This document shows, in pieces, positions 1 through 48,944 of a DNA stretch of 48,944 bases. The translations under genes and the position numbers were made by a program. Origin of the DNA: Chitinophagales bacterium (GTDB lineage Bacteria; Bacteroidota; Bacteroidia; Chitinophagales; Chitinophagaceae); contig JAATGJ010000100.1 in NCBI GenBank assembly GCA_015654695.1, forward strand, positions 1-48,944, given 5' to 3'. Under the pieces are notes generated by a model. That model had not been told where the DNA came from, made no database searches, and saw only the letters and a program-made list of their open reading frames with translations. Each line of letters opens with the position of its first letter. Position 1 is the stretch's first letter.

Positions 1-1948
1 AACCGGTGCCCGCATTGATTTGCTGTAAAATAGTTGACGCTCTTTTTTTATCTGAACTATAAACTGCAGCTGTTAATCCAAACTCAGTATCCTGCATCAG
101 TTGTATCGCTTCGGCGTCATCCTTTACTTTCATAATGCCAATGACAGGGCCGAATGATTCATCTTTCATTATACTCATGTTGTGGTTAACATTTACCAAC
201 ACAGTGGGTTCAAAGAAATATCCTGTACCCTTTAATTTTTTTCCACCGGTTAAAACCACTGCTCCTTTGCTTACTGCATCTGCCACCTGGTTTTCAAGTA
301 CCGTCAATTGTTCTTTCCGGCTCAATGGACCGATATAGACGCCCTGTTCTGTTGGAGGGCCCATCTTCCATGACTTTACTTCTTTTACAAACTCATCAAC
401 ATAACTATCATATACTTTCTCATGCACATAAATTCTTTCTACGGCACAACAACTCTGGCCATTATTATAAAATGCACCATCGGCTGTACCGGCAGCAACA
501 TCTTTTATGCTGGTTATGTCTTCAGCGACATACAAAGGGTCTTTGCCGCCTAATTCGCATTGACAAGGAACCATCTTCGGCGCTACTTTCTCATAAATAT
601 ATTTACCCGTTTTATATGAACCGGTAAAGAAGTAACCGTTAAAGGGAAGTTCCAGCAATAACTCACCAACAGCTTTTGCGCCAACAGCAACATGAAAAGC
701 ATTCGAGGATACACCAGCTTCTTTCAGCAACTTCTCAATTGCTAATCCTGTAAGCATAGCATACTCCGAAGGTTTATACATGACCGTATTACCGGCAAGC
801 AATGCGGGCACAAAAACATTTATGCCAACGAGATAAGGATAGTTCCATGCAGAAATATTGCAAACTACACCTAGTGGTTCATAACTGATTCTTTCCTCCA
901 TGCCATTGTTATTACTCATTATCTCATCGGACAAATATTTTTCAGCATTATCTGTCAGCCATTGTATCCTTGCCCTGGCGCCATTTATCTCATTACGTGA
1001 TTGCTGCAATGGTTTCCCTACTTCTGCTGTAAGCGTTGCAGCGAGCTCTTCGGTATTCTTTTCTAAAAGGGCGGCAAATCTCTTAAGCACCTGCACTCTT
1101 TTTTCAATCGGCTCCTGCCGCCAGGCTGTTTGTTCAGTGTGTAACAATTCAAATTTCTTTTGAAGACTTTCATTGGTGTCTTCATTTAATGCTGTAATTA
1201 TTTCTTCAGTGGCGGGATTGTTAACTGAAAGTTTCTTCATAGTTGTTTCCCTTAATGATGAAAGGAATTTTTTTTTGAGATTCTCAGAAAATGGATTTCC
1301 TTCTTTGCCTTTTATTCTTTCAGGGTGCCATTGCACACAAAGCATAAAAGCCTTATTAGTCTTGTCTTTAAACTCAAGTCCTTCAATGATCTTTTCTTCA
1401 TCATCATCGTAAGCATTCACTTCCAGGTTTTCCCCAATGGCGTTGGGATCAATGGCCTGGTGATGTGCGCTGTTTACATGGCCTGAAAGAGAACCTGCAA
1501 TACTAAAAAGCAAGGTATCATCGCTGGTTATTATCGTATGCTCTTTGTCAGTATCTTCTTTACGATGTCTTTCATTGCCGTTGTCAAGATCCTGTATCAG
1601 CTTGCCGCCCTGCAATACGTTTATCAACTGCATACCCCTGCATATTCCAAGAACAGGTAATTGATGCAGCTGTGAATACCTGTATATTTTTTCTTCAAAG
1701 CAGTCACGTTCCGGTTGAAACAGATCGGGGCTGTTATCATAAATTGTTCCTCCATTATAAAAAGAGGGGTGTACATCCACGCCACCGGTCAGGATAAAGC
1801 CATCACATGTATAAATATCCCCTGTATTGTTTTTTTCAAATGAAAGCTCAACGAGTTCAAGGTCATTTGCCAGGTCCTGAGCGGTAAACCAGTTCCAGTA
1901 ATTCGGAAATAATGTCCTGGTAAAGCTAATACCGATCCTCTTCTTCAT
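1..1948 (-). CDS. Fused gamma-glutamyl hydrolase (PuuD-like, peptidase C26) and aldehyde dehydrogenase (PuuC-like), 3' end cut by window
   Basis: One open frame runs from ATG at 1948 off the left edge (649 residues seen). Residues 1-235 are a class I glutamine-amidotransferase-like hydrolase: nucleophile Cys103 in GICRGMQ and His208/Glu210 in HPE complete the triad. From Met237 an aldehyde dehydrogenase follows with almost no linker: Asn369 in SAWNYP, catalytic Glu465 in ELGGKDP and Cys500 in GQSCC. Roughly 40-60 C-terminal residues lie outside the window. I walked the reverse-strand codons through the hydrolase and the junction and found no stop. An AAGGGA precedes the internal ATG at 1240, so separate ALDH initiation is also possible. 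In the putrescine Puu pathway these are the two consecutive last steps (aldehyde to acid, then removal of glutamate). The gene starts 4 bases after the alcohol dehydrogenase stop, so the two are probably co-translated. The substrate is inferred from neighbours. Confidence 0.9.
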   Translation of the reverse strand, partial: MKKRIGISFTRTLFPNYWNWFTAQDLANDLELVELSFEKNNTGDIYTCDGFILTGGVDVHPSFYNGGTIYDNSPDLFQPERDCFEEKIYRYSQLHQLPVLGICRGMQLINVLQGGKLIQDLDNGNERHRKEDTDKEHTIITSDDTLLFSIAGSLSGHVNSAHHQAIDPNAIGENLEVNAYDDDEEKIIEGLEFKDKTNKAFMLCVQWHPERIKGKEGNPFSENLKKKFLSSLRETTMKKLSVNNPATEEIITALNEDTNESLQKKFELLHTEQTAWRQEPIEKRVQVLKRFAALLEKNTEELAATLTAEVGKPLQQSRNEINGARARIQWLTDNAEKYLSDEIMSNNNGMEERISYEPLGVVCNISAWNYPYLVGINVFVPALLAGNTVMYKPSEYAMLTGLAIEKLLKEAGVSSNAFHVAVGAKAVGELLLELPFNGYFFTGSYKTGKYIYEKVAPKMVPCQCELGGKDPLYVAEDITSIKDVAAGTADGAFYNNGQSCCAVERIYVHEKVYDSYVDEFVKEVKSWKMGPPTEQGVYIGPLSRKEQLTVLENQVADAVSKGAVVLTGGKKLKGTGYFFEPTVLVNVNHNMSIMKDESFGPVIGIMKVKDDAEAIQLMQDTEFGLTAAVYSSDKKRASTILQQINAGTG

Positions 1949-1952
1949 AATA

Positions 1953-3101
1953 CTATATGGCTTTACTATAAAGGTTTTTGAAATCTTCGCGGGTGACGGG
2001 TTTCGGATTATTCGGGTGGGCGAAATCCGCTATGGCGAGGTCAGCTAATGTTTCAATATGTTCCTGTTTAACGCCGATGGCGCGCAGCTTGTGAGGTATG
2101 TTTATTGTTTCATTCAGATCAAACAAATACTTCACTACGGCTTCTCCTGTTTCTTCTTTTAATTCCAGTGTTCTGGCAATCCGTTGAAATTTATCTTCAA
2201 ACCCTTCGATATTAAATTCCATTCCATAAGGGATATTGACGGCATTGGCAAGGCCATGATGTGTATCAAGCAATGATGATAATGGATGTGCTAATGAGTG
2301 AACAACGCCCAGGCCTTTTTGAAAGGCAACGGCGCCCATTAATGAAGCGATCAGCATTTTACTTTTTGATTCGATGTCCGGTTTATTCACCGCCTTTTCT
2401 AATGACTGATGAATTAAACAAATACCTTCCAGGGCAATCCCTTCACACATCGGGTGCGGCATTTTCGCCAAAAAAGCTTCCATATTATGAGTTAACGCAT
2501 CCATTCCTGTAGCGGCCGTAATGAAAGGCGGCAGCTCCATCGTTAATAGCGGATCGGCAAAAACTATTTTCGCCAATAACTTAGGCGAGAAAAGAATTTT
2601 CTTTTGATGTGTTTCATCATCAGCAATGATGGCGCTTCTTCCCACCTCGCTTCCTGTGCCGGCTGTAGTGGGGATGGTGATAAAATGCGGCACATCGTTG
2701 GTGACATATATATCACCACCGACCAGGTCATCGTATTTGAAAAGATCTTCACGGTGATTTATTCTTAATACAATCGCTCTTGCTACATCCAGCGCAGCGC
2801 CACCGCCAATACCAATGATGGAGTCTCTTTTCGTGTTGTCATACACATCTGCACCTTTATATACATCTGACTTAACCGGGTTTTTATGTATGGCAGAAAA
2901 TGTTTCAACTGAAATGCTTTTCTGTTGAAGGTTATTAGTGATCGCTTTAAAAAAATCCAGTTGTGATACCGTTGGATCTGTAACGATCAATGGGCTGGAC
3001 AAATTATTTTGTTTAAGGTAATCACCCAGTTCTTTACTTGCCCCTGCTCCAAAACGGATGGTTGTTGGAAAATTATATTGATAAATTTTATCGAATGTCA
3101 T
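1953..3101 (-). CDS. Iron-type (group III) alcohol dehydrogenase
   Basis: This 382-residue protein has the full length of the Fe-ADH family. It shows the nucleotide-binding GIGGGAALD near residue 98, the PTTAGTGSE signature near 145, and metal ligands in TGMDALTH, the HSLAHPL histidines and THHGLANA. Enzymes of this family oxidise or reduce primary alcohols and aldehydes with NAD(P). It lies between the glutamine-synthetase-like gene (123 bases upstream, filled by palindromes) and the hydrolase-ALDH fusion (4 bases downstream). A neat inferred role is oxidation of the hydroxyl of gamma-glutamyl-ethanolamide to the aldehyde used by the ALDH half of the next gene. A purely reductive role, or another alcohol, cannot be excluded. 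Confidence 0.92.
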   Translation of the reverse strand: MTFDKIYQYNFPTTIRFGAGASKELGDYLKQNNLSSPLIVTDPTVSQLDFFKAITNNLQQKSISVETFSAIHKNPVKSDVYKGADVYDNTKRDSIIGIGGGAALDVARAIVLRINHREDLFKYDDLVGGDIYVTNDVPHFITIPTTAGTGSEVGRSAIIADDETHQKKILFSPKLLAKIVFADPLLTMELPPFITAATGMDALTHNMEAFLAKMPHPMCEGIALEGICLIHQSLEKAVNKPDIESKSKMLIASLMGAVAFQKGLGVVHSLAHPLSSLLDTHHGLANAVNIPYGMEFNIEGFEDKFQRIARTLELKEETGEAVVKYLFDLNETINIPHKLRAIGVKQEHIETLADLAIADFAHPNNPKPVTREDFKNLYSKAI

Positions 3102-3114
3102 TAAGAAATGTTTT

Positions 3115-3226
3115 GGGCTAAAGCCCGGTTGTTTTTATTCTCTTATCTCAGGGCTAAAGCCCTGAGCAAGTCATCCGCTAATTTGCTCCCATGATTTGCC
3201 CCCGGCTTTAGCCGGGGATGCAAATC
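3115..3226. repeat. Three palindromes with a GGCTTTAGCC core
   Basis: Three hairpins share the core gggctaaagccc or its slight variant: 3115-3126, 3147-3166 (ctcagggctaaagccctgag) and 3200-3217 (arms ccccggc and gccgggg around ttta). The third is extended by outer arms gatttgc (3193-3199) and gcaaatc (3220-3226) and reaches into the stop codon of the glutamine-synthetase-like gene. None is followed by a T-run in the direction of transcription, so they look more like REP-type elements or RNA-stability hairpins than terminators. Confidence 0.8.
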
Positions 3227-4583
3227 AAATGATCTCGAAATATCTTTTATATTCCCAGTCTGTCACTGCTTTCAAATGTTGCCGCCATTCCCATTCCCTT
3301 GTTTGAGTAAAATGTTCAACAAATGCAGAACCGAATAGTTCTTTGGCCACCTTCGATTGTTTCATTTGCTGTGTGGCTTCTATCAGGGTAGAAGGTAACA
3401 CTCCATGGGAATTGTCTTTGTAGCCATTTCCAACAGTAGCAGGTTGTTTAAATTTCAGTTTATTTTTTATTCCGTATAAACCTGCTGCGAGGCAGGCAGC
3501 CATCGCCAGGTAAGGATTGACATCCGATCCGATCACTCTTGTTTCCAAACGGCATGATTTACTGCTGCCGGATAAAATGCGCAATGCCACTGTCCGGTTA
3601 TCAAGTCCCCAGGTAAGCGTTGTTGGCGCCCATGCTCCTTCTACCAGTCTTTTATAACTATTAATAGTGGGAGCGAACATAGGAAGTATATGCGGCAAAC
3701 AATATAATTGACCAGCCACATAACTTTTCATCAGTTCGCTCATGTTCATTTTATCTTTTTCATCATAAAAAAGATTTTTCTTACCTGCCTTATCCCATAA
3801 ACTTTGATGAACATGTCCCCCGCAGCCAGGAAGGTTTTCATTGATCTTCGCCATAAAAGTAGCAATGATGCCGTGTTTGTAGGCTATTTCCTTTACGGCT
3901 GTTTTAAATAAAACTCCCCTGTCACCTGCTTCAAGAATGCCTGAGTGGGAGATAGCTGCTTCATAAGTGCCGGGGCCGGTCTCAGTATGTATTCCTTCCA
4001 GTGGCACATTAAATTTTTTCAGCCATTCAAAAAGATCAGTGAAATAAGGGTTCTCTAATGAACTGCGCAGAATGGAATAACCAAACATGCCAGGAGTAAG
4101 CGGAGTTAGGTTCCTGAACTGCTTATCATTCGCGGTTTGCGGTGTTTCAGCAAAATTGTACCATTCAAATTCCTGTGAAAAAACAGGGGAGTAGCCAGCC
4201 TTATTTGATTCATTCAATATTTTCTTCAGCAATTGTCTGGGACATACAGTGGAAGGATTTCCTTTTGCATCATTCAATTCTCCGAGAAAGAACGGCACAT
4301 CATTTTCCCAGGGAATTTTTCTGAATGTAGTAATATCTATTACAGCAGGGGTATCCGGGTAGCCTGTATGCCATCCTGTATATTGTACATTATCGTATGC
4401 TACATCTCCTGCATCCCAGCCGAATATGACATTGCAAACTCCCATACCGCTCTCTGCCACGGAAAGGAATTTTTCTGATGAAATGTATTTACCTCTTAAT
4501 ATCCCGTCAATATCCGTGAAGGCGATCTTCACCTTTCCCGAAGGATGGTCTTTTACATACTGGAGAATTTCTTTGGTAGTCAT
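3225..4583 (-). CDS. Glutamine synthetase-like gamma-glutamyl-amine ligase (PuuA/GlnA4-type)
   Basis: A 452-residue glutamine synthetase homologue with the beta-grasp N-domain (DIDGILRGKYIS, residues 23-34) and the catalytic domain: metal-binding Glu in TGPGTYEAA, His in GGHVHQS, and substrate and nucleotide residues in NSYKRL and CRLETR. True nitrogen-assimilating enzymes start differently; the DxxGxLRGK opening is typical of PuuA-type ligases that join glutamate to an amine with ATP. The adenylylation-loop Tyr motif of GlnA was not seen. With an ethanolamine-permease-like neighbour upstream and ADH, ALDH and hydrolase genes downstream, ethanolamine is the favoured acceptor, but putrescine or another amine is possible. 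Confidence 0.9.
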   Translation of the reverse strand: MTTKEILQYVKDHPSGKVKIAFTDIDGILRGKYISSEKFLSVAESGMGVCNVIFGWDAGDVAYDNVQYTGWHTGYPDTPAVIDITTFRKIPWENDVPFFLGELNDAKGNPSTVCPRQLLKKILNESNKAGYSPVFSQEFEWYNFAETPQTANDKQFRNLTPLTPGMFGYSILRSSLENPYFTDLFEWLKKFNVPLEGIHTETGPGTYEAAISHSGILEAGDRGVLFKTAVKEIAYKHGIIATFMAKINENLPGCGGHVHQSLWDKAGKKNLFYDEKDKMNMSELMKSYVAGQLYCLPHILPMFAPTINSYKRLVEGAWAPTTLTWGLDNRTVALRILSGSSKSCRLETRVIGSDVNPYLAMAACLAAGLYGIKNKLKFKQPATVGNGYKDNSHGVLPSTLIEATQQMKQSKVAKELFGSAFVEHFTQTREWEWRQHLKAVTDWEYKRYFEII

Positions 4584-4606
4584 AATGATACTTTAAAAAT
4601 CAGTGT

Positions 4607-4698
4607 TTCTTAGTGTATTCTTTGTGCTGGCTTTGTGCCTGCCTGCCGGTAGGCAGGGTCGTCGTGTTCCTTATTAATAACACAAAGTACACTAAGAA
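4607..4698. repeat. Nested inverted repeat between permease and ligase genes
   Basis: Outer arms ttcttagtgtattctttgtg (4607-4626) and cacaaagtacactaagaa (4681-4698) are inverted copies. Between them lies the palindrome cctgcctgccggtaggcagg (about 4638-4657). Such arms and palindromes are common dispersed repeats in Bacteroidota. This is a short, non-coding, MITE-like unit of about 92 bases inside the 158-base gap between permease and ligase. Confidence 0.7.
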
Positions 4699-4741
4699 CC
4701 ATGAAGGACGCAACGAAGTTTTTCAGCCTATAAAATACAAA

Positions 4742-6055
4742 TTATTTAGCGTGTTTTGGTTTAAAAAATTTTAAAGCGCCATAACATATACCCAATATTA
4801 AAAAATAAACTAACGCCAGCTTACCGTTATAGATTGTCATAGCCACAAAGGAAACCACCGCGATGGCCAATGCGATAACCGGGAATGCAGGATACAGCGG
4901 AACTTTAAAAGGCCGTTCAAGATTCGGCTCTTTTTTCCTGAGCTGCAACAATGCTATCATAGACACAATATACAATGTCAGTGCGCCGAATACGGAAATG
5001 GTGATGATCTCCGATGTCTTGCCTGTCAGCAAAGCGATAATGCCAATACCCATGTTCACTAATAATGCATTCGATGGTGTTTGGAACTTTGGATGGATCT
5101 TTCCAAGAAAAGCCGGGGCGAACTTTACTCTGCCGAATTCAAAACTCGATCTTCCTGCAGCCAGTATGATACCGTGAAAAGAAGCGACAAGACCAAACAA
5201 ACCTACCGTTATCAGCAAATGATACAACAGGTTATTACTCCCAACAATATGACCCAGCGCTAACGGCAGGGGGGAGTCGGAAGTAGTGCCGTCTGGTTTG
5301 TAAACAATCGCTTCCCATCCGGCTACACCAACAGAACTGATAAAGGTTAGTACACATAAAATAACTAATGTACCAATAGCAGAACCAAAACCAAACAATA
5401 TCGTCCGCCTTGGATTAATCGCTTCTTCGGCAACATTGGCTACACCTTCAATAGCCAGGAAAAACCATATTGCAAAGGGGATAGCGGCAAATATTCCCTG
5501 CCATCCATTCGGCAAAGCATTATGCTGCAGATTTTTTAATTCAAAATGCGGTAATGAAACGCCTGCGAATAACAATAATTCTCCCACTGCAAAGAGCGTA
5601 ATCACCAGTTCAAAAATAGCTGCGGCTTTTACACCATATATATTTAATGCAGTAAAAACAACATAACTGAAAATAGCGATAACAAGTATGGGAATAGTGG
5701 GAAAAAATAAATTGAAATAAGCGCCGATGGCGAAAGCAATGGCAGGTGGTGCGAAAATGAATTCTATATTCTGCGCCATACCAGCAACGAATCCCCAGTC
5801 TTTTCCCAATGCACGGTTGGCATAATCAAAGCCACCCCCGGCTTTGGGTATGGCACAGGCAAGCTCAGTATAACTGAAAGTGAAAGTGACATACATGATG
5901 ATGATAAAGAAAGTAGCAATGGCCAACCCAAGTGTTCCTCCTTTTTCCAGCCCGAGGTTCCAGCCAAAATACATACCGGAAATAACATAGCCTACTCCGA
6001 GTCCCCAGAGCATGAGTGGGGTAAGGGTGCGTTTTAGTTCGTTGGGTGCTGACAA
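4742..6055 (-). CDS. eat: APC-family amino acid/amine permease, ethanolamine permease-like
   Basis: A 437-residue, about 12-TM transporter of the amino acid-polyamine-organocation superfamily. Stretches such as GVGYVISGMYFGWN (21-34), EFIFAPPAIAFAIGAY, IFAAIPFAIWFFLAIEG and GLFGLVASFHGIILA follow my memory of the ethanolamine permease (EAT) subfamily closely. The start must be TTG at 6055: the frame hits a stop at 6065-6067 upstream with no ATG between, and the next ATG (residue 15) would cut into the conserved first helix. It is the first gene of the likely amine-use operon. Ethanolamine is the best substrate guess; a different amine or amino acid remains possible. Confidence 0.88.
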   Translation of the reverse strand: MSAPNELKRTLTPLMLWGLGVGYVISGMYFGWNLGLEKGGTLGLAIATFFIIIMYVTFTFSYTELACAIPKAGGGFDYANRALGKDWGFVAGMAQNIEFIFAPPAIAFAIGAYFNLFFPTIPILVIAIFSYVVFTALNIYGVKAAAIFELVITLFAVGELLLFAGVSLPHFELKNLQHNALPNGWQGIFAAIPFAIWFFLAIEGVANVAEEAINPRRTILFGFGSAIGTLVILCVLTFISSVGVAGWEAIVYKPDGTTSDSPLPLALGHIVGSNNLLYHLLITVGLFGLVASFHGIILAAGRSSFEFGRVKFAPAFLGKIHPKFQTPSNALLVNMGIGIIALLTGKTSEIITISVFGALTLYIVSMIALLQLRKKEPNLERPFKVPLYPAFPVIALAIAVVSFVAMTIYNGKLALVYFLILGICYGALKFFKPKHAK

Positions 6056-6133
6056 GGAAAGTATTTATTTGTAAATATCGGGGATTATTGCAATTATGAG
6101 CGGAAGGTCAATCGCCCCGCAGGAAAAATGTTC

Positions 6134-6163
6134 ATTGTTACTTTCCCCAATTCCCTATCTTTA
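6134..6163 (+). promoter_or_regulatory. Possible Bacteroidota promoter for the esterase
   Basis: TATCTTTA at 6156-6163 resembles the TANNTTTG -7 box, with ATTG at 6134-6137 about 18 bases upstream as a weak -33 box. Transcription would start near 6170, inside the longest open frame, which supports translation from the ATG at 6197. Confidence 0.35.
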
Positions 6164-6196
6164 AAAATACGATTGTATGATTCAAACTACAGCATT

Positions 6197-7063
6197 ATGA
6201 ACAAGTCATTACTTCTTATTATCACCGGGCTGATATGCCTGCCGTTGATCGCACTTTCACAAACAGGAAAAGTATTTGATAATCTCAGCATGACGAGCAA
6301 GATATTGAAGATGGAAAGAAAATATGCCGTCTATCTGCCACCGGATTATGAAAGCTCTGATCGCAGCTATCCAGTTTTGTACCTGTTGCATGGTGGCGGA
6401 GATGATCAGACAGGATGGGTACAATTTGGCGAAGTACTGCAGATCACTGATAATGCCATCCGCGACGGAAAAGCCACACCCATGGTGATCATAATGCCCG
6501 ATGCCAATACCGGCACAAGAGGATATTCCAACAATGCTACAGGCACCTGGCGTTACGAAGATTTTTTCTTTGAAGAACTGATGCCTTTTGTAGAGAAAAA
6601 GTACCGCATCAAAGCGGAAAAAAAATATCGCGCCATATCCGGGTTGTCCATGGGTGGCGATGGCACATTTACCTATACATTGCATCACCCGGAATTGTTC
6701 TCATCTGCCTGCCCGCTGAGCGCTGCTACAGGCCCGCTTACCTTAGCAGATGCAACAACCCGGCTTAAAAGAGATAATGCAACAATGGCGGATTCATTGA
6801 TTGAAAAATTTTATAAACGCCAGAGTGTGCTGGCTTTGATCACCGCTATGCCGGATAGTTTAAAAAAATCAGTGCGCTGGTATATTGATTGCGGCGATGA
6901 TGATTTTTTATATGAAGGAAATTCACTGGCTCATATCGCTATGCGGAAAAAAGAAATACCGCATGAGTTCCGCATCCGCAATGGCGGGCATAACTGGACA
7001 TACTGGCGTGAATCTTTACCAGTGGTGCTGGAATTTATTTCGCAGGCGTTTCACCAGTATTGA
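6197..7063 (+). CDS. Secreted esterase, esterase D/feruloyl esterase family (alpha/beta hydrolase)
   Basis: The chosen start gives a typical signal peptide (MNKS then a hydrophobic core to about residue 20, cleavage near SQT); the frame is open further upstream, to 6128, but that adds no export signal. The mature protein has the PF00756-type fold markers: YLLHGGGDD near 63-70, nucleophile Ser151 in GLSMGG, an acidic cluster GDDD near 232-235, and His264 in GGHNW. Members hydrolyse feruloyl, acetyl or other ester bonds on sugars. It is divergently placed from the amine operon and stands alone on this strand, so its substrate cannot be told from context. Confidence 0.9.
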   Translation: MNKSLLLIITGLICLPLIALSQTGKVFDNLSMTSKILKMERKYAVYLPPDYESSDRSYPVLYLLHGGGDDQTGWVQFGEVLQITDNAIRDGKATPMVIIMPDANTGTRGYSNNATGTWRYEDFFFEELMPFVEKKYRIKAEKKYRAISGLSMGGDGTFTYTLHHPELFSSACPLSAATGPLTLADATTRLKRDNATMADSLIEKFYKRQSVLALITAMPDSLKKSVRWYIDCGDDDFLYEGNSLAHIAMRKKEIPHEFRIRNGGHNWTYWRESLPVVLEFISQAFHQY

Positions 7064-7418
7064 TCTCTCTTTGCGGGGTACTGCTAATGATTCTTAAATT
7101 ATTTTACTCGTTATGGCAGGCTGAAGCAAACTCCCTGGCTGGTTTCTGTAACGATCAGCTTATCAGGCGCATTCTCTTGCTGATAATATAGTATAGTATA
7201 GTATGTGCAGTATGTATTGTTTTAAATTATGGTGCGGGGTACTAGCCCCGGCGGCATTTTCTTTGTTCTCCCGGTTCCCGGCTTTTCAAACAACAATTCA
7301 AACACCGATTTCATCAATTCATCCCTCATACTCTCAATTCACCTGCTGAAACTGGCATTTTGCAGGCCCATTAATTATATTTGAGTGATACAAACACACT
7401 CTATTGCCACGACCCGGG
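7064..7418 (+). other. Intergenic stretch with a short ATAGT tandem repeat
   Basis: No gene is seen in these 355 bases. A pentanucleotide tandem (atagt repeated three times, then a variant) covers about 7187-7205. The only other signal is the TATATTTG box near 7376, listed separately. Confidence 0.6.
7376..7383 (+). promoter_or_regulatory. TANNTTTG -7 box (TATATTTG)
   Basis: An exact TANNTTTG match 35 bases before the ATG of the propeller sensor gene. A TTTG at 7359-7362 is closer than the usual 19-21-base spacing, so the -33 box is uncertain. The same ATTATATTTGA string precedes the paralogous gene on the other strand (30893-30900), which makes chance less likely. Confidence 0.4.
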
Positions 7419-10400
7419 ATGTATATACTTGTTCTCCTGCTTTTATCACAGCAGTTATTTAGTCAGCAGGCAAGACATTATACTTTTACCCACTACGGCA
7501 GTAATGCGGGGATAGGCTCCAATGAAGTACTCTGCGTTACACAGGATGAACAGGGATATTTATGGATCGGCACCACCAATGGCCTGCAACGGTTTGATGG
7601 TGTTCGTTTCAAAACATTCCGTAACCAAAAAAATAATCCTGTTTCTATACCGGGCAATTACGTTCACCAGCTAATGGTGGATAAAAAAAAGAACTTGTGG
7701 ATACAGTCAGCGGGTGATAAAGTAGGAATTTTCGATACTAAGAATTTCACGTTTCGTGAAGTGCCGGTGAAACCAGGTAATGAAATGTGGGTTAAAAATG
7801 CAAAGGGCATTGTACAGGACGAGTATGGAAATATTTTTTTAGTCATCGCTAATCTTGAACTGCTGACCTATAATGAGGAGAAGAATGAATTCTCACCTGC
7901 CCATAACTTTATTCATTTTCCCCGTGAATGGGGTATTATAAGTTTCTTCCAGGAACCGGGCACCAAAAAATACTGGATCGGAACACAGAAAGGGCTGGCT
8001 GTTTTCAACCAGGCAACCCATCAACTTAGCTATGCAGGTCACAATACGGAAAACGAAGACCTGATCAATAAACTTGGAACCGTAAAGGCGTTGGCCATTG
8101 CTACGATGGACAAACAGGGCCGTTTATGGTTTAATAGCTGGAAAGAGGGCGCAACGGTCACCTATGCCTACAACATGTACACAAAAGAAATGGTATTGAA
8201 CGAATACAGCCTTATGCCTGTAATAGGGGCTTACCACGAACCAGGAAAATTGCTGGTACAGCATGATGGAACAATCTGGATCAGCGGACTTGGGGTATTC
8301 GGAAGATTCCTGGAAAAAGAAAAGAAATTTGAACTCGTACATAACGGGCTGGAGAATGAACAAAGCATCGCTTACAACAGGGTGTATGATCTTTTCGAAG
8401 ACAGGGAAGAAAATATATGGGTGGCTACCAGCGACAATGGTTTATTCCGCTTTACACCCTCCGATCAATTCTTTACCAACGTAAGACAGGTGAACAGAAT
8501 GAATGGTAAACCCGGTGATGGCAGCATGATGTCTTTTGTGCGTACCAGGCAGGGAACAATATTGGCTGGTGCGTGGGGAGATGGTATTTATCATTTTGAT
8601 TCTGCTTTCAATATGATTCCCCTTAATATTAAAGGGTTCAATGAAAAGTCAACTCCTTCTATGTGGGGGATGTTTGCATCTGCCGACAATAATACAATTT
8701 GGATTGGATCGCAGCCGGGTATCGTAAAGCTGGACCAGGATACACGTACTGCGACATTCTATAATCCTGCCATCCTGAAAGAAAGGACCATCAGGCAGGT
8801 AGCAGAAGATAAGTTCGGCAACCTATGGATAGGCACACAGAGTATTGGTCTTTTTAAATGGACAAAGGAAAAGGGGAAAATAAAATTTGATGCCGGTGTA
8901 AGCCCATTCAGGGATATACCCCCGGCGCAAATTGTAAAACTACATATAGATAAGAAGGGGTATGTATGGGTATGCACCAGCAGCGCCGGGCTATATGTAA
9001 TAGACCCCGCCAATGATAAAATAGTATTGCACCTGGGAATGAATGAATCCACCGGCACAAGACTATTAGGGGATGGTGTCGTTTCAGTATTGGAATATGA
9101 CGACAGCACCGTGGCAATTGCGGCCAATGGATTGCACCTGTATAATACAAGATTGAAAAAGATCACCAAAACTATCGCATTACCCGAGTCCATACCCGGC
9201 ATCATTGCCGCCATGGAAAAAGACAGCCAGGGATACCTGTGGGTTTCTATGACGAGTGGCATTTTCCGGGTAAATCCTAAAAATGAAATATTCATACACT
9301 TTGACAGGATTGACGGTATAGCGAATGACCATTTTACAGTAGCAGCTTCCTATACATTGCCGGATGGCAAGATCATATTCGGCGCCGACAACCAGCTTGT
9401 TTATTTTGATCCGCTGAAAGTGCAGGTAAATGATCCGGCCCCGGATGTTACCATCACCGGTTTCAGGTTGATGAATAAACCCCTGCTTATGGATTCGTTA
9501 CTGAAAAAGAAAGCGATCAGGCTAAGTCCCGAAGAGAACTCGGTTACTATTGAGTTTTCCGGTATGAACTTTAACGGTACCTATATCATACGTTACAAAA
9601 TGGAAGAACTGGATAAGGAGTGGCAGACCGGGGACAAAACCGGCCAGGTAGTGTATTCCTATCTGCCACCGGGTACTTATACATTCCTGGCAAAATGTGA
9701 AGATGCGGAAGGCCACCCGTCAAGGAATATCACAAAACTTATCATTGTCGTCAACCCGCCGTTCTGGAAAACCTGGTGGTTCTTCTGCCTGCTGGCATTG
9801 CTGATCGCTTCTGTTTTCTATTGGCTGGATAAACAGAGAGTGAATAAAATACTGGCCCTGCAAAATGTAAGAACAGAGATCGCCGGCAACCTGCATGAAG
9901 AAGTAAATACAACCCTGAACAATATCAACCTGCTCAGCGAAATGGCCAGGATAAAAGCGGATAAAGACATTAACCGCTCCAAGGAATATATAGACCAGAT
10001 CAGTACCAAGAGCCATAATATGATCACGGCTATGGATGATATACTCTGGAGTATTGACCCGGACAATGATACGATGGAAAAATCATTATTGCGAATGATG
10101 GAATTTGCCGATGAACTGAAGAACAAGTACGGGGCAAAAACAGAACTGGCACTCGATAAAAGAGTACGGTCGCTTAAACTGGATATGAAAACCCGGCACG
10201 AAGTGTTTATTATATTTAAAGAAGCGTTCCGGATGATCGTACAACACTCGGGGGGTAAAGAAACGCTGGTTCATATTGACCTGTTTAAAAATAAACTGTC
10301 CATGAAACTGCATGACCACTCTGCCACGCTGGATAAAAATACCGGGGAGATTGACAGTGCTATTAAAGAAATGAACAGCCGTGCTGCTACGATTGGCGCT

Positions 10401-10463
10401 GACCTGGATGTGCAGTATGATAAAAATGGGGTAGCTGTTTTACTGCTGGTGCCAGTGAAGTAA
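7419..10463 (+). CDS. Two-component-regulator propeller sensor with HisKA_3-like segment and decayed ATPase domain (copy A)
   Basis: About 1014 residues. A signal peptide opens the protein (MYILVLLLLSQQ), followed by repeated propeller blades with WIGT and WVAT-type motifs (about 30-660), a Y_Y_Y domain (about 665-770, with YSYLPPGTYTF), one TM helix (WWFFCLLALLIASVFYW, about 780-797) and a dimerisation helix with LHEE as the phospho-acceptor box. The ATPase end is altered: the N-box reads EAFRMIVQH instead of EAxxNxxKH and no DxGxG box is visible (DHSATLD stands there). The protein may therefore dimerise and be phosphorylated without being able to phosphorylate. TTG at 7404 is an alternative start. 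No response regulator adjoins it. A close paralogue lies at 27821-30895. Confidence 0.9.
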   Translation: MYILVLLLLSQQLFSQQARHYTFTHYGSNAGIGSNEVLCVTQDEQGYLWIGTTNGLQRFDGVRFKTFRNQKNNPVSIPGNYVHQLMVDKKKNLWIQSAGDKVGIFDTKNFTFREVPVKPGNEMWVKNAKGIVQDEYGNIFLVIANLELLTYNEEKNEFSPAHNFIHFPREWGIISFFQEPGTKKYWIGTQKGLAVFNQATHQLSYAGHNTENEDLINKLGTVKALAIATMDKQGRLWFNSWKEGATVTYAYNMYTKEMVLNEYSLMPVIGAYHEPGKLLVQHDGTIWISGLGVFGRFLEKEKKFELVHNGLENEQSIAYNRVYDLFEDREENIWVATSDNGLFRFTPSDQFFTNVRQVNRMNGKPGDGSMMSFVRTRQGTILAGAWGDGIYHFDSAFNMIPLNIKGFNEKSTPSMWGMFASADNNTIWIGSQPGIVKLDQDTRTATFYNPAILKERTIRQVAEDKFGNLWIGTQSIGLFKWTKEKGKIKFDAGVSPFRDIPPAQIVKLHIDKKGYVWVCTSSAGLYVIDPANDKIVLHLGMNESTGTRLLGDGVVSVLEYDDSTVAIAANGLHLYNTRLKKITKTIALPESIPGIIAAMEKDSQGYLWVSMTSGIFRVNPKNEIFIHFDRIDGIANDHFTVAASYTLPDGKIIFGADNQLVYFDPLKVQVNDPAPDVTITGFRLMNKPLLMDSLLKKKAIRLSPEENSVTIEFSGMNFNGTYIIRYKMEELDKEWQTGDKTGQVVYSYLPPGTYTFLAKCEDAEGHPSRNITKLIIVVNPPFWKTWWFFCLLALLIASVFYWLDKQRVNKILALQNVRTEIAGNLHEEVNTTLNNINLLSEMARIKADKDINRSKEYIDQISTKSHNMITAMDDILWSIDPDNDTMEKSLLRMMEFADELKNKYGAKTELALDKRVRSLKLDMKTRHEVFIIFKEAFRMIVQHSGGKETLVHIDLFKNKLSMKLHDHSATLDKNTGEIDSAIKEMNSRAATIGADLDVQYDKNGVAVLLLVPVK

Positions 10464-10635
10464 TGCGCCGGATGATGCTAGAGGTAGTGACTGGTGTTAA
10501 ATAAAAGTGAAGCCCAGATGTATATCTATGCGCCGGAATTAAAGTTGATCAGTAAAAATGTCTTACCTTGTTAAGCCAAAGAAATATTATTGCCTTGCCA
10601 ATTGTACTTCTTCCGGGTCACAAATTATACAGTAA

Positions 10636-10881
10636 ATGGAAAGGAAGCATATTGATTATTACACAAAACATGAAAACAGGTCTTTTTCGGATCAAAAGCA
10701 AGTGATCACTTACAGCTTTAATGATGATGAGAGAACGATCGTAGGGGCCATGGAAGAAAAAGACAACCTTATCTATTTGTATGAATACCGGGGAAAACTA
10801 GTCGGCACAGAGTTTTTTATATCCTTTTCAAAAAACTCTATCTCTTATAAGCTGCTAAAAGTCGCTGAACCCGCCTCCTGA
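10636..10881 (+). CDS. Small hypothetical protein
   Basis: An 81-residue, charged, soluble-looking protein with no family I recognise. It starts with ATG after an AT-rich leader and has balanced, coding-like codon use (many Lys, Glu, Asp and Tyr residues). It has no signal peptide or TM helix. It sits alone between the propeller sensor gene and a gene on the other strand. It may be real, but length alone does not prove it. Confidence 0.45.
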   Translation: MERKHIDYYTKHENRSFSDQKQVITYSFNDDERTIVGAMEEKDNLIYLYEYRGKLVGTEFFISFSKNSISYKLLKVAEPAS

Positions 10882-10986
10882 ATAATTGGGTATTATAAAT
10901 GCTGGCTATTAGATCTAATGCCCATATAGATGGGATCAATGTTACTAGCAGTGTTTCTGTCGTTTTGTCGCTTGTTATTTGTTTTT

Positions 10987-11352
10987 TTATGCCACTCTTA
11001 AAATCTTCTCCATCTTCCTTCCCTTCGCCAACTCATCCACCAGCTTATCCAGATACCTGGCCTGCTGCGTCAAAGGGTTTTCGATTTCTTCCACACGGTA
11101 CCCGCAGATTACTCCGGTGATGAGGTAAGCATTGGGGTTTAGCGAAGCACGCTGGAAAAACGTTTCAAAAGTTACTTTTTCTTTTATTAGTTCCTGCAGC
11201 TTCTTGTTACCGAAGCCTGTTAACCACTCTATGACCTGGTGTAATTCTTCTTTTGTTCTGCCTTTCTTCTCCACTTTTGCGAGATACATAGGATAGACAG
11301 AGGCAAAGATCATTTTTGCGATACGCTGATTGTGTGTGTCGGAAGTATTCAT
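10987..11352 (-). CDS. DUF2200 family protein
   Basis: From ATG at 11352 this gives a 121-residue protein that matches the DUF2200 family along its whole length: HNQRIAKM near the start, VEKKGRTKEELHQVIEWLTG, FETFFQRA.LNPNA, ITGVICGYRVEEIENPLTQ and LDKLVDELAKG at the end. The 20 residues encoded upstream in the same frame are not part of the family. The biochemical role is unknown. The family is strikingly conserved across distant bacteria, and this single-gene unit gives no operon context. Confidence 0.9.
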   Translation of the reverse strand: MNTSDTHNQRIAKMIFASVYPMYLAKVEKKGRTKEELHQVIEWLTGFGNKKLQELIKEKVTFETFFQRASLNPNAYLITGVICGYRVEEIENPLTQQARYLDKLVDELAKGRKMEKILRVA

Positions 11353-11466
11353 ACCTTTTATTTTCGTGTTAATCAATTGCCCTGTTTGTGTCAAGAACCG
11401 AAAATACGACAACTTCTTTTTGATATTGGTTCAAAGGACGCGGATCAAGGCGATGGGGAGTTTTGA

Positions 11467-11483
11467 CGGCCTCTTTGAGGCCG
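11467..11483. other. GC-rich hairpin in a 344-base gene-free stretch
   Basis: Perfect 7-base arms cggcctc and gaggccg enclose ttt. No T-run follows on either side, so it is not a standard terminator. Apart from this, the stretch 11353-11696 shows nothing I can name. Confidence 0.5.
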
Positions 11484-11696
11484 ATGCTTCGTTGCAATAT
11501 TTATCCCGTACCAATGGTCGGGACGAAGCGTAACATCTTATAATGTTTATTTTGTTTATTGATTCGAAGAAGGGAACACTAAAGAGAACAGGGTCTCTTG
11601 CTTCAAAAGAAATAAGTAGTGACGATATGGTCTTCTCTAATGGTTAATATACATAGGGCAGCATGTTGTTATATGCCGTTATTTTCAGCAGTCGCT

Positions 11697-12218
11697 CTAA
11701 TTGATATATTTGGCCAGTTTTGTTTTAAGCTCATTATACTCTTCCTGAGTGATAAGCCCCAGGTCTAACTTGTCCTTTGCTTTCTTTAATTGAGATAGTG
11801 CTTCATCCGATGTCATTACAGATGAAACAATTTCCTTGCTTGTAATTGCATTTTCAATTTGAATTGTATATAATCCAATGTTCGCTTTTGTTTTCAGATA
11901 AACAAAGTAACCTGTCCTTTTTGTTCCATCAACAATAATCTTTTTTATTTCTGTTACTTGACCGCTGGCACCGGCTTGAACTCTTGCTACAGGAGTCCAA
12001 ATCCCATCGCCTGTGGTAATAAAAGCAAAGGTCTTTTCACTTGACGGAAAACCAATCTTAATTGTGTCTCCAATTTTGTAATTAGTCCCATCTTTACTTT
12101 TATAGGAACCGTATTCACCACGTTTCGCCGTACCAAGGTCTCCAAAAGAAACCTCCTGGGTCAGGGCTTGAGATGCTGATAAAACCATTGAGCAGAATAA
12201 AATCGTCCGTACTAACAT
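11697..12218 (-). CDS. Exported protein with C-terminal SHOCT-like motif
   Basis: A 173-residue protein with a signal peptide (MLVRTILFCSMVLSASQ, cleavage near 20). The middle is a beta-rich region of no family I know. The last 35 residues (LSQLKKAKDKLDLG, then LITQEEYNELKTKL) are the short C-terminal SHOCT-type helix pair often found at protein ends and thought to mediate oligomerisation. It stands alone, with a 456-base gap upstream, so it offers no operon clue. Confidence 0.75.
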   Translation of the reverse strand: MLVRTILFCSMVLSASQALTQEVSFGDLGTAKRGEYGSYKSKDGTNYKIGDTIKIGFPSSEKTFAFITTGDGIWTPVARVQAGASGQVTEIKKIIVDGTKRTGYFVYLKTKANIGLYTIQIENAITSKEIVSSVMTSDEALSQLKKAKDKLDLGLITQEEYNELKTKLAKYIN

Positions 12219-12674
12219 AGTCTAAAATTTGGAGTTATTAAATATTGAAATTTATGAAAAATTTGTCAAACAATAGTGATACTGACGGCAATTTATGGGT
12301 TAATGCAATAGTTTCTACTTTGGTGACGAGTGATCAATTCTAACGTTTCTCAGCCGATGTCTGGGCCAGCAAAATCTGGCACCTTAACAAAACCGGTGGC
12401 CGGACCCGGCGTTAACAATAACGGGTCTTGCTTGGTAGGGACGGTGAGTCCAACCGCTAAATCCAATAGCTATCGGATCATTATGTTGCTAAATACTGCG
12501 GCTGAGACATCGCCTGCGAAGGGTACGGTGTGGACACTCGGCGAGAGAGTAAATGCTGGTATTACGTCACTTTCCTAATGCAATGCAGGAAAACGGACCG
12601 ATAAGACCGGATTAAGTGACAGTGATTTTTTGTTTCATCACCGGCATACTCTTTATCTGTAATTTAGTATTCTC
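12219..12674. other. Gene-free stretch with a GC-richer, coding-like patch
   Basis: Between 12330 and 12590 the DNA is GC-richer than its surroundings. A plus-strand frame from GTG at 12330 is open for 82 residues rich in Ser, Thr, Pro, Gly and Asn, while the minus strand in one frame also reads protein-like but is broken by two stops. I recognise neither. It could be the remnant of a repeat-rich surface protein. The rest of the stretch is plain AT-rich spacer. Confidence 0.35.
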
Positions 12675-14033
12675 CTAATCTTCTTTTCTTGAAAATATTT
12701 TTGCCAATTCGTCTCTGAGAAAATCTCCTTTCAGGTCTTTGGCTATAACTATACCATGGGGGTCAATTAAAAAATTAGCCGGAATAGTGGTTATTCCATA
12801 TTTTAAATACGTCTCACCTTTTTCTCCTTTCAAATCAGATACCTGCGTCCATGTCATTTTATCTTTGGTAATTGCTTTTAACCATTTGTCTTTGTCTGTG
12901 TCAATGGATACACTTACTATCGTAAATCCCTTGTGCTTATATTTTTCGTATTGAGCGGCAATATTGGGATGCTCTTCTCTGCATGGTACACACCACGAAG
13001 CCCAGAAATCCAAAAAAACATACTTGCCTTTAAAAGAAAACAGGCTGATTGCTTTTTCCTCAGCACTATTCATTGTGAAATCTGTTGCAGTCATTCCTGC
13101 TGCAACTTGTCGTTTCTTTTTAATCCTTTCCACAATGATTTGCGCTTGAGGAGTTTTCTTTAAGTTCTGAGAGAGATTTTCAAAAACAACTGCAACTTTG
13201 TCAATATATCTGTTGATACGTGACCTGTTTACCAACAGGTCTAAGCTAACATAAGAGTTTGGATGGTCTCTCGCGAACTCTATTTCAATATTTGCCATTT
13301 CATAAAAAATCTTTTCAAGCTCTTTTTTATTATGATTCAGCAAGGCGGTATCTTTTTTTTCTTCTTCAGTAAATAAATCGGGGTCTTTAATGGCTCTTTG
13401 CGTGGTTTTAAGCAACTTCAGGTTATTATGTAATAACTGCAAAGTGTCATTCAACCCGGTTCCGCTAATAATTGCCCCGGCTAAAGTATCAGGACTGTTT
13501 ATTTTAATTGTTCCGGGCTCTAAATATACATCTACGCTTTGGGTTAAAACTTCTGCAAATTCCGGATTCTCGTTGCGGTCAATTCTTGCTTTTACAGGAC
13601 GATGAATCACACCTGAAAAAGAAAATCTTCCGTCATTGGCTATAGCTGAGTCCAATATGTTTCTCCCGCTATCATTATATGATAGATATAAAATATCTCC
13701 GTTACGTATTTTTTGTCCAAAGCCACTAATTGTAAAATGAGACTGGGCTGATGCTGTTAATGAAACAAATAAGGCTATTTGAAAAAGCAATAGCATGATT
13801 GAAGTATAAAATATTTGTTTTACAACCAAACTTCTATATTCATCTTTTATTGTAATAATTTTTATTCTTAAAGAAGATTCATCCTGTCGTTTCAAAAGAA
13901 ATCTTACAGGGGATGCACAATGTATATTAGCGATATCATCTCTTGTAACTTTGTTCATAAGCTTGCAGTCAACACGTAAATTTATATTTTTAGATGTTGT
14001 ACTCCAAAAAACAATGCCTTTGGAAATGAGCAA
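12675..14033 (-). CDS. Envelope thiol-disulfide protein: DUF4369-like domain plus TlpA/AhpC-type thioredoxin domain
   Basis: The C-terminal third is a thioredoxin fold with the active site WCVPC (Cys348, Cys351) and the cis-Pro loop TTIPANF, as in TlpA/ResA proteins that reduce disulfides outside the membrane. Residues about 100-210 match the beta-rich DUF4369-type domain that often precedes it in Bacteroidota, followed by a helical linker. A hydrophobic stretch at about 78-97 ending in ASAQ looks like a signal peptide, which means the 75 residues before it are unusual. Real initiation may be at TTG (SLVVKQIF...) or at Met80. The upstream part has charged, coding-like composition but no known domain, so the 5' end is uncertain. 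Confidence 0.85.
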   Translation of the reverse strand: MLISKGIVFWSTTSKNINLRVDCKLMNKVTRDDIANIHCASPVRFLLKRQDESSLRIKIITIKDEYRSLVVKQIFYTSIMLLLFQIALFVSLTASAQSHFTISGFGQKIRNGDILYLSYNDSGRNILDSAIANDGRFSFSGVIHRPVKARIDRNENPEFAEVLTQSVDVYLEPGTIKINSPDTLAGAIISGTGLNDTLQLLHNNLKLLKTTQRAIKDPDLFTEEEKKDTALLNHNKKELEKIFYEMANIEIEFARDHPNSYVSLDLLVNRSRINRYIDKVAVVFENLSQNLKKTPQAQIIVERIKKKRQVAAGMTATDFTMNSAEEKAISLFSFKGKYVFLDFWASWCVPCREEHPNIAAQYEKYKHKGFTIVSVSIDTDKDKWLKAITKDKMTWTQVSDLKGEKGETYLKYGITTIPANFLIDPHGIVIAKDLKGDFLRDELAKIFSRKED

Positions 14034-14197
14034 ATTAGTAGTAGTACATTTTGTATTGTTATAGCAGTAATTTACATTTTCACGATTCCTCCTTCATCCT
14101 CCTAATTGTTCTCAATTGATCTGGCTGAAAGAATAACAGGAAACAGAACTCCATCAAAGGCTTTCCGGCTTCTTGGTTCCAACTTTGTACTTCCCTC

Positions 14198-14977
14198 TCA
14201 CTTCCCCATCCATTTCTTAAAATCAGTCACCTTCTCCCTGCTTACAATAGATTCCTTGTCCACTGCTGGTTTCAGGTGGAGCAGCAGGCGGTTGCCGAAA
14301 TAATCGTGTATCTGGTCAACGCTGTTAACAGAAATATAGAAGGAGCGGCTGATACGGAAATATTTACCGGGATCAAGCATGTCTTCCAGCTCATCCATGG
14401 TATAATCCACTACGAACTTTTTATTGTCGTAGGTTTTAAAAAAATTCAAACGCCCATCACTGAAAAAATAAGCGATCTCGTCCACTTCAATGGATACAAG
14501 CTTCTGCGCGTGCTTTACCAAAAAGCGCTTACGAAAATCCTTAGGCTGTAGTTTTTGCTGCAGTTCTTTTACCAGGTTGTCCAGGCTGACATCAGGTTTT
14601 GTTTCCTCCGTTTTATACAGGTCTTTCATTTGCTTCAGCTTCTGCAGCGCCGCTTCCAGGTCTTCTTTCTGTATCGGCTTCAGCAGGTAGTCAATACTGT
14701 TTACCTTAAAAGCTTTCAACGCATATTCGTCATACGATGTAGTGAATATAACAGGACTTTTTATGGCTGTCTGGTTGAATATTTCAAAGCTTTGTCCATC
14801 GGACAATTCAATATCCATCAGGATAAGGTCCGGCGCCGGGTTTTCGTCCAGCCAGTTGACGGTGGACAATATACTGTCCGTCACCGCTACCACTTCCGCG
14901 TCAGGCTCCACTCCGGCCAGCGTCTTCCGTATTTTTTTTACTGCCAGTTCTTCGTCTTCTACGATTAAGATTTTCAT
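14198..14977 (-). CDS. LytTR-family response regulator
   Basis: A 259-residue regulator. The receiver domain (1-120) has the acidic pair E7/D8, phospho-acceptor Asp55 in LILMDIE, Thr/Ser in FTTS and Lys in LLKPI. The LytTR DNA-binding domain (about 150-255) has FLVKHAQKLVSIEVDEI at its start and the FRISRSFYISV core. It is the last gene of a three-gene operon, 23 bases after a LytS-type kinase, and is the obvious phosphorylation target of both kinases. Confidence 0.95.
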   Translation of the reverse strand: MKILIVEDEELAVKKIRKTLAGVEPDAEVVAVTDSILSTVNWLDENPAPDLILMDIELSDGQSFEIFNQTAIKSPVIFTTSYDEYALKAFKVNSIDYLLKPIQKEDLEAALQKLKQMKDLYKTEETKPDVSLDNLVKELQQKLQPKDFRKRFLVKHAQKLVSIEVDEIAYFFSDGRLNFFKTYDNKKFVVDYTMDELEDMLDPGKYFRISRSFYISVNSVDQIHDYFGNRLLLHLKPAVDKESIVSREKVTDFKKWMGK

Positions 14978-15000
14978 ATACTTTTTATTTAGTGGTTACA

Positions 15001-16089
15001 TTAACTGTTTGCTGCGGACGTTTGCCCGGCCATCCATTTCTTTTCAATATTATTATCCCATATCAGCGGTAATACAACGGTGAAATTTTTCCCATCCTCC
15101 ATCACGTGAAAACCATTCTGTCCAAGCAACCTGTATTTCATCTTAATATTATCCAGCCCGATTTTATTAGACGGTCCTTTTTTCGTTCTTCGCTGCAGGT
15201 TATTATTTACGATCAGCTTATTGCCTGCCGTAGTAAATATATCAATTACCAACGGTTTATTTTTAGACAGCACATTGTGTTTTACCGCATTTTCCACCAG
15301 CAACTGAAGGCTCAGCGACGGCAGCAGGTAATGATTATACCGCTTATCTGATTCTACCTGGAATTGTACCGCATCCCCATGTCTTGTTTTCAGCAAACGA
15401 AAATAAGATTCAATGAACTTCATTTCATTTTCCAATGTAGAAAGACCGGCTTCATTATTCCGCAGCAGGTAACGATATACTTTGCTCAGTTCATCCAGGA
15501 ATACTTCCGCCTTGGCTGCGTCTTCCGTAATCAGCGATGATAAGGTATTGAAACAATTAAATAGAAAATGCGGATTGACCTGGCTTTTCAACACATCAAA
15601 TTCCTGCTGCAATGACATTTGTGATACCAATTCTTTTTCCGCAATACTTTCCCGGTGCTTGTCCATAATATACAAAGCTTCCCATAACGTAGAAAAAACC
15701 AGGTTGACAGCGAAGCCCACCAATAGTCCTTTTAACAGATCATCGTTTGTTAGACGGTAACCAAGTATATGCAACCGGTCGTAGAGAAAAAAAACGATCA
15801 GTATAGCCGGTGTCATGACGAAAATATTCACGGTGCATTTCAACAGTATCCTTTTGGTACTCTGGCTTACTTCCGGGTATTTTCTTTGTGCATTATGACT
15901 ATAAAGAACATGAATATACCAGGTGATCATCCCGGCTACAAATACCAGGGGAAAGGATACCAGCCAGATCCTGTAGTCCCGGAACAGACGGTCATCATAC
16001 AATACATAATTAAGTCCAAGCGATATCAGTGGCATGGAGGCGAGGAAGGAATACCATTCTATCTTCGTGGATTTTCCCCATTTTATCAT
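15001..16089 (-). CDS. LytS/YehU-type sensor histidine kinase (His_kinase family)
   Basis: A 362-residue membrane kinase: about four TM helices in residues 12-140, then a short coiled region, the phospho-acceptor box QVNPHFLFN (about 193-201), and an ATPase domain with N-box LVENAVKHN and a C-terminal GLDNIKMKYRLL motif typical of this family. The start codon overlaps the stop of the second kinase as ATGA, so the two are translationally coupled. The ligand is not evident; the sensing part is membrane-embedded. Confidence 0.93.
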   Translation of the reverse strand: MIKWGKSTKIEWYSFLASMPLISLGLNYVLYDDRLFRDYRIWLVSFPLVFVAGMITWYIHVLYSHNAQRKYPEVSQSTKRILLKCTVNIFVMTPAILIVFFLYDRLHILGYRLTNDDLLKGLLVGFAVNLVFSTLWEALYIMDKHRESIAEKELVSQMSLQQEFDVLKSQVNPHFLFNCFNTLSSLITEDAAKAEVFLDELSKVYRYLLRNNEAGLSTLENEMKFIESYFRLLKTRHGDAVQFQVESDKRYNHYLLPSLSLQLLVENAVKHNVLSKNKPLVIDIFTTAGNKLIVNNNLQRRTKKGPSNKIGLDNIKMKYRLLGQNGFHVMEDGKNFTVVLPLIWDNNIEKKWMAGQTSAANS

Positions 16090-17144
16090 ACCACTACCTC
16101 CTCTGTTTTGCTGATCAATGGTAAAACGATCAGTCTCTCATTTCCGCTTTCATGAATTTCTACCGGTTGTTCGCTCATGAGCTGGTACTTTTTGATAAGA
16201 TTGTCAAGGCCGGTTTCCTGGTCGCCTGTCTCGGTAAGTATTTTCCGCTGCACATTATTTTTAATAATGATCGTATTTTCTTTTCCGGATATGATCGTAA
16301 TTTTTAACGGGGAACTTTTACTTGTTTTATTCTGGTAAAGTGCATTCTCCACGATCACCTGCAGGCTGAGCGGGGGCAGGCTTTTTTCTTTATCTGCCTC
16401 GGTTACTGCAATTTCTACTTCCACCGCATCACCATACCTCGACTTAAGTAATGAAAAATAGGATGAAATGAATTGTATCTCTGTTCCCAGTTTTACCAGC
16501 GGATCATCATCATTGCGAAGCATATAGCGATACACTTTGCTTAGTTCGTCAAGGAACTTTTCCGCCTTTTCCGTGTCTTCCTGTATCAACCCCGAAAGTG
16601 AATTAAGGCTGTTGAATAAGAAATGGGGGTTTACCTGGCTTTTGAGACCGATCAACTGGCTTTGCTTAAACGTCAATTTTAGTTCCTCTGTTTCTTTCAG
16701 GTTTGCTTTCCAGTTTTCAAAACGGTAGATACCCTCATTTAAAAAAGTGAGAAAGATATTCAGTATACCCGTGCTGATATAGGCCCATGTAAAATTATTT
16801 TCTTCCTTGCTATCGCCCAGTAAGCCTACCGCATGATAGACAGTATAAATGCCAAATATGATCAGGGCTGATATGGTGAGGAACAACAGGATCAATATGA
16901 TAGTGCGTTTCAGAAAATTACTATCACCCGGAAACCGCTGCCGGAAAGTAACTGCTATGTTGCCATACAAAATAAAACTGGCGGACATGATCAGGAAAGT
17001 AACCGGGGTGGCTATGAAAAAGACCTTAGCGGATGAAAAGTATTCCCTCCCAAAGATGATGATATTCAGCAGGATAGAAAAAGGTGTCATTGTCCAGAGC
17101 ATAATGGACAGGTCACGGGTGGTATAGCGGGGAAATTTTAACAT
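16086..17144 (-). CDS. LytS/YehU-type sensor histidine kinase, second of a pair
   Basis: ATG at 17144 is preceded by CAGGAGACG, an unusually good Shine-Dalgarno for this genome, so it is preferred to the TTG at 17165. About 352 residues: four TM helices, QVNPHFLFNSLNS phospho-acceptor box, and an ATPase domain in which the N-box reads IVENALYQN, with the usual Lys-His changed to Tyr-Gln. The GLDNLIKKYQLM motif is kept. Together with the next kinase it may form a heterodimer feeding the LytTR regulator. The altered N-box suggests weaker or no ATP use by this partner. Confidence 0.92.
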   Translation of the reverse strand: MLKFPRYTTRDLSIMLWTMTPFSILLNIIIFGREYFSSAKVFFIATPVTFLIMSASFILYGNIAVTFRQRFPGDSNFLKRTIILILLFLTISALIIFGIYTVYHAVGLLGDSKEENNFTWAYISTGILNIFLTFLNEGIYRFENWKANLKETEELKLTFKQSQLIGLKSQVNPHFLFNSLNSLSGLIQEDTEKAEKFLDELSKVYRYMLRNDDDPLVKLGTEIQFISSYFSLLKSRYGDAVEVEIAVTEADKEKSLPPLSLQVIVENALYQNKTSKSSPLKITIISGKENTIIIKNNVQRKILTETGDQETGLDNLIKKYQLMSEQPVEIHESGNERLIVLPLISKTEEVVV

Positions 17145-17296
17145 CGTCTCCTGGCAAATTACCAACTTTTGCCCATGATTTCCGGCCGCTATCTTCCTGG
17201 TTGGCAGAAACCTGTCATGAATTGTGTAAAACCGTGTTTGAATTGTATACCCGGAAAGTGGTAGATGGGGAACAGGGATTTCGCAGGTATAGCATA

Positions 17297-17508
17297 CGGA
17301 TGAAACGGATTAGGCGGATTTTTCAGGGATTTATATTGTATAAAGTATAAAAGGGGTTTATAAAACTATTTGTTGATACAGATGTACATAGATCATTCTG
17401 CTTCGCCGAATTTGGATGTACTATTTCTGGAAGTCCTCCAAACTGATAATCGTTCTTTCTGCGAAGCAGAAAGAAATCTGTGTTTATCCATTCAATCCCT
17501 GTCATCCG
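17297..17508. repeat. Repeat-rich spacer with paired dispersed-repeat arms and a hairpin
   Basis: The 525-base gap 17145-17669 holds no gene. At 17297-17332 and, inverted, 17476-17508 lie two diverged arms of the gga-tga / cagggatt type that is widespread in Bacteroidota spacers. Between them is a perfect hairpin, ttctttctgc (17453-17462) and gcagaaagaa (17466-17475) around gaa. The arrangement resembles a decayed miniature element. The remainder is AT-rich with no clear signal. Confidence 0.4.
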
Positions 17509-17669
17509 TGTGCTTGTATTACTTGTGTGTATTAATAGGCATCAGCCACCTTTACCTGACCAGGTTTCAATTCAGTACCTGATTTTCTCAAATCATGCAA
17601 CAGCGTATTGTCTCCCGCATATTCACAGCCCATTTTTACAAAACAAATCAACATCATTAAACTTTTTTT

Positions 17670-18530
17670 ATGAAACAGAAAATCTATCGCTCCTTTTGGC
17701 TGAAAGCAATTACCACCATTTTCTTCTGCGTGCTGGCCTCATTCGTCATGTTATTATCATCTTTCCGTGCTCAAAAGATAACAGATGATATGTGGAAAAT
17801 GCTCGGTATCAGTAAACAGGGTGGTGACGAAAGTATCCAGAACAGTTTTATGTACGGCTACTTGTATTACTATGGCGTAAAAAATGCAAAGAACATTGCG
17901 TTGAATAACCGCAGCGCTATTGCCAGGGACCTGGTGACCTATACCAAAAGCTATATCAGCGGCCCGGTATTCAAAAAACAATATGACGATATGCGGAAAA
18001 ATTCAAAACCACAGCAGCCATCGCTAAAACCGTTGCGCAGCATTGAAGAAATACAAAAAGATGAGATCGCCAAAACAGAAAAATCCATTAAGGATTCGGA
18101 GAAAACCATGAAAGAACTGCCGGACATGGCCAAAACTTTTCAGCCGATGCTGGATTTACTGAAGAAAAACCTGAAAGAATACCAAAACCCGAAAAACTCT
18201 TATTTCGCCGCAATAGCCATGGGAGAAAAATATGACCAGGAAAGCCAGGTAAAAAGTTACAATGAAAGAATGCTGCAATGGGAAAAATCATACCCGGCGA
18301 ATGTAAATGATTTTATTGCTGAAAGATTGCAGAAAATGCTGGATGTTACAAAAGACATTGACTACGATGCGGAATTGGTAGAAAAATATGGCAAGAAAAG
18401 ATTCGTGAATCCAAAGTATGAATATAAAAATACTGAATGGAAACAGGGTTTTCGTGCGGGTAAGGAAGTAACGGAAACAGCAAGGGCCTTTGCTCAAAAG
18501 TGGTTGAATGAATTGCAGATAAAAAAGTAA
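17670..18530 (+). CDS. Membrane-anchored protein of unknown function with coiled coil
   Basis: A 286-residue protein with a single N-terminal hydrophobic helix (about 9-31, after MKQKIYRSFWLK), so it is probably held in or exported through the inner membrane. The body is helical and charged. Residues about 115-170 (KDEIAKTEKSIKDSEKTMKE region) look like coiled coil. Aromatic and Lys-rich stretches follow. I recognise no family. It is read away from the LytS operon and is followed by the RAYT element, so it seems to be a single-gene unit. Confidence 0.75.
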   Translation: MKQKIYRSFWLKAITTIFFCVLASFVMLLSSFRAQKITDDMWKMLGISKQGGDESIQNSFMYGYLYYYGVKNAKNIALNNRSAIARDLVTYTKSYISGPVFKKQYDDMRKNSKPQQPSLKPLRSIEEIQKDEIAKTEKSIKDSEKTMKELPDMAKTFQPMLDLLKKNLKEYQNPKNSYFAAIAMGEKYDQESQVKSYNERMLQWEKSYPANVNDFIAERLQKMLDVTKDIDYDAELVEKYGKKRFVNPKYEYKNTEWKQGFRAGKEVTETARAFAQKWLNELQIKK

Positions 18531-18732
18531 TGAAATGTATAATAGCCGGCAAGACAGAGAGACGGAAAGTTTTTATTTTCAACTTACGATTTCTTATGGT
18601 TCCCGGAAAAATTTGATTTTTGATCCCACCTTTTTGCTGGCTAATTCTTATTTTGAGTTGCTGAAGAAGGATATTAATTTTATGTCATCAATTAGGAGGA
18701 ATGATATTAATAGCAGTTCAATCCGTCTCTGG

Positions 18733-18786
18733 TAAACCTTAGTAGAAAAGAAATTTAATCAGGGATTCAACCTTATTACCTTATTC
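18733..18786 (+). repeat. Left inverted arm of the RAYT unit
   Basis: It pairs with 19250-19303. The outer 13 bases (taaaccttagtag) match exactly, with a few mismatches in the middle. It ends 9 bases before the transposase start. Confidence 0.75.
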
Positions 18787-18795
18787 CTAAATAAA

Positions 18796-19254
18796 ATGAA
18801 AATAGGGTACAATAATCTATACACACATTTTATCTTTACTACCCTGCATCGCATTCATCTTATTGCTGAAAGACACCGGGAGCGAATTGAAAAATACATT
18901 ACCGGCATCGTGAACAACAACGATTCCCATTTATATGCCATATACGCTAATCCTGAGCATATTCATTTTCTTGTATCCCGTTCTCCAAAGCTATCGGAAG
19001 AGCTCTTGGCATCCATTGTTGCGGAAAGTTCCCAACGGTTCATCAACCAAAATAAATTATGCGATACTCAATTTGCCTGGCAGGAATCCGCTTCTGCATT
19101 TTCGGTATCAAAATCTGATATTGATAAGGTTTGTAAATACATACTCAATCAGCCGGAACACCATCGCAAAACAACTTTTGCAGAGGAGTATGAAGAGTTT
19201 ATAAGATTTTATCAAAAGACTTTGGAGCCTTCTAAAAAAGGCTCATCAAAATAA
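18796..19254 (+). CDS. REP-associated tyrosine transposase / IS200-like (Transposase_17, Y1 HUH)
   Basis: A 152-residue HUH-family single-strand transposase. It shows the HTLHR-like opening (THFIFTTLHR, 11-20), the metal-binding His-x-His in PEHIHFLVS (about 53-61) and a candidate catalytic Tyr in VCKYILNQPEHH (about 115). The length and the C-terminal QPEHH signature fit REP-associated enzymes. The stop codon lies inside the right inverted arm, and a small hairpin (gagcc, ggctc) sits in the last codons. It looks intact. Confidence 0.9.
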   Translation: MKIGYNNLYTHFIFTTLHRIHLIAERHRERIEKYITGIVNNNDSHLYAIYANPEHIHFLVSRSPKLSEELLASIVAESSQRFINQNKLCDTQFAWQESASAFSVSKSDIDKVCKYILNQPEHHRKTTFAEEYEEFIRFYQKTLEPSKKGSSK

Positions 19255-19303
19255 GGCAATAAGGTTGCAGGAATTAAATGGACCATTTTCCTACTAAGGT
19301 TTA
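19250..19303 (-). repeat. Right inverted arm of the RAYT unit
   Basis: Inverted copy of 18733-18786. It contains the transposase stop codon and ends with ctactaaggttta. Confidence 0.75.
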
Positions 19304-19396
19304 GGCTTAACTCCTGGCAAGTTTGTAAAGGACATAAGGGTTTGAATAATTACAGTCTTCAGCTATTCCACCATTATACTTTTTTGCAGTCGTGAT

Positions 19397-22300
19397 TCAC
19401 CGCGCCGGAATATAAATATCAAATGTAGTGCCTTTGCCGGGTTCGCTTGTTGCGGTAATGATACCATTGTGGTTCTCCACAATTTTTTTTACAATGGATA
19501 GGCCGATACCTGTACCTGAGTATTCTTCTTTGCCGTGCAGGCGCTGAAATACTTCGAATATCTGGTCTTTGTATTGCGGATCGAAGCCAATGCCGTTATC
19601 AGCAATGGAGATATGGCAGTAGTCTCTTACCGGAGAAATCCTGCCAGTTTGCAAGACGGACTTTATATTATTTAAGTCACTGCCTTTTTCAATTTTGCTT
19701 TTGATGATTATATGTGGTGAGGTTCCGGTTTTTGAAAATTTGAGCGCATTACTGAGAAGGTTGTGCATAAGCTGGCGAAACTGGAAAGGAATAATATTCA
19801 CCCGGCAAAGTTCGGTGGCTTCTATGACGGCATGTTTTTCTTCCATCACTTCTTTGAGTTCTGTTTTTACTTCTTCTACCAGTACAGCGAGATCATTGTT
19901 TTCAAATGTTCTTTCAGCCGTGTTCAGGCGGGAAAAGGAAAGCAGATCCTCAATGAGCTGCTGCATCCTGGCTGCCGCTGATTGCATTCTCTTAAAATAA
20001 TCCTTTCCGTTATCGGATAAAGTTGAATATTCTTTTTCGAGTATACGGTTGGCGAAGGTCTGTATTTTGCGCAAGGGTTCCTGCAAATCGTGGCTTGACA
20101 CGTAGGTGAATGATTCCAGTTCTTTGTTAATTTTTACCAGGTCTTCGTTCTTTTCCTGGAGCAGTTCATTACTTACATTCAGTTCAAGGGTGCGGAGCAG
20201 CACATTTTGTTCCAGTTCTTTTGCATGCTTTTGCTGGCTTTCCTGGATCTTGTTTTTAGCCATCATCTGCGCCGTTACTTCATACCCAAAAACTAAAATA
20301 GAATAAATGGTATGGTTCTCATCATACATGGGCTGGTAGCTGAAATTGAAATAGCGTAATTCAGGAGGTGAATCTTCATCACGGGCCAGCGTAATGGGGA
20401 TATCAATTCCCACATAAGGTTCGCCTGTTGAATAAACTTTATCCAGCAACTTATCAAATCCCTGCCCCTCCAGCTCGGGTAGCGCAACCAGGATGGGTTT
20501 GCCCTGTATTTTTCGTTTGCCAAACAACTGCTGGTACTGTTCATTTACCAATCCATATACATGGTCAGGTCCTTCCAGAGTGGCTACAAAACCCGGTGCT
20601 GTCATTAACATGTTTTCAACCATTTTTGCCTGCGCTTCCATTTTTTTGCGTGCAATTACCTGTTCAGTTACCTCATTCACCACTACCATTATTCCTGTTA
20701 CAGTATTGTCCGGTTCCTTTACCGGCTGATAAATAAAATTGAAAAAACATTGTTCCCTTTTATCGTTTCTCAGGATCTGAAATTCCATCTCATTACCATA
20801 AAAAGGGGTCCCGGTTTGCATTACTTTATCAAAAAGCTCTTTTACCCCCTGTGTCCTCAGATTGGGTAATGAGTCAAAAAACAGTTCGCCAATAAAGTGG
20901 TTTTCCAGCTCTACTATTTTCAAATAAAAATCATTGGCAACTTCCACTACATAATCGTTGCCCTTTAAAACCAATATTGCCACCGGCGCCTGCATCACCA
21001 GGTTTTGAAACCTGTTCAATAGTTCGCGTTCTTTTTGCTTAAACCGGGTTTCTTCAGTAACATCTTCAATAGCCAGCAGGATTAGTTTTTCATCTTCTTT
21101 GTCACGGGTCATTTCACGTGCATTCAGCAGCATTGTCCGCTCACCGATATTGGGCAAACTCTGCGTTACTTCAAAATTTTGAAACTTTGTTTTATTGGGA
21201 AGTATGTCTTCCAGCAGGCCTCTCAATGCGGGGATATCCCATTGTTTATTGCCCAGGTCATAAATTAATCTGTCTTCTGTATCTCTTTCATTTACCAGGA
21301 ATGTTTTGTAAAAAGAATCATTGGCGGACTTTATCCGGAGATTTTTATTAAGCACCAGCAGCGGTTCATGTACAGTGGCAACAATGGCTTCGGCATAATC
21401 TCTCGCTTCAGTTATTTGTTCATTTAATCCAATCATTTCCTGGTTCACCACCGTTAGCTCTTCATTGGTGCTTTGCAATTCTTCTTTGCTGGTCTCCATT
21501 TCTTCGTTGAGGCTCTGCAATTCTTCACTGCCGCTCAGCAGTTCTTCATTGGCGCTTTGCAGTTCTTCATTCACCGTTTCCTGGTCTTCGGTAATACTGC
21601 GCATGTCTTCACGCACCTGTGCCAGCTCCAGTTCCAATTGTTTTATCCGGAGATCCTTATCATCATTTTTTCTTTTAGAAGCAACTTTTGATATTGGCTG
21701 TTTAGCGCCGGAGGCGGGTACGGTTTCATGAAAGAGGATTAAATAATGTGGTTCTGCCATATTAGGCAGGGGTATAGCTTCAATGCTGATGTTGCGCAGG
21801 CTGCCATTTACCTGTACCGGGATATTTTCTTTTATAACGGTTTCAGTTTCTTTTTTTGCCTTGTGCAAAATATTGCGCAGCTCAAATGCAAGTCCTTCTT
21901 TCGCCATCTTTAGTAAATTGAGACTCGCTTTGCCCGGTGAGGGTTCCAGGTAATTGCCGGTGCTGCCCCTGAAATGTACAATATCCATCGCCTCGTTAAT
22001 AACGACACCGGCCGGGGTGTATTTGCTGAGCATAATATCGTCCGCTGTTTTTTGAAAATCGGTGCGGCTGTTTTCTCTTTTGGCTTTCACGGTCATATCA
22101 GCAAAACTTTCTTCCCGGCGCTGGCTGCTGGCATGAATAAAACTTCCGGGTACATCTTTCCGGCTAAATATTTTATCTTTTTTATCAAGCGCAGCAAACA
22201 GCTCCGGCACCCCGGCGGTTGTTTCCGATTTTCCCAGCAATAAAAATGCTTTGGGATTTAATGCATAGTGAAAAGTAGTGAGCGCCTTTTTTTGCAGGTA

Positions 22301-23659
22301 GGGCTCCATATAGATCAGCACATTGCGGCAACTGATAAAATCTATTTTGCTGAAGGGAGGGTCTTTTAAAAAATTGTGAACAGCAAATACGCACATATCC
22401 CTGATAGATTTATTGGCCTGGTAACTGCCATTGGTTTTGGTAAAAAAATCCTGTAGTTGTTGTGACGATAATCCTTTTATATCGCTTTTGGAATAAATGC
22501 CTGTCCTTGCTTTTGCAATAGCCGGTTCGCTGATATCAGTAGCAAAAATTTGTATCTTTTGATAAGGGGCCGGCCTGTACGCTGAGCCTTCCGAAGGAGC
22601 GCTCAGCAACTCATTAAAGCAAATGGCGATGGAGTAAACTTCCTCGCCTGTACTGCAACCTGCTACCCACACACGAATGGGTTCAATGCCTGGTTTGTTT
22701 TCTACTATGACGGTTAAAACCGTTTTGCATAAATTATCAAAGGTCTTGGGATCCCTGAAAAAATCGGTGACGGGGATTAACAGGTCCTGGTATAAAATAT
22801 CCTGCTCGGGTTTATTTTCCCGTAAATACTTCAGATAGGCGGCATGATTTTCATTTTTATTAATAGCCATCCTGCGGAGTATCCTTCTGCGTATGGTGGT
22901 TTGCTTGTAATACGTAAAATCAGATCCCTTACGCAGCCGTAATAAAGTGAGTATTTGTTTAAAAATATCTTCTTCCTGCAGCGGAATGTTTTGCAATTGA
23001 TCGTCGCTGAGTATTATGCGGCCATTCAGTTCCAGTAATTTTCGTGGTATCTCATCAGGCGGTAAAATAAAATCAACCACACCGGCCTGCACCGCACTAT
23101 GGGGCATGCCTTCATAGGCTGCCGATGCTTCGTCCTGGGCAAAAGTAATGCCCCCATGGTCTTTAATGGCTTTTAACCCCAGTGTACCATCAGTGGCTGT
23201 GCCCGATAACACCACACCGATAGCATGACTTTGATGCACTTCCGCCAGCGATGTAAAAAAAAGATCAATAGGCAGGTTACGTTCGTTCCTGTTTTTTGCC
23301 GGGCGGGGGCTTAGTTCCAGCACACCATCATTAGCAATCATCATTTTGTTGCTGGGTATAATATATATATGATCAGGCTCTACTCTCAGATCATCAGAAA
23401 TTTCCATTACCGGGATATTGGTAACTTTTTGCAGCAGTTCGGGCAACAGGCTTTCATGTTTAGGATCCAGGTGCTGCACCAGCACATACGCCATGCCTGA
23501 ATCTTCTGGTATGGCTTTCAGCAGTTTTTTAAATGCGTCAAGCCCGCCGGCCGAAGCGCCGATACCCACTACAGGAAAAAGATTCGCAGATTTGATGATA
23601 ATATCTTTTTTTTCCCGCTTGCTGCCGGGCAGCTTTTGTATGTCTTTATTTGTTTTCAT
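19397..23659 (-). CDS. CheB-CheR-PAS-histidine kinase fusion
   Basis: A 1420-residue multidomain protein from ATG at 23659. CheB-type methylesterase comes first (about 28-210; Ser36 in GASAGG, His63 in VQHLDP, SGTATDG). CheR-type methyltransferase follows (about 230-480; GCSTGEEVYS, SCRNVLIY). Next is a long coiled coil of NEELQS repeats (about 640-730), then three PAS-type domains (about 740-1150), a HisKA domain with SSHDLQEPL, and a complete HATPase (NLLSNALKFS, ADNGIGFD, GTGIGLSIV). No CheA, CheW or receptor gene is nearby, so it is probably a stand-alone stress or light-type sensor, with the CheB/CheR parts acting on unknown partners. It overlaps by 14 bases the upstream response regulator, its likely phosphorylation partner. 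Confidence 0.93.
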   Translation of the reverse strand: MKTNKDIQKLPGSKREKKDIIIKSANLFPVVGIGASAGGLDAFKKLLKAIPEDSGMAYVLVQHLDPKHESLLPELLQKVTNIPVMEISDDLRVEPDHIYIIPSNKMMIANDGVLELSPRPAKNRNERNLPIDLFFTSLAEVHQSHAIGVVLSGTATDGTLGLKAIKDHGGITFAQDEASAAYEGMPHSAVQAGVVDFILPPDEIPRKLLELNGRIILSDDQLQNIPLQEEDIFKQILTLLRLRKGSDFTYYKQTTIRRRILRRMAINKNENHAAYLKYLRENKPEQDILYQDLLIPVTDFFRDPKTFDNLCKTVLTVIVENKPGIEPIRVWVAGCSTGEEVYSIAICFNELLSAPSEGSAYRPAPYQKIQIFATDISEPAIAKARTGIYSKSDIKGLSSQQLQDFFTKTNGSYQANKSIRDMCVFAVHNFLKDPPFSKIDFISCRNVLIYMEPYLQKKALTTFHYALNPKAFLLLGKSETTAGVPELFAALDKKDKIFSRKDVPGSFIHASSQRREESFADMTVKAKRENSRTDFQKTADDIMLSKYTPAGVVINEAMDIVHFRGSTGNYLEPSPGKASLNLLKMAKEGLAFELRNILHKAKKETETVIKENIPVQVNGSLRNISIEAIPLPNMAEPHYLILFHETVPASGAKQPISKVASKRKNDDKDLRIKQLELELAQVREDMRSITEDQETVNEELQSANEELLSGSEELQSLNEEMETSKEELQSTNEELTVVNQEMIGLNEQITEARDYAEAIVATVHEPLLVLNKNLRIKSANDSFYKTFLVNERDTEDRLIYDLGNKQWDIPALRGLLEDILPNKTKFQNFEVTQSLPNIGERTMLLNAREMTRDKEDEKLILLAIEDVTEETRFKQKERELLNRFQNLVMQAPVAILVLKGNDYVVEVANDFYLKIVELENHFIGELFFDSLPNLRTQGVKELFDKVMQTGTPFYGNEMEFQILRNDKREQCFFNFIYQPVKEPDNTVTGIMVVVNEVTEQVIARKKMEAQAKMVENMLMTAPGFVATLEGPDHVYGLVNEQYQQLFGKRKIQGKPILVALPELEGQGFDKLLDKVYSTGEPYVGIDIPITLARDEDSPPELRYFNFSYQPMYDENHTIYSILVFGYEVTAQMMAKNKIQESQQKHAKELEQNVLLRTLELNVSNELLQEKNEDLVKINKELESFTYVSSHDLQEPLRKIQTFANRILEKEYSTLSDNGKDYFKRMQSAAARMQQLIEDLLSFSRLNTAERTFENNDLAVLVEEVKTELKEVMEEKHAVIEATELCRVNIIPFQFRQLMHNLLSNALKFSKTGTSPHIIIKSKIEKGSDLNNIKSVLQTGRISPVRDYCHISIADNGIGFDPQYKDQIFEVFQRLHGKEEYSGTGIGLSIVKKIVENHNGIITATSEPGKGTTFDIYIPAR

Positions 23660-24113
23660 TGCTAATGGATTGTTTTGACAACACAAATTCTTCTCTCTGT
23701 GGTTGAGCAAGCGGTGGCTCTGCAGTAAGAATAAGCGCAAGATGAATTACTTTTTTGAACAGGACAAATTCGTTGGGTTTACGGATATAATAATGCGCGC
23801 CGTTTTTATAAAGCAGGTTCACCATATCCGGTTCAAAAGAAGTAGAGAAAATAATTACGGGAAGCCCTTTTAGTTTTTCGATTTGTTTTATTGTTGATAA
23901 ACATTCCAGGCCATTTTTGCGGGGCATGTTGAGGTCGAGGAACAGGATATCAGGCAATGGTTCTTTTACGTCATTCAGGAGTTCCAGGAGTTGTTCGCCA
24001 TTATAAACGTTCGCAAGATGCGTGGATATGGGAAGTTCTTCCAGTATTTGCTGGAAAATAAGGCTGTCATCCTTATCATCATCGGCAAGCAATATATGTC
24101 TGGGGTGTACCAA
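23646..24113 (-). CDS. Single-domain response regulator (Rcp1/CheY-like)
   Basis: A 155-residue receiver with no output domain. The acidic cluster ADDDKDD (about 10-16), phospho-acceptor Asp in ILFLDLNMP (about 60), Ser/Thr in FSTS and Lys in IRKP are all present, and the DKDDS / LNMPRKNG pattern is that of Rcp1-type regulators paired with PAS or phytochrome-like kinases. The start is TTG at 24113; only an ATT lies between it and an upstream stop. The tail of about 25 residues overlaps the start of the giant CheB-CheR-kinase gene, which suggests coupled expression. Confidence 0.92.
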   Translation of the reverse strand: MVHPRHILLADDDKDDSLIFQQILEELPISTHLANVYNGEQLLELLNDVKEPLPDILFLDLNMPRKNGLECLSTIKQIEKLKGLPVIIFSTSFEPDMVNLLYKNGAHYYIRKPNEFVLFKKVIHLALILTAEPPLAQPQREEFVLSKQSISNENK

Positions 24114-24610
24114 AAGCGAAATAGATAAAAGTTAATGAATAGGTGGAAGCTTTTACAGGGTGAATGCGAATAAATGCGGATCTGGAAATATAATATAATT
24201 AGTAGCAGGAAATCTTTTGCCTTCTTTCGGACTATGGGTCTGTCGGGTTTTTATCCTGTTTAAATTAATTGAGAAAAGAGAAACGAGCTACTTCAATAAT
24301 GCGGACAATTGTAAAGTTAGAGGTTTCGGGAATCTGTCTGTAAAAAAAGAAGCGGGGCGGCTTGCGGGACAGGACAAAGTGGTTTCAAACTGGCGCTGTA
24401 TTTTTTCAATGCGGAGAACGTCAGACCGCCAGTTTTACGCTCGGAATTAAGCAAAAAGTTGAATTCCTTTAATAACAGTTTGAAATGCATACCGGGATGA
24501 GTTTCAGCATTTGCTTATTAAAGAGTATATTACATGGAAGAAAAGAACAGCAGCTCTTTATTCGTTGCACAGTATTTACGCTGTTTGGCAGTGGAAAATT
24601 CCTTATCAAC
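24114..24610. other. Divergent intergenic region, nothing recognised
   Basis: It lies between the regulator gene on the minus strand and the AraC gene on the plus strand. Short open frames occur but have no start signal, domain or coding-like composition. Promoters for both flanking genes should be here, but I could not pick one with confidence. Confidence 0.5.
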
Positions 24611-25174
24611 ATGAATGTTTATATAAAAAATATGGTTTGCCTGCGATGCAAAATGGCTGTGCAATCCATATTGGAAGCGCTTGATATTGATTACGTGTCC
24701 ATAGAATTAGGCATAGTAAAACTTGCCGGGGAGCTAAGCCCGGAACAGCAAAGAAAACTTAATAAGGCTCTATCCCATTATGAGCTGGAATTGATGGATA
24801 ATAAAAAGATGATTCTTGTTGAACGCATTAAAACACTGATCATTGATACGTTTCGTTCTTCCCCTGGTGAGATGCGGCTGAAATTTTCTGAACATTTGAG
24901 TAAAAGCCTTGGCTACGACTATACTTACCTGGCCAATGTATTTTCTGAAACGGAAGGAAGTACGATAGAACGGTTTTATATTTTAACCCGGACAGAACGG
25001 GTGAAAGAGCTAATAGTGTACGAAGCCTTAAGTATCAAAGAAATTGCCTATCAACTGAATTTCAGCAGCGTGTCACATTTGTGTCTGCAATTTAAAAAAG
25101 TAACGGGGCAAACCCCTTCCATGTTCAAAAAACTATGTGACTCCCAGGATTATGTCTGGAGAACCTGTGAATAA
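24611..25174 (+). CDS. AraC-family regulator with N-terminal HMA-like domain
   Basis: From ATG at 24611 this gives a 187-residue protein. Residues 1-70 resemble a heavy-metal-associated ferredoxin-like fold: NMVCLRCK carries a CxxC in the place of the metal-binding loop, and the rest predicts beta-alpha-beta. Residues 100-180 are an AraC-type double helix-turn-helix (ERFYILTRTERVKELI, LSIKEIAYQLNFSS, FKKVTGQTPS). The family occurs in Bacteroidota, but its signal is not known to me. The CxxC suggests metal or redox input (inference). The frame is open 42 residues further upstream without a family match. Confidence 0.88.
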   Translation: MNVYIKNMVCLRCKMAVQSILEALDIDYVSIELGIVKLAGELSPEQQRKLNKALSHYELELMDNKKMILVERIKTLIIDTFRSSPGEMRLKFSEHLSKSLGYDYTYLANVFSETEGSTIERFYILTRTERVKELIVYEALSIKEIAYQLNFSSVSHLCLQFKKVTGQTPSMFKKLCDSQDYVWRTCE

Positions 25175-25292
25175 TATAACTTATTTACAAAATTGTATAA
25201 CAGGGTAGTTTTATAAATCATCACCTTTGAACTGTGCAGCGTTGACACCTTAAATGTCTTATATCGTATATTCTCATTTTAATATTTTGACA

Positions 25293-25712
25293 ATGATGAA
25301 ACACAATTTGCGATTACTGGTCGTTGATGATGACACCGATGATATCGAGCTCTTTATAGAAGCGGCAAAGGAAATAGATGAGACTATTGAATGTACAACA
25401 GCCCATAATGGCCAGCAGGCATTGGAACTGCTGAAAAATACAGATCATCCTTTACCTGATTTCATTTTTTTGGATATCAGGATGCCTGTTTTTGATGGTA
25501 AAAAGTGCCTGCTTGAAATAAAAAAGGATGACAGGTTAAAGGATATCCCGGTAATCATTTATACTACGTCGAAAGAAGTGGAGGAATCAAAAGCATTGAG
25601 GGAAATGGGCGCTGTTCATTTTATCAGCAAACCCAGCAATGCGGAAGAAATATACTATCTCGTATCTTTTGTTCTGGAAGAACAATTGTTTGAATCACGC
25701 CTGAAAAAATAA
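25293..25712 (+). CDS. Single-domain response regulator (Rcp1/CheY-like), second copy
   Basis: About 139 residues from the ATG ATG pair at 25293. Receiver motifs: VVDDDTDDIE, phospho-acceptor Asp in FIFLDIRMP, YTTS and Lys in ISKPS. There is no output domain. It is the same type as 23646-24113 and lies within 2 kb of the large kinase, with the AraC gene between them, so it may be a second target of that kinase. It is an independent transcript by position (plus strand, 118 bases after the AraC gene). Confidence 0.9.
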   Translation: MMKHNLRLLVVDDDTDDIELFIEAAKEIDETIECTTAHNGQQALELLKNTDHPLPDFIFLDIRMPVFDGKKCLLEIKKDDRLKDIPVIIYTTSKEVEESKALREMGAVHFISKPSNAEEIYYLVSFVLEEQLFESRLKK

Positions 25713-26045
25713 TAATAAATCTGCCCGGGGGATTTTTCAAAGAAATTTTCAGCATCCCTCTTCCTTTACATTCCTTTTTTTCTTTGAGTGCAACAGGGTG
25801 TCTCCCTTTATTTCCTTGCCGGATAAATTGCAACCCCTCATCCGGTATTTTTAATAAGGCATTCCTTTCTTTCTGCAAGCATGTCTTTATACAATTACCA
25901 TAATTATTTATATAATTCCCACTATTGACCTTAATAGTTTAACGGTAAAATCTGTTGTGACAATAATTGCGTAGATACCATTACCAACTCAGGAGCCTTC
26001 CAATTTTGTTCTAATCTTATTTATTCATTAATTAAATTTTAGCGT
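25713..26045. other. Intergenic stretch, nothing recognised
   Basis: These 333 AT-rich bases hold no gene, no clear hairpin with a T-run, and no repeat I recognise. The promoter of the ferritin-like pair should be in the right half. Confidence 0.5.
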
Positions 26046-26747
26046 ATGCCTGAGATCAAACCTGGCAGTGGAAAGCTATTGACCCCTGCAGGCAATGCGG
26101 CCGGTATTTCAAGAAGAAAGTTTCTTGGATATACAGGAGCTGCTGCAGTAGTGGCTATTGGTATTTCTTCCTGCGACAAAGACGACGACAACAACAACAG
26201 TTCCGGAATTGACCTTGGATCCGGCGATGTAGGTATCTTAAATTATGCCTATGCCCTTGAGCAACTGGAAGCCGCCTTTTACATTAAAGTACTGCTAACA
26301 CCCTACGCCGGCGGCTCCGTTACTGAGATGGCTTTACTGGCCGACATCCGGGATCATGAAATTGCGCACAGGGAATTTTTTAAAAACGCCTTAGGTTCCG
26401 GCGCTATCCCGGGACTGACACCTGATTTCAGTGCTATTAATTTTTCCGACCGTACCTCTGTACTTGCCGCAGCCAAAGCATTTGAAGATACAGGTGTGTC
26501 CGCTTACAACGGGGCCGGTAAACTGATCACGACCCCGGCTTATCTCACGCTGGCAGGCAAAATTGTTTCGGTAGAAGCAAGGCACGCTGCCTGGATAAGG
26601 GACATCATTAGTAACGGAACTTTTGCGGACAGCACTGCAGTGGATGCACAGGGTCTTGATTTGGTGGCTACCCCTGCACAGGTATTGGTAATTGCCAATA
26701 CTTACCTGGCAACAAAAATTTCAGGAAATAATTTACCAACTTCTTAA
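26046..26747 (+). CDS. Exported ferritin-like protein (Tat signal, lipoprotein)
   Basis: A 233-residue protein with a twin-arginine motif SRRKFLG (22-28), a hydrophobic segment, and a lipobox-like GISSC with Cys43, then an acidic Asp/Asn linker: probably exported folded and anchored by lipid. The rest is a four-helix ferritin-like domain: QLEAAFY, DHEIAHREFF, AFEDTGVSAY and SVEARHAAWI supply the Glu and His ligands of a di-metal site. It is followed 11 bases later by a related gene. The reaction is unknown; the class includes stress-related proteins of Bacteroidota and others. Confidence 0.9.
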   Translation: MPEIKPGSGKLLTPAGNAAGISRRKFLGYTGAAAVVAIGISSCDKDDDNNNSSGIDLGSGDVGILNYAYALEQLEAAFYIKVLLTPYAGGSVTEMALLADIRDHEIAHREFFKNALGSGAIPGLTPDFSAINFSDRTSVLAAAKAFEDTGVSAYNGAGKLITTPAYLTLAGKIVSVEARHAAWIRDIISNGTFADSTAVDAQGLDLVATPAQVLVIANTYLATKISGNNLPTS

Positions 26748-26758
26748 ACCCGCTTTTT

Positions 26759-27637
26759 ATGAATGTAAAGAATATATTAAAAGAAATAGAAAAGGTGGAC
26801 CCCGTGGTGTATGACCGACTTGATACCCGCCGCAATACAATGAAACAATTTGCGGGATTAGCGGGTAAACTTGCATTGGTAACCGTTCCATTTGCACTGG
26901 GTAGTATGTTTAAAAAAGCATACGCCGGTGAAAACCGCGTGGAAACTGTTTTTGATGTCTTGAATTTCGCCCTGACATTAGAATACCTCGAAGCGAAATT
27001 TTATCAAATGGGAAATGCTGCCGCTGTTGGTGGTACGCTGGCTATCCCTGCAGGAGCTGCACAGGCCGCTATTCAAACAATTGGTGCGCATGAAACAGCA
27101 CACGTTGCTTTCCTGAAGAGCGCTATTACCAGTTCAGGCGGCACACCCGTTGCGGAACCTGTATTTGATTTTACAGCCGGTAATGGTACAGGCCTCGGAC
27201 CATTCGCAGGAGTGTTTATTAATTATCCTTTATTTCTTGCCGTAGCTCAAACATTTGAAGATACAGGCGTAAGGGCTTACAAAGGACAGGCGACGGATTC
27301 CGATCTTATGATGAACAATGATGTATTGCAGGCTGCTCTCAGGATACATTCTGTAGAAGCAAGACATGCTGCACATATTCGCCAGATGCGTAAAACAAAT
27401 GGGGGACTGGTGCCTGCAGGTGTGAATGTAAAGCCATGGATAACGCTGAAACAAAGCGGTATAGATTCTGCCGCTGTACAGGCAAGTTATGATGGCGAAG
27501 AAATAACTAACCAGGCTACCATTGAAATTGTAAATATAAACAGCCAGGTTATTTCGGCTACTGCGGCATCTGAAGCATTTGACGAGCCATTGACAAAAGC
27601 ACAGGTACTGGCTATTGTTGATCCGTTTATTGTATGA
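26759..27637 (+). CDS. Exported ferritin-like protein, second of a pair
   Basis: A 292-residue relative of the preceding gene product. It carries a Tat-like TRRNTMKQF (about 23-31) and a hydrophobic segment but no lipobox Cys. The same ligand pattern recurs: TLEYLEAKFY, AHETAHVAFL, TFEDTGVRAY and SVEARHAAHI. An extra C-terminal region of about 60 residues is of unknown use. The 11-base spacing and shared fold suggest the two act together, perhaps as a hetero-oligomer. A strong terminator follows at 27660. Confidence 0.9.
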   Translation: MNVKNILKEIEKVDPVVYDRLDTRRNTMKQFAGLAGKLALVTVPFALGSMFKKAYAGENRVETVFDVLNFALTLEYLEAKFYQMGNAAAVGGTLAIPAGAAQAAIQTIGAHETAHVAFLKSAITSSGGTPVAEPVFDFTAGNGTGLGPFAGVFINYPLFLAVAQTFEDTGVRAYKGQATDSDLMMNNDVLQAALRIHSVEARHAAHIRQMRKTNGGLVPAGVNVKPWITLKQSGIDSAAVQASYDGEEITNQATIEIVNINSQVISATAASEAFDEPLTKAQVLAIVDPFIV

Positions 27638-27659
27638 TTTTAATGTAGACGTTGAAAGA

Positions 27660-27701
27660 AATAAGGGATTTGATCTTTTGATCAGATCTCTTATTCTTTT
27701 T
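27660..27701 (+). terminator. Rho-independent terminator of the ferritin-like pair
   Basis: Arms aataagggatttgatc and gatcagatctcttatt pair over 16 bases with two G-U pairs around tttt, followed by cttttt. Confidence 0.85.
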
Positions 27702-27820
27702 GTAATTAGTAATAGTTGCTAAACGACTTTATTGCTGTATTTCATAGATAAAAGCGGCACTGTTATATTCAGCATCTGGCATCTAATCGTCATCAGGAGC
27801 GGAGCGAATGACAGTATTTC

Positions 27821-30800
27821 TCATTTTACCGGAACCAGCAATACAACAGCTATTCCATTTTTATCATACTGCACGTCCAGATCAGCGCTGATCAGGGCCG
27901 AACGTGTATTCATCTCTTTAATGCTGGTATCAATTTCAGCTACATTTTTATCAAATGTGGCTGTAGCATCCTCCAGTTTAATGGAAAGTTTATTTTTGAA
28001 CAGGTCTGTATGAATAACTGTTTTCTTTCCTCCCGAATACTGTACCATCATTCTCAATGCCTGTTTAAAGATCAGGAAAACTTCATGACGGATCTTCATA
28101 TCCAGTTTCAGCGACCTTACTTTTTTATCCAGTATAATTTCAATACTGGCCCCATGCCGGTTCTTCAATGCATCGGCAAACTCCATCATGCGCAGCAATG
28201 ATTTTTCCATCGTATCATTATCCGGGTCAATGCTCCAGAGTATATCGTCCATGGCAATGATCATGTTATGACTTTTATTGCTGATCTGGTCAATGTATTC
28301 TTTGGAGCGGTCTATCTCCTTATCCGCTTTTATTCTTGCCATTTCGCTCAGCAGGTTGATATTGTTCAGCGTGGTATTTACTTCTTCATGCAGGTTGCCG
28401 GCTATCTCTGTTCTTACTTTTTGTAAAGCGATCAGTTTGTTCACCCGTTGTTTATCCAGCCAGTAAACAACCACGGCGATCAGCAATGCCAGCAGGCAGA
28501 AGAACCACCAGGTTTGCCAGAAAGGGGGAGGAACTGTTATTTTTAATTCCGTTGTTTTTTCCGAATAAATGCCATCGCCGTTCTCGCAGCGTACTTTGAA
28601 AGTATAAGTACCGGGCGGAAGATAAGTATAGATAGCCTGGTTTTGCGCAGAGGCTTTTCTTATCCATTCTTTATCCAGGTTTTCCAGCCTATAGCTGATG
28701 CCATAACTATTCTGAAAGGTTAATGTAGAAAATTGAATGATGATGGAATTTTCGCCGGGCTTTAGCGAGATATAAGGTAAATGCAGCAAAGAATCCACCG
28801 GTAACGATTTATTCAATAAGGTAAAACCGGTAATGATCACATTGGGTGGTGTCAGGTCTATCTGGGAAAATTGCGAAGGATGATAGACTATCAGGTCATG
28901 CGCGGTGCCCATCGCTATCCGGCCATCATTCAACACACAGGTAGCAGCGGTGTTAAAATTAACAGTAGGCAGCCCGTCATTTTCATTGTAAGTGCTGACT
29001 ATTGAATTTTTCATATTAACTGTACATAAACCACTTTCGAGAGTTATCCATAAATGGCCCCTTTCGTCTTTAACTATATTGGAAACGGTATTGGAAGGAA
29101 GCCCGTTCACAGAAGAGAAATACCTGATCGTATTCGTGCGGATATTCAGGATATTCAAACAACCGCTGCCGATGATATACAGGCTATCGTCATATTGCAT
29201 AATATCCGAAGTGGAGGTCAGCATCAGTTTACGGTCTTTAGGGCCATCCGCAGTATAATTATAGATGACGCTGCCGTCTTTACTATTTACCCTGAATACA
29301 CCATGACTCCTCGTACACGCCCAGATATCACCCTGTTTATCCGTATAAAGCCGAAAGATGATACTGCCGAATTTTTGTATTAAAGAGAAACTATCTGCGG
29401 CTGCATCCCATTTTATCAAATGACCGCCTTGTGTACCGAGCCAGAGGTTACCGTTTTTATCTTCAGTTATCTGCCGGATAGTCCATCCTTTGAATACAGG
29501 CGGGCGTATCTTTTCACTGCTTTTTTTACCAGCATGATAAATAAACAGGAGCCCACCCTGGTTGCCCCTCCATATATCTCCATTGGCACGTTCGTATATG
29601 CACCAGGCCATACCTTCACCCAGTTGAAGACTCTGTTCTGCATAATCTCTTTTCACCGGGTTGAGTTCTTTATCATACGCAAACAGTCCATCGCCCCAGG
29701 TACTGACAAGTATATCGCCATTTCGCAACTGCATTATACCAGATACATCCGGCATATAAGCCTTGTCATCATTTATTCTCCTGCTGGGGATCGTATGAAG
29801 AAACTGGCCGGCAGGATTAAAACGATATAACCCTTTATTGGTGGAGATCCATATATTACGTTCTTTGTCTTCAAACAAATTTCTGACACCGTCGTAGCGG
29901 ATGCTGAACTCACCGGGGAGGTTACTTTCTACCAGTTCAAATATTTTTTTTCTTTTGTTGAATTTTGCGAACAGGCCGCCACCATATACCCAAAGGGTAC
30001 TATCCTCCTGTTCTTTTAAGGCATAGGTCTCATGGTATTTGCGTTTAAGAATAACATTCAGGTGCGGATCCCAGTCGGTTAATTTTTTTGTGGCCATGTC
30101 ATAACTGTAAAACATGGAGATGCCCCCCGGGGGCCATGATAGTAACCAGAACCTGTTTGAGCTGTCCCAGTAAGGGATTGAAGTATATTTAGCCGAAGTA
30201 TAAGCATTGATGATTGGATCGTTCGTTACATTATGTCCGCGATAGGACATTAGTTTTTCTTTGATGCTGTATTTAACAAGCCCTGAGTCGCAGGCTATCC
30301 AGTAATTGTTATTAACAGGATCCTGTGTTATACCAAAAGGTCCCCAGTTGGCCGGTACGCTGAAAGGATTGTGTGTGGATGCAAACTCACCTGCAGCTTC
30401 ATTATAGGTGAGTATGGCCTTGTGCTCCAGTATCAGCATCAGGGTACCCTCATTATCTTTCATGAAACGGCTGTCAGCATCCCGCAGGGGCATTTCAGGA
30501 TAGCGTACCAGTACTTCATGAAATGTAAAATCAGCAGTATTAAAATAACCCATTTTGTTTTCCCCGCATTTCAGCCAGAGCCTGTTTTTTTTATCCAGGT
30601 GCAGCCAATACACGGCATCGTTAGGAATAGAACTGGTATCACCGGGAATATGCTGAAAAGTTAGAAAACGGCGGCCATCATAACGCTGGAGCCCGTTCAG
30701 CGTAGCGATCCAGATAAATCCTTTGGCATCCTGCTCTGTACCCGTTACTTCATTTGATACAAGCCCGTTGCGTGATCCAAGATGATAGAAAAGATATTCC

Positions 30801-30895
30801 TGTTTCGGTTGTGCGGATAGAGTGCTGCTCATCGCAGCCAGTAAAACGAGTATGAATGATCGCAACTGCAAAATACGGGGTGGTTTGTCTTTCAA
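27821..30895 (-). CDS. Two-component-regulator propeller sensor with decayed ATPase domain (copy B)
   Basis: Up to 1024 residues with the same plan as copy A at 7419: signal peptide (ILVLLAAMSSTLSAQ), propeller blades (WIATLNG, WISTNKG, WLGTQGG), Y_Y_Y domain (YTYLPPGTYTF), TM helix (WWFFCLLALLIAVVVYW) and LHEE dimerisation helix. The C-terminal 260 residues are nearly identical to copy A while the propeller is clearly divergent. The ATPase end is decayed too: the N-box reads QALRMMVQY and there is no DxGxG. No ATG fits: TTG at 30895, 30871 or 30865 are the options, and the promoter-like box at 30893-30900 would favour one of the later two. Confidence 0.9.
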   Translation of the reverse strand: MKDKPPRILQLRSFILVLLAAMSSTLSAQPKQEYLFYHLGSRNGLVSNEVTGTEQDAKGFIWIATLNGLQRYDGRRFLTFQHIPGDTSSIPNDAVYWLHLDKKNRLWLKCGENKMGYFNTADFTFHEVLVRYPEMPLRDADSRFMKDNEGTLMLILEHKAILTYNEAAGEFASTHNPFSVPANWGPFGITQDPVNNNYWIACDSGLVKYSIKEKLMSYRGHNVTNDPIINAYTSAKYTSIPYWDSSNRFWLLSWPPGGISMFYSYDMATKKLTDWDPHLNVILKRKYHETYALKEQEDSTLWVYGGGLFAKFNKRKKIFELVESNLPGEFSIRYDGVRNLFEDKERNIWISTNKGLYRFNPAGQFLHTIPSRRINDDKAYMPDVSGIMQLRNGDILVSTWGDGLFAYDKELNPVKRDYAEQSLQLGEGMAWCIYERANGDIWRGNQGGLLFIYHAGKKSSEKIRPPVFKGWTIRQITEDKNGNLWLGTQGGHLIKWDAAADSFSLIQKFGSIIFRLYTDKQGDIWACTRSHGVFRVNSKDGSVIYNYTADGPKDRKLMLTSTSDIMQYDDSLYIIGSGCLNILNIRTNTIRYFSSVNGLPSNTVSNIVKDERGHLWITLESGLCTVNMKNSIVSTYNENDGLPTVNFNTAATCVLNDGRIAMGTAHDLIVYHPSQFSQIDLTPPNVIITGFTLLNKSLPVDSLLHLPYISLKPGENSIIIQFSTLTFQNSYGISYRLENLDKEWIRKASAQNQAIYTYLPPGTYTFKVRCENGDGIYSEKTTELKITVPPPFWQTWWFFCLLALLIAVVVYWLDKQRVNKLIALQKVRTEIAGNLHEEVNTTLNNINLLSEMARIKADKEIDRSKEYIDQISNKSHNMIIAMDDILWSIDPDNDTMEKSLLRMMEFADALKNRHGASIEIILDKKVRSLKLDMKIRHEVFLIFKQALRMMVQYSGGKKTVIHTDLFKNKLSIKLEDATATFDKNVAEIDTSIKEMNTRSALISADLDVQYDKNGIAVVLLVPVK

Positions 30896-30900
30896 ATATA
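30893..30900 (-). promoter_or_regulatory. TANNTTTG -7 box (TATATTTG) of the paralogous sensor
   Basis: It reads TATATTTG on the minus strand and shares ATTATATTTGA with the box before copy A. If real, transcription starts inside the longest open frame, making the TTG at 30871 or 30865 the likelier start. Confidence 0.35.
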
Positions 30901-30901
30901 A

Positions 30902-31099
30902 TCAACCCCTGCATAAATTGTAAAAAGCCGTGAACGAATTGAGGAAATCAAAGATGAACTCAGCAAAAGGTTTTTTGAAGTGTTTGTTGATTGCATATCC
31001 CGGCGGCAACTCATTCAGGTTAGTCAACAACTCATTCACTGTATGATTGCCTTCAGCATTACCCGGTAATAATTTTACTTCATCAAATTCATTCATCAT
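30902..31099 (-). CDS. Small hypothetical protein
   Basis: About 65 residues from the ATG at 31099, ending just before the propeller sensor gene. It has no known domain; the C-terminal half (HKFFK-type basic patch, then EFIFDFLNSF) is aromatic and amphipathic. It sits in the divergent gap with the hemerythrin-like gene. It could be a real leader gene of the sensor or simply spacer. Confidence 0.35.
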   Translation of the reverse strand: MMNEFDEVKLLPGNAEGNHTVNELLTNLNELPPGYAINKHFKKPFAEFIFDFLNSFTAFYNLCRG

Positions 31100-31111
31100 T
31101 AAATCTTTTTT

Positions 31112-31792
31112 ATGCAACGGTACAATATCTTTCTCCAGGTCCACAAAGGATTGAAGGCTCTTTTATATGATACGGCGTTAAAAGTTCAGCATACTGATTT
31201 CTGGAATGTAGAAGAAGCGGAAGACACTATTGAAAGGATAAACGAAGTGGTAAGCCTTTTTGAAAAGCATGCACACAGCGAGGACACCTATGTTTTTTCT
31301 GTGGTGGAGAAATATGAACCATCTGTAGCGGATGCTTTTGAACAGGAGCATGTGAAGGACCATTTCCTGGGACAGTTGCTGGAAGGATCGCTGGCTCTTT
31401 ACAAAAATGCCGGCATCATAACTGAAAAAGTGGAAGCCAGTAAACAAATTCAATCAGCGTATATAAAATTCATGGTCTTTAATATAGAGCACATGGCGAA
31501 AGAAGAAGATGTGATCAACCCGATACTGTGGAGGTATAATACCGATGCGGAGATCATGGCGATCACGCAGCAGATAGTAGCCAATATACCACAGAACCAG
31601 ATGGCGGTCGTCAGCAAATGGATGATCAGGGGGCTTAACAATGCCGAAATAACCGGCTGGCTGAAAGGAGTGGAAAAGAATGCACCGGAGCCGGTGTTCC
31701 AGTCATTGTTTGTAATAGCAGAAAGAGAATTACCCGAAAGGCGTTTCCGCCAGGTACTGGAAAGCCTGACGGAAGGAGCTATGCTCGCATAA
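31112..31792 (+). CDS. Hemerythrin-like (HHE) domain protein
   Basis: A 226-residue soluble protein. The first 150 residues form a hemerythrin-like four-helix domain with spaced His and Glu: His11, His53/His55 with Glu57, His80/His84, and His127 with Glu131/132 in EHMAKEE, the usual di-iron ligand pattern. The C-terminal 75 residues are helical and not part of the domain. Such proteins bind oxygen or sense oxygen, NO or iron. It has no signal peptide. A terminator follows at 31943. Confidence 0.85.
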   Translation: MQRYNIFLQVHKGLKALLYDTALKVQHTDFWNVEEAEDTIERINEVVSLFEKHAHSEDTYVFSVVEKYEPSVADAFEQEHVKDHFLGQLLEGSLALYKNAGIITEKVEASKQIQSAYIKFMVFNIEHMAKEEDVINPILWRYNTDAEIMAITQQIVANIPQNQMAVVSKWMIRGLNNAEITGWLKGVEKNAPEPVFQSLFVIAERELPERRFRQVLESLTEGAMLA

Positions 31793-31820
31793 TTTATTCA
31801 TCATATAAAAACTAACAATT

Positions 31821-31913
31821 ATGAAATACATGATCTTACTGATACTGGTATTGATCTTAAAAGACAAATGGTCTTCAAGATTGCTCCGCCAGAACATACA
31901 CGGCGTTTTGTAA
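31821..31913 (+). CDS. Possible 30-residue membrane peptide
   Basis: ATG follows aactaacaatt, a typical leader for this kind of genome. The peptide has a hydrophobic run (MILLILVLIL) and a basic tail (KDKWSSRLLRQ). It lies between the hemerythrin-like gene and its terminator, so it would be co-transcribed. Too short to be certain. Confidence 0.35.
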   Translation: MKYMILLILVLILKDKWSSRLLRQNIHGVL

Positions 31914-31942
31914 ATTTTTTGCGTTCATACATATACAGGGTC

Positions 31943-31971
31943 AGTCCGGGTAGTTTTGCCCGGACTTTTTT
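31943..31971 (+). terminator. Rho-independent terminator
   Basis: Arms agtccggg (31943-31950) and cccggact (31959-31966) are perfect, followed by five Ts. It ends the hemerythrin-like transcript. Confidence 0.9.
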
Positions 31972-31987
31972 AGTGAATTAATTTTCA

Positions 31988-32038
31988 CGCAAAGGCGCAG
32001 AGAACGTAATACCTATTTAGCGCCGTTGCGCCTTTGCC
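31988..32038. repeat. Inverted repeat with CAAAGGCGCA arms
   Basis: caaaggcgca (31990-31999) and tgcgcctttg (32027-32036) pair perfectly. This is a dispersed-repeat type common in Bacteroidota spacers; nothing suggests coding. Confidence 0.6.
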
Positions 32039-32105
32039 TGGGTTTATTTGCCAGGCGCCGGGATAACGAAATAATATTTTAATGATATTTGTTCAAATTG
32101 TTCGT

Positions 32106-32762
32106 ATGCGCATTCTCATTTTAGGAGCTACAGGCCGCACTGGTAAATTAGTAGCAGAACAGGCATTACAGCGTGGTCATACTGTTCATGCATTGGTAAG
32201 AGATAAGAACAAGGTGAAGTTGAACCACGCTGATCTTACATTGTTTGAGGGACAACCTGCGGACAGGGCAGCATTGGCAAATGCCATGAAAGGATGCGAA
32301 GCTATACTTAGTGCATTGAATATATCAAGGACCAGTGATTTTCCCTGGGCGAAGCTGCGGTCACCAAAAGATTTTTTATCATCAGTGATGAAGCATATCA
32401 TTGAACTGGCGCCGCAGCATACTATCAGCCGCATCGTTTTTACTTCCGCCTGGGGAGCAGCAGAAACAAGAAAGGATATACCCGGCTGGTTTCGCTGGTT
32501 TATTGAGCACAGCAATATTAAGTATCCTTATGATGATCATGCAAGGCAGGAAGAATTGATAAAGCAAACTTCTTTGCAATGGACATCTGTACGGCCGGTT
32601 GGGCTGACCAATTCAAATAACACAAAAGAATTGATCGTAACTATAAATAATCATCCCAAACCCCGGCTGATGATCAGCCGCAGCCATGTAGCGTCTTTTA
32701 TGCTGGATGTGCTGGAGAAAAATTTATATGTGAGGGAGATGGTGGTAGTGTCGGAGAGGTGA
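32106..32762 (+). CDS. NAD(P)-binding atypical SDR / NmrA-like protein
   Basis: From ATG at 32106 this gives about 218 residues. An N-terminal Rossmann fold with GATGRTGKLVAEQAL (residues 7-21) and VHALVRD after beta-2 is the NAD(P)-binding signature of the NAD(P)H-binding family. There is no YxxxK active site, so it belongs to the atypical SDR or quinone-reductase-regulator type. It stands alone; the substrate is unknown. Confidence 0.88.
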   Translation: MRILILGATGRTGKLVAEQALQRGHTVHALVRDKNKVKLNHADLTLFEGQPADRAALANAMKGCEAILSALNISRTSDFPWAKLRSPKDFLSSVMKHIIELAPQHTISRIVFTSAWGAAETRKDIPGWFRWFIEHSNIKYPYDDHARQEELIKQTSLQWTSVRPVGLTNSNNTKELIVTINNHPKPRLMISRSHVASFMLDVLEKNLYVREMVVVSER

Positions 32763-32854
32763 TTTTTTGTTCAGGTTTGTATGGGGGATTGGCTAAATTT
32801 GAAATAAGGACTTTTTGCCAATCCATTAGTTAGCTGCAAGCTGTCTTAAATATT

Positions 32855-33244
32855 ATGAAAAGAAATATCACTATCGCGACTTTAACTATTATGTCTCTTT
32901 GTTTTTTATTAGGATGCGAGGCGAACAACAAGTATACGTACATACAAATAGTCTACAAAGAGGTTAAGCCGGGGGATTCCGTAAGGAAGTTTATAGCCGG
33001 TAAAATTATTCTTGAGACTAGCGATTCTGTAGCTTATTTGAATGCTTTTGTAAAGTTCTGTATATCTCTGAAAGCCTATGAACACCGGGTTAATTCATCT
33101 GCCGGCAAACTATCTTTCCAACCTATTGGTTTCATGTTGATCAACGAAAACGGCGTTGATATTTCAAAGTCTATTACCTTCACTACTAAAGATTATATGG
33201 AGAGGAAAATCGAGAAGGAAATTCGGGAAATGACTTTTCCTTGA
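32855..33244 (+). CDS. Small lipoprotein of unknown function
   Basis: 129 residues with a lipoprotein signal peptide, lipobox FLLGC and Cys21. The mature part is beta-strand rich with no recognised domain. It is followed by a gene-free stretch (33245-33629). Confidence 0.65.
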   Translation: MKRNITIATLTIMSLCFLLGCEANNKYTYIQIVYKEVKPGDSVRKFIAGKIILETSDSVAYLNAFVKFCISLKAYEHRVNSSAGKLSFQPIGFMLINENGVDISKSITFTTKDYMERKIEKEIREMTFP

Positions 33245-33629
33245 ACATTTAAGATGTTGTACAAATTTCACGCAATTAATTTTTTATTACCGACTCCGAA
33301 TAATAGGCACGAAAAAGATAGAGGGCTTTGGCATACATTTGCGATGTGATAGTCAGACTTTAATTGTACAGATGCCGCCATCGGGCTTTCTGCTATGCCG
33401 GTTGAAGAGTATGTCCTCATCTGTTTATTGGTATCAGCCATCGTTCAGACTAAACGAACAAATTTCAACAAAAGAATTTAACTTCAACTTCAGTTTTTCA
33501 ATTGGTTCTATATCGGCCTGAAGGACTGCAGAGTACCAGCACAGCAGTAAGTTAAAAGCATTGTATGCCATAAAATAAACAACAAATGGTGTGTGAGTTA
33601 TTTGTAGGAAAGTATGTAATGTAAAAAAT
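33245..33629. other. Intergenic stretch, nothing recognised
   Basis: These 385 bases have short open frames without start signals or coding-like composition. No repeat or terminator stood out. Confidence 0.5.
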
Positions 33630-34352
33630 ATGAAACTTGAAAAATCACTCTATCAAAAGAGCTGGCTCTATTTTGTAGTTTTCTTTTTATTTATGGTTTG
33701 GGGCTTTTGGTTTACCTATTTCACTAAAATACTGGACCAGGAAAATTACCGGATGCACCTCCATGGAGCCGCTTTAATTTTATGGTGCCTTATGCTGATT
33801 ATTCAGCCATACCTGATCCGGGCAAAAAAAGTTAAAATCCATAAAAAGACCGGAAAAATCTCTTACTTGCTTATACCATTTTTACTGTTTTCAACAATTG
33901 ACCTTCTTAAATACAGGTTACACGGCAATGCCGTATTGAGTAATTCAGATAATTTTTTTATAGCTCTTGTGCTTAATGGCTTACTGGTATTTGTAATCTT
34001 ATATGGCCTGGCTATTTACCATAAAGGAAAAGGACCGATTCATGGCAGGTACATGCTATGCACGGCTTTTCCCATGTTTACGCCGATTACCGACCGCATA
34101 ATCAGTATTCATTTTCCATCCTGGCTGAGGCATCTTCCGACTATAGATGGCAAACCCATAGAACCCATAATTGGCTTTGCGTTGGCTGATCTTTTACTGA
34201 TAGTTTTATGTATCTGGGACTGGCGTTCGCATAAGCGCCGGAACGTTTTCCCGGTTGTCCTGCTGCTTTTGATCGCCTATCATATTTCAGTACTAAACTT
34301 TTATAAATACACATTTTGGATTAAATTCTGTGAATGGTTCGCAGCTTTTTGA
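33630..34352 (+). CDS. Multi-pass membrane protein, DUF2306-like
   Basis: 240 residues with about six TM helices. The pattern MHLHGAALILWCLMLIIQP, followed by KIHKKTGKISYLL, is that of DUF2306-like membrane proteins, with conserved His residues that could bind haem or metal (inference). It is read 40 bases ahead of the nitrilase-family gene and may be co-transcribed with it. Function unknown. Confidence 0.8.
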   Translation: MKLEKSLYQKSWLYFVVFFLFMVWGFWFTYFTKILDQENYRMHLHGAALILWCLMLIIQPYLIRAKKVKIHKKTGKISYLLIPFLLFSTIDLLKYRLHGNAVLSNSDNFFIALVLNGLLVFVILYGLAIYHKGKGPIHGRYMLCTAFPMFTPITDRIISIHFPSWLRHLPTIDGKPIEPIIGFALADLLLIVLCIWDWRSHKRRNVFPVVLLLLIAYHISVLNFYKYTFWIKFCEWFAAF

Positions 34353-34392
34353 GGTAAATTATTTGAGAATATTATATTAAACAGAGCTCATA

Positions 34393-35121
34393 ATGAAAAT
34401 TTGTGTAGCACAAACAAGACCTGTCAAAGGTGACATTGAAAGTAATATTACTAATCACAAAAGAATAATAGACCTGGCTGTTACCTATGGAATAGGGACT
34501 ATTATTTTCCCTGAACTATCCATAACGGGTTACGAACCGGAACTGGCAAAAGAATTAGCCACTGATCAGGATGATAGCAGGTTTGATGATTTTCAAACAA
34601 TCAGTGATAGCAGGAAGATAACAATAGGAATTGGAGTGCCCATAAAAAACGATTCAGGTATCTGTATCAGTATAGTTATTTTTCAGCCGTTCAAAGTAAG
34701 AGAACTGTATTCAAAAAAATACTTACACGCTGATGAAGAGCCGTATTTTACCAGCGGGCAAAACACTATTGGCTTATTGGGGAATAAACCCGGCATTGCC
34801 CTTGCAATTTGTTATGAGTTATCAGTTCCCGAACATTCGGAGAATGCTTTTAAAACCGGTGCCGGAATTTATATAGCAAGTGTGGCTAAGTCAACGGACG
34901 GAGTTGAAAAAGCAGTAGCAACTTTATCGGGGATTGCCGGTAAGTATTCAATGACAGTATTATTCTCGAACTGTGTTGGTCACTGCGATAATTTTGAAAG
35001 CGCTGGAAGGACATCCATTTGGAATAGTAAAGGCTTATTGGCAGGGCAGTTAAATGATACTAATGAAGGCATACTGATTATTGATACTGATACACAGGAG
35101 ATAATTGAGAAGGTAATCTAA
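34393..35121 (+). CDS. Carbon-nitrogen hydrolase (nitrilase superfamily)
   Basis: 242 residues with the complete catalytic triad: Glu41 in FPELSITGY, Lys109 in SKKYLHADE, and Cys140 in AICYELSVPEH. It is shorter than classical nitrilases and closer in length to amidase or omega-amidase members. No signal peptide. The probable reaction is amide or nitrile hydrolysis; the substrate is not evident. Confidence 0.9.
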   Translation: MKICVAQTRPVKGDIESNITNHKRIIDLAVTYGIGTIIFPELSITGYEPELAKELATDQDDSRFDDFQTISDSRKITIGIGVPIKNDSGICISIVIFQPFKVRELYSKKYLHADEEPYFTSGQNTIGLLGNKPGIALAICYELSVPEHSENAFKTGAGIYIASVAKSTDGVEKAVATLSGIAGKYSMTVLFSNCVGHCDNFESAGRTSIWNSKGLLAGQLNDTNEGILIIDTDTQEIIEKVI

Positions 35122-35267
35122 ACAATACTGGCATACCTATTTCTCTTTTGAAAGATGTGTAAAAAAAGTGATACAAAAGCCGGCAGTACTCATTTGCTGA
35201 AATGCAAATTCTGTATTGCCCGCCTCTATGTTTATTTCATATTTGTAATAACAGTTTTGTTATTCCA

Positions 35268-35852
35268 TTACAGTTCTTTCAGTGATTTTGGACCCGGCAC
35301 TACATTATGAACAGGCCTGGTTGTTTTCAGGAAAGCGAAAATGGATCTCAGGTCAGTGTCACTTAAGTTCCTGTAAACAAACCAGGGCATTGGTGGTAAT
35401 AAATCACGGGCTTCTTTCAAACCTTTTGATTTTCCCTGGCGGATAGCTGTCATGAATTGATTTTCTGACCAGTTACCAAGACCTGTTTCATCAGAACTGA
35501 TATTAGCTGCATAAGATTGTCCCCAGGGGCCAACGGCTGATGTAAGATCCATGGCAAATAGCATGTATCCATCTTTCATAACACTTGTATTGGGTTTGCC
35601 CAGTGGAGTGCCGGCAAGATGACCGCCAAAACGATGTTCCATATCCAGCTCAGGACCGGCAGGTCCCATCTTTTTGGGTGAATGACAATCGTCGCAGCCC
35701 ATGGCGTTAACCAAATAACTGCCGCGTTTGATCAGGCTGTCCTGGCTGATGATAACGGTATTATCCGAATTTGCTGAAGTATTCGTGCAGGCGATCATAG
35801 CAAATGATACCGAAGCTGCTAATGCTGCGAGAATCAGAATTGATTTTTTCAT
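35268..35852 (-). CDS. Monohaem cytochrome c lipoprotein
   Basis: 194 residues. Lipoprotein signal (MKKSILILAALAASVSF, Cys22), one haem c site C53-DD-C56-H57, and Met155 in LPPMPW as the likely second axial ligand. It is an outward-facing electron carrier or a subunit of a dehydrogenase not seen here. A DUF1772-like membrane protein gene lies 31 bases upstream, and the pair is probably one operon. Haem attachment would rely on genes elsewhere. Confidence 0.85.
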   Translation of the reverse strand: MKKSILILAALAASVSFAMIACTNTSANSDNTVIISQDSLIKRGSYLVNAMGCDDCHSPKKMGPAGPELDMEHRFGGHLAGTPLGKPNTSVMKDGYMLFAMDLTSAVGPWGQSYAANISSDETGLGNWSENQFMTAIRQGKSKGLKEARDLLPPMPWFVYRNLSDTDLRSIFAFLKTTRPVHNVVPGPKSLKEL

Positions 35853-35883
35853 TTCTTTAAATTTTATAGTTGATAAGATGTAA

Positions 35884-36351
35884 TTACAGGCCGAATATTA
35901 ATCCAGCGAGCAGGCTCACAAAACCAATGATATTGACTACCTGCCTGATACTGTAAATGGATAACCATTTGGAGCGATACTCTTGCCAGTTGGCAGGATA
36001 GTCGGATGCTGTCCATGTATTGATGATCTTATTGAGCGGTACATTTCCTTTCAGCGTAAACGCTACATCAATAAGTAAGGAAACCAATGCTACCAGAGAG
36101 CATATAAAAAGGAAGCCTGAAGGATTGATCACACAAAATGATACAAGGAGAACGGATGCCGCTAATGCCAGGTAATACACTGTTGTCAATGAGCCGCGCA
36201 GGTGCTGATCCAGTAATTTCCTTGATTCAATATACGTAGCCGGCTGCATGCTTTTCGTTACATTTGACATTGCGAGAATATAAAAGAAGCTCTGGCTGAT
36301 CACTACCGCATAAAGCATCAGCGTGATGAATAAGGTGATTTTGATTTCCAT
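35884..36351 (-). CDS. Four-TM membrane protein, DUF1772-like
   Basis: 155 residues, four TM helices. The loop GNVPLNKIINTW, followed by a W-rich stretch and a conserved Arg (IRQVVNIIG), resembles the DUF1772 family. It is encoded 31 bases upstream of the cytochrome c lipoprotein gene, which suggests a common, perhaps redox, use. Not proven. Confidence 0.7.
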   Translation of the reverse strand: MEIKITLFITLMLYAVVISQSFFYILAMSNVTKSMQPATYIESRKLLDQHLRGSLTTVYYLALAASVLLVSFCVINPSGFLFICSLVALVSLLIDVAFTLKGNVPLNKIINTWTASDYPANWQEYRSKWLSIYSIRQVVNIIGFVSLLAGLIFGL

Positions 36352-36445
36352 TGTTTTAGTTTTTATATAGCGTGCAAATTAGCCTGGTGACGGGCCGGTG
36401 ACAATGGAGGCCTGGCTGGATTGTAATAAACAGTGTATGAATTGT

Positions 36446-36480
36446 AATAAAAAAGCCCCTCGTTTAAAACGAGAGGCTTT
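36446..36480 (-). terminator. Terminator of the M14-type peptidase gene
   Basis: Arms aaagcccctcgttt (36452-36465) and aaaacgagaggcttt (36466-36480) pair almost fully. On the minus strand a T-run follows, just after the gene stop at 36518. Confidence 0.85.
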
Positions 36481-36517
36481 GAATAGTTTTCAAGAAGGCC
36501 TTTCATAGTAGTATTAT

Positions 36518-37684
36518 CTATTTCTTCGCGATGTTAATAGTTTCATTTTCTGTGAAATACTGCCCAAGAAAAATTGTTTCAATAGCTGCCGCAAACAGTT
36601 CGGTTTGTTTTTGCTGTAATAATTGCTGCGCTTCTGTTTTATAATCCAGCGGTCGTTTGTAACCGGGATATTCTATTGTAAGTATGCGCATGGCTTCCCG
36701 GTTTTTGGAAGGATCTTTTTCGTTGGCAATAGCCGTTGACGCCCATGTACCGAGTGATACACCGCTTCCTCTTTTTAAATTCAGCGTAGTGCCGGTCATA
36801 TTTCTTTTTTGCAAGCTGCCTGCCGGGGCAGGAGCCGGATCTTTATAATAGAGGGCTGTTGGTTTTTTATGGAGATTATTACCAGTTACGTTACCTCCCT
36901 GCTGGTGAATATAGGAAGCCATCTTTACGGCAAGGCTGCTGTCTGATGAATAGCCTGACGCAAGACCATTATGATCAGTTCGCGGATCGGCATATATTCC
37001 GCCATAGTTCATATCTCTTATCGCATGCAGGTTGGCGATTCTCTGTGGTTTAAAAACCTGGATGAGTTGCAACAGCAACTGGTTTTCCTTTTCTATTTCT
37101 CTGCCTGCATGATCAAGGCTTTTGTTTTCATCAAAGGCTTTACCCGGTGATGGCATCTGCCTGTTCGGGTCCACCGCGTCCGGATCAGTATAGCGGCCTA
37201 TGTTGTCAACACTTCCTATATGTTCCGGTTCATTGATCGCTTTCACAGCATTGTCAGGAAATAAAGATGGAATAATAATAACCGAGTAGTAAGGTTGTTT
37301 TCCCTGCAGCAACTGGGTTAGTAAATGATAGGCTACTTCCACAGACGATAGCTCTGAACCATGAACGCCTGCTATTACCAATGCCCGCAGGTTACTGCTG
37401 CCCGGTATATAGTATGCATAGAGATTTCTGCCCTCCTGTGATTGTCCCAGCAGGAATTGTGATTTTTTATTTTCACTTATCACCAGTTCAAGTTCTTTGA
37501 GTGAGTATGACGATTTGTATAGTGAACTGCTGGCAAAAGTAAATGAAGCCAGGGTCGGTTCACTATTTATTGAATCAGGGAATGATCCATTCGCATGCTT
37601 ATTCACTGAAGCACCAGGACTTTTACCTGCTGCAAACAGCAATGTACAGGCAATAAGCGGCACTATGGAGATCATCCATTTCAT
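36518..37684 (-). CDS. Secreted zinc carboxypeptidase-like protein (M14 family)
   Basis: From ATG at 37684 this gives 388 residues with a signal peptide (KWMISIVPLIACTLLF). Zinc ligands His108 and Glu111 in VHGSE, His220 in NLH, and the DPNR substrate-binding motif (about 172-175) mark the M14 fold; TIEYPG near the end carries the general base Glu. The closest subgroup is the succinylglutamate-desuccinylase/carboxypeptidase type. It may trim peptides or peptidoglycan outside the cell. The 14 residues encoded before the ATG lack support. Confidence 0.88.
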   Translation of the reverse strand: MKWMISIVPLIACTLLFAAGKSPGASVNKHANGSFPDSINSEPTLASFTFASSSLYKSSYSLKELELVISENKKSQFLLGQSQEGRNLYAYYIPGSSNLRALVIAGVHGSELSSVEVAYHLLTQLLQGKQPYYSVIIIPSLFPDNAVKAINEPEHIGSVDNIGRYTDPDAVDPNRQMPSPGKAFDENKSLDHAGREIEKENQLLLQLIQVFKPQRIANLHAIRDMNYGGIYADPRTDHNGLASGYSSDSSLAVKMASYIHQQGGNVTGNNLHKKPTALYYKDPAPAPAGSLQKRNMTGTTLNLKRGSGVSLGTWASTAIANEKDPSKNREAMRILTIEYPGYKRPLDYKTEAQQLLQQKQTELFAAAIETIFLGQYFTENETINIAKK

Positions 37685-37746
37685 GAAAACTGTATTAATT
37701 GGAGTTTGAAAGCTGGCAGACAGCATATATCCGCCAGCGATAAATT

Positions 37747-39033
37747 TTATAGTTTAATGAATTCTACCCTGCGGTTAGCGGTCTTGCCTTCTTTGGTCTT
37801 ATTATCGGCGATAGGTTGTGTTTCACCTTTACCTTCTGTTTCTAAGCGGGTAGCCTCAATACCAAATTCAGTCGCCAGCAGATCCTTTACGGCGGCGGCT
37901 CTTTTCTTTGATAATTCCATATTGGCATTATCATCCCCATCGCTGCTGGTATGCCCGATCACTTTTATTTTGATACCGCTGTTATCTTTCAATACACCTG
38001 CAATTTCTTTTACTATTCCATACGATTCTGGTTTGATCACGGCGCTTTGAAAATCGAACAGGATGCCGGTAGTGGAAAATTTACCTTCTTCTACCAGTTT
38101 GTGTCTTGTATCAGGCTTACCGGTGGCTACTTTCAGGTTGCTGACATAAAAGCCGAGTTCATCATCGTTGTAGCTGGAAGTTGAAAGCTTAAAGAACAAC
38201 TGGTTGAATACATAAGCAGTGGCAAGGGCTTTAGGCAGATCATATTTTTTCTCCCCGTTTATCCATATCCTGATGCGTGACTCCTGTATCTGTACAGCTA
38301 CATGGGAAACTTTACCATAATATTTTTCCAGGTTAGGAAATTCCTGCTGGTCAGAAGTAAATGTTCTTTTACCATCTGTATTGCTGTATATCGTAGTATA
38401 GGTAGTGTTGCCGGCGCCAAGGCGGAACAATATCTCGGATGACTGGTATTTGTTTGGGTAATTCAGGAATTTATTATCCGTTGTTGAATCCGCATCACTG
38501 GCGAAGAACCCGAATGAGAACATAGGATAGGTATAGCCTGTATTTTTCATCTGGAAAATGACATCAAACTCCATTGTGAAGTTTTTAGAAAATAGTTTTT
38601 TATTGGATGTGAGATAAGAAGAATTTTCATACATCCGTATCCATTTGCCGGGGTAGCTGTTGAGTGTTACTACTTCACCTTTACCACCTGTATTCCAGTT
38701 CAGGGGAAATTCACCGATCTCATCCTGCTGAAAATCTTCTGCATAGATGATAGAATCCCCGGGAATGAAATCAAATTTGGAATAGCTTTTTATAGCGTTA
38801 TCTTCTGCAGGTTTTGCAACAGAAGGGTCTTTGGTTACAGGGGCATCGTTAGGTGCCGGCTGTGTATTTTTACCTTCGGCTTTGTCCAATGCTTTGTCAA
38901 TTTCAGCATCAATTTTTTTATCAGCCCGCTGCTGAGCTTTATTTTTTACTTTATTAAATACCCCGTTTAACTGGGCCTCGGCAAGGTAGCTGCCTGTCAA
39001 TAATATTGCAATGATGAATAACCTCTTTGTCAT
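37747..39033 (-). CDS. OmpA-family outer membrane protein
   Basis: From ATG at 39033 this gives 428 residues: signal peptide (MTKRLFIIAILLTG, cleavage after EAQ), a Lys/Asp/Ala-rich low-complexity linker, a middle region with a beta-sandwich, laminin-G/concanavalin-like look (WNTGGKGEV, WIRMYENSS, FEVD-type strands), and a C-terminal OmpA domain (about 320-428) with IKVIGHTSSDGDD, LSKKRAAAVKDLL and NRRVEFIKL. It would bind peptidoglycan. The 52 residues upstream in frame are not used. Confidence 0.88.
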   Translation of the reverse strand: MTKRLFIIAILLTGSYLAEAQLNGVFNKVKNKAQQRADKKIDAEIDKALDKAEGKNTQPAPNDAPVTKDPSVAKPAEDNAIKSYSKFDFIPGDSIIYAEDFQQDEIGEFPLNWNTGGKGEVVTLNSYPGKWIRMYENSSYLTSNKKLFSKNFTMEFDVIFQMKNTGYTYPMFSFGFFASDADSTTDNKFLNYPNKYQSSEILFRLGAGNTTYTTIYSNTDGKRTFTSDQQEFPNLEKYYGKVSHVAVQIQESRIRIWINGEKKYDLPKALATAYVFNQLFFKLSTSSYNDDELGFYVSNLKVATGKPDTRHKLVEEGKFSTTGILFDFQSAVIKPESYGIVKEIAGVLKDNSGIKIKVIGHTSSDGDDNANMELSKKRAAAVKDLLATEFGIEATRLETEGKGETQPIADNKTKEGKTANRRVEFIKL

Positions 39034-39163
39034 GATTTTTATTTTGACGCAAGGTATTTGCAGGACTATTAACTGAAAACGCAGCTCTGGATGAATTGGA
39101 AGATGAATGTAATGAACTGAAGTTTTTGAATAGTAGATATTGAAAGAGGATAAATGGAATGGA

Positions 39164-40282
39164 TCAGTGACCAGCTCTGATACTGACAATGGTTTTTAAA
39201 GGGTCAAGCAATTCTTTTTGTCTTGTAGGATCAATTCTTACCTCAAAGCGGGGGGTGTTGACAGGTGAAGGAATAAATAAAAGATCCATATTTGAATAGA
39301 GGGGGAAATCCCTGGTTACTTCTAATTTGCCAACTGTGGCCCAGGAAGAGTCTGTTGTTACTGACCTGATCAGGCCCACCTTTTTTTCTCCAAACAGGAT
39401 ATCTGTATTGCTTTTCGGAGAAAAGCTGACTGCGGCCGGGGCTAGCCTGTAGTTATAGGCGATTACTTCTTCGGTATCTTTCTTTTCAACGTGATCAGCT
39501 ACCAGCATGATCATTTGCTGGTATTGATTGTCGTGGCCATGCTCGGTTTCGCAATTGACGTATCGTATGTTCCGTTCACCGCAATAGATACTCAGCGAGC
39601 CATCTTTTTTTGCCTTTTCATTATCCTGCAGTATCGTATTGTATTTATCGCCGGATAATTGCCGGTAAAGAATGCTGTCTGTGGTAAGAAAAATATCATC
39701 AGGATCTTCATCGGGGTTAACGCTAATGGTTCTTGCGTCTTTTTCCCTGATATTTCCGGGCAGGTAACTGTTGATCGAAAATTTTCCGTTTGAGTTATTG
39801 TGCAGGGCAATGATACAGGCAGGATTTTGTGGTAGTAATTTCAAAATAAGAGCAGCGAATTTTTCCACTTCATCTATTGCTTTGGGGCTTATTTTGCCAA
39901 ACATCGTCAGGGTCTGAACGATGCCAATGCGGGAAAATATCCTGTTGGGATCAAATGTATAATACTTGCCTTCCAGTTTAAATTTAATATTCCTCGTCTT
40001 ATAGTTTTCAATTTTGATCAATATACCCGCGTCTCTTTCAAGTAATTTCCGGGCAGCGTTTACCGCTGTTATTTCATCATCATGCAGGTTTACATACACT
40101 ATATTTTTCGCATCCCCGTATTGTGACACTTTGATTTGCATGATCCTGTCGCCCAGTTTATGAAAAATGGTGCTGATCTTCGGGATGTATGGCGACTGGG
40201 ATGGGCTTTTCCGCATATTTGTCTGGGCAGCGGCGCATTGCAGAATAAACAAAAGATACAGAGGCAAAATGGTTTTTCGCAT
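39164..40282 (-). CDS. Secreted protein with M14-like metallopeptidase motifs
   Basis: 372 residues with signal peptide (MRKTILPLYLLFILQ, cleavage after AAAQ). I do not recognise a named family, but three M14 hallmarks are visible: HDDE (His67, Glu70), DPNR (about 111-114) and a later His161 in ALHNN, plus NCETEHGHD near 243-251 as a possible base. It could be a diverged zinc carboxypeptidase or amidase. The C-terminal 80 residues look like a beta domain. A second M14-type gene lies nearby at 36518. Confidence 0.7.
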   Translation of the reverse strand: MRKTILPLYLLFILQCAAAQTNMRKSPSQSPYIPKISTIFHKLGDRIMQIKVSQYGDAKNIVYVNLHDDEITAVNAARKLLERDAGILIKIENYKTRNIKFKLEGKYYTFDPNRIFSRIGIVQTLTMFGKISPKAIDEVEKFAALILKLLPQNPACIIALHNNSNGKFSINSYLPGNIREKDARTISVNPDEDPDDIFLTTDSILYRQLSGDKYNTILQDNEKAKKDGSLSIYCGERNIRYVNCETEHGHDNQYQQMIMLVADHVEKKDTEEVIAYNYRLAPAAVSFSPKSNTDILFGEKKVGLIRSVTTDSSWATVGKLEVTRDFPLYSNMDLLFIPSPVNTPRFEVRIDPTRQKELLDPLKTIVSIRAGH

Positions 40283-40463
40283 CAGGGGGTATTTTCAGAA
40301 TATTAGCTAAGTTAAATATCATAGAGGGAAATATCATCAGGGATTGATGGTATTTTATTAAATGGCTTCAATCTGTGAGTAAAATGAGAAAAACTACTAT
40401 ATGGATTATGGTAAAAAAAACCAATATGCAGTTATTAGAAAACCACCCGTGCAGGAAATAGGC

Positions 40464-40490
40464 CCGGGTAAATAGTTTATTTATACCCGG
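40464..40490 (-). terminator. Hairpin after the exopolysaccharide operon
   Basis: ccgggtaaata and tatttatacccgg form a near-perfect stem 10 bases beyond the stop at 40500. There is no T-run, so the role as terminator is a guess. Confidence 0.5.
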
Positions 40491-40499
40491 ATCCCTCTA

Positions 40500-41891
40500 T
40501 CAAAAAGCGTTCTTTTCTCCTTTAGCCATATTAAAAGCCGTCATGGCAACGATCCTTGTGTCAAGCCATAAACTCCAGTTTTCAAGATACCAGAGATCGT
40601 ACTGCACCCGGTCATTCATGTCTTTCACGGTCTTGGTTTCACCACGATAGCCATTTATTTGCGCCCATCCTGTGATACCGGGCTTCAGGAAATGGCGGAT
40701 CATATATTGCTTGATCAGTTTGGAATAATCGTCTGTATGTTTCAACATGTGAGGTCTTGGGCCTACGATACTCATATCGCTCATCAGTACATTAAAGAAC
40801 TGTGGCAGTTCATCAATGTTCGTTTTCCGCATGAACTTTCCCATTTTCGTTATACGGCTGTCATTTTTTGTCGCTTGCTTTTCGTTTGCATCCCGGTTTA
40901 CTTTCATACTCCGGAATTTTATGCAATTAAACGTCTCGCCGTTTTTCCCGCTTCTTTGCTGAATGAAGAAAACAGGTCCCCTTGACTCAAGCCATATAAG
41001 TAAGGATATAATGGGGATAAGCCAGGAAAGTATAAGTACAAGTACCAATGAACTTACAACGATATCATAGAAGCGTTTCTTGATCCTGCTCCCTACATCG
41101 TCAAGGGGTTCTTTCCGCAATGATAATACAGGCATATCGTTTAGGTAATCAATATGCACAGGCTTGCGGATAAACTGGTTGAGGTCTGGAATGATACGGA
41201 AGCGGATGCAGGCCTGGTCAGCCTCATTGATCATGGCATAGATGCCGGATTGCTGTTCGGGCGATATAGTGGAAAATATCTCTGTTACTTTATACTGTTT
41301 TGAAATTTCAATCACATTGTCCAGCCCGCTGATAATAGGGTAGTGTGACAGCTCATGTACTTTACCCGTTTCTTCAAAAAATCCCACGATTTCTGTCTTC
41401 ATGGGTTCCTGCTCAAGATAGGCTGCCAGTTTTTTCGCTCTTTCATTATAACCAATGATCATGATCTTTCTTACAATATGGTCTTTGTTCTGAAAAAAAT
41501 GATGAAGGGCAAGATGCATAAACCGGTTCATAAGAAGGCTGATAGCGAAAGAGGACAATACACTTATAATAAACAGCCTTGATAGGTCCGCCTGTTTGTA
41601 AAAAACAAGATATAGCATTACTATTCCCAGGAAATAAACAAAGGCATGCATAGTGTGCCTGGAAAATTTTTCAAACGAGTAGATATACTTGTCGTTGTAT
41701 ATATTTAAGGCCCAGCTTGGAATGATCCAGGCTACATTGCAGAAAAACCACAGATAGGTGTACTGCAGCCTGTCTGTTGCTGATATATGCGCCTCAAAAA
41801 TATACTGGCATATCACGAATACTACATTCAGGACAAGCAGGTCAAGCAAAACAAAGCTGATACGCAGCAGTGTGGTAAGACGTTGATTCAT
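40500..41891 (-). CDS. Exopolysaccharide initiating sugar-phosphate transferase (WbaP/WcaJ type)
   Basis: 463 residues: four N-terminal TM helices, a Rossmann-like cytoplasmic domain (about 135-250), a fifth TM segment (about 275-300) and the bacterial sugar transferase domain with FNCIKFRSM, DELPQFFNVL, GPRPHM and KPGITGWAQINGYRGET. It transfers a hexose-1-phosphate to undecaprenyl phosphate, the first step of polysaccharide assembly. It lies at the end of the operon, 114 bases after the dehydrogenase gene. Confidence 0.95.
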   Translation of the reverse strand: MNQRLTTLLRISFVLLDLLVLNVVFVICQYIFEAHISATDRLQYTYLWFFCNVAWIIPSWALNIYNDKYIYSFEKFSRHTMHAFVYFLGIVMLYLVFYKQADLSRLFIISVLSSFAISLLMNRFMHLALHHFFQNKDHIVRKIMIIGYNERAKKLAAYLEQEPMKTEIVGFFEETGKVHELSHYPIISGLDNVIEISKQYKVTEIFSTISPEQQSGIYAMINEADQACIRFRIIPDLNQFIRKPVHIDYLNDMPVLSLRKEPLDDVGSRIKKRFYDIVVSSLVLVLILSWLIPIISLLIWLESRGPVFFIQQRSGKNGETFNCIKFRSMKVNRDANEKQATKNDSRITKMGKFMRKTNIDELPQFFNVLMSDMSIVGPRPHMLKHTDDYSKLIKQYMIRHFLKPGITGWAQINGYRGETKTVKDMNDRVQYDLWYLENWSLWLDTRIVAMTAFNMAKGEKNAF

Positions 41892-42005
41892 AATGATCTT
41901 CTTTTAATGATTTCTGTAAATTCAAAGTCTTCATTCGGATAACGGGTCTGCTCATTTAGTATCGGATAAAATTTGAAAAAAACCAGGACGGATATTCCGG
42001 TGATA

Positions 42006-43316
42006 TTACCAGTTTATTCCTTTGTAATTCTTTTTTTGACGGATCGCTTCAGGCAACCTTACCATATCAATGACCGGGTGCCCTATTTCTACGTTAGCTA
42101 AAACATCTGTATATTCTTTTTCGCTGTTGTTTACAATGATCAGTTCAGATTCATTCATTAATTCACTTATCTGTACTTTCATCAGCTTTGATAAATGCGG
42201 AAAATGTATGTCCATATATTCTTTATGGGTACATCCGGTGTTTGATACCTGAACATTCTTATCATAGATAGCTATTTCGTATCCTTTTCCCAGCAGTATT
42301 TCTACCAGCATTACAGCAGGTGAATTATGCAGGTCATGGGTGCCAGCCTTGAAGCTTAAACCAAGGAAACCAAGTTTTTTCTTTTTGGTTTGCTGAATCA
42401 TTTCTACTGCACGGCTTACCTGCCATTCATTGGTTGTATTAATACTTTCAATCAAAGGGGTTTTTACATAGTTGTCGTGGGCCATAGCCTGAAGTCCTTT
42501 CAGGTCTTTTGGAAGCGAAGGGCCACCATACGCAAAACCCGGTTTGAAGTAACAGGGTGAAATATTCAGTTCTTTATCTGCGCAGAATATTTCCATTACT
42601 TTATGCGAATCAATTTTCAAAGCCGAACAAATATTTCCTATTTCATTGGCGAAAGAAACTTTGAGCGCATGGAATGTGTTGTTGACATATTTCATTAACT
42701 CAGCCACTTTTACATCTGTAATGATGACCTCTGCAGGCAATTTCCTGTAAAGAGACGCCACTTTTTCCGCTGCTCCAGGATGGTCTGACCCGATCACCGT
42801 AATAGGTGGGTTATGATAATCATGTACTGCAGTTCCTTTCCGGAGAAATACAGGGTTAGCGACTACGGCAAAATCTATATTCCTTTTTTTACCCGAGTAT
42901 TCTTCTATTATGTCCGCGAATTTTGCTGAGGTGCCGGGCAATACAGCGGATCGGATAGCAATAACATGGAAATCATTTTTTGCTCTTAGTATCCTGCCAA
43001 AATTTTCTGCTACCTTAAAGATATATTGCAGGTTCAGGTGACCGGTAGCAGTAGATGGAGCGCCTACAGCGATAATAGAGATTTCTGTATCCAGGATAGC
43101 TTTACTGTAATCAGTGGTAGCGGATATCCTGCACTTGTTGTACTCTTCACGGATGATATGATCTATGTCTTTTTCAATGATGGTGGGTAAACCGGAATTG
43201 ACCTGGTTTACTTTGGTTTCGCTGACGTCAACGCCAATAACGTTGTGCCCGCTGCGGGCCAGGCAGCCAAGGCTGACACAGCCAACATAGCCTAATCCAA
43301 ATACGCTGATGTTCAT
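42006..43316 (-). CDS. UDP-glucose/GDP-mannose dehydrogenase family protein with Cys-to-Ser at the catalytic position
   Basis: 436 residues with the full fold: NAD-binding GLGYVG (7-12), the central helix with ELMKYVNN, and a C-terminal UDP-binding domain (LGFLGLSFKAGT). Normal enzymes make uronic acid nucleotides through the catalytic Cys in GGSCLPKD. Here the segment reads GGPSLPKD, with Ser267 at that place (codon TCG) and Pro at the preceding position. Lys and Asn of the active site are kept. The enzyme may be inactive, altered in reaction, or use another residue. Its start overlaps the upstream gene by 4 bases (ATGA). Confidence 0.9.
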   Translation of the reverse strand: MNISVFGLGYVGCVSLGCLARSGHNVIGVDVSETKVNQVNSGLPTIIEKDIDHIIREEYNKCRISATTDYSKAILDTEISIIAVGAPSTATGHLNLQYIFKVAENFGRILRAKNDFHVIAIRSAVLPGTSAKFADIIEEYSGKKRNIDFAVVANPVFLRKGTAVHDYHNPPITVIGSDHPGAAEKVASLYRKLPAEVIITDVKVAELMKYVNNTFHALKVSFANEIGNICSALKIDSHKVMEIFCADKELNISPCYFKPGFAYGGPSLPKDLKGLQAMAHDNYVKTPLIESINTTNEWQVSRAVEMIQQTKKKKLGFLGLSFKAGTHDLHNSPAVMLVEILLGKGYEIAIYDKNVQVSNTGCTHKEYMDIHFPHLSKLMKVQISELMNESELIIVNNSEKEYTDVLANVEIGHPVIDMVRLPEAIRQKKNYKGINW

Positions 43317-45262
43317 ACTCTGTTGATGATTTTTATATAAGTAATCAGGGTTAATGATTCATCATTGGATATATGTTCACCCATAATAACAGTGGATTTT
43401 TCTTTTTTCATAAAAGAGGGTGAATACCATCCCAGTGTTTGGTAATCCGATGCCTCTATTGTGCTGGAATTGATAAGCGGGTCAAGTGTTAATTCCAACG
43501 TTGATGCCGTTTCCCTGCGCCCAAGTACATAGGTATTGCCTGAAGTTTGCATCACATATACTTCCGGGTGAAGGTGAAACGGTATATTGATTGAGTAGCC
43601 TGCTTTCCTGGCTTGTATCTGGTCAGATATCTTCAGGTAATCTTTTTCTTTATTTAATTCAACGCTTCTTGTATGACCAATTTTATCTTTCCTGTATCCA
43701 TTATGAGTAGCAGATACCATATCGCGGTCAATAGTGGTTTTCGCTTTGAGAATAGAAGATTTATAATGGTTGACCCAAAGCGTAGGCGCTGAGAATTGCG
43801 CCTGGTCCGAATTATTTATAGTAACCGTATTATGCGCCAGGGTGCTTACAAAATATTTTCTCCATTCGGTATGTGTATGATAGGCGTAAGTGCCCGGGTC
43901 AACCAAAAAGGGATAGCCATCTATATGTACGATCACTGACAATGCATCTGCATGACCATGCGCCGCTATGGAAAGATAGCCTAACGGTGCTGCATCAAAG
44001 TGACAATATACTTCCCTGTCAATACCCAGATGTTTGCGCATAATAAAATGTCCTTCTCTCTCATAAAAAGCAGATCGTGATGGCGACCGGTGATACCTGA
44101 ACTGGTCCCATACAGATTTACCATTGAAATGGGTGGTAAGCAGATGTGATTTCATATCCCAGGAAGCTCCGCTGCGTTTCAGTTCGGGCATGCTGAACAA
44201 AACAGCGGCTGTATTAAGGATCGAAAGAAAATTATTCGCTTCCACGTTCCCGTCCGGTAGTATAACTCTTCCATCATCCTCATCGCCATACTTCGGATGA
44301 TTCCCATTCATATCAAGTAGATTGTTGATATAAGTGGATATCGCTTTCAGGCTTTTGGTGTATTTGGCGGAAAATTTAATTCCGGAATGTTCTGCAGCTA
44401 TATACGACAACAGGAAAAGATCGGTAATGAATTGTATATGCCCGGCAGCTTCTTCCCTGTTCACACCGTTTTCACTGTGCTGGTTAAGCATTTCTCTTTC
44501 CAGACCCCGGCGGCTTTTTTTCAGCCATGCTGCAGATTCTTCAAACTTCCATAATGTAGAAGCGATAAATAATCCTGCATATTCAGCTATCAGGTTATTG
44601 TTGGCGGAAGAATGATACGAAGGATTTTTGGAACTATATACACAATGGGTATATATCAACGGAAGCCATACCTGTTCACGGAAAGAAGTATATTTCTCTT
44701 CTTTTTGCCAAACATCATCCTTTTCCAGCAATATCCAGCACCAGTACCAATTGATCAATCGCAGGTTTATTTCAATATTGCTATGCCAGTTTATTCCTTT
44801 CAGGTAAGGGTTTTGTTCGTTCCATGATGTCATAATGGATACGAACTGGTCCAGTTTTTTCCTGTCCTTTGTTATTTTATAATCTGTTAATAAAGGAATA
44901 AGAAACTGCAGCCTGTTCACCTCCCATACCGCTTTAGCGCTTCCAAACCTGTCAGTCCTGGTATCAATAGATTTTGAAAATGACAAGGGAAAACGTTTAC
45001 CCGAAAAAATATCTTTATGAAAATCCATCTTCTCATTAACTGGTAATGGATGACCAAAAACCAGGAATTGACCGGGTATCATGATTTCAGTAAACGAAAA
45101 ATCCAAATTCACTTTGTTTACTGTCACATGAGTATATACCAGTTTTTGAGAAAACATTTTTTCAAAGTAGCGCTGCTGAATTTGCCCTACCCTGAATAAG
45201 AGTTCCCGGAGGTTCATTGTACTTAACCGGCTATAATACCATTTTAATCTTCCAATAGTCAT
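43313..45262 (-). CDS. Heparinase II/III-family protein (EPS-cluster type)
   Basis: 649 residues. The N-terminal region opens with RLKWYYSRLSTMNLRELLFRV, as in heparinase-like proteins encoded in polysaccharide clusters, and continues as an alpha-toroid (to about 330). The C-terminal beta domain (about 390-600) has HGHADALSVI, DPGTYAYH and HNTVTIN, which carry the conserved His/Tyr residues. No signal peptide is visible. It may cleave or modify uronic-acid-containing chains. It is fitted tightly between the GT4 gene (1 base) and the dehydrogenase gene (4-base overlap). Confidence 0.9.
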   Translation of the reverse strand: MTIGRLKWYYSRLSTMNLRELLFRVGQIQQRYFEKMFSQKLVYTHVTVNKVNLDFSFTEIMIPGQFLVFGHPLPVNEKMDFHKDIFSGKRFPLSFSKSIDTRTDRFGSAKAVWEVNRLQFLIPLLTDYKITKDRKKLDQFVSIMTSWNEQNPYLKGINWHSNIEINLRLINWYWCWILLEKDDVWQKEEKYTSFREQVWLPLIYTHCVYSSKNPSYHSSANNNLIAEYAGLFIASTLWKFEESAAWLKKSRRGLEREMLNQHSENGVNREEAAGHIQFITDLFLLSYIAAEHSGIKFSAKYTKSLKAISTYINNLLDMNGNHPKYGDEDDGRVILPDGNVEANNFLSILNTAAVLFSMPELKRSGASWDMKSHLLTTHFNGKSVWDQFRYHRSPSRSAFYEREGHFIMRKHLGIDREVYCHFDAAPLGYLSIAAHGHADALSVIVHIDGYPFLVDPGTYAYHTHTEWRKYFVSTLAHNTVTINNSDQAQFSAPTLWVNHYKSSILKAKTTIDRDMVSATHNGYRKDKIGHTRSVELNKEKDYLKISDQIQARKAGYSINIPFHLHPEVYVMQTSGNTYVLGRRETASTLELTLDPLINSSTIEASDYQTLGWYSPSFMKKEKSTVIMGEHISNDESLTLITYIKIINRV

Positions 45263-45263
45263 A

Positions 45264-46349
45264 TCAGGAAATTTCTGAGTAAAGTTTTTCGAGTTCTGTT
45301 TTTATGCTTTCCGGGTAAAAATTTCTTGCTGAATTCATAGCCTGTTTACTCATGCTGCCATATTTTGAACTGTCATGGAGTACCTCAAAAATGATTTTCT
45401 TCAATTGAGTCATATCACCAGGGGTGAATAAGTAACCGTTTTTGTTATCCTCAATCACTTCAGGAATGCCTCCTACAGGTGTTGATATTACCGGTTTGCC
45501 ATAACTGAGCGCTTCCAGTATGGTCATAGGCATGGCTTCATGATAAGTCGGAAGAATGAAATAATCAGACATAGTGAAAAAACGGTCCTTGTCATCATCC
45601 TGCACCCATCCTATGTATTCAGCCAGGTCTTCAATGCCTCCTTCTGTTATTGTTTTATTAAGCCTGTCCACTTCATGGTTGCCACCGATAAGAAATTTGC
45701 ATTTGCCTCTTAACGAACCCTGTTCTTCAATGACCAGGTTGACAAGGTCAAAAATGCCTTTATGATCAGCTATGCGACCTAAGAAAAGAAATGTGACCAC
45801 TGAATTGCTTTTTTGGCTTATTGCCGCAGGTTGCCTGTGCTCTACCGGGTTCCTGATGACTATTATCTTTTTAACCCTGAAATTATTCTCAAAAAAATCA
45901 TTCCACCTGTCAGAAAGGACTACCACTGCTTCTGCGTTGTTGACAAGAAACCTGCACATATATTTATATAACCCGCTTCCTTTTTGATAAAACTCATCAA
46001 ATGCGCCGGCATGACTATGGAAAACTATTTTTTTAGAAAATATCTTTTTGGCAATAAAGCAAACAATGAACTTTCTCACGATGCTGCCATCTTTAGCGCC
46101 ATGTAAATGAACGATCCTGATATTTGTGTCTTTAAATAGTAAGAAGACCAGTTTAAATAATGATGCGAAAAAGAGAAAAACCTCATAGAATTTATTCTTG
46201 TAAGTATTGGTAGCTATAAAATTGAACGGCTCGATATTTTTTGCGTAAATACTTAATACGGCACCGATACCACCCCGGTGGTTCCTGTAATCAGGGCCGA
46301 TATACAATACATGGTTGTAGGGTGACGCCATATAAATGGATAATGACAT
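45264..46349 (-). CDS. GT4-family glycosyltransferase
   Basis: 361 residues. N-terminal donor-side GPDYRNHRGGIGAV and C-terminal EALSYGKPVISTPVGGIPEV with the E-x7-E type active site, and LGRIADHKGI in the linker, mark a retaining GT-B enzyme of the GT4 family. It adds a sugar to the growing repeat unit; donor and acceptor unknown. The start may also be at the second Met (residue 7). Confidence 0.93.
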   Translation of the reverse strand: MSLSIYMASPYNHVLYIGPDYRNHRGGIGAVLSIYAKNIEPFNFIATNTYKNKFYEVFLFFASLFKLVFLLFKDTNIRIVHLHGAKDGSIVRKFIVCFIAKKIFSKKIVFHSHAGAFDEFYQKGSGLYKYMCRFLVNNAEAVVVLSDRWNDFFENNFRVKKIIVIRNPVEHRQPAAISQKSNSVVTFLFLGRIADHKGIFDLVNLVIEEQGSLRGKCKFLIGGNHEVDRLNKTITEGGIEDLAEYIGWVQDDDKDRFFTMSDYFILPTYHEAMPMTILEALSYGKPVISTPVGGIPEVIEDNKNGYLFTPGDMTQLKKIIFEVLHDSSKYGSMSKQAMNSARNFYPESIKTELEKLYSEIS

Positions 46350-46355
46350 AACTGA

Positions 46356-47255
46356 TTAATTAAAGATGTTTTTAAGTTTTCTGCTTAATTGACGGACGGG
46401 TTCAAAGTAACCCTTCTGGCCATCCACGATAATAATATCATCAACAGCATTTATAGTATGAATGCCATAGTTAAATTCATCGTTTTTGTTTGACTCAATG
46501 ATCATGTATTCTTCTTCTTCAAACCGGGTAGTAGTTAAAGTAGTGATCTTATTAATGGTGATAGATTCCCCGTAATAGTTGCTGCAATTCTGAGCAGGGC
46601 GGTAAATAGCCCCGTCCACCTCAATGAAATTTCCTGCGGGTCTCGCCCCGTTCAATTGTTTTTTTACCGGGTTTCCTTCGTGTGCTTTATAAGGTCCGGA
46701 TAAGGTATCACTGTAAAAAATATGGAGGTCGCTGTTAAATGTTTCACCAAGCATGGTGGCAAAAAGCCAATACTTGTTTTCATATTTCAGTATGGTAGAA
46801 TCAAGCAGCGGTAACTGCATGATCTCTTTTTTGTTGATAAATGATCTTTTGATGGGGTCGAATTCATAACAGTATAAAGTACCGCTAAAGGCGCTTTCCG
46901 GGAACACATATATTTTTCCGTTTTCTTTAAAAACATACGGGTAGGAGAGATGGGCATTTGTATCCAGGACTACTTTTTCCAGAACAGGATCAAGCAAGTC
47001 ATTGCAAACCATTAAAGATATCTTTCCATTAAGGCTATAACTGCTTACGCTTTCAAACAGGATATTTACCCGGCCATCATCTGTTTTAAAAATAAAGGGA
47101 TCGGCATGAGAAATTGTTTTGTCTTCAAGGGTCATCCATTCAAAACTCAGCTTCGTTTTTTTGTTCCTGATAATGTCTGCAATGCTTCCTTTCATGAACC
47201 CAATGCCCCATTGCTTTAGGAAAAGTTTATCTGAATATTTTTTTATAAGGCCCAT
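46356..47255 (-). CDS. Beta-propeller protein of the GINT1 N-terminal type
   Basis: 299 residues in five-bladed propeller-like repeats: ISHADPFIF, LSYPYVFKENGKIYVFPES, NKYWLFAT and GARPAGNFIEVDG give the family its GH43-like look, and I recognise it as similar to the N-terminal region of glucosamine inositolphosphorylceramide transferase-type proteins. Its enzymatic role in bacteria is unclear. It is 7 bases from the glycosyltransferase gene and probably acts on the same polysaccharide. Confidence 0.75.
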   Translation of the reverse strand: MGLIKKYSDKLFLKQWGIGFMKGSIADIIRNKKTKLSFEWMTLEDKTISHADPFIFKTDDGRVNILFESVSSYSLNGKISLMVCNDLLDPVLEKVVLDTNAHLSYPYVFKENGKIYVFPESAFSGTLYCYEFDPIKRSFINKKEIMQLPLLDSTILKYENKYWLFATMLGETFNSDLHIFYSDTLSGPYKAHEGNPVKKQLNGARPAGNFIEVDGAIYRPAQNCSNYYGESITINKITTLTTTRFEEEEYMIIESNKNDEFNYGIHTINAVDDIIIVDGQKGYFEPVRQLSRKLKNIFN

Positions 47256-47348
47256 ACTTGTTTAATTGGTTTTGCGGTTTTGCATCATATTACCAGGCAT
47301 TTGCAGTTCCGTTCAGGAACTGTAAATTATCTCTTCAATTTTCGTTGA

Positions 47349-47582
47349 TTAATAAGAAACTATTTTGCGGTCCGCTACCAGATCGTATTTGTACGTTCTT
47401 GCTATATTACTGATGACATGCCGGTCATTTTGAGGTGAAAGCTCATTGTTGTCATTCAGGAAAATAGGCCGGAGTTTGTACCGGACGCCGGGAAAGAGGT
47501 TGCTAACCAGGCTGATGAAGTGTTTTTCAACTCTCCCCACGGCTGATGCGCGGATAGGGAAAGCAATTCTGGGTACGGACAT
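47349..47582 (-). CDS. Small hypothetical protein
   Basis: 77 residues, basic, no signal peptide or TM helix, no known family. ATG start. It lies just ahead of the polysaccharide operon and may be its first gene or an unrelated unit. Confidence 0.45.
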   Translation of the reverse strand: MSVPRIAFPIRASAVGRVEKHFISLVSNLFPGVRYKLRPIFLNDNNELSPQNDRHVISNIARTYKYDLVADRKIVSY

Positions 47583-47675
47583 AAGTAGTGTTTAAGTTAG
47601 GGTCGTAATAATACGAACGAAAAATACAAATAAATACTGGTTGGTGCAAGTAAAAGGGACGTCTTTATTTACTAT

Positions 47676-47717
47676 AAGGCAAAGCCCCGGACGATGATCG
47701 CCGGGGTAGCCTTTTTA
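47676..47717. terminator. Terminator-like hairpin after the lyase gene
   Basis: ccccgg (47685-47690) pairs with ccgggg (47701-47706) and outer aaggc with gcctt; a T-run follows on the plus side only. It is 53 bases past the stop of the lyase on the minus strand and may act in both directions. Confidence 0.55.
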
Positions 47718-47769
47718 AATAATGAGTGTCTTTTTTAATGCCTGGTTTTGTTTCCAGGGATTTTACTAA

Positions 47770-48944
47770 TTACTTCTTATATATTTTTAAGTTATCGTAA
47801 TAGCATACAGATGTTGTCCTCATTGTGTTACCGCTGCTGGGCCACCTGTTTTGACCAACTTTTAAAGTTTGACCGCTGCCATCACCGGTTTTACCGGTAA
47901 AGGAATAGTACAAAACATTATTAATAAATAAACGGGCATAACCATCGCTGCCTGTACTCCATTTAAATTCCCATCTCATTTTATACCATGTATTGGATGA
48001 ACAGGTCATTAATGTGCCTGACTGACGGGTAACTGTTGAACCAATAGCCCGCACTACATCAAATTTTCCGTTATAGTTTTGCAATGATAAAATAGCGCCT
48101 GCGCCACTAGTGCCGGGAGACCATTGTATAGTATGACCGCCGCCGTCTAATGAACTCCAGTTTTGATAATAAACATCATATTCAACAACGCCTTCTGTTG
48201 GATTTTGTGTTGATCCGGTATAAGCCATCTCACCACGCATTCCGTTTGAACCAGCATCGCCAGCTCTTACTTCTGACCTGAATGAACCAGGACCGGTTAA
48301 GTAGCTTGTAAGCGATACTGAATTTCTATTTCCCTGGTTTGTATTAACAGATGATGAAGCGTCATAACCTTGTGAGAAGGATAGTGTGCCATAGCCACCG
48401 CCAGTTGATGCTGCATTTACGGTGATTGTTACAGTTTTGTTACCAACCGCACCAGCATTATCTGTTGCTTTCAGGTTAAACACATAAGAACCGGCAGTCA
48501 AACCAGTTATTGTTGTTGACGCTGAAGCCGGGCTGGTGATAGTACCACTAGTTCCTGAAGATTTAGTCCACAGGTAAGAAGCGATCGTACCATCGGCATC
48601 AGTAGCTGAACCACGAAGGGTAACTGAAGATGCCGGTAACGTGATCGTTTGAGCTGTACCAGCATTTACTACCGGAATCTGATTTGTTGGTGTAGAAGCT
48701 GAATTTACAGTGATCGTTACAGTTTTGTTACCAACTGCACCAGCGTTATCTGTTGCTTTCAGGTTAAATATATAAGAACCGGCAGTCAAACCAGTTATTG
48801 TTGTTGACGCTGAAGCCGGGCTGGTGATAGTACCACCAGTTCCTGAAGATTTAGTCCACAGGTAAGAAGCAATCGTACCATCGGCATCAGTAGCTGAACC
48901 ATTAAGGGTAACTGAAGATGCCGGTAAGGTGATCGTTTGAGTTG
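47770..48944 (-). CDS. Secreted PKD-repeat protein with heparin lyase I-like polysaccharide lyase domain (5' end outside window)
   Basis: The frame is open to the right edge, so the true start lies outside. Two near-identical PKD-type repeats of 96 residues (with ATDADGTIASYLWTKSSGT and TATDNAGAVGNKTVTITV-type strands) precede a C-terminal beta-jelly-roll (about 205 residues): GSFRSEVRAGD, MRGEM, HTIQWSPG and VGQNRW fit the Polysacc_lyase (heparin lyase I) family. No C-terminal sorting domain is seen. The enzyme would cleave uronic-acid-containing polysaccharide outside the cell, perhaps the polymer made by the adjoining operon. Confidence 0.85.
   Translation of the reverse strand, partial: TQTITLPASSVTLNGSATDADGTIASYLWTKSSGTGGTITSPASASTTITGLTAGSYIFNLKATDNAGAVGNKTVTITVNSASTPTNQIPVVNAGTAQTITLPASSVTLRGSATDADGTIASYLWTKSSGTSGTITSPASASTTITGLTAGSYVFNLKATDNAGAVGNKTVTITVNAASTGGGYGTLSFSQGYDASSSVNTNQGNRNSVSLTSYLTGPGSFRSEVRAGDAGSNGMRGEMAYTGSTQNPTEGVVEYDVYYQNWSSLDGGGHTIQWSPGTSGAGAILSLQNYNGKFDVVRAIGSTVTRQSGTLMTCSSNTWYKMRWEFKWSTGSDGYARLFINNVLYYSFTGKTGDGSGQTLKVGQNRWPSSGNTMRTTSVCYYDNLKIYKK
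48412..48658 (-). repeat. PKD repeat unit 1 at DNA level
   Basis: Almost the same DNA as 48700-48944, with an offset of 288 bases (96 codons). Only a few base changes separate them, so the duplication is recent or kept alike by recombination. Confidence 0.85.
48700..48944 (-). repeat. PKD repeat unit 2 (runs into the window edge)
   Basis: Second copy of the unit at 48412-48658. The frame continues past the edge, so there are probably more repeats outside. Confidence 0.85.

Follow-up and report, generated by a model that had tools for sequence, protein, structure and literature searches.

What does an operon that combines a permease, a glutamine-synthetase (GS)-like ligase, an iron-type alcohol dehydrogenase (ADH) and a hydrolase fused to an aldehyde dehydrogenase (ALDH) do in a Chitinophagales bacterium? 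We analysed a window of 48,944 nucleotides (contig JAATGJ010000100.1) that carries these four genes in one direction, all on the minus strand, as the original prediction described them, and their families are backed by NCBIfam and Pfam models. The set comprises an APC-family permease, probably for ethanolamine uptake (Eat type; 4742..6055, 437 aa, TTG start), a ligase that is probably a gamma-glutamylethanolamide synthetase (3225..4583, 452 aa), an iron-type ADH that is probably a gamma-glutamylethanolamide dehydrogenase (1953..3101, 382 aa) and the fusion protein (2..1948, 649 aa up to the contig edge, where the frame is still open). In the fusion, an N-terminal C26 (PuuD-type) domain (1265..1948), probably a gamma-glutamylglycine hydrolase, is followed by a C-terminal ALDH domain (2..1240), probably a gamma-glutamyl-aminoacetaldehyde dehydrogenase, which is cut by the contig edge.

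Base 1 of the window is base 1 of the contig. Window bases 1-197 match the end of another contig of the same genome (C132) at 97%, with 6 mismatches, and there the ALDH frame stops after 44 further residues, giving a full fusion of about 693 aa, which is its length in a relative of the same genus (L029). The missing end of the fusion probably sits on this second contig. If the junction, which is unproven, is right, there is no further operon gene on that side, and the operon appears to finish with the ALDH.

The gene content suggests that the operon is a cobalamin-free catabolic unit converting ethanolamine to glycine, a reading that we hold to be highly probable. The permease would bring in ethanolamine, whose amine the ligase would couple, at the expense of ATP, to the gamma-carboxyl group of glutamate, yielding gamma-glutamylethanolamide. 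The ADH would oxidise the free hydroxyl of this amide to an aldehyde, which the ALDH domain would convert to gamma-glutamylglycine; the C26 domain would then split this product into glycine and glutamate, the latter being recycled. The fusion would thus hold the final two steps on one chain. Released glycine could feed the glycine cleavage system, and GcvP was found in the window's genome. It is in this sense that we infer the substrate, direction and products of each step.

The association of these genes is more than a matter of chance. Genes, domains, catalytic residues, their order and the permease linkage can be read directly from the sequences, and a search of Bacteroidota genomes, suggested along with the original prediction, recovered the same gene order, permease-ligase-ADH-hydrolase-ALDH, across the phylum. 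Its cultured carriers include Segetibacter koreensis, Niabella aurantiaca, Ginsengibacter hankyongi and Aquirufa. The ADH is present within 81 of 90 distinct ligase loci, where identities are 62-87% for the ligase, 59-89% for the ADH, 57-88% for the permease, 51-80% for the ALDH and 32-81% for the hydrolase. Where named loci offer sufficient downstream sequence, the ADH occurs in 49 of 51, the ALDH in 47 and the hydrolase in 43. The permease is found in 57 of 65 named loci with sufficient upstream sequence, a count that misses two loci (L040 and L087) whose permease frames overlap the ligase and which the gene list shows to have it. Beyond the operon, no widely conserved neighbour gene was found across loci.

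The ligase matches PF00120 at 325 bits but does not reach the NCBIfam thresholds for GlnA, GS-III or PuuA. Its AlphaFold model, searched with Foldseek, has the GS fold (pLDDT 80.4, weakest at 49-76 and 165-176, stretches that cover the D50 and Y179 positions). With GS active-site positions taken from section 12 of PMC6529630, the window ligase keeps the metal and ATP residues. At the ammonium site, D50 and E212 are kept, whereas Y179 and the flap residue E327 are replaced by F and W, respectively. Both replacements and every metal and ATP residue recur in 47 of 47 aligned operon ligases, 39 of which retain D50. A true glutamine synthetase is rejected on this incomplete ammonium site and on the GlnA score.

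The original prediction called this enzyme PuuA/GlnA4-like. Its score with the PuuA model, 216.7 bits, stays under the cut-off of 650, and the GlnA4-like label does not hold: in a 41-row tree a branch with 100/100 support separates it from the Eto/GlnA4-like clade. ('Eto' is our label for a whole gene set; EtoVWX is the transporter of Phaeobacter sp. MED193 (PMC10132767).) This tree includes 17 operon ligases and six from another cluster type, with an Embleya relative standing in for Streptomyces coelicolor GlnA4, and was built without E. coli PuuA, GlnA and a Shinella ligase, which have long branches; both it and a larger ligase tree, with 47 operon and 18 other-cluster ligases, use thinned sets.

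The permease scores 448.7 bits with TIGR00908, the NCBIfam model for ethanolamine permeases, and so clears its cut-off of 381.75, as expected from the family originally proposed. Its family was found in 20 of 395 sampled genomes, and in eight of the 20 it lies at most 204 bp from a window-type ligase. In another seven of the 20, all Bacteroidota and drawn from the 12 genomes with EutB, homologues with 45-49% identity lie 80-703 bp from EutB; the other five EutB loci have no adjoining permease of this family, one of them (G422) being at a contig edge. Of the 20, two more stand without a partner and a further two (L203, L204) adjoin an alternative set, in which the ligase falls within the Eto/GlnA4-like clade (100/100) and is accompanied by a short-chain dehydrogenase (SDR), an ALDH, a class-I amidotransferase (by Pfam in L203, by an ORF of equal length in L204) and the permease. 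Since the L203 and L204 permeases are 70-71% identical to that of the window, closely related permeases serve both ligase types. The permease tree was computed without the L044 permease. Unlike the Eut systems with an Eat-type permease, the window's genome (98.84% complete) has no match to EutB (PF06751), and we rejected a cobalamin-dependent Eut reading. EutB is likewise absent from all eight operon-carrying genomes of the 395-genome sample, where chance alone would also predict about none.

The enzymes of the later steps look intact. As originally proposed, the ADH is of the iron type (PF00465/PF25137), and all 25 operon ADHs compared keep the four metal ligands D, H, H and H. In five proteobacterial records an ADH encoded near a GS-like gene shares 37-40% identity with that of the window; the figures for FucO and EutG are 32% and 29%. 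The predicted fusion is also borne out, with the hydrolase domain (PF07722, 136.7 bits) and the ALDH domain (PF00171, 393.6 bits) in one frame. This arrangement recurs elsewhere: 20 of 90 loci have both in one frame (L033 with a broken ALDH part), 43 have them as separate genes, and 27 are cut off or missing one partner. The catalytic C, H and E are present in 70 of 70 C26 sequences, and the ALDH catalytic Cys in 73 of 74 (one gap), with Glu and Asn in 74 of 74. At six operon loci the hydrolase is missing. In five of their genomes there are only weak C26 matches (E 1e-8 to 1e-9, still past the Pfam cut-off, as are matches in 14 of 14 control genomes), presumably to ordinary class-I amidotransferases, and no member of FGase, the hydrolase family of the Paracoccus set; FGase was not found in 13 of 14 carrier genomes searched. 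Gamma-glutamyltranspeptidase was uninformative, being present in four of five genomes without a clear C26 hydrolase and in eight of nine others searched.

Could the same enzymes act on something other than ethanolamine? The ADH and ALDH need just a primary alcohol on the amide, so that 3-aminopropanol (giving beta-alanine), 4-aminobutanol (giving GABA) or some other amino alcohol with a primary hydroxyl would suit the same chemistry; the top NCBIfam model for the window ADH, as for those of Paracoccus and Legionella, is 4-hydroxybutyrate dehydrogenase, under its cut-off. The permease family, however, sits with EutB in seven genomes and with an Eto/GlnA4-clade ligase in two, and ethanolamine is the one of these compounds that abounds in nature, so we regard the alternative as improbable. 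We give still less credit, and very little, to a Puu-type putrescine or polyamine route. A PuuD-type hydrolase, an ALDH and a GS-like ligase are all there, but the ligase misses the PuuA cut-off by far (216.7 against 650 bits), and among the operon genes there is no oxidase or transaminase of this route, whereas E. coli has puuB and puuE; the ADH is kept instead, in 49 of 51 loci. The apparent end of the operon at the ALDH also speaks against the possibility, raised at the outset, that leftward genes would complete such a route, and on the PuuA score and the operon genes the Puu-type reading was rejected.

The ligase sequence itself provides counter-evidence of another kind. Among the 50 plasmid ligases listed, the substrate-specific names are those of IpuC (isopropylamine), and these are 38-41% identical to the window ligase, nearer than the ligases of Eto-type sets (33%). 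According to PMC11335346, promiscuity can occur in GS-like amine ligases. An isopropylamine-type route or general amine detoxification nevertheless seems very improbable, and we rejected the isopropylamine-type reading: both IpuC loci read have P450, ferredoxin and ferredoxin reductase genes near the ligase, of which the operon has none, no widely conserved gene adjoins the operon, and IpuC branches outside the clade uniting window and proteobacterial ligases (100/99).

Ethanolamine therefore appears as the best-supported substrate, and the closed pathway is favoured because of the permease linkage, the parts shared with known ethanolamine sets, the intact catalytic residues and the lack of EutB. 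This much of the original prediction stands as the best-supported reading; the GlnA4-like ligase does not. Ethanolamine is a common breakdown product of membrane lipids, set free whenever phosphatidylethanolamine is broken down, and in soils, sediments and fresh waters much degradation is the work of Bacteroidota. If our reading is true, eutBC alone cannot predict ethanolamine use in Bacteroidota, and searches with Eto or GlnA4 ligases as sole markers could misplace these genes.

A related cluster type complicates the picture. In 33 of the 395 genomes, ligases 50-64% identical to that of the window occur without the permease or ADH, adjoining an unannotated protein of about 347 aa and usually also a HAD hydrolase; Flavobacteriaceae are among the carriers. 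At the 90% level no fixed residue difference separates them from operon ligases, so the ligase sequence alone cannot name the substrate. For the 347-aa protein, the one member searched had no Pfam match, the NCBIfam match was weak and below cut-off, nothing in the PDB fell below E 0.6, and a single-sequence model was unusable (pLDDT 36). That the window ligase is a second, independent ethanolamine gamma-glutamylase lineage, the sister cluster being an undescribed cobalamin-free route for ethanolamine or gamma-glutamylethanolamide, is a doubtful proposition. Six of the 12 EutB genomes have a ligase, but all six are of this other type, without permease or ADH, and we discarded this co-occurrence as an argument against the operon's role.

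The pathway itself has been published: for Phaeobacter it was predicted, with proteins that were induced (PMC10132767), for Streptomyces the first step was assayed (PMC6529630), and it is called demonstrated in Chromohalobacter and Agrobacterium (PMC10132767). The gene set seems new to the literature for Bacteroidota, as originally suggested; what differs here is the phylum, the APC permease, the hydrolase, which is of the PuuD type and in some loci fused to the ALDH, and the ligase, which falls outside the Eto/GlnA4-like clade. The sets of Phaeobacter sp. MED193 and Paracoccus denitrificans PD1222 (L128) share the four reaction types (GS-like ligase, iron-type ADH, ALDH, amidohydrolase), a transporter in the operon and a related ADH (37%). 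Their ligase, however, is from the other clade (33%, 100/100 split), their hydrolase is of the N-formylglutamate amidohydrolase family instead of C26, and their transporter is TRAP instead of APC; the window operon has no regulator. In S. coelicolor the GS-like ligase GlnA4 (SCO1613) was shown by assay to act on ethanolamine, with proposed end products equal to ours, and clusters of other Streptomyces contain an amino acid/ethanolamine permease (PMC6529630). The Embleya cluster, our stand-in, combines an SDR and a permease (37%) with an Eto-clade ligase, 49% identical to that of Paracoccus, and a search for an iron-type ADH there gave no match. If our reading holds, one pathway has been rebuilt from swappable parts: its ligases come from two clades, its alcohol oxidation falls to an iron-type ADH or an SDR, its hydrolases are of several kinds, and the permeases in front of them have relatives that serve the ammonia-lyase elsewhere.

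Also in favour of ethanolamine, a plasmid of Legionella lytica (L126) carries a ligase from the clade that is sister to the window's (43%) with an iron-type ADH (40%), an ALDH (33%) and a class-I amidotransferase, in the order ligase-ALDH-ADH-amidotransferase and with no adjacent permease. Its ALDH and ADH are 54% and 52% identical to the Paracoccus (Eto) enzymes, and so nearer to those than to the enzymes of the window.

The operon is real and conserved. Its permease, GS-like ligase, Fe-ADH and C26 hydrolase-ALDH fusion lie on the minus strand in the first 6 kb of the window, contig C173 of a 5.4 Mb genome in 187 contigs whose nearest named relatives are MAGs labelled Chitinophagaceae or Bacteroidota. 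The fusion gene is interrupted at the contig edge; the missing end of the ALDH probably lies at the end of a second contig, C132, which overlaps the window by 197 nt (97%). The best reading of these genes, and quite a probable one, is a predicted conversion of ethanolamine to glycine via gamma-glutamylation. This genome contains GcvP, and a search of it for the ammonia-lyase subunit EutB of the cobalamin route found none.

The predicted operon pathway is a variant of a known route, differing in the lineage of its ligase, the family of its hydrolase and the type of transporter. PMC10132767 predicts the four steps for Phaeobacter, where it reports that proteins are induced and that a binding protein of the transporter was measured; it regards the pathway as already demonstrated for Chromohalobacter and Agrobacterium. 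For Streptomyces, PMC6529630 describes an assay of the ligase and predicts the subsequent steps. PMC9397018 counts Flavobacterium among the genera reported as ethanolamine users, the passage concerned naming no route for it. Among the papers listed in searches of the open-access literature, judged mostly by their listings, we recognised none on a Bacteroidota version.

The original prediction proposed a search for this gene order across Bacteroidota, and the operon does recur. We combined 59 genomes including the window's own (17 ligase matches) with 80 named loci, the best 80 of 240 relatives; once six duplicates were removed, 90 distinct ligase loci remained beyond the window, 81 of them also having the ADH. 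Among named loci with sufficient flank, the permease is upstream of the ligase in 57 of 65, and ADH, ALDH and hydrolase are present in 49, 47 and 43 of 51, respectively; all five parts occur in 34 of the 43 having both flanks. The named loci are a non-random sample because they were picked by ligase similarity. Carriers include the cultured Chitinophagaceae Niabella, Segetibacter, Ginsengibacter and Ilyomonas, as well as Aquirufa, Lacihabitans, Snuella and Cyclobacterium. L094, whose record is labelled Beijerinckiaceae, carries an operon of the Bacteroidota type, and L121, from a MAG labelled Thalassobius, a solitary ligase; both may reflect transfer or mis-binning. Small unrelated ORFs, by eye transposase-like, GxxExxY-like and ORF6N-like, interrupt the operon in several loci (L050:10484-10939, L052:8529-8909 and L071:10356-10910).

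The operon seems to occupy a different genomic place from that in six same-genus genomes, since tblastx of the window plus 17 kb of C132 against 10-19 kb around each of their operons gave no match above 150 bits outside the operon. Elsewhere the window carries two large Reg_prop/Y_Y_Y sensor genes (7404-10463 and 27821-30895), an adjacent His_kinase gene pair (15001-17165), a ferritin-like protein and a hemerythrin-domain protein (26046-26747 and 31112-31792).

Catalytic residues are well preserved: the ADH metal ligands are intact in 25/25 sequences and the hydrolase triad in 70/70, and the ALDH has Glu and Asn in 74/74 and Cys in 73/74, with one gap. Hydrolase and ALDH share a single frame in 20 of the 90 loci, are separate genes in 43, and are cut off or lack one partner in 27. 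A quick hydrolase tree (71 rows) needs eight changes between the fused and the separate state, three of them forced by strongly supported branches; the fusion therefore appears to have been gained or lost more than once. In one same-genus genome (L034:10740-11450) the hydrolase is 43% identical to the window's, and ligase, ADH and permease are 82-86% identical; this hydrolase gene seems to have been swapped within its operon.

The ligase does not bear out the GlnA4-like label of the original prediction. Quick (84 rows) and careful (41 rows) trees are concordant, and the latter splits the Phaeobacter/Paracoccus-type (Eto) and GlnA4-like ligases from those of the window type at 100/100. In the quick tree PuuA and GlnA of E. 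coli have long branches and an unsure position; the careful tree omits both, and a Shinella ligase. Bacteroidota operon ligases form one group, together with three solitary ligases (L036, L039, L121). Moving outward, the ligases of another gene cluster branch next, followed by a group from proteobacteria, Legionella and Photobacterium among them, and finally by IpuC. All metal and ATP residues are present in 47/47 aligned operon ligases; the N264 position of the glutamate site is P, and at the ammonium site Y179 is replaced by F and E327 by W, with D50 present in 39/47. PMC6529630 gives W at the E327 position for PauA7, as in the operon ligases, and F for GlnA4, unlike them. The AlphaFold model of the window ligase has a GS fold (pLDDT 80.4), with a Brucella glutamine synthetase as top PDB match; a sequence search also matched 5dm3, a Chromohalobacter ligase.

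Known ethanolamine sets have parts in common with the operon. Paracoccus denitrificans PD1222 plasmid 1 (L128) carries RpiR-FGase-TRAP-GS-ALDH-FeADH, the set reported for Phaeobacter in PMC10132767. Legionella lytica (L126) carries GS-ALDH-FeADH-amidotransferase, its ligase 43% identical to the window's and its ALDH and ADH 54% and 52% identical to the Paracoccus enzymes, so that a sister-clade ligase of the window's adjoins Eto-type enzymes. At least thirteen of the best 40 of 524 plasmid ADH records also carry a ligase (counted against the best 50 of 236 matches), 1.4-4.1 kb away; of the other 27, 18 are near-identical Pseudosulfitobacter plasmids.

Is ethanolamine the substrate? The window permease scores above the cut-off of the ethanolamine permease model, which marks 20 of 395 evenly drawn genomes of the phylum. 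A window-type ligase lies within 204 bp of the permease in eight of these 20, and EutB within 703 bp in seven; one (G422) has permease and EutB on separate contigs, two (G119, G213) have the permease inside an alternative set, and two (G245, G270) have neither ligase set nor EutB. Seven of 12 EutB loci adjoin a permease and five do not. The alternative set (L203:3973-9491; L204:4306-9901) reads ligase-SDR-ALDH-amidotransferase-permease, with permeases 70-71% identical to the window's; in a third such set, two small ORFs between ligase and SDR (L044:4877-5729) resemble, by eye, an Xre/RES toxin-antitoxin pair. The two alternative-set permeases cluster with operon permeases, apart from EutB-linked ones at 99/99, and the ligases of all three sets fall on the Eto and GlnA4-like side of the 100/100 split from the window type. 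Closely related permeases therefore feed two distinct ligase clades, and with sister permeases feeding an ammonia-lyase, ethanolamine would be the predicted substrate common to both. Against the ethanolamine reading counts the naming of plasmid ligases, IpuC being the substrate-specific annotation among the best 50 of 236, as do six operons (L060, L081, L084, L087, L105, L115) that lack a hydrolase between ADH and ALDH and so leave the final step without explanation: in these genomes, of completeness not given, FGase was found in 0/6, and five have only weak C26 matches elsewhere.

At E ≤1e-100, 41 of the 395 genomes have the ligase, and we read the neighbourhoods of all 41 (37, G010, G014, G027 and the window). 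The operon of the window type is present in eight and the other cluster in 33 (it also occurs at L124:9001-12425 and L151:7673-10940). In that cluster a ligase sharing 50-64% identity with the window's accompanies an unannotated protein of ~347 aa and, in all but one, a labelled HAD hydrolase; permease and ADH matches are absent from these 33 neighbourhoods. Operon and other-cluster ligases have zero differing positions fixed at 90% in both, so the substrate is not decidable from ligase sequence. The ~347-aa protein, the middle one of the cluster, has 68% mean column identity (alignment A2), with no PDB match and, for the one member searched, no Pfam match; by eye it is reminiscent of APH/choline-kinase motifs.
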